Positions 1 to 22,339 of a stretch of DNA of 22,339 nucleotides are shown in pieces. How positions within the stretch are numbered: the stretch's first letter is position 1; the number at the start of each line of letters is the position of its first letter. The position numbers and the translations under genes were made by a program. The DNA comes from a virus. The notes beneath the pieces were generated by a model. It was not told the DNA's origin. It did no database searches and worked only from the letters and a program-made list of their open reading frames with translations. The stretch lies in IMG/VR virus record IMGVR_UViG_3300034418_004457, positions 1 to 22,339 of that record; one strand, 5' to 3'.

Positions 1-666
1 CTGCGTCTCCTCATGGCGTACCTTCTCCATAAGCTCCTGCTTTTTCATCTTTATCTCGTCCAGATGGTCTTGCAGTATGCTCTTGTCTAGCACCAAGCGC
101 GGCTCTGTGAACATTCGTAACGTCAGGTCAATCAGGTTGAGTTCAAATATATTGAAGTCCAACTTCTTCATCAGGATAAGGAACAGCTTGTGAGTAAGCT
201 CCACGTCCTGAATGCAGTATTTGCCATACTGTTCAAGCTCTGACGGGTTAAAGTCCAAACGTTTTTTCCCAATGTTATCAACGACTTCCGTACCTTTTTT
301 GCCCAGTTCGTAGTATTCGCTTAGAGCAGATAGGCTACCCCCAACTTCCACGGTGTGGATTGACCGCGCCATAGACAGCGTGTCTGCTATTCTTTTGGGT
401 CGGATTGTAAATAACCAGTTAAGCACAGCCATATCAAACTTGGCGTTGTGCGCCACCGCTATGCTGTTAGCCCAGTCAAACGTATCCAGAAAATCTTGCG
501 TCTTTTTGAATGTGCCGCTAAACCATTGCGTAGGTTCATAGTTACGCTTTACGGCTACGCCAATAACCTCAAACCGGTCATCGCGTACATACTCTTCTGT
601 TGTCAGTTTGTTGAAACCGTACTGTTTGTCGTAGTACGTCTCGAAATCTATGACCAATACATCCAT
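1..666 (-). CDS. DNA polymerase, 3'-5' exonuclease domain (partial, family A-like)
   Basis: The first 222 residues of a gene that runs off the left edge of the window are visible; there is no stop codon. The N-terminus is a DnaQ/PolI-type proofreading exonuclease: ExoI has D7 and E9 in VIDFETYYD, ExoII is HNAKFD (residues 73-78), and ExoIII is YCIQD with Y150 and D154. All carboxylate ligands are present, so proofreading is probably active. A domain of this type starting almost at residue 1 is typical of phage family A DNA polymerases, whose polymerase fingers/palm would lie beyond the window; that part is inference. It starts at ATG 666, 19 bases after the stop of the upstream gene, with a GAAGGG-like ribosome binding site. 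It is the last visible gene of the leftward nuclease/polymerase unit. A stand-alone exonuclease is less likely because the reading frame continues well past ExoIII. Confidence 0.85.
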   Translation of the reverse strand, partial: MDVLVIDFETYYDKQYGFNKLTTEEYVRDDRFEVIGVAVKRNYEPTQWFSGTFKKTQDFLDTFDWANSIAVAHNAKFDMAVLNWLFTIRPKRIADTLSMARSIHTVEVGGSLSALSEYYELGKKGTEVVDNIGKKRLDFNPSELEQYGKYCIQDVELTHKLFLILMKKLDFNIFELNLIDLTLRMFTEPRLVLDKSILQDHLDEIKMKKQELMEKVRHEETQ

Positions 667-685
667 GCCCTTCGTTCCCTTTGTT

Positions 686-964
686 CTACCATTCTCTATC
701 TGTACTACTATCATCGCCGAACAAACGTTCCATCACGACTCGTGTAAACGTATCGGCTTGGACTTCTTCGAGTTTACGTTTGAAGCGGTGTCGTTCTTCT
801 TCCGTTATGAACCCGCCGCTTTTGTTTTCGTCAAGCACGATGCCTATCAACTTATCCCACCTCTCTTTAGGTTTGTGGTTAGTTGGCATTTGCGGCATGA
901 GTATGTCGAACTCTTCGGGATGGCTTTCCATGCGCTTAAGCATGATCTCTAAGCCCTTATTCAT
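686..964 (-). CDS. Unknown protein, 92 aa, in the polymerase operon
   Basis: I do not recognise this protein. It is charged and apparently soluble, with a Lys/Arg/Glu-rich helical C-terminal half (EEERHRFKRKLEEVQ). The frame stays open upstream to a GTG at 1033. I chose ATG 964 because it overlaps the last codons of the upstream gene, which matches the translational coupling seen at nearly every junction here. It lies between a CxxC protein and the DNA polymerase, so a replication-accessory or regulatory role is possible but unsupported by any motif. Confidence 0.7.
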   Translation of the reverse strand: MNKGLEIMLKRMESHPEEFDILMPQMPTNHKPKERWDKLIGIVLDENKSGGFITEEERHRFKRKLEEVQADTFTRVVMERLFGDDSSTDREW

Positions 965-1295
965 TGCCCATATCCCAGTACATGTAAGTCGAGCCTTTGT
1001 GTTGGATAAGGCATAGATAAGATTTGCCGTCACATATCTCGCACCAAAAACGAATCACCACCCCGTCTCTTCGCGGGCTAGGGTTTCCGGTTAAATCTGT
1101 ACCTGATACGACCCCATCATGCGTAGACTTTGTGTAGACCCCTACGTCCCAATCTTCCTCACGGAAAAAAGTTTCAACAGAATCGTGGTGTAGTTCCTGT
1201 GCAGTGCAGTGCGGGCAGGCTATATGGATGGTTGATGGCGGGTAAGTACGGCCGCCTTTAGGAATTGGTATCTCGTCGGATTTGTATGTAGTCAA
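957..1295 (-). CDS. Putative zinc-binding protein, 112 aa (two CxxC knuckles)
   Basis: Not a family I can name. Two cysteine pairs, CPHC (residues 27-30) and CEIC (85-88), are placed like the knuckles of a zinc ribbon, with about 54 residues of polar sequence between them. The open frame reaches ATG 1313, but that codon has no ribosome binding site and would overlap the nuclease gene by 56 bases. A TTG at 1295 is preceded by a strong GGAGG seven bases upstream, so I take TTG as the start. The gene sits between a VRR-NUC nuclease and the DNA polymerase and overlaps its downstream neighbour. Nucleic-acid binding is plausible from context only. Confidence 0.7.
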   Translation of the reverse strand: MTTYKSDEIPIPKGGRTYPPSTIHIACPHCTAQELHHDSVETFFREEDWDVGVYTKSTHDGVVSGTDLTGNPSPRRDGVVIRFWCEICDGKSYLCLIQHKGSTYMYWDMGNE

Positions 1296-1572
1296 GTGTG
1301 GCCTCCAGTTCATGCAGGTTGTTTTCGTTTATGACAAGGGCTTTACCCCAAGCCTTCTCGATGTTAGCAAGCTCTCGTTTTTGCAGTTCTGTTGGTTTGT
1401 TATTACCGGCCTTGCATTCAATACCAATAAACATACCGTAGTAACAGCAAACGACATCGGGAACACCGGAGCGACCCATGCCGTACGTGGCGGGAAAAAA
1501 GTAATAGGCGTCTGCTTCCTTTAGGATTGAGACTACTTTGTTCTTAACTTTCTTTTCGGGAGTGAGAGCCAT
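1258..1572 (-). CDS. VRR-NUC domain nuclease
   Basis: A 104-residue single-domain protein matching the VRR-NUC family (PF08774) of the PD-(D/E)XK superfamily. The diagnostic signature is GVPD (residues 36-39), then a hydrophobic strand, then IECKAG with E52 and K54, then a Gln-containing helix (TELQKRE). D39, E52 and K54 are the predicted metal/catalytic residues. Stand-alone VRR-NUC proteins are common in phages next to replication genes; members of the family cut branched or flap DNA, but the substrate here cannot be read from sequence. It is the first gene after the terminator at 1611-1636, so it probably opens its own transcript. It has only a poor ribosome binding site, and a weak promoter candidate would give a leaderless message. 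Confidence 0.85.
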   Translation of the reverse strand: MALTPEKKVKNKVVSILKEADAYYFFPATYGMGRSGVPDVVCCYYGMFIGIECKAGNNKPTELQKRELANIEKAWGKALVINENNLHELEATLDYIQIRRDTNS

Positions 1573-1578
1573 CCAGAA

Positions 1579-1607
1579 AGGATAACTGGGATATTAGACT
1601 TTGTAAA
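1579..1607 (-). promoter_or_regulatory. Weak leftward promoter candidate for the nuclease/polymerase unit
   Basis: On the minus strand TTTACA (1602-1607) is followed after 17 bases by TATCCT (1579-1584). The -35 is good and the -10 is poor. Transcription would begin at or next to the ATG at 1572, giving a leaderless message, which fits the lack of a ribosome binding site there. The call rests mainly on the need for a promoter after the terminator just upstream. Confidence 0.25.
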
Positions 1608-1610
1608 GAC

Positions 1611-1636
1611 AAAAAAAAGCCCGCACATGGCGGGCT
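1611..1636 (-). terminator. Rho-independent terminator ending the leftward early operon
   Basis: Read leftward, a perfect 7-bp stem AGCCCGC/GCGGGCT (1618-1624 with 1630-1636) encloses a 5-base loop and is followed by eight consecutive T (1611-1618, sharing the last base of the stem). It lies 43 bases after the stop of the 43-residue acidic protein and before the VRR-NUC gene, so it separates the MoxR/VWA/RHH transcript from the nuclease/polymerase transcript. Confidence 0.9.
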
Positions 1637-1649
1637 ACAATGGAGATAA

Positions 1650-1665
1650 CCTAACAATTGTTAGG
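1650..1665. repeat. Palindrome copy 1 (CCTAACAATTGTTAGG)
   Basis: Exact 16-bp palindrome, extended to a perfect 18 bp (1649-1666). It lies between the last stop codon of the early operon and its terminator. Unlike copies 2-8 it does not precede a start codon on the minus strand, and the GGAGATAAC arm is on the opposite side, as if the element were inverted. Confidence 0.95.
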
Positions 1666-1678
1666 TAGTCTGGATCAG

Positions 1679-1810
1679 TTATTCTTCCTCTTCGTCCTCT
1701 TCTTCATCTAGGTCAAGTTCATCCAACCACCACTTGCGTCCGTAATCTTCATCACCTACGCGGTTCGGGTCATCCGGTATTGTACGCCAATCGTTATACA
1801 CTCTGCCCAT
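1679..1810 (-). CDS. Small acidic protein, 43 aa
   Basis: A short gene that starts at ATG 1810 inside the end of the upstream gene (17-base overlap). AGGAG is placed about six bases before the start. The protein is unrecognised and has a Trp-rich centre (RKWWLDEL) followed by an almost purely acidic tail (DLDEEEDEEEE). Acidic tails of this kind occur in DNA mimics and in proteins that bind basic partners, but nothing else supports either role. It is the last gene before the terminator. The good ribosome binding site and the overlap are the reasons for calling it. Confidence 0.65.
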   Translation of the reverse strand: MGRVYNDWRTIPDDPNRVGDEDYGRKWWLDELDLDEEEDEEEE

Positions 1811-2015
1811 CGTCAGTCTCCTGAATGTCTTTTAATATCTCACGCTTTAATCGCTTGCGATCTTCGGGTGAACAATTCGACACTATACGTATGTCCTTAA
1901 GTCCAAGCTTGTAAGAGCTGGGTTGCCAGTACAGTGCAGCTTCTGGGTCAGTGACAAGCATGTACTGCCACTTCTCCCCGTCAATGTCTAAGTAGAAGGA
2001 TTCACCTTTCATCAT
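1794..2015 (-). CDS. Unknown protein, 73 aa
   Basis: I do not recognise this protein. It begins with beta-prone sequence (SFYLDIDGEKWQYMLV) and ends in a charged helix (PEDRKRLKREILKDIQ). There are two adjacent ATG codons (2015 and 2012). AAGGAG lies four bases before the first and seven before the second, so either may be used. The start overlaps the last codons of the ribbon-helix-helix gene, and its own end overlaps the acidic 43-residue gene, so the three are translationally coupled. Confidence 0.75.
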   Translation of the reverse strand: MMKGESFYLDIDGEKWQYMLVTDPEAALYWQPSSYKLGLKDIRIVSNCSPEDRKRLKREILKDIQETDDGQSV

Positions 2016-2181
2016 CGTTCTCCTTCATTCTCATGTGCATCACCCTAGCCAACGCTTCACGCATGGCTTTGGTGTAGTTAGGTTCTTGTTTGTAAAAGTC
2101 TACTACCTCACGCGGTAACCGCATGTTCACATGAACCAGCGGCTCCTTTCTTTCTGCTTGCTTTCTTTCAACTTCATTCAT
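2002..2181 (-). CDS. Ribbon-helix-helix (CopG/Arc/BrnA-like) DNA-binding protein, 59 aa
   Basis: After a short charged N-terminus come a beta strand (LVHVNMRL, residues 15-22), helix A (PREVVDFYKQ, 23-32), a turn with Asn-Tyr-Thr, and helix B (YTKAMREALARVM, 36-48). This is the ribbon-helix-helix order, and the sequence resembles BrnA-type antitoxins and Arc/CopG repressors. Such proteins dimerise and contact palindromic operators with the paired strands, which makes it the best encoded candidate to bind the palindromes repeated through this operon; that link is inference. I use ATG 2181, which overlaps the upstream stop (ATGAATGA) with TAGGTG upstream, rather than GTG 2190. No obvious toxin partner is adjacent, so a toxin-antitoxin role is not favoured. 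Confidence 0.75.
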   Translation of the reverse strand: MNEVERKQAERKEPLVHVNMRLPREVVDFYKQEPNYTKAMREALARVMHMRMKENDDER

Positions 2182-3055
2182 GATAATCACCTACGAGTAC
2201 AAATAAATCTGGTTTGTCTTTGTAACCTATACCGACAGCAAAAGTCCCATCGTCCAACAGCTTCAACATGCCCAACTGCGATCTCATTTTTGTCGGCATT
2301 TGATCTAGCGGGTACACAGTGTTGTTTCTCCCACTGCGAGCCACGCAATACTCATCGGTAAGCCACACTGCGGTGCTTTGCGAACTTTGTGTTACGCTAG
2401 TAACGACTTCCGCCTCGTCATACGTATCCCTTAGTTTGTCTAAGTCACCCTTAAAGTTTGCTTCCCGCAGTATTGGTTTGTAGTGGTCGAAATTCTGCAT
2501 GATATACGGAGCCAGACACTTTAGAGCAGCCGCGATATCGTTCCATTTGTAACGAGCTTCTCGATCCTCTCTATCCATCCGCCGCCGCATGCCCCTACTA
2601 TGCACTTGCAGTTGTTCAGGTAAACTCAACGGTTTGAAGTAACGCTTAATGTCTTTCCTGAGCTTGGCAGAGGATAAGCTTGCTATATGGTCTTTACGCT
2701 CCATCGCTTTACGTATCTTTTCGTTACGCAACTCCATTGTTTGGTCATATAGATTGATTGTTACCCATCCGACTGTCGTGCCATCCATCAAACAGTTTAC
2801 GTTCGTAACAGCATTGTTATGATTGTCGTCCGTAATCTGCCATTCATAGTGCGGGGGTAAGTCTGATACCGACTCCACAAACAGCCAAGCGATCTGTGCA
2901 TCTGTGTCGAAATCATGCTCCACAGGTTCGCCGTTATTGGCTTGCCTCAAATTTTCATCTAGCCCATGAGTTTCCAAGTAAGCAGTGGAGCCATTTAGCT
3001 CTATGCCCTTACCTGCAAGTATTTCCCTAGCCTCTCTCAAAGTAATATGTTTCAT
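2174..3055 (-). CDS. Unknown phage protein, 293 aa
   Basis: No family recognised. The middle third is rich in basic residues and helical (around RGMRRRMDREDREARYKW). The C-terminal third looks beta-rich, ending DDGTFAVGIGYKDKPDLFVLVGDY. There is no signal peptide or membrane segment. The frame is open to a TTG at 3070, but ATG 3055 follows GGAGGACAC directly and is the clear start. The stop of the upstream gene is only eight bases before this start, and the downstream RHH gene overlaps its end, so it belongs to a five-gene coupled block (3921 down to 1679) that opens at palindrome copy 2. Confidence 0.8.
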   Translation of the reverse strand: MKHITLREAREILAGKGIELNGSTAYLETHGLDENLRQANNGEPVEHDFDTDAQIAWLFVESVSDLPPHYEWQITDDNHNNAVTNVNCLMDGTTVGWVTINLYDQTMELRNEKIRKAMERKDHIASLSSAKLRKDIKRYFKPLSLPEQLQVHSRGMRRRMDREDREARYKWNDIAAALKCLAPYIMQNFDHYKPILREANFKGDLDKLRDTYDEAEVVTSVTQSSQSTAVWLTDEYCVARSGRNNTVYPLDQMPTKMRSQLGMLKLLDDGTFAVGIGYKDKPDLFVLVGDYHE

Positions 3056-3063
3056 GTGTCCTC

Positions 3064-3921
3064 CTACCAATCAAATTGTCCAAGTATCTTGTCTACCTTC
3101 GTTTTCATGTTCTCACGTTGGTAGTCGTACGCTTTCAGCTCTTCGACATCTGCGGATAGCAGCGTTATCTCTAGCTGTTTACGAGCACCCTCCAGTTCAG
3201 GGTCTCCTGTTATGTTCATATGCTTAAGTAAATCGCACAGCTCCTGTGCGTTATCAACGAACGTACTGTGGATGCGTTTCTTAGGCGCATCATCGTCATC
3301 AGTAGCAGCAAGCTTGTCGCTCATGTGCAAGAGTAGACTGTGCAGTTTTTCCCACGGCTTCTTCATTGCTTCGGCTAACTGGTCTTGCACCTCGGCATCG
3401 CAAGCCTCCATTACATCCTTAACCTCTGCATTGTTCGCATCAAGACAGAAGTGCCCGCTTGCAGGTACTGGCTTACACCGATACTTGAACTTGTACCGCG
3501 CAGCGATCTCGCTAGGGTCTGGGTACAGGTCAGGGTTAGCCATCGCGCCCAACTCCTGCATGGCGATTTGTATCTCGCTTGCAAATCTGGGTACGAGTGT
3601 ATTCACAAGCTTGTCGAAATGTGCCTCATGCTTCTTCATTTCCTCCTTCCACTCAAAGAAGTAAGTCATAGGCAGCAGCCTCGCGCCTTGATCCTCCCAC
3701 GGTAGGGTTACTTTGTTGTTCCAAGTCCGTACCTTAGCAGCGTACTTGTTGATCTCGGATGCAAGCGTAGTGCCTGCCATTATGTCCTTCTCTACACGAA
3801 CCGCCATGCTGTTCGCATTGTTAAGCTGAGCCAAACGCTCCGCTTGTTGCTTGTCTTTACGCTCAGTTCCCCAAGTGGAAATGTTCAACGTAACTAGCAT
3901 TGCTCTTTTATGAATACCCAT
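3064..3921 (-). CDS. Unknown protein, 285 aa, next to the MoxR/VWA module
   Basis: A soluble, mostly helical protein with long charged segments; I see no catalytic motif. It opens the block after palindrome copy 2 and follows the ATPase and VWA genes. Phage and plasmid MoxR/VWA clusters often include a helical protein of about this size (DUF3150 is one such family, from memory). Membership is a guess to be tested. The open frame extends upstream through the palindrome to a TTG giving a false leader MLANGDNT; the real start is ATG 3921, preceded by GGAGATAACACT. Confidence 0.8.
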   Translation of the reverse strand: MGIHKRAMLVTLNISTWGTERKDKQQAERLAQLNNANSMAVRVEKDIMAGTTLASEINKYAAKVRTWNNKVTLPWEDQGARLLPMTYFFEWKEEMKKHEAHFDKLVNTLVPRFASEIQIAMQELGAMANPDLYPDPSEIAARYKFKYRCKPVPASGHFCLDANNAEVKDVMEACDAEVQDQLAEAMKKPWEKLHSLLLHMSDKLAATDDDDAPKKRIHSTFVDNAQELCDLLKHMNITGDPELEGARKQLEITLLSADVEELKAYDYQRENMKTKVDKILGQFDW

Positions 3922-3937
3922 AGTGTTATCTCCATTA

Positions 3938-3953
3938 GCTAACAATTGTTAGG
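3938..3953. repeat. Palindrome copy 2 (GCTAACAATTGTTAGG)
   Basis: A 14-bp perfect palindrome core, lying 16 bases ahead of ATG 3921 on the minus strand and 10 bases after the stop at 3964. The segment 3919-3965 matches 6553-6599 (copy 4) at 46 of 47 positions. Confidence 0.95.
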
Positions 3954-3963
3954 TTATCTAGGT

Positions 3964-4209
3964 TTATGATTCAGGCTTGCCTCTCATCTTGCCAAGCCCG
4001 TACAATTCTTCACTCATCAGTTCAAAACGAACTAGTCCTACTTCCGCAGGTGCAAGCTTGTACACATGATGCGTCTCTTCTTTGGTAGACCAGTTGGTCT
4101 TGTGTTCGTAAACCTCGCAACCGCAATCATGTATCATGTTTACAATAGCCCCCGCTTGTTCCGCCTCCATAACGAACTTGCGGTCATTAAACTCAAACAA
4201 TACTTTCAT
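3964..4209 (-). CDS. Unknown protein, 81 aa, coupled to the VWA gene
   Basis: Not recognised. It is small, with a beta-prone start (MKVLFEFNDRKFVMEAE), a central Cys pair (DCGCEV) and a Gly/Lys-rich end. The ATG overlaps the TGA of the VWA/metallopeptidase gene, with GGAGGACAT before it, so it is translated together with that gene. This coupling suggests a small partner of the VWA protein, but only by position. Confidence 0.8.
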   Translation of the reverse strand: MKVLFEFNDRKFVMEAEQAGAIVNMIHDCGCEVYEHKTNWSTKEETHHVYKLAPAEVGLVRFELMSEELYGLGKMRGKPES

Positions 4210-5453
4210 ATGTCCTCCGATACGTTTATCGTCTTACCCACAGGGGCAGTTATCTTTTCCTTGTTTGTGATCATCCACAGAACTGGTGCAGTCCAAGTAC
4301 CCCAATCATATATCTCACCATCAGTCAGCATGATCACCGCATCAGGTTTGATACCTTTCTCCTTCAAGTATTTACATACGCAGTTAGGATCAGTGCCGCC
4401 ACCTCCGTATATATTCATAACGTCAGGAGCATTGGTAAAATTGTCAGCGGTATACTCTTCGTGGAACCCGACACTACCATCCCAATCGATCAAGTGAATC
4501 TTCTCGATGCGTACCATCTTAGCGATAGCCACCATTTCACTTGTTGCTTTGACTAGCCTACCCTTGTGGTGCATTGAGCCGGATGCGTCCCGACAGAACG
4601 CTACCTCTTTGACACTCTCGCCTACCAACGTGGGAAGATAGTCTCCTTGATGCAAGAACCTACGGTTAGGTTTACGCCACGAACTCTCTTGCTTATCAGT
4701 GCATGACATCTGAACAAAGTCTCGAAACTGCCGCTTCCAATTGACTTTGCTTGTGACTAGGTCTTTAAGTCCAAGCTTGTCATGTCCTTCGCCCTGACCT
4801 GCCGCATCGTCCATCTTCTTTGCAGCCATCATGCCTTGCCGTATTGCTTGCTTGACATCGCTTTCCAGTTTCTGGGCTTCCTTCTCGGTCATCTCCTTAG
4901 CGGCTTCCCAATCATGGGCATCGAACCCGCCGCCTCCGGCATCGTCCCCATCACCGGCATCGGTTTCCCCATCGTCGCCCTCTCCGCCTCCACCGTTTTT
5001 GGCTTTGGCTTGCAGGATTCTGAATACCTCCATCACGGTCTTGCCGAGATACTGCTCATCGTACAAACCGACTACCTTTCCGTCCTTACGTGGAAGAGCG
5101 ATAAGTGTCTCTTCCGGGTCGGCCAATACGAGCTTACCGTTAATCCAGTAATCACAAGCGGCGTTAGCCAGCTCGTGGTCGATCTCGTGTAACTTCCTAT
5201 ATACAGATAGATGGCGCGCAGCTTTGTGCATATTCTCGTGGCAGAGAATGAACCCACAGGATTTCTCCGGTTGATCAAAGCTGAACACGAACTCAGGGTT
5301 GTACCACTCGTTGCGGCCATCGGTCATAGCAGTCGGCACGTCCGTAGTTAGATGCGTTTTGCCAAGCATCATCACGCCGCTTAGCCCTACGAACATACGG
5401 CTACGCATCAGGCCGATCTTCACTTTCTTGAACCGTCTTATCGGTGCTTGCAT
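4206..5453 (-). CDS. VWA-like protein with HExxH metallopeptidase motif (MoxR partner)
   Basis: A 415-residue two-domain protein. The N-terminal part has HENMH at 72-76 (HExxH zinc-protease signature) followed by ACDYWING (residues 99-106), where D101 could be a further ligand. This matches the putative metallopeptidase domain (PF13203-like) found with VWA-like DUF2201 proteins (PF09967). A Gly/Asp-rich linker (about 153-177) and a charged helix follow. The C-terminal VWA-like domain has a MIDAS motif DASGS at 289-293, then GGGGTD, then LTDGE. In bacteria this architecture is paired with a MoxR AAA+ ATPase, and such a gene lies directly upstream here. The proposed role is a metal-dependent adaptor or protease working with the ATPase to remodel a target; the phage substrate is unknown. 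The start is ATG 5453; the upstream TTG is a palindrome artefact. Confidence 0.85.
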   Translation of the reverse strand: MQAPIRRFKKVKIGLMRSRMFVGLSGVMMLGKTHLTTDVPTAMTDGRNEWYNPEFVFSFDQPEKSCGFILCHENMHKAARHLSVYRKLHEIDHELANAACDYWINGKLVLADPEETLIALPRKDGKVVGLYDEQYLGKTVMEVFRILQAKAKNGGGGEGDDGETDAGDGDDAGGGGFDAHDWEAAKEMTEKEAQKLESDVKQAIRQGMMAAKKMDDAAGQGEGHDKLGLKDLVTSKVNWKRQFRDFVQMSCTDKQESSWRKPNRRFLHQGDYLPTLVGESVKEVAFCRDASGSMHHKGRLVKATSEMVAIAKMVRIEKIHLIDWDGSVGFHEEYTADNFTNAPDVMNIYGGGGTDPNCVCKYLKEKGIKPDAVIMLTDGEIYDWGTWTAPVLWMITNKEKITAPVGKTINVSEDI

Positions 5454-5469
5454 AGTGTTATCTCCATTA

Positions 5470-5485
5470 GCTAACAATTGTTAGG
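5470..5485. repeat. Palindrome copy 3 (GCTAACAATTGTTAGG)
   Basis: It lies between the ATPase stop (5488) and the start of the VWA gene (5453), with the same spacer and ribosome binding site cassette as copies 2 and 4. Confidence 0.95.
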
Positions 5486-5487
5486 TA

Positions 5488-6555
5488 TTACAGAAGGTCT
5501 TGGTTCTCAGCACACCAGTGAGCGAACGCCTCACACTCGAAAGCGAACTTCATCTTCTTCTTATGCTTGGCTAGGTTAGAGCAGAAGATTGCCTGCCACT
5601 CCAAGTCAACTCTCGCCAAGTATTGAAGTACAGGAGGTAGCGTGTGTTGCTCCACTTTCTCCAACATACCAAAGCTCATTACGGCGATTGCGCCTTCGTC
5701 CTCTGGGACTCTTGCAGTTAAAGGGTTAGCCACAATAGTCTCAAAACGATCAAGGCTGTCTTGGTGACGAATGTAGGAATTCAGGCTCTCCGCAGCAGAG
5801 AAGCCAACCGTACCTTGCATGGCAGCAAGCAGACTTTCTTGGTCGTACTTGTCACGGTTATCAATGATGGTGCATACCTTCTCCAGTGTACGCGGAGAAC
5901 ACACTGCGTTTTGTGGTACGTTCGGATTGAAGATGAACTCGTTACCATCCTGTCCTTCATCGGTATAAGACGCTAGACACTGCGGGTGTTGGTCAACCCA
6001 AGCTAGTGCAACGTGACAGAGATCTTTTAGTACAGCGTAGTTATGTATCCACTCCTCGGCGGTAGGCTTAGCCAACTCCAAGCGGGTGATACGTTGAATG
6101 GTATGAGCTTGCATTGAGTCACCCACACCGTCAGTTTCTAGGTTACCAGTTAGGAAGATATAGGAACCTTCAGGCACTGGCATGTCACCGCATCGGGGAT
6201 TGTCGATCTCGAACATGGGATGCGTCATGTTCTTCACCGGAGTCATGGCTTTGGGCCACTCGTCTAGCATGATTGCAACCGGCTTCCCAGTGTGCAGACC
6301 GAATCGAGCATTGGGATAATAGCGGGTGACCTTCGCTTCATGGTCAATGACCGGCATAGCTACATCGCCCAAGTCCAGATTGGGACAGTCAATGTACGCC
6401 GTCGGGAGTCCAGTCCTTCTGCCTATCTCCTTAAGTATTGCGCTCTTACCAATTCCAGGCTCCCCTACTATGTAGTAACGGATTTGCGGGTTAGCAAGAA
6501 TCTGGTTAACGATCTGCTCGTGGTTCAGCTTTGTTGCGATTTGTACTTCACTCAT
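5488..6555 (-). CDS. MoxR-family AAA+ ATPase
   Basis: A 355-residue single AAA+ module. Walker A is GEPGIGKS (31-38), Walker B is VAIMLDE with D98 and E99, and sensor 1 is FLTGN (134-138). It continues into a DGVGDSMQAHTIQRITRLEL stretch like the pre-finger region of MoxR/AAA_5 proteins paired with VWA proteins. MoxR ATPases form hexameric rings that remodel or insert cofactors into partners through a VWA adaptor, and that adaptor is encoded next. It is the first gene after the internal promoter at 6634-6662. The start is ATG 6555 with GGAGATAACACT upstream; the apparent TTG start comes from the palindrome. A CobS-like ATPase is a related alternative. Confidence 0.88.
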   Translation of the reverse strand: MSEVQIATKLNHEQIVNQILANPQIRYYIVGEPGIGKSAILKEIGRRTGLPTAYIDCPNLDLGDVAMPVIDHEAKVTRYYPNARFGLHTGKPVAIMLDEWPKAMTPVKNMTHPMFEIDNPRCGDMPVPEGSYIFLTGNLETDGVGDSMQAHTIQRITRLELAKPTAEEWIHNYAVLKDLCHVALAWVDQHPQCLASYTDEGQDGNEFIFNPNVPQNAVCSPRTLEKVCTIIDNRDKYDQESLLAAMQGTVGFSAAESLNSYIRHQDSLDRFETIVANPLTARVPEDEGAIAVMSFGMLEKVEQHTLPPVLQYLARVDLEWQAIFCSNLAKHKKKMKFAFECEAFAHWCAENQDLL

Positions 6556-6571
6556 AGTGTTATCTCCATTA

Positions 6572-6587
6572 GCTAACAATTGTTAGG
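6572..6587. repeat. Palindrome copy 4 (GCTAACAATTGTTAGG)
   Basis: It lies 16 bases ahead of the ATPase start. The TAA stop of the small upstream gene (6583-6585) is inside the palindrome. It is in the predicted leader of the transcript from the promoter at 6634-6662. Confidence 0.95.
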
Positions 6588-6729
6588 TTATCTTGGTTTG
6601 TTTACGGGTTTTGGATACAACTTTTATTGTACTATTATATAACATTGTGGTACGAATTTCAACAGATGTACGGATACCTCTGCCGTAATCGAGTACCGGC
6701 TTATGCTTACTTTGTTTGTACCTAAGCAT
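6583..6729 (-). CDS. Small basic protein, 48 aa
   Basis: A short gene with an excellent GGGAGG ribosome binding site five bases before ATG 6729; its first base is the last base of the upstream stop codon (TAATG). The product is Lys/Arg/Thr-rich, with no acidic residue except D14 and E24, and is unrecognised. A near-consensus promoter lies inside its coding sequence on the same strand, and its stop codon lies inside palindrome copy 4. The segment may therefore be kept partly as a regulatory leader for the ATPase operon. Confidence 0.55.
   Translation of the reverse strand: MLRYKQSKHKPVLDYGRGIRTSVEIRTTMLYNSTIKVVSKTRKQTKIT
6634..6662 (-). promoter_or_regulatory. Strong leftward sigma70-like promoter before the MoxR/VWA block
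   Basis: On the minus strand TTGAAA (6657-6662), a spacer of exactly 17 bases, then a perfect TATAAT (6634-6639). Transcription should start near 6627 and give a leader of about 70 bases containing palindrome copy 4. The spacer contains GTACCACAATG (6643-6653), also present at the rightward promoter candidate near 10272. Confidence 0.75.
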
Positions 6730-6971
6730 TAGTCCTCCCAATATGATCTAAGCTTTAAATAATTACGTGCCCGTTCTGAGCTACTTTTGGTTACTTCCTT
6801 AACTACAATGAACCCAAGCTTACTGGCGAAAAACCTACGCCTTCGTTTGTGTTCGTCCATTGATACACCGAGAAGCACTGGCCCCTCTATGTCCTCCACG
6901 TAGTAAGGCACATTGTTATGGCGAAACACAGAACCCAAGTCCACTACCGAACCGTCTTTGCGTTTGATCAT
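6729..6971 (-). CDS. Unknown protein, 80 aa
   Basis: No family recognised. It is a small basic protein, beta-prone in the first half (RKDGSVVDLGSVF, PVLLGVSMDE), with an Arg cluster (KRRRRFF) around residue 45. The start overlaps the stop of the 306-residue gene as ATGA. The only purine-rich ribosome site (GAGGAA) is rather far upstream, so its translation probably depends on coupling. Confidence 0.75.
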   Translation of the reverse strand: MIKRKDGSVVDLGSVFRHNNVPYYVEDIEGPVLLGVSMDEHKRRRRFFASKLGFIVVKEVTKSSSERARNYLKLRSYWED

Positions 6972-7888
6972 CTGAAATATTCCTCGTTAGGGTCTTTAGC
7001 TACAATGCCAAGCGGTGCATCCACTTCATCGAATATCTCGTCGCGGTACGCCAGTTTAATGCTCTCGCGCACTCTTGCTCGAACTGCTTGGATGGGCATC
7101 TTCCAGTTTGCGGTATACTGGCCGTTGACCCATTTCCTGTCATGTGTAGCAGCATTGGCAAAGTAGAATCTCACCAGATCGCCCCAACCTTCCTTGTTCT
7201 CCACGTCCTTCATAACATCGCAGCGTTTTAGCTCAGCGTACTGGCCTACGTGCTTCCAACGATCCCGAACCCAACGACGATTCGGCTCCCTCAGTTCATG
7301 TTCCACGCTCATAAAAGAGTCTGGGTCTACGATCTTATGTAAAGCGGAGAGGTGCTTTATGAATGGGTCGAACTGTTTGTATATCTCCGCAGCCTTAGAT
7401 GTATTTATTAGGTGCTTCTTAATAGGCCACGGTTCTGGCGGAGTCATGCCTCCATCTTCTAGCTTAAATATTAAGCTCGCGCCGTCTGGTATGTACCAAG
7501 ACTGGTTGTTCTTACGGTCGTGTACGTAACACTTGTTATCAGTAGTGTGCATCGTGCAGTGGTAAGGCAGCAGACTAGAAGCAAACCCACACGTTGAGTT
7601 GCTTGGATAAGAGTTGTTCACCTCCACGTATCCATTCTCGGTGTAGGTCAACACGTCTGTATCGTACAGACGGCAAGCAATGGCTCTAACCGGTTCGCCT
7701 CCGGATTGGGGGAAGCTCATAACCGCGTGCCAGATACTGTAGTGCGTTTTCTTGCGTCCATTTTCTGTGTTGCACAGCGGACGCAGTCCGGCGTTCTTGC
7801 CTCTGGTTAAGGGCTTAACAGAATCATAGTGACTCTTGGCACTACGATAGCCGTCCAACATAGGGAAATCAGTAAAGTTATTAAACAT
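6968..7888 (-). CDS. Unknown phage protein, 306 aa
   Basis: No family I can name. It is a soluble protein rich in aromatic and His residues, with several Cys scattered rather than paired, a PPEPWPIKKH segment in the middle and an Arg-rich helix near the end (VRARVRESIKLAYRDE). It opens a three-gene block after palindrome copy 5, with GGAGATTCACT before ATG 7888. Length and isolation suggest an early protein acting on the host or on phage DNA, but there is no motif to support a choice. Confidence 0.78.
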   Translation of the reverse strand: MFNNFTDFPMLDGYRSAKSHYDSVKPLTRGKNAGLRPLCNTENGRKKTHYSIWHAVMSFPQSGGEPVRAIACRLYDTDVLTYTENGYVEVNNSYPSNSTCGFASSLLPYHCTMHTTDNKCYVHDRKNNQSWYIPDGASLIFKLEDGGMTPPEPWPIKKHLINTSKAAEIYKQFDPFIKHLSALHKIVDPDSFMSVEHELREPNRRWVRDRWKHVGQYAELKRCDVMKDVENKEGWGDLVRFYFANAATHDRKWVNGQYTANWKMPIQAVRARVRESIKLAYRDEIFDEVDAPLGIVAKDPNEEYFR

Positions 7889-7903
7889 AGTGAATCTCCA
7901 TTA

Positions 7904-7919
7904 CCTAACAATTGTTAGC
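7904..7919. repeat. Palindrome copy 5 (CCTAACAATTGTTAGC)
   Basis: It precedes ATG 7888. The TAA stop codon of the upstream membrane protein (7915-7917) is part of the palindrome. Confidence 0.95.
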
Positions 7920-8091
7920 CTATCAGGAACATAATTACGGTGAAGGCCCAGAACACTGAAACCATAACTACACCACCGACAACTATTCTGGTTACGGTCA
8001 TAAACACACTCTCCTCTTCATCAGCCCATTTGTGCTGATTGTGCGGATCATGCACGTTAAAGCTCTCGCGGAAGTTATCCTGCTCGTTCAT
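7915..8091 (-). CDS. Small membrane protein, 58 aa, one C-terminal transmembrane segment
   Basis: A polar, charged N-terminal half (residues 1-35) is followed by one long hydrophobic stretch from about 36 to 57 (VVGGVVMVSVFWAFTVIMF), then the end of the protein. It has no cleavable signal peptide, so it should be tail-anchored with the N-terminus in the cytoplasm. The start is ATG 8091 behind AGAGGAGAACAACA; the frame continues eight codons upstream, but that part contains the ribosome binding site. It could be an inner-membrane effector of early infection. A holin is possible from size but unlikely in an early, leftward position. Confidence 0.75.
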   Translation of the reverse strand: MNEQDNFRESFNVHDPHNQHKWADEEESVFMTVTRIVVGGVVMVSVFWAFTVIMFLIG

Positions 8092-8111
8092 TGTTGTTCT
8101 CCTCTGATGGG

Positions 8112-8336
8112 TCAAAAGCGACCAGTATGTTCTCTGGCATAAAATAAACCGGCTAGTTTCAACTGGTTTATTGCCGCCTCTATGTTGCCAATGGCTGTAT
8201 GGTAGTAATGTGGTGCAAATGTCGCAGACTCAATCCGACCACTTAGACTTGGACTTTCATCGTCTCCAAACAATAGAGACTCCTGAAACTCCTCCAAAGC
8301 TTTAACGGCTTCATCTATATCTTCATATGTTTTCAT
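8112..8336 (-). CDS. Unknown protein, 74 aa
   Basis: Not recognised; acidic and mostly helical (DIDEAVKALEEFQESLLF, IGNIEAAINQLKLAGLFYA). The ATG at 8336 overlaps the stop of the 165-residue gene as ATGA, with GGAG upstream inside that gene. A longer open frame to 8390 is not supported. It is translated with its upstream neighbour and followed 20 bases later by the small membrane protein. Confidence 0.75.
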   Translation of the reverse strand: MKTYEDIDEAVKALEEFQESLLFGDDESPSLSGRIESATFAPHYYHTAIGNIEAAINQLKLAGLFYAREHTGRF

Positions 8337-8830
8337 GCTTCGTCCATCTCCTTCATTATCTTGTAGACAAGGGCCTGTAGCTTGACCCACGAAATGCCAA
8401 CGTACTCATTGTCGGCGGTGATCTCGAAACCATCGTCCTTTAGGGCTAGCTCCTTAAGCCTAACGACCATAGTCCGCGCCCGTCTGTGGGTAGTCACCTG
8501 ATTGAATGCAGCTAGCGCACCCAAGTCGGGCATTTTGATATCGCCCAAGTCTAGGTCTGGGGTCTCATGAGTGGGAGGCACTGGGGTCATGTTCGTCTTG
8601 GCAATATCTAACGGCCTCGCTTTTGTGATGGTCTCGTTAATCAGCTTGTCTATTTCCTCGGTGAATTGAGCATGCTCCTTCTCGATTTGCTTCTTCCTGC
8701 GTCCTTCCTGCATCCTGTCTACACGCGCCTTGCGCTCCGCGTCTGTCATATTATTCCAGTGGTTAATATTGTTGACGGAAGCTTGCAGTGCAAATTGCTT
8801 GGTCTTACGACCGTCTTTCTTCTTAGTCAT
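8333..8830 (-). CDS. Unknown coiled-coil protein, 165 aa
   Basis: A strongly basic N-terminus (TKKKDGRKTKQ) and a charged helix likely to form a coiled coil (about residues 30-70, EGRRKKQIEKEHAQFTEE) precede a Pro-rich linker. A second domain contains THRRARTMVVRL and ends in a helix. No known family comes to mind. The start is ATG 8830 with GGAGATACTACA, directly after palindrome copy 6; the apparent TTG start inside the palindrome is rejected. Confidence 0.75.
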   Translation of the reverse strand: MTKKKDGRKTKQFALQASVNNINHWNNMTDAERKARVDRMQEGRRKKQIEKEHAQFTEEIDKLINETITKARPLDIAKTNMTPVPPTHETPDLDLGDIKMPDLGALAAFNQVTTHRRARTMVVRLKELALKDDGFEITADNEYVGISWVKLQALVYKIMKEMDEA

Positions 8831-8846
8831 TGTAGTATCTCCAAGA

Positions 8847-8862
8847 CCTAACAATTGTTAGG
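8847..8862. repeat. Palindrome copy 6 (CCTAACAATTGTTAGG)
   Basis: Here the symmetry extends to a perfect 20-bp palindrome (8845-8864). It sits before ATG 8830 and contains the TAA stop (8858-8860) of the upstream CxxC protein. Confidence 0.95.
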
Positions 8863-9094
8863 TCGTTCGCTTAGGGTTTGATTGCTTGAGAATGTTACGC
8901 GCATCGTCATGGCTGTAAGCCTGATACGCAGTTTTGCCCATGCATAATATGGGCAGTTCGTGCCGAACATCGCGGTGAGTATGCTTCGCACAATTGATAC
9001 AGTAATCAAAGTGCTTGGCCCGCTCGGCAGGATACAGTTGGTCGCAAAACACGCATGGTGTCTCGGACAATAGATGTTGTTTGACCTTGCTCAT
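8858..9094 (-). CDS. Putative zinc-ribbon protein, 78 aa
   Basis: Two Cys pairs, CVFC (14-17) and CINC (32-35), 14 residues apart and flanked by basic residues and His, give a compact zinc-ribbon or zinc-finger outline. The C-terminal half is polar. Such mini-proteins are frequent among early phage genes and often bind nucleic acids or host polymerase; the actual target is unknown. The start ATG 9094 overlaps the stop of the upstream gene as ATGA. The same frame is open to 9202, but that part overlaps the real upstream gene and is not used. Confidence 0.7.
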   Translation of the reverse strand: MSKVKQHLLSETPCVFCDQLYPAERAKHFDYCINCAKHTHRDVRHELPILCMGKTAYQAYSHDDARNILKQSNPKRTT

Positions 9095-9369
9095 CGGTGG
9101 TTGATCCAATGAAGGCGGTTGTAGCAGTGTTTGGGAAGTAAGTAGCGGTGGTGGTTGTTGACCACTCTGCGGCCATTCAAAGCACAGACACTGTTGACCC
9201 ATGTGTCACGGTCATAGCCTGCAATTGACTGGGAACGCCCAAGCGGAGGACGCTTATTGAATGAACGCCTAGTGTGGCCGTAGAGTGTAAGTGCGTATAC
9301 GCAACGAATGAGGGTCGCGCATCGGTCACCCATAGATGGGTCAAAGTTTAAGGCTTTGTACTTAATCAT
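9091..9369 (-). CDS. Unknown basic protein, 92 aa
   Basis: Not recognised. It is rich in Arg, His, Asn and Cys (four Cys, not in CxxC pairs) and strongly basic overall, with no predicted membrane segment. It begins at ATG 9369 behind GGAGATTCACT in the same cassette as the other palindrome-led genes, and its end overlaps the zinc-ribbon gene. Two reading frames are open across 9091-9202. I assign that stretch to this gene because it has the cassette start. Confidence 0.65.
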   Translation of the reverse strand: MIKYKALNFDPSMGDRCATLIRCVYALTLYGHTRRSFNKRPPLGRSQSIAGYDRDTWVNSVCALNGRRVVNNHHRYLLPKHCYNRLHWINHR

Positions 9370-9384
9370 AGTGAATCTCCATTA

Positions 9385-9400
9385 CCTAACAATTGTTAGC
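9385..9400. repeat. Palindrome copy 7 (CCTAACAATTGTTAGC)
   Basis: It precedes ATG 9369 with the same spacer and ribosome binding site as copy 5. The TAG stop of the upstream 46-residue gene (9401-9403) abuts it. Confidence 0.95.
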
Positions 9401-9541
9401 CTATCGACCAACGTGAAAACGAACGAAAGTAGAAATGTCAGTACCGACACGAGCATGCTCGATCAACCAAGTGCGCGGCCATACTGCGGTTAGCAAGCGT
9501 GTAGATTGCTTGCGCGTATCCATCAGAAAAGTAAATCGCAT
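9401..9541 (-). CDS. Small basic protein, 46 aa; first gene of the leftward early operon
   Basis: A short gene starting at ATG 9541 with GGAGACGCACT, in the same palindrome-led cassette as seven other starts, about 90 bases after the leftward promoter at 9632-9660. The product is unrecognised, basic (several Arg), with a hydrophobic/aromatic centre (AVWPRTWLIEHARV). The position right behind the promoter suggests very early expression. It ends immediately before palindrome copy 7. The cassette and the lack of any other explanation for it support the call; no homology is visible. Confidence 0.6.
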   Translation of the reverse strand: MRFTFLMDTRKQSTRLLTAVWPRTWLIEHARVGTDISTFVRFHVGR

Positions 9542-9556
9542 AGTGCGTCTCCATTA

Positions 9557-9572
9557 CCTAACAATTGTTAGG
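9557..9572. repeat. Palindrome copy 8 (CCTAACAATTGTTAGG)
   Basis: A perfect 18-bp palindrome (9556-9573), located in the leader between the leftward early promoter and the first gene (ATG 9541). Confidence 0.95.
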
Positions 9573-9631
9573 TTATCCAGATTGTTGTGGCGTTATTGCC
9601 CGTAACTCCATCTTACCGTTTTTTTATTACC

Positions 9632-9660
9632 ATTGTACCACAAAGTTATAGGAATTGCAA
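9632..9660 (-). promoter_or_regulatory. Leftward early promoter
   Basis: On the minus strand TTGCAA (9655-9660), exactly 17 bases, then TACAAT (9632-9637), preceded by TGG, which also gives an extended -10. The start should be near 9625, with a leader of about 85 bases that includes palindrome copy 8 before the first ATG. GTACCACAA (9635-9643, plus strand) overlaps the -10. Confidence 0.75.
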
Positions 9661-9705
9661 GCCGAGTCAGGATAGGTATCCGGAAAGTTATGAGAGTAAA
9701 GTTAT

Positions 9706-9736
9706 AATGTTACGGAAAAGGGCTGTAATGTTATGG
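9706..9736. repeat. AATGTTAYGG direct repeats
   Basis: AATGTTACGG (9706-9715) and AATGTTATGG (9727-9736) start 21 bases apart in the same orientation. A third copy is in the left arm of the inverted repeat (9812-9820) and a reversed one in the right arm (9922-9930). The spacing of two helical turns for the first pair is iteron-like. Confidence 0.6.
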
Positions 9737-9803
9737 GGGGCATAACGGCGTGGTACAGGCTGAAGCCCAGATGTGGCGTGGGTTTGAGACGAATGTGTAT
9801 TGT

Positions 9804-9938
9804 ATTGTTATAATGTTATGAGAAAATAAGAATAAGAGAGATATAGAGAGGAGAGGGAACTTCCTGTGCTTACATACGCAGAGAGGCCCGTCCTATCCCT
9901 CTCTAAGATTAGTTTTTTGGGCATAACATTATAACAAT
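9804..9938. repeat. 17-bp perfect inverted repeat flanking a purine-rich stretch
   Basis: ATTGTTATAATGTTATG (9804-9820) recurs exactly in reverse complement at 9922-9938. The 101 bases between begin with a run of almost only A and G (9820-9858) and contain a 7-bp hairpin AGAGAGG/CCTCTCT (9880-9904). Each arm contains TATAAT, so the arms could also be outward or inward -10 elements; on the minus strand the right arm has TTATCA 17 bases before TATAAT. Confidence 0.7.
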
Positions 9939-10017
9939 AGGTCTTTTGCCTGATAAATCAAGCAGTTACGGCGTAACAAAGCAAAAACCAAAACGTAACA
10001 ACGTAACAATACCTTTT

Positions 10018-10154
10018 CGTGGGCTTCCATCCCCTTCGTAACTATCATGTCCATAACTCTGTATCCACAAGACCTAACAATTGTTAGCTAATCCGGACGC
10101 GTTACGCGGTGTCTGGATGCGATGCGTGGGCTTCCGTCCCCTTAATTACTATCA
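10018..10154. repeat. Duplicated 30-bp segment
   Basis: 10018-10047 and 10125-10154 match at 26 of 30 positions and have the same orientation, each on the left side of a palindrome (copies 9 and 10). Read leftward, both could encode a related short peptide (IVTKGMEAH and IVIKGTEAH), so they look like two relics of one palindrome-led small gene. Confidence 0.65.
10073..10088. repeat. Palindrome copy 9 (CCTAACAATTGTTAGC)
   Basis: It lies inside the control region. On its left a degenerate version of the usual cassette (TTGTGGATACAGAGTTATG) precedes a weak 41-codon open frame. Confidence 0.95.
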
Positions 10155-10170
10155 CCACCCCGATTTTCGC

Positions 10171-10191
10171 TCTGGATCGAATCGATCCAGA
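10171..10191. repeat. 21-bp inverted repeat (10-bp arms, 1-base centre)
   Basis: TCTGGATCGA and TCGATCCAGA are exact reverse complements around one A. It abuts palindrome copy 10. TCTGGAT/ATCCAGA also recurs beside copies 1, 8 and 11, so it may be a second part of the same element. Confidence 0.8.
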
Positions 10192-10194
10192 CGA

Positions 10195-10210
10195 CCTAAC
10201 AATTGTTAGG
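10195..10210. repeat. Palindrome copy 10 (CCTAACAATTGTTAGG)
   Basis: The symmetry extends over 26 bases (10190-10215) with a single mismatched pair, the longest arm of all copies. It lies about 60 bases upstream of the rightward promoter candidate. Confidence 0.95.
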
Positions 10211-10259
10211 TCATCGCCAGACGGCATAATTATCACCGGACAAAAAAATCAGAAAAAGT

Positions 10260-10277
10260 GTACCACAATGATATGAT
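10260..10277 (+). promoter_or_regulatory. Rightward extended -10 promoter candidate
   Basis: TGATATGAT gives an extended -10 (TG at 10269-10270, TATGAT at 10272-10277). There is no good -35 at 17 bases. Immediately upstream is GTACCACAATG (10260-10270), the same 11 bases found in the spacer of the leftward promoter at 6634-6662. It would transcribe the gene at 10344. Confidence 0.45.
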
Positions 10278-10343
10278 GACTACGTCAGCACCAAAACTAA
10301 CCGGCCTCGCTGACGGGCCAACTATGTCCGAGGAGGACACACT

Positions 10344-11114
10344 ATGGAAAACGTAACAAAGACCAACAACTCACAGACCCTTGTTTCTACCACTTACACC
10401 ATTACCGCCGGTGACGTGACCGACCTAATGAAAAACTTGATGGCACTGGGAGCAGACGCCTCACAGGAACAACTGGCAGAAGTAGTGAACGGTCGCGCGT
10501 TGAAGGAGATTTGCGCTGTAAGCAATCTAGGCGAGAGCATATCAGGCAGCGCCGAGCGCGCAGTAGCCGCCGCCTTGAACGTGCTTCTGCCACCGGCAAG
10601 AGCTGCCCAGTACAGCGCTGACGATGATTACGCCGGCTGTGTCGGATGGTTTACCAGTGAGCACGGAGACAAGGATAAAATGGCCAAGGATTTGGCCCCA
10701 CACAAGAAGGAGATTTTCGCGGCATGGAAACACTCTAGCAACGTGAGCACGAAGTACAAGCGGGTCCGGCGATACGGCGCCGAGCTTGCGTATACTGACC
10801 TATACACACTGGAGGAGCGCGACCAACACCGCGCCGAACTGATCGCCGAGACTGGCGAGACTGGCGAGACTGGCGAGAGCGAAGGCGGCAAGCCTAGCCG
10901 CAACCGCGACTTGTACGAGCGCAGCATATGCGAAGGCGGCGCTTTGTATCGCGCTCTGACTAGCACGACCAACAATGACATAATCAAGAAACACCCGAAG
11001 TCGGAAGAGCTTACCGGCTTTCTGGAGCACTTGACCAGAGCTCTGACGGCAGCCGGCGCGCCGCTTGAAGATGACGAACTGGTAGCGCTGATGAAGCAAC
11101 TCGCCAAACGCTAA
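10344..11114 (+). CDS. Unknown protein, 256 aa; lone rightward gene beside the control region
   Basis: Not recognised. It is rich in Ala, Glu, Leu and Arg and mostly helical. The central segment has a basic patch (STKYKRVRRYGAEL) and a short tandem repeat ETGETGETGES, encoded by three exact copies of GAGACTGGC (10848-10874). The C-terminal part (PLEDDELVALMKQLAKR) is helical. The start ATG 10344 follows GAGGAGGACACACT. By eye it is more GC-rich than its neighbours. It is the only gene with its own promoter candidate and terminator, and it is transcribed away from the early operon, a typical arrangement for a regulator or an abundantly made early protein. No helix-turn-helix is evident, so the regulator idea is unproven. 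Confidence 0.85.
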   Translation: MENVTKTNNSQTLVSTTYTITAGDVTDLMKNLMALGADASQEQLAEVVNGRALKEICAVSNLGESISGSAERAVAAALNVLLPPARAAQYSADDDYAGCVGWFTSEHGDKDKMAKDLAPHKKEIFAAWKHSSNVSTKYKRVRRYGAELAYTDLYTLEERDQHRAELIAETGETGETGESEGGKPSRNRDLYERSICEGGALYRALTSTTNNDIIKKHPKSEELTGFLEHLTRALTAAGAPLEDDELVALMKQLAKR

Positions 11115-11133
11115 GCAACACTTAGCGCAACCG

Positions 11134-11164
11134 AGCGCGGCCCTCACCGGCCGCGCTTTTTTTT
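11134..11164 (+). terminator. Strong rho-independent terminator after the lone rightward gene
   Basis: A 9-bp perfect GC-rich stem AGCGCGGCC/GGCCGCGCT (11134-11142 with 11149-11157), a 6-base loop, and a run of eight T (11157-11164). It starts 20 bases after the stop codon at 11114. Confidence 0.93.
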
Positions 11165-11189
11165 GTCCCGCTGAAACGCAACCGGATGA

Positions 11190-11205
11190 CCTAACAATTG
11201 TTAGT
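11190..11205. repeat. Palindrome copy 11 (CCTAACAATTGTTAGT)
   Basis: The rightmost copy, just after the terminator. Flanking GGAT/ATCC extends the symmetry to a near-palindrome of 28 bases. No gene start follows on either strand; no further copy exists in the head module. Confidence 0.93.
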
Positions 11206-11621
11206 TGATCCAGACCCCGTCCCGCAAAGCCCGCAGCACCCGCTTAGCCAGACCCCACCCTACCCCCACCCCCCGAAATCAGGGAAAATGCTACCCAGGC
11301 TCATTACTTACTAATATGCACAAACAATCACAAAGTTTGACAAACTCAATAAATAAACCTAATTAAATCAACAACTTACCCCCACCCCCTTTTTCCTGTA
11401 CCCATCTGGCTCGCACCCCACCCCCCTAAACACAGGAAACCCCCCCGTCAATGGAACCAAAACAATGAAAAACGTGGTACCGTATATCAAACTCCCCCCT
11501 CGCTCCTTGAGGTTTTGCCCTTGGCACGTAGTTTGTGTACAAGGGCTTTTTTTGTAAGCTTGCCAAGCACATAGAAACTCTTTACGCTACGCATACTCCG
11601 GTATCCATACCTGCGAATTTT
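11206..11621. other. Intergenic stretch before the terminase genes
   Basis: About 415 bases without a supported gene. It has several C-runs and an A-rich stretch. A perfect TTGACA (11337-11342), within the small inverted repeat GTTTGACAAAC, has no matching -10 at 16-18 bases. A GGTACC near 11478 is preceded by AACGTG. A terminator lies at 11517-11553. After it, TTGCCA (11560-11565), 17 bases, TACGCT is the only weak promoter candidate for the late genes. I see no tRNA. Confidence 0.5.
11517..11553 (+). terminator. Second rightward terminator before the terminase genes
   Basis: GCCCTTG (11517-11523) pairs with CAAGGGC (11540-11546) across a 16-base loop that can add a CAC/GTG pairing, followed by seven T (11547-11553). 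Together with the terminator at 11134 it insulates the head module from upstream transcription, or could be a site for antitermination. Confidence 0.7.
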
Positions 11622-12251
11622 ATGACGGTTGTAAGAATCGAACCTACGAAGGACTACTCAGTCCCTTACGACACAACAGAGGAAAAGACCGACACTCTAC
11701 TAGAAGAGATGGCGGTAGCTGGTAACACCGCAGAATTGCAGGTGGAGCTTGGCGCTGCTCTTGATGTTTCCGAAGGAGACGTGGAGAGAGAAAAAGAACT
11801 GCTGCAAGCAGTGGCCTCTGCTAAGAAACCCTCTAACCTTAAAGAACCTGCTACTGCCTTTGCTGCCGCAACTTTCCTGCGTACGTATGGCTCGCAGCTC
11901 GCGTTAGACGCTGCCGAGGCCAGGGCTGCTATCACTAACAAGTTGATGGAAATTGCTAATTGTGGTGACCCACGGTATGAGCTGAAAGCACTTGAACTGC
12001 TGGGTAAGCATAGTGATATCGGCATATTTACCGAGCGTAGCGAGATTACCATTAATTACAAAGACCCTGCCTCGTTAGAGGAGGAGATCAAGGAGCGCGT
12101 CAAGCGCCTACTGAATGCTACCGTGGTGGACATTACCCCTCTGGAAGAGTCTTTGAATGAAGAGCTTGGTGAAGCAGATGTTCCCGAATTGCCCAAACCG
12201 TTAGACGAGGGGCTGTTTGAAGAGGTAGAGGAAAAGGATGAGCCAGACTGA
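11622..12251 (+). CDS. terS: Terminase small subunit (probable)
   Basis: A 209-residue acidic, helical protein directly before the large terminase, overlapping it by 14 bases. The central part (about residues 100-150), with helices ending in YELKALELLGKHSDIGIFTER, resembles the region of phage small terminases where KALELLGKH is a frequent motif; an acidic tail follows. Small terminase recognises phage DNA at the packaging site and hands it to TerL. The frame is open from a GTG at 11535, but that start would lie within the terminator stem, so ATG 11622 is preferred even though it has no clear ribosome binding site. The start remains uncertain, and an internal ATG at 11708 is possible. Confidence 0.75.
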   Translation: MTVVRIEPTKDYSVPYDTTEEKTDTLLEEMAVAGNTAELQVELGAALDVSEGDVEREKELLQAVASAKKPSNLKEPATAFAAATFLRTYGSQLALDAAEARAAITNKLMEIANCGDPRYELKALELLGKHSDIGIFTERSEITINYKDPASLEEEIKERVKRLLNATVVDITPLEESLNEELGEADVPELPKPLDEGLFEEVEEKDEPD

Positions 12252-13770
12252 CCCATTCGACAACCTTACTCTTAAGGACATACCCACAATACTGCCGTTA
12301 TTGTCTCAACCAGAGCGGGAGAAGCTTCTGGCTGAGTTGGCTCACCTTGAGAAACTCAAAAAGCAAAAACAGGCCCAGACCAAGTTTATCGACTTCGTGA
12401 AGCAGATGTGGCCTACGTTCATTAGTGGGAAACATCATGGGATCATGGCTGAAGCATTTGAACGAGTGGCTCGGGGCGATTGTAAGCGTCTTATTATCAA
12501 TATGCCTCCTCGTCATACTAAGTCTGAGTTTGCTAGTTATCTTCTGCCTGCTTGGTTTCTGGGTAAATATCCCCACAAGAAGATCATTCAGACCTCCCAC
12601 ACAGCAGAACTTGCGGTTGGGTTCGGTCGAAAAGTAAGAAACTTGGTGGATACCGAGACGTACCAAGAGATTTTTCCTGAGTTAAACCTGTCTTCAGACA
12701 GTAAAGCGGCAGGAAGATGGAACACAAGCAAGGGAGGAGACTACTTTGCGATAGGTGTAGGCGGTGCGGTTACTGGGAAGGGTGCGGATTTGCTCATTAT
12801 TGACGACCCGCACTCGGAACAGGAGGCTGCGTTGGCCGAAACCAGCCCTGAAATCTACGATAAGACCTACGAGTGGTACACATCTGGGCCTCGGCAGCGT
12901 TTACAGCCGGGCGGAGCCATCGTTGTGGTGATGACACGGTGGTCATTGCGTGATTTGACGGCCCGAGTATTGAAAGCAAACGCCCAAAGAGGCGGTGATG
13001 AGTGGGAAGTGATCGAATTTCCGGCATTAATGCCGAGCGGCAAGCCTCTGTGGCCCCAGTTCTGGAGTTTAGACGAGCTTTCGGCGCTAAAAGAGGAACT
13101 TCCTAACTCAAAATGGATGGCTCAGTACCAACAAGAGCCTACATCAGAGACTTCTGCCATAGTTAAGCGTGAATGGTGGAACGAGTGGCCGGATGACAAC
13201 CCCCCAGCGGTAGATTTTATCGTGCAAGCGTGGGATACGGCGTTTGAAAAGACAAATCGGTCGGACTATTCGGCCTGTACGACGTGGGGAGTGTTCTACC
13301 ATCCCGATGCTAACGGAGATGAACGACCCAACCTTATACTTTTGAACGCCTTTAGAGATAGAATGGAGTTCCCTACCCTTAAGCGCGTAGCAGTAGAGCA
13401 GTACGATGACTGGGAACCGGACTCTCTGATTATCGAGAAGAAGGCTTCAGGTTCTCCGCTCATTTACGAAATGAGGGCGATGGGTATACCGGTGCAGGAG
13501 TTTACTCCAACCAAAGGCAACGACAAGATCACGAGGCTGAACGCAGTTTCTGACTTGTTTGCTTCAGGTATTGTGTGGGCACCAAACAGATCGTGGGCAG
13601 AAGCAGTGATTGACGAAGTCGCTAGCTTCCCCGCCGGAGAGCATGACGACTATGTGGACTCTGTTTCTCTGGCACTTATGCGTTTCAGAAAAAGCGGCTT
13701 CATCAGATTACCTAGCGATGAAGAAGATGAAATGGACATGTATAGGCGACGTAGAACGGCGTACTACTGA
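12238..13770 (+). CDS. terL: Terminase large subunit
   Basis: A 510-residue packaging motor. The N-terminal ATPase has a Walker A-like motif PPRHTKS (90-96) and Walker B LLIIDD (185-190). A coupling-type MTRW motif follows at 231-234. The C-terminal RNaseH-fold nuclease has WDTAFE (D333), LIIEKK (E400) and EHDDYVDS (D470, D471, D474) as the metal-binding acidic residues. All expected motifs are present and the length is normal for the family. It cuts concatemeric DNA and pumps it into the prohead through the portal. It starts at ATG 12238 inside the end of terS (preceded by GAGGAAAAGG) and is followed 10 bases later by the portal gene. Confidence 0.95.
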   Translation: MSQTDPFDNLTLKDIPTILPLLSQPEREKLLAELAHLEKLKKQKQAQTKFIDFVKQMWPTFISGKHHGIMAEAFERVARGDCKRLIINMPPRHTKSEFASYLLPAWFLGKYPHKKIIQTSHTAELAVGFGRKVRNLVDTETYQEIFPELNLSSDSKAAGRWNTSKGGDYFAIGVGGAVTGKGADLLIIDDPHSEQEAALAETSPEIYDKTYEWYTSGPRQRLQPGGAIVVVMTRWSLRDLTARVLKANAQRGGDEWEVIEFPALMPSGKPLWPQFWSLDELSALKEELPNSKWMAQYQQEPTSETSAIVKREWWNEWPDDNPPAVDFIVQAWDTAFEKTNRSDYSACTTWGVFYHPDANGDERPNLILLNAFRDRMEFPTLKRVAVEQYDDWEPDSLIIEKKASGSPLIYEMRAMGIPVQEFTPTKGNDKITRLNAVSDLFASGIVWAPNRSWAEAVIDEVASFPAGEHDDYVDSVSLALMRFRKSGFIRLPSDEEDEMDMYRRRRTAYY

Positions 13771-13780
13771 GGGCTGAATA

Positions 13781-16198
13781 ATGGCTATTGAACGAAGTGT
13801 GTACCAAGCCCCTACTGGCTTGGAGTCAGAAGAAGAAATAGAAGTAAATATTGTTAACCCAGATATAGTAACGCTGGATGATGGCGACGTTGAAATCGTT
13901 CTTGCCCCAGAAGAGGGCATGGAAGAGACAATGGGCGCGCCGTTCGGTGCTAATTTGGCAGAGTATCTTGAAGAAGGACAGTTGACAGAGATTGCATCTG
14001 AGCTTATAGGTTACTTTGAGGCCGACACATCTAGCAGAAAAGAATGGGCAGATACCTTTGTTAAAGGGCTAGATGTGCTCGGCTTCAACTACGAGGAGCG
14101 TGTCGAACCGTGGGAAAATTCTTGTGGCGTTTATTCTAACGTCCTAGCTGAAGCCGCTATTCGTTTCCAAGCAGAAGCGATGAGTGAGACTTTCCCAGCA
14201 GCAGGGCCAGTAAAAACAAAGATACTTGGCGCTGTTACAAAAGACAAAGAAGATGCAGCTTTGCGTGTTAAAGCTGACATGAACTACGAACTGACCGAGG
14301 TTATGGTCGAGTACAGACCGGAGCATGAACGTATGCTCTACTCTCTTGGCTTGGCTGGTTCAGCTTTCAAAAAAGTTTACTTTGATCCAAACATAGAGCG
14401 CCAAGTTGCTCTTTATATACCAGCGGAAGATGTTGTTGTACCTTACGGCGCGTCTAATATTGAAAGCGCCGAGCGTGTTACGCATGTTATGCGTAAGACA
14501 AAGAATGATCTGAAAAAGCTACAAGCTGCTGGGTTCTATCGAGACATAGAATTATCAGACCCTGTTTCATTCCACACAGATATTGAAGAGAAGAAAGCAG
14601 AGGAAGGAGGCTACTCTCTTACCTCTGATGATCGCTATACCGTGCTGGAAATCCATGCGGATTTAATTATTGACGGTGTAGATGACGAAGAAGGTTTACA
14701 GATAGCGAAACCGTATGTTGTAACTATAGAACGTGGCACAGGCGAAGTTTTAGCTATACGTCGTAACTGGAACCCAGATGATTCGTTGATGCTCAAGCGT
14801 CAACACTTTGTACATTATGTATATGTGCCGGGTTTTGGTTTTTATGGGCTTGGATTAATCCACATTATCGGTGGATACGCTAAAGCAGGTACTTCCCTGA
14901 TTCGTCAGCTTGTTGATGCTGGCACTCTCAGTAATTTACCGGGTGGTTTAAAAGCGCGTGGCCTACGCGTGAAGGGTGATGATACTCCGATAGGGCCGGG
15001 CGAGTTCCGTGACGTGGATGTGCCGAGTGGTTCCATTCGAGACAACATCATGCCCATGCCATACAAAGAACCTAGCCAGACCCTGCTGGCGTTGTTGCAG
15101 CGTATAACGGAGGAAGGTCGTCGTTTGGGAGCAATCTCAGACATGAACATTTCTGACATGAGCGCCAACGCGCCTGTCGGAACAACCCTTGCTCTGTTGG
15201 AGCGCACTCTCAAGCCAATGGCTGCTGTACAGTCTCGCGTTCATTACGCCATGAAGCAGGAGTTCAAACTCTTGCGGGCGATAATCGCAGAGTACGCTCC
15301 TGTTGAATATACATACGTACCTGATCGTGGTGAGCCTCGTGCTCGTCAAGCAGATTACGCAATGGTAGATGTCATCCCTGTTAGTGATCCTAACAACAGC
15401 ACGATGGCTCAACGCGTTGTGCAATACCAAGCTGTATTACAGATGGCACAATCTGCACCTCAGATATATGACCTGCCCCAGTTACACCGGCAGATGATTG
15501 AGGTTCTGGGTGTTAAAAACGCAGACAAGCTTGTACCTACGACAGAAGACATTAAACCTGCTGACCCCGTTAGTGAAAATATGTCTGTACTTGTTGGTAA
15601 ACCGGTCAAGGCTTTCATCTACCAAGACCACGACGCGCATATCGCTACGCATCAAGCTTTCCTGCAAGACCCGCAGATTGCGGCGTTTATCGGACAGAAC
15701 CCTGCTGCACAGCAGGTGGTGGCTGCGCTTCAGGCACATATAGCTGAGCATATTGGTTTCAGCTACTACAAACAGATGGAAGAAAAGCTTGGAACACCAC
15801 TCCCAGAGCCGGACAAAGAGATACCGGAAGAAGCAGAATTTCAGTTGTCTCAGCTTTTATCCGAAGCGGGCAAACAGCTTACGCAGCAGAAACAAGCTGC
15901 TGCCGCACAACAAGCTGCTCAGCAAAAGATGCAAGACCCGATTGTCCAGATGCAACAGCAAGAATTGCAGCTTAAGGCCGCTGAACAGCAGCGTAAGATG
16001 CAGAAAGATCAGACAGATGCAGCGCTTGAAGCCGCTAAACTGGATCTGGATAAGCAAAAATCAGAACGTACAGCCGCTATTGAGGCGACAAGAGTCGCCG
16101 CTCAAACAGAACAAGCTAACGCAAGACAGGACTTGGACGAAGCCAAAGCGATACTTGACCTTGCGAAAGCTGATCAAATGCCCCCAAGGAGGCAATAA
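13781..16198 (+). CDS. Portal protein, 805 aa
   Basis: It directly follows terL and precedes the scaffold and capsid genes, which is the portal position. Conserved-looking segments include AGSAFKKVYFDP and EDVVVPYGASNIESAERVTHVMR-like sequence (from about residue 200), then a long core with GFGFYGLGLIHI and AKAGTSLIRQLVDAG. The size and these segments fit the large podovirus/P22-type portals better than the ~450-residue HK97 type; exact family assignment needs a profile search. The last ~150 residues are Gln/Ala/Lys-rich and should form a long coiled coil (barrel-like extension). It forms the dodecameric ring at one vertex through which DNA is packed and ejected. ATG 13781 has GAGGGCTGAATA upstream. 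Confidence 0.88.
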   Translation: MAIERSVYQAPTGLESEEEIEVNIVNPDIVTLDDGDVEIVLAPEEGMEETMGAPFGANLAEYLEEGQLTEIASELIGYFEADTSSRKEWADTFVKGLDVLGFNYEERVEPWENSCGVYSNVLAEAAIRFQAEAMSETFPAAGPVKTKILGAVTKDKEDAALRVKADMNYELTEVMVEYRPEHERMLYSLGLAGSAFKKVYFDPNIERQVALYIPAEDVVVPYGASNIESAERVTHVMRKTKNDLKKLQAAGFYRDIELSDPVSFHTDIEEKKAEEGGYSLTSDDRYTVLEIHADLIIDGVDDEEGLQIAKPYVVTIERGTGEVLAIRRNWNPDDSLMLKRQHFVHYVYVPGFGFYGLGLIHIIGGYAKAGTSLIRQLVDAGTLSNLPGGLKARGLRVKGDDTPIGPGEFRDVDVPSGSIRDNIMPMPYKEPSQTLLALLQRITEEGRRLGAISDMNISDMSANAPVGTTLALLERTLKPMAAVQSRVHYAMKQEFKLLRAIIAEYAPVEYTYVPDRGEPRARQADYAMVDVIPVSDPNNSTMAQRVVQYQAVLQMAQSAPQIYDLPQLHRQMIEVLGVKNADKLVPTTEDIKPADPVSENMSVLVGKPVKAFIYQDHDAHIATHQAFLQDPQIAAFIGQNPAAQQVVAALQAHIAEHIGFSYYKQMEEKLGTPLPEPDKEIPEEAEFQLSQLLSEAGKQLTQQKQAAAAQQAAQQKMQDPIVQMQQQELQLKAAEQQRKMQKDQTDAALEAAKLDLDKQKSERTAAIEATRVAAQTEQANARQDLDEAKAILDLAKADQMPPRRQ

Positions 16199-16201
16199 TT
16201 T

Positions 16202-16399
16202 ATGGCAAAAACCGTCTTTGACGTGCTCGATGAAAAACTTGCTGAATTACAGCAAAGCCAAGAAGAATTTCTTATTGAGGCAGGAGCTAACACCTTCGCT
16301 CAATACAGGGAATCGTGCGGGGTGATCCGAGGTCTAGCCGCCGCTCGCAGAGAAATAGCTGACCTTTCGCGTAACTATATGGAAGATGACGATGACTGA
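16202..16399 (+). CDS. Small head-module protein, 65 aa
   Basis: Four bases after the portal stop; AGGAGG lies 10 bases before ATG 16202, inside the portal gene. It is a helical protein ending MEDDDD, with GVIRGLAAARREIADL in the C-terminal half. Small proteins of this outline are common between portal and capsid genes in aquatic phages; I know no assigned function. Its end overlaps the GroES-like gene. Confidence 0.8.
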   Translation: MAKTVFDVLDEKLAELQQSQEEFLIEAGANTFAQYRESCGVIRGLAAARREIADLSRNYMEDDDD

Positions 16400-16838
16400 A
16401 GCGATGATAAGTATTACCCCTGACGGGGTACAAGCTGAAACCGCGCTAGAAAAACAGAGAAGAGAGAAGATAGCTGAGCAGGAACGTGAATTAGCGGAGT
16501 TGGAGCAGAAAATCCCAAAACCTGCTGGATATCATGTGCTTATTGCTTTGCCAAATGCGGAAGAAACTTTTGGGCATAGCGAAATTCTTAAGTCAAATCA
16601 AACACTTAGAGACGAGTACATTCTTTCTATTATTGGTTTAGTCATAGATATGGGCGATCAGTCTTATATGGACAAAGAAAGGTTCCCTACCGGCCCTTGG
16701 TGCAAGCAAGGTGACTATGTGATGTTTCGAGCAAACACAGGCACCCGATTTAAGATAGGTAGCCAAGAGTACAGACTAATGAACGATGACTCTATCCAAG
16801 CAGTCGTCCCCGATCCGAGCGGTATAACTCGCGCATAG
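16392..16838 (+). CDS. GroES-like co-chaperonin (Cpn10 fold), 148 aa
   Basis: Residues from about 42 to the end follow the Cpn10 plan: PAGYHVLIALP (start strand), an exposed segment where GroES has its mobile loop (about HSEILKSNQTL), then IIGLVIDMGD, then GPWCKQGDYVMFRANTGTRF and KIGSQEYRLMNDDSIQAVV, closely mirroring the GroES C-terminal half (VGDxVLF...GxExxxDGEEYLILxEDDIxAV). An extra N-terminal charged helix (about 40 residues) is not part of GroES. Known phage examples (T4 gp31) cap GroEL to fold the major capsid protein, and the position between portal and scaffold fits. ATG 16392 has GGAAG six bases upstream; ATG 16386 is an alternative. Whether the loop still docks to GroEL cannot be seen. 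Confidence 0.75.
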   Translation: MTEAMISITPDGVQAETALEKQRREKIAEQERELAELEQKIPKPAGYHVLIALPNAEETFGHSEILKSNQTLRDEYILSIIGLVIDMGDQSYMDKERFPTGPWCKQGDYVMFRANTGTRFKIGSQEYRLMNDDSIQAVVPDPSGITRA

Positions 16839-16848
16839 GAGATAAATC

Positions 16849-17931
16849 ATGGCGATGCAACAAGTTGAGTACGAATTTCCTGATCCAGCTAAGGAAGAAA
16901 CAAAAAACCTGAAAGAAGTTGAAATTCCTGCGGAAGAAACTGTGGATAACACCATCGAGGTGGAAGGTGCTGTTGGCCGCGAGGAAATGCAAAAACCCCA
17001 GAAAAAACAACAAGATAGCAAAGTTATAGAAGCTGGGGAGGTTGAAATTGAGGTAGAGAACGATGTTCCTCCTGAAGATAGGGGTAGAGAAGTATCTGAA
17101 CCCCCCGAAGATGTGACCGATGAAGAGCTAGAAAACTACTCGGAAAAGGTTAAAAACCGCATAAAACATTTCAGCAAAGGCTACCATGATGAGCGTAGAG
17201 CCAAAGAAGCGGCGCTGCGTGAGCGTGAAGCCCTAGAAACCTATGCAAAACAACTAGTTACAGAAAACAAAAAGCTTCAAGGCTCCGTAGATAAAGGGCA
17301 TAACGCTCTTATTGAGTCAGCTAGAAAGCAGGTAGAGGCTGAATTAGGCAATGCAAAGCGTTTGTACAAAGAGGCGTACGAATCAGGGCAGCCAGATAGC
17401 ATACTGGAAGCTCAAACTCTGCTGAATGCGGCACAAATTCGTATGGAAAAGGTCAATGGCCTTAAACCTAAAGAAGCAAATTCGCCAGAAACCCCTTTAC
17501 AAACAAATACTAATCAAGTACAACAGCAGCCAAGGGCAGCTCAACCCCAAGAAGTACAGCGGGATGAGAAAGCTGAAGCATGGCGCGACGACAACCCGTG
17601 GTTCGGCAGCGACGACGAAATGACTGCTTTTGCGTTGGGCTTGCACAATAAGCTAGTTAAGGACGGGGTTGATCCTCGTTCAGACGATTACTACGAGAAG
17701 ATTAATTCTCGCATGCGAAGTGTCTTCCCAGAACAGTTTGATGATGGGATAGAAGATGAGCCAACGGAGGCTCCGAAGGAAAAACCTAGCAATGTGGTTG
17801 CACCCGCTACGCGGAGCACATCGCCTAATAAAATTAGGCTTAAGCAATCAGAAATTGCTATTGCGAACAAACTCGGAGTACCACTGGATCAATACGCCTT
17901 ACAGGTTGCTAAATTGAAGAGGACTAGCTAA
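16849..17931 (+). CDS. Scaffolding protein (probable)
   Basis: 360 residues, very charged, low in hydrophobics, with an acidic N-terminal third, a predicted coiled coil (about residues 95-205, YHDERRAKEAALREREALE), a Gln/Pro-rich linker, and a short basic C-terminal domain ending AKLKRTS. This is the classic outline of a head scaffold: internal coiled coil plus a basic C-terminal hook that binds the capsid protein. It stands just upstream of the capsid genes. There is no Ser-protease motif, so it is probably removed by exit or by another protease. ATG 16849 is preceded by AGGAGATAAATC. Confidence 0.82.
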   Translation: MAMQQVEYEFPDPAKEETKNLKEVEIPAEETVDNTIEVEGAVGREEMQKPQKKQQDSKVIEAGEVEIEVENDVPPEDRGREVSEPPEDVTDEELENYSEKVKNRIKHFSKGYHDERRAKEAALREREALETYAKQLVTENKKLQGSVDKGHNALIESARKQVEAELGNAKRLYKEAYESGQPDSILEAQTLLNAAQIRMEKVNGLKPKEANSPETPLQTNTNQVQQQPRAAQPQEVQRDEKAEAWRDDNPWFGSDDEMTAFALGLHNKLVKDGVDPRSDDYYEKINSRMRSVFPEQFDDGIEDEPTEAPKEKPSNVVAPATRSTSPNKIRLKQSEIAIANKLGVPLDQYALQVAKLKRTS

Positions 17932-18377
17932 TGAGCGAAAAAAGATTAGATAGAAGTTTGGAGACGCGAGAAAAACGGACACGCACGAAAGCGTGGGAAC
18001 GTCCGGAAGTCCTCCCTAGCCCTACTCCCGAGGAGGGTTATGCCTATCGCTGGATTCGCATTAGTACGCAGGGTCAAGCTGACCCTACAAATGTTTCCTC
18101 AAAACTGCGTGAAGGTTGGGAACCCGTGCTGGCTTCTGACCACCCAGAGATTTTCTTGACTGGCGTTGAAAACGAACGCTTTAAAGATAATGTAGTAATA
18201 GGTGGTCTATTGTTATGCAAGGCACCGCAGGAAATGGTAGATGAACGAAATGAATACTACCAACAGCAGGCCAAAGGCCAGATGACTTCTGTGGATAACA
18301 ACCTGATGCGCGAAAACGATCCGAGGATGCCTCTGTTTAATGACAGAAAGTCCACGGTTACTTTTGGTAAAGGTTAA
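17931..18377 (+). CDS. Unknown head-module protein, 148 aa
   Basis: Between scaffold and capsid genes, with its start overlapping the scaffold stop (TAATG) and AGGA seven bases upstream. It has a basic N-terminus, then a compact domain (YAYRWIRISTQGQADPTNV, then LREGWEPVLASDHPEIF) and a polar tail containing a NDRKSTVTFG segment. I associate proteins like this with the head block of marine podoviruses, but no role is known to me; virion or assembly factor are both possible. Confidence 0.8.
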   Translation: MSEKRLDRSLETREKRTRTKAWERPEVLPSPTPEEGYAYRWIRISTQGQADPTNVSSKLREGWEPVLASDHPEIFLTGVENERFKDNVVIGGLLLCKAPQEMVDERNEYYQQQAKGQMTSVDNNLMRENDPRMPLFNDRKSTVTFGKG

Positions 18378-18392
18378 TTTTAGGAGCTAACA

Positions 18393-18986
18393 ATGGCTTA
18401 TCCGACTGTATCTGGCCCTTATGGGCTTGTACCGGTTAAGATGGTTAGCGGCACTCCTTATGCTGGCGTTACTCGTTTGTACTCTATTGCAAGCGGCTAT
18501 GCGTCTAACATTTTTAAAGGCGATGCTGTTAAGCTCGTAACCGGCGGCACCGTTGAAGTTGATACTGCTGATGCAGCAATGACTCCAATTGGTGTCTTCA
18601 TGGGTTGTTCTTATTCTGATCCTGTAACTGGGCAATTGCTGTTCAGCAACTACTGGCCTTCTGGCACAGTAGCGTCTGACGCTGTAGCCTATGTTGTTGA
18701 TGCAACAGACGTTCTATTTAAAGCTGCGGTATTATCTAGCGGCACTACTATAGGCGACCTTGCATTGACTGATCTGGGCGCTAATGTCGCTGGCGTAAGT
18801 AACGCTGGTGATACTGCTACTGGCAACTCAAAAATTGGCATCTCTGATACTTCTGCTACTACCAACACCCTGCCTTTCCGCATTGTTGAGCTGGTTGAAG
18901 AGACTAAAAATTCATCTGGTGGTTATACGGAAGCACTTGTTAAGTGGAATGCCGGTCACCTGATGGATAACACAACTGGCGTTTAA
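18393..18986 (+). CDS. Putative head decoration or capsid-associated protein, 197 aa
   Basis: Directly before the major capsid gene, with AGGAG seven bases before ATG 18393. The sequence is rich in Gly, Ala, Thr, Ser and Val with regular short strands, and low in charge, as in small beta-rich virion proteins (GLVPVKMVSGTPYAG, IFKGDAVKLVTGGTVEV, PIGVFMGCSY). Its abundance-type ribosome site and position suggest a capsid decoration or stabilising protein. This is inference from composition and place. Confidence 0.7.
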   Translation: MAYPTVSGPYGLVPVKMVSGTPYAGVTRLYSIASGYASNIFKGDAVKLVTGGTVEVDTADAAMTPIGVFMGCSYSDPVTGQLLFSNYWPSGTVASDAVAYVVDATDVLFKAAVLSSGTTIGDLALTDLGANVAGVSNAGDTATGNSKIGISDTSATTNTLPFRIVELVEETKNSSGGYTEALVKWNAGHLMDNTTGV

Positions 18987-19001
18987 GGGAGGGTCTGAAC
19001 G

Positions 19002-19919
19002 ATGGCTATATCACGCGCCCAGCTCCTCAAGGAACTCCTTCCGGGTCTTAACGCCCTGTTTGGCCTTGAGTATGCAAAATACGGTGAAGAGCACGCTGAG
19101 ATTTTCGAGACTGAATCCTCAGAACGTTCTTTTGAAGAAGAAACTAAATTGTCTGGTTTCAGCGCTGCCCCTGTGAAGGGTGAAGGTTCTGCAATCCAGT
19201 ACGATAACGCACAAGAAGCGTGGTCTGCTCGTTATAACCACGAGACAATTTCTATGGGCTTTTCGATCACTGAAGAAGCGATTGAAGATAACCTGTACGA
19301 TTCTTTGTCTTCTCGTTATACCAAGGCACTTGCCCGCGCTATGGCTTATACCAAGCAGGTTAAGGCTGCCAATATTTTGAACCAAGGCTTTACTGGTTCT
19401 GGCAACCCAACCTACGGTGACGGTAAAGTCCTTTGTGCTACAGACCATCCACTAGTTTCTGGTGGAAGCAACTCAAACCGTCCCACTACTGGCTCTGACC
19501 TGAACGAGACTTCTCTGGAAGCCGCTGTAATTCAGATCGCTGGTTGGACTGATGAGCGTGGTCTGTTGATCGCTGCGAAGCCTCGTAAGTTGGTCATTCC
19601 ACCCGCACTAATGTTTACTGCAACTCGTTTGCTAGAAACTGAACTGCGTGTTGGAACTGCCGACAACGACCTCAACGCAATCAAGTCAAATGGTTCAATC
19701 CCAGAAGGTTACAGCGTTAACCACTATCTGACTGACACCAATGCTTGGTTCTTGATGACTGACGTTCCAAACGGCCTCAAGCACTTTGTCCGTACTCCAA
19801 TGCAGACATCTATGGATGCTGACTTTGATACTGGCAACAGCCGCTACAAGGCTCGTGAGCGTTACTCCTTCGGTGTTTCTGACCCCTTGGGAATCTTCGG
19901 TTCGCCCGGAGCTAGCTAA
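19002..19919 (+). CDS. Major capsid protein (Mu gpT-like, HK97 fold)
   Basis: 305 residues. The N-terminus (SRAQLLKELLPGLNALFGLEY), a central segment with GFSITEEAIEDNLYD, then LCATDHPLVSGG and the PRKLVIPPALMFTATRLLETEL strand-helix match the general pattern of Mu-like major head subunit gpT (PF10124), an HK97-fold capsid protein. It follows scaffold and decoration genes, has a strong GGGAGG ribosome site, and is followed by a strong terminator, as expected for the most abundant virion protein. No N-terminal delta domain is present, which agrees with a separate scaffold gene. Confidence 0.85.
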   Translation: MAISRAQLLKELLPGLNALFGLEYAKYGEEHAEIFETESSERSFEEETKLSGFSAAPVKGEGSAIQYDNAQEAWSARYNHETISMGFSITEEAIEDNLYDSLSSRYTKALARAMAYTKQVKAANILNQGFTGSGNPTYGDGKVLCATDHPLVSGGSNSNRPTTGSDLNETSLEAAVIQIAGWTDERGLLIAAKPRKLVIPPALMFTATRLLETELRVGTADNDLNAIKSNGSIPEGYSVNHYLTDTNAWFLMTDVPNGLKHFVRTPMQTSMDADFDTGNSRYKARERYSFGVSDPLGIFGSPGAS

Positions 19920-19934
19920 AGCTAGAACAGAGAG

Positions 19935-19961
19935 GGGGGGCTTGTGCCCCCCTTTTCTTTT
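19935..19961 (+). terminator. Rho-independent terminator after the capsid gene
   Basis: A 7-bp stem GGGGGGC/GCCCCCC (19935-19941 with 19946-19952), TTGT loop, then TTTTCTTTT. It is 16 bases after the capsid stop and would cap the head transcript or attenuate downstream genes. The gap to 20030 has no other clear element. Confidence 0.9.
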
Positions 19962-20029
19962 ATATAAGATCAACCTATCCCTGACAGGTGCAATCCGGCA
20001 TCTGACATTAGCCACGACAGGAGATACAT

Positions 20030-20461
20030 ATGGCTACTACTACCTTCTCAGGCCCCGTCCGAGCGGGCACCGTGCGTGAAGGCTCATCTGCGAACGTCGG
20101 AAACGTCGTTCTTTCCCAGAAAGGCACTATTGCTTATACCGATGACGGCACTGCCGTAGCGATTGGTACGATCCCTGCTAACTCTCAAATTATTGAGATT
20201 TATGTAGACGTAACCACCGCTTTTGACGGTAGTGGCACTGATCTCGTTGATTTGGGCGATGGCTCTACTGCAAACCTGTACGCTGACAACCTTGATGTAG
20301 CTAGTGCTGCTCGTGTGTTGGCTTCTAGTGACGCTTCTCAGCTAGCAGAATTGGCCGATGTAGGCACTTCTGACGTGACTGTTTACGCCACTTATACAGA
20401 CTCAAACAGTGACGCAAGCGCAGGTGCTGCAACTATTACTATTCTGTATAAGCAGAATTAA
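20030..20461 (+). CDS. Putative virion structural protein, 143 aa
   Basis: Beta-rich, low-charge, Ala/Thr/Ser/Asp-rich protein (GTIAYTDDGTAVAIGTIPANSQI, then LASSDASQLAEL). The composition is like that of head fibre or decoration proteins that follow capsid genes in aquatic phages. ATG 20030 with GACAGGAGATACAT. It lies right after the capsid terminator, 15 bases before the next gene. I cannot name the family. Confidence 0.7.
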   Translation: MATTTFSGPVRAGTVREGSSANVGNVVLSQKGTIAYTDDGTAVAIGTIPANSQIIEIYVDVTTAFDGSGTDLVDLGDGSTANLYADNLDVASAARVLASSDASQLAELADVGTSDVTVYATYTDSNSDASAGAATITILYKQN

Positions 20462-20475
20462 GTAGGAGGTGACCT

Positions 20476-21072
20476 ATGGCTACCTCAGATATCTGGGCTA
20501 TAACTCCGTCTACTAGTGCCACGTTGCTAAGAGCAGCAGCGTCAATTGTTGGTGCCGGAGATATCACCCTGCTGACAAATGACGTTAGCCCATACGGTAC
20601 CGGATACAAACTTCTGTTTACCTCCGCAGGTAACGATGCAGGCATTACCTTTACAATTACCGGCGTAAAAGTTGGTGATTTGTCTGGTGCCTCCGTCACT
20701 GAGGAAGTTACAGGAGCTAACGCTAGCACGGCGTCCTCTACTAATTTCTACACTTCGGTGAGCAATATTTCGGTAGATGGCGCTTCTGCGGGCAATGTAA
20801 GTATCGGTATTACTGGGTCTTTGGCATTTGGTCGAACTAGGCTGAAGAGCTTGTATTACGTGGGTGCGGGCACTGCGGGGTCTATTAAGTTCAACTTAAA
20901 TAGCAGCTCTGGCACATTGCTTCTACAGATTGATACTCCGGTTTCATCTACTTCGTTTTCGGATAGTGTGACTATTCCTGAGTTGGGTATTCTTACTCAG
21001 CGAAGCAACTCTACCGATTTTGCAGTTATGACCTTAGACCAAGTGTCTAACGTGACGGTTTTCTGTGGCTAA
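20476..21072 (+). CDS. Putative virion structural protein, 198 aa, beta-rich
   Basis: Ser/Thr/Gly/Val-rich with repeated short strands and few charges; several segments look like a jelly-roll or Ig-like fold (GITFTITGVKVGDLSG, NVSIGITGSLAFG). The ribosome site AGGAGGTGACCT is close to ideal, suggesting high expression. It is likely a partner of the preceding protein on the capsid surface or at the neck; composition and place are the only evidence. Its end overlaps the next gene by eight bases. Confidence 0.7.
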   Translation: MATSDIWAITPSTSATLLRAAASIVGAGDITLLTNDVSPYGTGYKLLFTSAGNDAGITFTITGVKVGDLSGASVTEEVTGANASTASSTNFYTSVSNISVDGASAGNVSIGITGSLAFGRTRLKSLYYVGAGTAGSIKFNLNSSSGTLLLQIDTPVSSTSFSDSVTIPELGILTQRSNSTDFAVMTLDQVSNVTVFCG

Positions 21073-21340
21073 ACAAGTAGACAAAAAGGCAATGGCTTGT
21101 AACAAGCCGCGTCGTACTCCTTCTCATCCCAAGAAGTCTCATATCGTTAAGGCTTGTGAGGGTGGGAAGGAGAAGATCATTCGTTTTGGAGAGCAGGGTG
21201 CCAGCACGGCTGGAAAGCCCAAGAAAGGCGAATCTGCGCGGATGAAAGCGAAGCGCAAGTCGTTTAAATCTCGCCACGGTAAGAACATTGCCAAGGGTAA
21301 GATGAGCGCAGCTTATTGGGCTGATAAGGTTAAGTGGTAG
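21065..21340 (+). CDS. Small basic protein, 91 aa (marine-phage type)
   Basis: Starts with GTG 21065 overlapping the previous stop; no other start is available. Very Lys/Arg-rich with the segment HIVKACEGGKEKIIRFGEQG, followed by a long basic stretch (RMKAKRKSFKSRHGKNIAKG) and SAAYWADKVKW at the end. I have seen this pattern often in marine phages next to head genes; I know no experimentally shown role. DNA binding or an internal virion protein are the obvious options. Confidence 0.75.
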   Translation: MAKQVDKKAMACNKPRRTPSHPKKSHIVKACEGGKEKIIRFGEQGASTAGKPKKGESARMKAKRKSFKSRHGKNIAKGKMSAAYWADKVKW

Positions 21341-21349
21341 GAGACCATT

Positions 21350-21685
21350 ATGGCAGTAACTAGAGTACAGAACCCCCCACGAAAAACAACAAGACAAAAA
21401 ATGCGGGAAGATACGAAAGCTGGGAAGCGTGAATCTAGCGATTCCATTCCGGGCCGTGGTAAAGATGCTACCCGTGCGGCTGTAGATAAACGTAGAACAA
21501 CAAGACAAGGTTCTGCTAAAACGCGAATGCTTGATCCTGCGCCTATACCTACACCTATGCCGGCTGAACCTGCGGCTCGCCCGTCAAATATTAGACCGGC
21601 TCGTCCGCAAGAAATGAAAAAAGGCGGTAAAGTTAAAAGAGACCGGCGTGACGGTATAGCGCAACGTGGAAGAACACGCGCATGA
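21350..21685 (+). CDS. Small basic protein, 111 aa, KKGG-type C-terminus
   Basis: A basic N-terminal half without obvious folding, a Pro/Ala-rich linker (PIPTPMPAEPAARP), and a C-terminal motif MKKGGKVKRDRRDGIAQRGRTRA (residues 89-111 region). The Gly-Gly-Lys / RDGIAQRG / TR pattern is a recurring short module in aquatic phages, often duplicated at the ends of different small proteins. Function unknown; electrostatic DNA or capsid interior binding is plausible. Good AGGAG before ATG 21350; the end overlaps the next gene. Confidence 0.72.
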   Translation: MAVTRVQNPPRKTTRQKMREDTKAGKRESSDSIPGRGKDATRAAVDKRRTTRQGSAKTRMLDPAPIPTPMPAEPAARPSNIRPARPQEMKKGGKVKRDRRDGIAQRGRTRA

Positions 21686-21870
21686 TGAAGTGTAGAGGTA
21701 TGGGTAGAATGAAACCCGTAGCCCTAAATAGAGGCGGGTCGGTTAAAGATGCGTGCTACAACAAAGTAAAGTCGCGCTACGAAGTCTTTCCATCCGCTTA
21801 TGCTTCTGGTGCTATAGCTAAGTGCCGTAAGGTCGGTGCTAAGAACTGGGGAAACAGTGGCCGTTCGTAA
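21682..21870 (+). CDS. Small basic protein, 62 aa, with paired Cys
   Basis: The ATG at 21682 overlaps the previous stop (ATGATGA). The main conserved-looking piece is ACYNKVKSRYEVFPSAYASG then AIAKCRKVGAKNWG, with Cys residues about 22 apart; I recall very similar segments in many aquatic phage and giant-virus small proteins, where they often lie beside the type of protein encoded next. No known activity. It also carries an RGGSVKD stretch like the KKGG modules upstream. Confidence 0.72.
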   Translation: MMKCRGMGRMKPVALNRGGSVKDACYNKVKSRYEVFPSAYASGAIAKCRKVGAKNWGNSGRS

Positions 21871-22153
21871 GACAAAGAAAGGCGCAGCGTTAAAACGCTG
21901 GTTTAAGGAAGATTGGAAAGATGTCCGTACTGGTAAAGCGTGCGGGCGGAAGAAGGGCGAAAAGCGCGGCACACCTTACTGTAGACCCACTAAAAAGGTT
22001 TCTAGTAAGACCCCTAAGACCTCTGGAGAGATGACCGCAGCAGAGAAGAAGAAGCGGATAGCCCAGAAAAAACGATTGGGGCAACCGGCAGGTAGGCCTA
22101 GAAGAGTAGAAGCGGCACGCAGAAAGAAAAAGGTTGCTAAGAAAAAGAAATGA
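21857..22153 (+). CDS. Small basic protein, 98 aa (DUF5872-like, from memory)
   Basis: The conserved part is LKRWFKEDWKDVRTGKACG, then RGTPYCRPTKKVSSKTPKT, then GEMTAAEKK, followed by a Lys/Arg-only tail. The W..E.W.DV...CGR...YCRP..KVS..TP.T pattern agrees with what I remember of DUF5872, a family of unknown function. The two Cys could bind metal or form a pair. I chose GTG 21857, which has GGGGA six bases upstream and overlaps the previous gene by 14 bases, over GTG 21836. It overlaps the next gene as ATGA. Confidence 0.72.
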   Translation: MAVRKTKKGAALKRWFKEDWKDVRTGKACGRKKGEKRGTPYCRPTKKVSSKTPKTSGEMTAAEKKKRIAQKKRLGQPAGRPRRVEAARRKKKVAKKKK

Positions 22154-22339
22154 TTACTTGGACTGAACGCAACGACATAATTAAAGAAATAAAAGATTGG
22201 TCAAAACAAGCATTAGAAGTAAATAGTACAGAATTTAACGATTTACCCCCGTGCCCATATGCAAAAGCAGCGTGGCAGGAGAGTAAAGTAGACATAGTTT
22301 TTAAGTTTGAGGCTGAAGATTACAAAAGACTGTACATGG
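22150..22339 (+). CDS. Unknown protein, partial (63 codons visible)
   Basis: Starts at ATG 22150 overlapping the previous TGA and is open to the right edge. The visible part has an acidic helix (NDIIKEIKDWSKQALEV) and a LPPCPYAKAAWQ motif, which I have seen in uncharacterised phage proteins of the head/neck region. Nothing more can be said without the rest of the gene. Confidence 0.7.
   Translation, partial: MITWTERNDIIKEIKDWSKQALEVNSTEFNDLPPCPYAKAAWQESKVDIVFKFEAEDYKRLYM

Follow-up and report, generated by a model that had tools for sequence, protein, structure and literature searches.

The analysed window, which comprises a whole IMG/VR virus record of 22,339 bases, contains 11 exact copies of CTAACAATTGTTAG, and these palindromes are probably the DNA operators of a dimeric phage regulator encoded at 10344-11114, which would control the leftward early operon. 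The putative binding protein is most likely a phage regulator of a family that has not yet been described. The sequence-only reading of this DNA had proposed either an operator bound by a dimer or an RNA hairpin; the former is supported by the presence of a putative cognate gene between two of the copies and by the joint change of operator and gene across lineages. Because the window is the complete record, the description of the array covers this fragment only.

All copies are located in the leftward early region and at the regulator locus (Table 1), and no exact copy is present among the head genes to the right of 11204. Allowing up to three mismatches adds a single match, at 7526 within gene 6968-7888; in dinucleotide shuffles of the window, such matches average 1.3 and never exceed 4. 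The invariant part of the repeat is the 14-bp core, a perfect palindrome with symmetric half-sites. The 16-mer CCTAACAATTGTTAGG, whose starts were used as positions in the sequence-only reading and lie one base before those of the core, is exact in only four of the 11 copies (1650, 8847, 9557 and 10195). According to a home-made gene caller every copy is intergenic, three of them overlapping the stop codon of the upstream ORF (ORF ends 6583, 7915 and 8858). Seven copies (3939 to 9558) are followed by a minus-strand ATG, 16–17 bp from the palindrome end, with GGAGA in between, such that the ribosome site (SD) lies outside the palindrome. At the other minus-strand junctions between 1679 and 9541 the genes overlap or are separated by short gaps of 8 bp (3055/3064) and 20 bp (8091/8112), and the four copies at 1651, 10074, 10196 and 11191 are not found at an SD-ATG. 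The number of copies, their absence from the head genes, their intergenic placement and the tight coupling at the other early junctions are thus as the sequence-only reading had described them.

Table 1. Palindrome copies, genes and promoter- or terminator-like elements in the window.
Feature	Position	Strand	Context
Palindrome copy 1 (operator-like)	1651..1664		3' end of operon, ahead of terminator-like hairpin 1636-1618 (-)
Palindrome copy 2	3939..3952		17 bp before start of gene 3064-3921 (-)
Palindrome copy 3	5471..5484		17 bp before start of DUF2201/VWA gene 4206-5453 (-)
Palindrome copy 4	6573..6586		17 bp before AAA ATPase gene 5488-6555 (-); overlaps upstream ORF stop
Palindrome copy 5	7905..7918		16 bp before gene 6968-7888 (-); overlaps upstream stop
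Palindrome copy 6	8848..8861		17 bp before gene 8333-8830 (-); overlaps upstream stop
Palindrome copy 7	9386..9399		16 bp before start of gene 9091-9369 (-)
Palindrome copy 8	9558..9571		16 bp before ORF 9401-9541 (-); 60 bases downstream of promoter-like 9660-9632 (-)
Palindrome copy 9	10074..10087		non-coding, upstream of regulator gene 10344-11114
Palindrome copy 10	10196..10209		134 bases upstream of regulator ATG
Palindrome copy 11	11191..11204		beyond terminator-like hairpin 11133-11158 of regulator gene
Candidate cognate regulator	10344..11114	+	family F25, 256 aa, between copies 10 and 11
Early gene p3064	3064..3921	-	
Early gene, DUF2201 metallopeptidase/VWA	4206..5453	-	
Early gene, AAA ATPase	5488..6555	-	phrog_1297
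Sigma70-like promoter	6634..6662	-	TTGAAA-N17-TATAAT, ~48 bp upstream of copy 4; 11/12 positions
Sigma70-like promoter	9632..9660	-	TTGCAA-N17-TACAAT with TGTGGTACAAT, upstream of copy 8; 9/12 positions
Terminator-like hairpin with T run	1618..1636	-	end of leftward block
Terminator-like hairpin with T run	11133..11158	+	after regulator gene

Uncultivated relatives show the same layout, with a repeat that is near-uniform within a genome and differs by lineage: CTAACA-N0..2-TGTTAG, CTGACA-N2, CCTAGA-N3, CCTACA-N3, CATTGA-N4, GTACGG-N3, ATAGGA-N2 and TGTAGT-N4, and GGTTCA-N3 in Pag-Yong1. When 37 records were examined de novo, 28 were found to carry a gapped inverted repeat in three or more exact copies (up to 19), against a maximum of 1–3 copies in the three order-1 random sequences generated for each record; G014 and HTVC023P, with three copies each, are marginal. 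In G008 the genes p2174, p3064, VWA and AAA are present, yet no repeated inverted repeat was found. The repeat families show little extension past the core. Eight records with an assigned motif are 40 kb or longer; in six of them the exact sites are confined to 13–21% of the record, and they span 3% in G005 (three copies) and 83% of the 50 kb analysed of Pag-Yong1. Site spacing is more even than random in five of the 12 records tested and not in the other seven. In 13 of 16 records the AAA gene has a site no more than 80 bp upstream; other sites are found ahead of terminators or beside the regulator, and with one mismatch allowed 9/17 sites in G004 and 10/22 in G009 fall inside predicted genes. 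The proposal that the palindrome marks the start of each translationally coupled block therefore holds in the window and at several junctions in relatives, but not for about half of the G004 and G009 sites, nor for those at terminators or regulator flanks. The refuting conditions named in the sequence-only reading give a mixed outcome: the positions are conserved among relatives, but the core also occurs inside genes in some of them.

Operator and flanked gene differ together between close relatives. L134 and G002 are 95% identical in TerL, 91% in TerS, 88% in p3064, 85% in VWA and 82% in AAA; despite this, matching gene starts carry CATTGA-N4-TCAATG in L134 and GTACGG-N3-CCGTAC in G002, which are unrelated palindromes, and the palindrome-flanked genes show no similarity at E 1e-3. 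G002 and L136 have a common operator, and their flanked genes are 85% identical. CTAACA-N0..2-TGTTAG is present in 34 of the 36 contigs found with an F92 alignment (1–18 copies; five contigs with one), and the remaining two, the most divergent, contain nine copies of CTGACA-N2-TGTCAG. Among 78 loci selected by TerL, CTAACA sites occur in 17 of the 22 with a match to the F25 profile and in none of the 56 without, many of which could not show the locus because they extend for under 1500 bases upstream of TerS (39 of the 55 that lack an F25 match and have a TerS match). These comparisons support the view that operator and flanked gene have changed together, with site positions kept. Covariation by itself does not identify the regulator, since the linked early genes track operator identity equally well (AUC 0.84 for p3064, 0.87 for VWA and 0.84 for AAA, against 0.84 for the flanked gene).

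The families F25, F92 and A5 are related according to hhalign (E 2.9e-7, 1.7e-6 and 2.9e-5), and F25 has no convincing Pfam, PHROG or PDB relative. A PDB sequence search gives one match for F25 (E 0.74) and none for F92 at E<1; HTH_37 is matched by one of 20 F25 members (E 0.087), and no HTH family is matched at E 0.1 by any of 25 F92 members. In both predicted models the conserved residues are located on two consecutive helices, which in the F25 protein comprise residues 112–127 and 134–153 around a conserved SNxST...RxRxxG motif. A structural search with the predicted helix pair returned a best Z of 6.6, within background and without a convincing match, so that 'helix-turn-helix' is to be taken as a reading of the model. 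Neither the flanked gene in G002 and G001 nor its counterpart in G003 and L158 is detected by the F25, F92 and A5 profiles, and no regulator candidate was identified in Pag-Yong1. Further observations count against the preferred assignment: F25 and F92 proteins are very dissimilar, yet have one half-site in common; the variation of the spacer from 0 to 2 bp between lineages is unusual for one dimer geometry; and the nearest upstream site is 134 bases from the regulator ATG.

If the palindromes are operators, the F25 regulator would be made from its own rightward unit and, probably as a dimer, bind all 11 sites, thereby controlling, and most likely repressing or shutting off, the leftward early operon. 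It is probably autoregulated, as its gene sits between copies 10 and 11. Control may be exerted close to promoters and also within the operon, where a dimer sitting on its site could form a putative roadblock to elongating RNA polymerase and influence timing. As the sites lie at translational breaks (before an SD-ATG or before terminators), polymerase could be stopped there without a ribosome pushing from behind. This putative mode of action, deduced from sequence, resembles that of the stoperators of L5-like mycobacteriophages.

The same placement would suit an mRNA hairpin just 5' of the ribosome site, serving processing, stability or translational control through an RNA-binding phage protein. 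Seven copies directly precede GGAGA-ATG on the coding strand and one precedes a terminator-like hairpin; the sequence can fold into a hairpin (mean -6.0 kcal/mol for the window, -13.4 for G002), and lineage-specific sequence is also compatible with a sequence-specific RNA binder. However, across 239 sites in 23 records, pairing between the flanking arms is below that of re-paired arms at each of the eight positions, clearly at three. Of 131 sites with a single mismatch, 6 retain a G-T pair, and at the outer position no change is less frequent than C>T. Ten seemingly compensatory outer pairs were observed where 2.3 were expected, but they come mostly from one conserved stretch that is unrelated to the array (7/8 G-C cases). 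Moreover, spacers of zero to two bases would give loops of differing size, about half of the G004 and G009 sites lie within predicted genes, and copies 10 and 11 appear to be outside the inferred transcript of the regulator. Neither flank pairing nor wobble-preserving variants thus lend support to the RNA alternative, which is considered rather unlikely. A dispersed, REP/MITE-like repeat that spreads or persists by recombination and has no regulatory role would account for many near-identical, largely intergenic short palindromes, but it is very improbable given the scant extension past the core, the near-constant offset to SD-ATG in the window and the different sequences that close relatives carry at corresponding positions.

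Other explanations accept a DNA site and differ in its binder or function. The operators may be real and be bound by the product of another early-module gene (e.g., p3064) or by a host protein, while the flanked gene does something else; this is unlikely. Homologs of p3064, VWA and AAA are all present in the 15 chosen palindrome-bearing records and in none of the four without palindrome, and they track the operator as well as the flanked gene does. On the other hand, in L134 and G002 these three proteins remain 82–88% identical despite unrelated operators, whereas the flanked gene is replaced; G008 has all three without a detected repeat; and a host protein cannot explain differing operators at 95% TerL identity unless the hosts differ. 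A role in DNA replication, packaging, partition or genome compaction, through the same or another phage protein, seems improbable. Transcription is the better fit for several features: the sites keep to the early operon and the regulator locus in six of eight long records, they are placed at gene starts and terminators, and some have promoter-like motifs 36–52 bases upstream. In favour of the non-transcriptional role, the sites are symmetric and mostly away from promoters, and a function in transcription was deemed unlikely by the authors describing the comparable repeats of Cluster O (PMC4351075).

The statement that no phage system with this layout is known needs qualification, as repeats in mycobacteriophages of Clusters O, A and K are comparable in part. 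Outside phages, KorA and KorB of IncP plasmids are global repressors with about a dozen symmetric operators across one replicon; unlike F25, they are known HTH/ParB-type proteins, and they act on a plasmid. The account of Cluster O describes 34 copies in Corndog of a 17-bp repeat, TGTTCGG-N3-CCGAACA, one sequence across all five genomes, suggested as sites for a dimeric protein that is left unassigned there (PMC4351075). The likeness extends to symmetric, near-invariant half-sites, an A/T-rich centre and a location mainly in the non-structural operon. In that description the intergenic repeats of Corndog are mostly in the leftward region, with others within genes, and are not closely linked to start codons (PMC4351075), whereas here many copies abut an SD-ATG, the sequence differs by lineage and a flanked candidate regulator is identified. 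The Cluster O sequence has no match among 302 loci.

Cluster A phages (L5, Bxb1) have 20–30 repressor sites along the genome, with a consensus that varies with the repressor by lineage; one site close to the repressor gene has been suggested to serve autoregulation, as presented in PMC6550527. As in the window, many copies of one site are distributed along operons, mostly away from promoters. Stoperators are, however, described as bound by a monomeric repressor (PMC9283540) and as asymmetric and mostly oriented with transcription, unlike the perfect 14-bp palindromes of the window; Cluster A phages are temperate, whereas no Phage_integrase or Resolvase match was found in 14 records, many of which are fragments; and the F25 protein has no convincing Pfam or PDB relative. 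The Cluster K SAS/ESAS elements occur only among non-structural genes and are linked to translation starts, about half having imperfect inverted repeats upstream (PMC3203893); their role is still unverified according to PMC12699233. As described, the SAS is asymmetric and includes the ribosome site, its end lying a few bp short of the start codon, whereas the window palindrome leaves the SD outside. The ESAS consists of imperfect 17-bp repeats with a 4–13 bp spacer in most sites, and the sections of PMC3203893 drawn on here name no cognate protein, in contrast to the candidate regulator proposed for the window.

In the accounts cited, repressor sites spread along a genome come mainly from temperate mycobacteriophages; here such arrays occur in a family of environmental phages without detected integrase. 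The lineage comparison points to one candidate for the binding protein and to about ten putative protein-operator pairs. If these pairs hold, concerted operator change at conserved positions would allow the evolution of operator specificity to be measured, and the pairs themselves would supply a ready set of orthogonal regulators. A wider reading is tentative but quite possible: the proteins may represent a new superfamily of phage DNA-binding proteins, exerting stoperator-like control of early operons in virulent phages, whose lineages swap the whole operator-regulator set, i.e., 8–19 operators over ~10 kb plus the regulator gene, with intervening genes up to 88% identical. If true, this would amount to immunity-like specificity in the absence of lysogeny, and the concerted change of many dispersed operators would need explanation.

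Promoter-like matches in the region (13) are not above shuffles (mean 14.2), and terminator-like matches number 12 versus a shuffle mean of 11.0. A promoter-like match (9–11 of 12 positions) lies just upstream of three of the seven gene-start copies (2, 4 and 8). Seven exact TGTGGTACAAT motifs, from five of 14 records, are all on the same strand as, and 36–52 bases upstream of, a palindrome. At the regulator locus, a second inverted repeat (10172-10190) adjoins palindrome copy 10.

The palindrome CTAACAATTGTTAG occurs in eleven exact copies within 1651-11204 of the window and is absent from the head-gene half, as the sequence-only reading had stated. Its further claims, that copies 2-8 are tied to gene starts and that three copies overlap an upstream stop codon, are likewise borne out, each of these seven copies lying 16-17 bp ahead of a minus-strand ATG with GGAGA in between. 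None of copies 1, 9, 10 and 11 is a gene-start site. In the 22 arms the half-site extends outward as GTTAG-G-T-n-A-T, with T in 90% of arms at outward position 2 and in 100% at position 5. The window, which is an entire short virus record, gave no match in a megablast search against 50,697 phage records; its terminase subunit TerL is 50-58% identical to the TerL proteins of Phage DSL-LC04, 023Pt_psg01, HTVC027P, HTVC023P and Planktothrix phage Pag-Yong1.

Palindromes and promoter-like motifs of the window, and inverted repeats of its relatives (G and L numbers, records or loci of uncultivated relatives)
Feature	Record	Position or context	Remark
Palindrome copy 1	window	1651	5' of terminator-like hairpin
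Palindrome copies 2-8	window	3939, 5471, 6573, 7905, 8848, 9386, 9558	gene-start sites
Palindrome copies 9 and 10	window	10074, 10196	upstream of rightward gene 10344-11114
Palindrome copy 11	window	11191	past terminator-like hairpin of gene 10344-11114
TTGAAA-N17-TATAAT	window	about 48 bp upstream of copy 4	promoter-like
TTGCAA-N17-TACAAT	window	60 bases upstream of copy 8	promoter-like
TTGGCA-N18-AATCAT	window	upstream of copy 2	promoter-like, weaker
CTAACA-N2-TGTTAG	window, G007, G015, G016, G018, G019, G029, L007, L075, L109
CTAACA-N1	G004, G009, G012		5-19 copies
CTAACA-N0	G013, L169
TGTAGT-N4-ACTACA	G001
GTACGG-N3-CCGTAC	G002
ATAGGA-N2-TCCTAT	G003, G011
CATTGA-N4-TCAATG	L134
GGTTCA-N3-TGAACC	Pag-Yong1		19 copies
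CCTACA-N3-TGTAGG	L131, L133, L141		from TerL loci
CCTAGA-N3-TCTAGG	L150		from TerL loci
TTTAGG-N5-CCTAAA	L158		from TerL loci
ATAACA-N1-TGTTAT	L149		5 copies; from TerL loci

If the palindrome acted as an RNA stem, bases beyond the core would be expected to pair with each other more often inside one site than across different sites. At each of the eight flank positions, less pairing was observed than expected from re-paired arms (239 sites, 23 records). With near-identical contigs kept, a G-T pair is retained in only 6 of 131 single-mismatch sites and, among changes at the outer position, C>T was seen 8 times, less often than C>A (49) and C>G (19). An apparent excess of compensatory outer pairs (10 versus 2.3 expected) was discarded, being mostly one conserved stretch unconnected with the array. 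The RNA hairpin that had been offered as an alternative is thus supported neither by flank pairing nor by wobble-preserving mismatches or compensatory outer pairs. The palindrome centre is A/T-rich (AA/TT 174 and AT 66 among 289 two-base centres), and the combined pattern of mismatches, flanks and centre fits independent half-sites that would be read in duplex DNA.

Among the palindrome matches listed, many IMG/VR contigs contain the 14-mer of the window multiple times, often in the same SD-ATG or terminator surroundings; some of the multi-copy contigs, e.g. L019, look unrelated. Of the records initially retrieved through the palindrome, ten were tested, and seven of these carry a homolog of the window TerL. 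Gapped inverted repeats (half-site 6, spacer 0-8) were counted de novo in 37 records, with three order-1 random sequences per record as control (highest count 1-3). In 28 of the 37 an inverted repeat with at least three exact copies was found, the sequence of which is not always that of the window. Exact seeds revealed no clear repeat in DSL-LC04, HTVC027P, 023Pt_psg01, HTVC023P, G006, G010 and G020, all of which are likewise without the module of early genes from p2174 to p6968; the count covered the first 50 kb of HTVC027P, 023Pt_psg01 and HTVC023P, the last of which has 3 copies of one repeat versus up to 2 in random sequences. G014, with 3 copies, was also counted as lacking a clear repeat. 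In G008 the early genes p2174 and p3064, the DUF2201/VWA gene (VWA) and the ATPase gene (AAA) are present, yet neither exact nor looser seeds detected a repeat. With the looser seed, CTTAC-N4-GTAAG was found six times in the TerL relative L203, where no gene of the candidate regulator families (F25, F92, A5) was detected within 1-8800. G013 (L243, L244) carries a second inverted repeat, GGCACC-N3-GGTGCC, in 12 copies besides CTAACATGTTAG, and at L194 4400-4614 CTAGGCACTGGTGCCTAG occurs three times, spaced about 90-110 bp.

Eight records with an assigned motif measure 40 kb or more; in six of them the exact sites are confined to 13-21% of the record, comprising the early module and the regulator locus. 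As to the remaining two, the 3 copies of G005 fall within 3% of the record, and the sites of Pag-Yong1 are spread over 83% of the 50 kb examined; by-hand comparison with the annotation places 12 of its 19 exact sites between genes, 2 across a CDS 3' end and 5 within a CDS. With four operator-like sequences represented in each case, a site is located at most 80 bp upstream of AAA in 13 of 16 records; for p3064 the figure is 9 of 16. The idea that positions stay intergenic in relatives holds in so far as placement at gene starts recurs, but about half of the sites in G004 (9 of 17) and G009 (10 of 22) fall within predicted genes, with one mismatch allowed and genes called by a custom script that missed some small ones. 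Several of these intragenic sites occupy places of the conserved p3064, VWA and AAA genes that correspond between the two phages. Gene starts are therefore favoured, not required. In 5 of the 12 records tested for spacing, sites are more regularly distributed than expected at random (P 0.004-0.013); 7 show no such regularity.

The gene lying between palindrome copies, 10344-11114 in the window, is the candidate regulator. Its family, F25, has members in 14 records including the window, several of them fetched by the palindrome, and all 14 have CTAACA half-sites; G007 contains two copies. The flanked gene belongs to F92 in G019, G029 and L109 and to A5 in L134 and L150; A5 genes are also found in L131, L133, L141 and others. 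Profile comparison with hhalign links F25 to F92 (probability 93%, E 2.9e-7), F25 to A5 (90%, 1.7e-6) and F92 to A5 (74%, 2.9e-5), over the N-terminal part up to HSNPSTxWxRIRKYG-like (F25), KPTIDVYWQRVKEASG (F92) and NFDQRWKYxK-like (A5) stretches. A search with the F92 alignment yielded 36 contigs, 9 of which had previously been fetched by the palindrome; CTAACA-N0..2-TGTTAG is present in 34, five of these with a single copy. The two F92 contigs whose protein diverges most (34% identity), with SNIDKIWQRVKEASG at the corresponding helix, have nine copies of CTGACA-N2-TGTCAG. Two nearby F25-like genes were observed at G007 57052-58701 and L193 50-1370, and in L193 CGTTAC-N3-GTAACG sites flank the second one on both sides.

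A search with TerL gave 80 loci, of which 78 (L126-L203) were counted, L054 and L059 being left out because they had been fetched by the palindrome itself. CTAACA sites are present in 17 of 22 loci with an F25-profile match and in 0 of 56 without, a contrast that is weaker than it appears because, of the 55 F25-less loci with the terminase subunit TerS, 39 extend upstream of it by under 1500 bases. Near-identical contigs (e.g. L164/L165/L166/L174, L301/L302) were kept in the contig counts, which therefore do not represent independent events. The five F25-positive loci without CTAACA include L198, scored as a miss, where the looser seed finds CTAAC-N3-GTTAG six times, L149 with its ATAACA-N1-TGTTAT repeat, and L132, an F25-profile match of A5 type.

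The swap between L134 and G002 argues most strongly for a reading of the operator-like sites by the flanked gene. These are 95% identical in TerL, 91% in TerS, 88% in p3064, 85% in VWA, 82% in AAA, 75% in p6968 and 59% in p2174, and carry unrelated palindromes at corresponding starts of p3064, VWA, AAA and p6968. At a cut-off of E 1e-3 their flanked genes (L134 7072-7575 and G002 19101-19895) do not resemble each other; a handful of small genes, too, are found in only one of the two. G002 and L136 have the same palindrome and flanked genes that are 85% identical. Covariation with operator identity gave AUC values of 0.84-0.87 for the flanked gene, p3064, VWA and AAA, versus 0.77 for p2174, 0.64 for p6968, 0.56 for TerL and 0.51 for TerS; in a separate 44-record set the regulator reached 0.73 versus 0.57 for TerL. 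Since, over a wider set, operator identity is followed equally well by the linked early genes, linkage of the whole module contributes to this tracking, and covariation was rejected as proof of a trans factor, the flanked gene performing no better than p3064, VWA and AAA. The case for a putative regulator is based on where the gene lies, on presence/absence and on comparing L134 with G002.

In AlphaFold models of one F25 and one F92 protein (pLDDT 81 and pTM 0.57 each), the conserved residues sit on two successive helices, 112-127 and 134-153 in F25 and 64-83 and 88-101 in F92. Foldseek with the F92 model against the PDB returned nothing at E 1e-3 or below, and VIA-align gave Z values of at most 6.6 (F92) and 6.1 (F25), within background for helical models; for these predicted structures no known fold is claimed and none excluded. 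PDB sequence searches gave no F92 match at E<1 and one F25 match (0.74). The best matches in Pfam (F92, E 0.0089, DUF4225, 2 of 25 members; F25, 0.022, 1 of 20) and PHROGs (F92, E 0.0054, 2 of 25; F25, 0.021, 2 of 20) are not convincing. One pattern scan across 84,980 species genomes confirmed no relative of F92, and tblastn queries with a single protein of each of F92 and F25 confirmed none in the phage collection. Literature searches, covering open-licence papers, listed no paper apparently describing either the arrays or the protein family.

Promoter-like matches as a whole are not above shuffles (13 versus a mean of 14.2). Among 14 records of relatives, 5 contain TGTGGTACAAT, seven times in all and always 36-52 bases upstream of a same-strand palindrome; most remaining palindrome copies have no promoter-like motif close by. 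Where such a motif exists, the palindrome would lie in the 5' leader and not on the promoter. This placement and the motif-less copies favour a roadblock along the operon, possibly in the manner of stoperators, over plain occlusion of initiation. The bracketing of the regulator gene by operator-like sites would fit autoregulation. In 14 records, many of them fragments, neither integrase nor resolvase was detected, which would make early shut-off or competition against co-infecting relatives a likelier purpose than lysogeny. As far as the available parts of the sources describe them, the closest site architecture is that of Cluster O mycobacteriophages, to whose repeat no binding protein is assigned there (PMC4351075), and the closest proposed mode of action is that of the Cluster A stoperators, which also have lineage-specific sites but are asymmetric, unlike the palindromes here (PMC6550527); association with start codons is shared with the Cluster K SAS/ESAS, again as described in the available parts (PMC3203893, PMC12699233). 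Each of these systems has one or more defining features that the array lacks, and the array is classed as a variation on distributed phage operators.

Some further features of the window were observed. In the non-coding region 9600-10060, GTTATAATGTTA-like stretches are repeated at 9696-9719 and 9802-9825, and this region could be an origin or promoter cluster; AATGTTACG-like repeats lie close to palindromes in some relatives. A 30-bp direct repeat (CGTGGGCTTCC.TCCCCTT; 87% identical) is located at 10018-10047 and 10125-10154, with copy 9 between the two. C-rich repeats (CACCCTACCCCCACCCCC and variants) at 11256-11440, left of the TerS-like gene 11535-12251, mark a possible packaging region. 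The small protein encoded at 8858-9202 (-) has a weak DksA-like zinc-finger match (phrog_54, E 0.0077). The DUF2201 metallopeptidase/VWA protein adjoins the AAA ATPase (4206-6555), and both are present in 15 of 15 chosen palindrome-bearing records.

Follow-up and report, generated by a model that had tools for sequence, protein, structure and literature searches.

The leftward region of this virus genome encodes three linked proteins, an AAA+ ATPase, a DUF2201 zincin-VWA protein and a 285-aa protein, and what is new is the third of these, joined to an already known pair. The window, by which we mean the whole stretch of DNA that was analysed, is a complete virus record of 22,339 bases. Its ATPase/VWA pair corresponds to gp24/gp25 of phage N4 and the MoxR plus peptidase-vWA pair of jumbo phages, a match on which the initial annotation was silent, and both families are recorded widely (343 and 231 records, N4 gp24/gp25 included). 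The analysis establishes the composition of the module, its intact catalytic motifs and its conserved linkage. We give an even chance to the reading that the locus is a three-part AAA+ protein-remodelling machine of mobile elements, whose action during establishment would be intracellular and directed at a complex of host or element proteins, and which would not be dedicated to virion assembly.

Table 1 Features of the module and its surroundings, in window coordinates
Feature	Position	Strand	Remarks
293-aa operon gene, fast-evolving, not universal	2174..3055	-	
285-aa third component, remote DUF3150 relative	3064..3921	-	
Palindrome CTAACAATTGTTAG	3939..3952		17 nt 5' of the 285-aa ATG
81-aa operon gene, no regular partner	3964..4209	-	recognised in 2/13 terminase-fetched loci
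DUF2201 protein, N-terminal zincin-like and C-terminal VWA domains	4206..5453	-	415 aa from ATG; N4 gp25-like, phrog_1314
DASGS, MIDAS motif	4575..4589	-	D289, S291, S293, T354 invariant; D378 invariant in A4
HENMH zinc-peptidase motif	5226..5240	-	H72, E73, H76, D101, N105 invariant in phage relatives, N4 and LIT1
Palindrome CTAACAATTGTTAG	5471..5484		17 nt 5' of the VWA ATG
AAA+ ATPase, midasin/MoxR clade	5488..6555	-	355 aa from ATG; N4 gp24-like, phrog_1297
Walker B IMLDE	6259..6273	-	D98, E99 invariant
Walker A GEPGIGKS	6442..6465	-	G34, G36, K37 invariant in 34 sequences
Palindrome CTAACAATTGTTAG	6573..6586		17 nt 5' of the ATPase ATG
Sigma-70-like promoter match	6634..6662	-	11/12 positions, 5' of the ATPase gene

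In the window, whose coding share is 84%, the terminase, portal and capsid genes occupy one strand and the trio the other; genes near the trio encode a 3'-5' exonuclease of DNA polymerase A type and a small protein that matches Hjc/VRR-NUC weakly. The portal relatives, MinM2/Pag-Yong1, HTVC023P/027P and CRP-901/902 (41-44% portal identity), are phages of about 50-65 kb; no phage record close to the window at the DNA level was found. In relatives fetched by their terminase, the structural genes keep the other strand and the trio keeps the leftward region. The label 'early', which the initial annotation gave to the operon, fits this layout of opposite strands and replication-type neighbours, and agrees with the assignment of N4 gp24/gp25 to the middle genes (PMC4193335). 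The same annotation credited the operon with its own strong promoter: a sigma-70-like -35/-10 match does precede the ATPase gene, but the 13 promoter-like sites of the region do not exceed the 11.8 +/- 3.6 found in shuffles, which leaves the promoter plausible and unproven. Elsewhere, a GroES-like co-chaperonin (16386-16838, plus strand; phrog_3188 at 3e-9) lies between the portal and scaffold-like genes, and one is annotated in HTVC027P too.

The ATPase reading frame sits on the minus strand where it had been placed, with Walker A, Walker B and sensor 1 all kept; in an alignment of 34 sequences including N4 and LIT1, N138 of sensor 1 is invariant, as are the Walker residues. The protein matches phrog_1297 at 1e-44 and is related to its N4 and LIT1 counterparts by phmmer (2e-5 and 7e-9). 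Its attribution to MoxR holds at the level of the clade: the ATPase family profile finds midasin as its top PDB match (1.3e-18), with Clp far behind (4e-8), and midasin is itself a remodeller made of an AAA ring plus a MIDAS domain. However, the window ATPase scores below every Pfam gathering cut-off (AAA 19.3/21.2 bits, AAA_5 13.2/22 bits) and has no AAA_3 match in Pfam; the AAA_5 cut-off is passed by its relatives on plasmids and in MinM2. Because its own score is under cut-off, we classify it, on profile evidence, as midasin/MoxR-like and not as a formal member of the MoxR family.

Its partner is likewise found on the minus strand in the expected place, with HENMH and a full MIDAS intact. 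Both DUF2201 domains (PF13203 and PF09967) pass their curated cut-offs far beyond chance (DUF2201_N 94.6 vs 23.2 bits; DUF2201 43.7 vs 26.4 bits), and phmmer relates the protein to those of N4 and LIT1 at 1e-16 and 4e-20. An AlphaFold model of moderate quality was obtained (pLDDT 78, pTM 0.58), and Foldseek supports a VWA fold with matches of modest significance (best E-value 1.3e-4), the MIDAS domains of midasin among them. In motif alignments of 33-34 sequences that include N4 and LIT1, the catalytic residues of both proteins are invariant at 45-52% mean column identity, and D378 of the VWA protein shows no exception among the 29 rows of the phage lineage. Since this invariance holds at about half mean column identity, both proteins appear to be under selection as active machines, an activity predicted from the alignments. 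The initial view that the machine is intact was thus borne out, with Walker, sensor 1 and HExxH residues and the five MIDAS residues invariant or nearly so in 29-34 relatives, and a relic or degenerate pair is ruled out by the invariant motifs. One plasmid VWA protein (L262) lacks HExxH, therefore proteolysis may be dispensable in the module. Many records give gp25-type proteins an HNH endonuclease label, for example NC_008720 gp25 and NC_055784. We reject this label of phrog_1314 and INPHARED, as an HNH Pfam match is absent and DUF2201_N plus DUF2201 explain nearly the whole protein; 'HNH endonuclease' is probably a wrong name for phrog_1314/gp25 proteins in phage databases.

Three genes directly following the pair, of 81, 285 and 293 residues, had been proposed as possible further components. 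All three are present, but only the 285-aa gene belongs to the module. The 81- and 293-aa genes were discarded as core parts on account of being often missing or unrecognisable in relatives; together with a 306-aa neighbour they could be identified at a smaller number of the 13 terminase-fetched phage loci that have enough flank, a shortfall for which flank limits and search sensitivity can partly account. At these loci, picked by terminase alone and hence independently of the module, the 285-aa gene accompanies the ATPase/VWA pair in 13/13 cases. ATPase, 285-aa and VWA genes are also adjacent, in that order, at all 12 Burkholderiaceae loci (11 genomes, out of 150 searched by the 285-aa family alone), which amount to fewer than 12 independent events, some of the genomes being closely related. 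The gene order varies, from ATP-VWA-285 to 285-ATP-VWA (L010-L014), VWA-ATP-285 (L095) and the ATP-285-VWA of plasmids; therefore the linkage of the trio is not just inherited synteny. Two records, G005 and G006, have the 285-aa gene without a VWA gene. The G005 contig, however, stops a short way upstream of the 306-aa gene, and in G007, which has a nearly equal 285-aa score, the VWA gene lies upstream of that point.

The 285-aa protein of the window has no match by direct Pfam or PHROG search. Among 31 members of its family, two match DUF3150 at E<=1, weakly (best 6e-4), and even the highest-scoring relative, at 15.2 bits, falls short of the DUF3150 (PF11348) cut-off of 24.9; the MinM2 copy of the gene carries a DUF3150 annotation. 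When alignments were compared by hhalign with seven canonical DUF3150 proteins, the mixed phage/plasmid alignment (A5) gave a probability of 94% (E 1.4e-7, 218 columns) and the phage-only alignment (A1) 79%, whereas the control alignments, of the ATPase and the VWA protein, gave about 1%. The DUF3150 profile check proposed earlier therefore supported kinship between profiles but not membership by the curated cut-off, and because that cut-off failed we regard the protein, by profile comparison, as a remote DUF3150 relative and not as a family member. Its AlphaFold model is moderate (pLDDT 81, pTM 0.51), and a Foldseek fold search with it returned no PDB match at E<=0.001. DUF3150 was not found by name in the literature searched.

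Annotated conjugative plasmids carry the same trio, several of them beside VirB/Trb conjugation (type IV secretion) genes, and no phage genes were seen around the Burkholderiales plasmid trios in the stretches read. A canonical DUF3150 protein is encoded at one locus (L236) between an AAA_5/CbbQ_C ATPase and a CobT Pfam match. Rows of CobS-like, DUF3150 and CobT-like genes, with HExxH in the CobT-like neighbour, recur as a parallel to the module, and on a Salmonella genomic island a relative of DUF3150 has ssb and bet genes in its vicinity; the loci of this parallel are L235-L243 and L264.

The leftward region is also marked by an exact 14-bp palindrome, CTAACAATTGTTAG, of which the window holds 11 copies (at 1651, 3939, 5471, 6573, 7905, 8848, 9386, 9558, 10074, 10196 and 11191; range 1651-11204) against 0.14 expected even when two mismatches are allowed. 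All are intergenic, with at most 4 bp of overlap with a gene end; six leftward start codons have a copy 16-17 nt upstream, the copy at 1651 stands just before a terminator-like hairpin and two copies occupy a divergent gap. Among related loci with arrays, 19/20 have a palindrome copy where the ATPase gene starts, 14/22 where the VWA gene does and 12/25 where the 285-aa gene does, but 0/24 have one at terminase or portal; in these counts near-identical loci are partly retained, some loci were fetched by the palindrome CTAACAATTGTTAG, and a fragment of the window itself makes up one row. Equivalent places in other phages carry ATTGAATATTCAAT, ATAGGAATTCCTAT, GAGACGTCTC or CTAACATATGTTAG palindromes (L026, L031, L037, L086 and L163 differ in this way), and one phage (L163) has two versions, CTAACAATTGTTAG and CTAACATATGTTAG, ahead of different genes. 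Since the palindrome centre changes yet stays symmetric, the pattern favours a DNA-binding dimer over an RNA loop. The array has the look of stoperators or start-associated sites whose specificity changes, and similar start-associated sequences are described from mycobacteriophages of cluster K (PMC3203893). A 62-aa ribbon-helix-helix-like protein (2002-2190, minus strand), recognised by eye without a Pfam match and present in many relatives, is a candidate regulator. A role as the palindrome binder is not supported, since its putative DNA-contact strand stays constant while the palindrome changes (L026, L028). Between the leftward region and the terminase, a 256-aa gene with no family assigned (10344-11114, plus strand) has palindromes on either side; the relatives found (L006, L007, L016, L020, L117, L177, L190) are all on loci with the same CTAACAATTGTTAG palindrome.

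How the three proteins might work together can be proposed from their families. ATP hydrolysis by a ring of the midasin/MoxR-clade ATPase would be coupled to a VWA/MIDAS subunit that holds the substrate protein, so that the ring could pull or reshape a protein bound in this way. The N-terminal zincin domain may clip the held substrate, and the helical 285-aa DUF3150-like subunit could serve as an adaptor or scaffold that bridges or selects. The mechanism that we infer is thus one of remodelling, with an ATPase ring working on a protein that its two partner subunits present. Conjugative plasmids form no virions, and the occurrence of the trio on them, like its placement in the early region, suggests intracellular action on a complex of proteins from the host or the element; we therefore rank this above dedicated virion assembly. 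Mobile DNA probably uses the trio as a machine for protein remodelling in general and not only as a virion-assembly tool.

A chaperone/protease that remodels and trims structural proteins during virion assembly is an alternative that we think rather unlikely for this trio. Virion assembly with peptidolysis was proposed for the jumbo-phage MoxR and peptidase-vWA pair by Iyer et al. (2021), who cite the MoxR-VWA pair of Acidianus two-tailed virus, for which such a role is reported (PMC7824862), and in roseophage RPP1 a second structural module adjoins the N4 gp24/gp25 homologues (PMC4193335). However, the module of the window runs opposite in direction to the late genes, amid replication-type genes, an arrangement preserved in the terminase-fetched relatives, and its presence on virion-less conjugative plasmids argues against virion assembly as the sole role. 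In a special form of the preferred reading, to which we assign a still lower probability, the trio would serve counter-defence by stripping or cleaving an immune protein complex of the host. Its occurrence both on phages and on conjugative plasmids, with early-region or transfer-region genes around it, speaks for this, but no PADLOC model of an anti-phage defence system was matched by the phage proteins, no known anti-defence neighbour was seen, and conservation across the whole lineage would exceed that of a typical anti-defence accessory gene.

Metal insertion, as a CobS/CobT-like auxiliary metabolic function in cobalamin synthesis, is very improbable. CRP-810-type phages, whose terminase is near that of HTVC023P, have clustered cobS and cobT that are listed as cobalamin metabolic genes (PMC11288001), and canonical DUF3150 is accompanied by CobS-like and CobT-like genes; yet the VWA protein of the window is a DUF2201 protein with invariant HExxH and not CobT, and the window ORFs that were tested yielded no CobN-type chelatase subunit and no other recognisable gene for cobalamin. 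The CRP-810-type cobS/cobT may instead be this kind of machine, and some of the phage genes classed as cobS/cobT 'metabolic genes' seem to merit a second look. More speculatively, and at odds we consider low, an AAA+ ATPase, a DUF3150-type protein and a metallopeptidase-VWA protein would form a ternary system widely shared by phages, conjugative plasmids and genomic islands for counter-defence or host takeover, with phage cobS/cobT being in part its cousins and not cobalamin genes.

Compared with known systems, the protein-remodelling module shares with RavA-ViaA and other MoxR-VWA pairs the logic of an AAA+ chaperone with a VWA cochaperone, although neither a zincin domain nor a DUF3150-like gene is known from those pairs. 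N4 gp24/gp25 (Schitoviridae; phrog_1297/phrog_1314) belong to the same two families, adjacent or nearly so and with HExxH and MIDAS kept, at about 19-25% identity to the window proteins. Unlike the window, N4, LIT1, SBP1 and CRP-7 have no detectable 285-aa/DUF3150-like relative beside the pair, and the structural genes of the window, with a MinM2/HTVC027P/CRP-901-like portal, are of another lineage than those of N4. The N4 proteins are listed as an ATPase and a vWFA protein without known function (PMC2784036), and no functional data on them were found in the literature searched. The jumbo-phage pair of group 2.2 has, by the description given (PMC7824862), the same domain architecture, whereas the window links a DUF3150-like third gene to it in a podovirus-type and not a jumbo genome. 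The cyanophages MinM2, Pag-Yong1 and Pra-JY27 cluster MoxR ATPase, DUF3150-annotated and VWA-like genes and have a related portal (43%), but the order is ATP-DUF3150-VWA with small genes inserted, and the 285-aa proteins are about 25% identical. Burkholderiales plasmids likewise place ATP-binding, 285-aa-family and VWA-like genes side by side, though as ATP-285-VWA and adjoining type IV secretion genes. The bacterial CobS-like/DUF3150/CobT-like trio also sets an AAA+ ATPase, a DUF3150 protein and an HExxH-bearing partner in one row, but its partner is of CobT type where that of the window is of DUF2201 type, and its DUF3150 protein scores over the Pfam cut-off. Through the constant third partner and the plasmid trio, the pair of N4-like phages, which has stood for years without a function, becomes a testable three-protein system.
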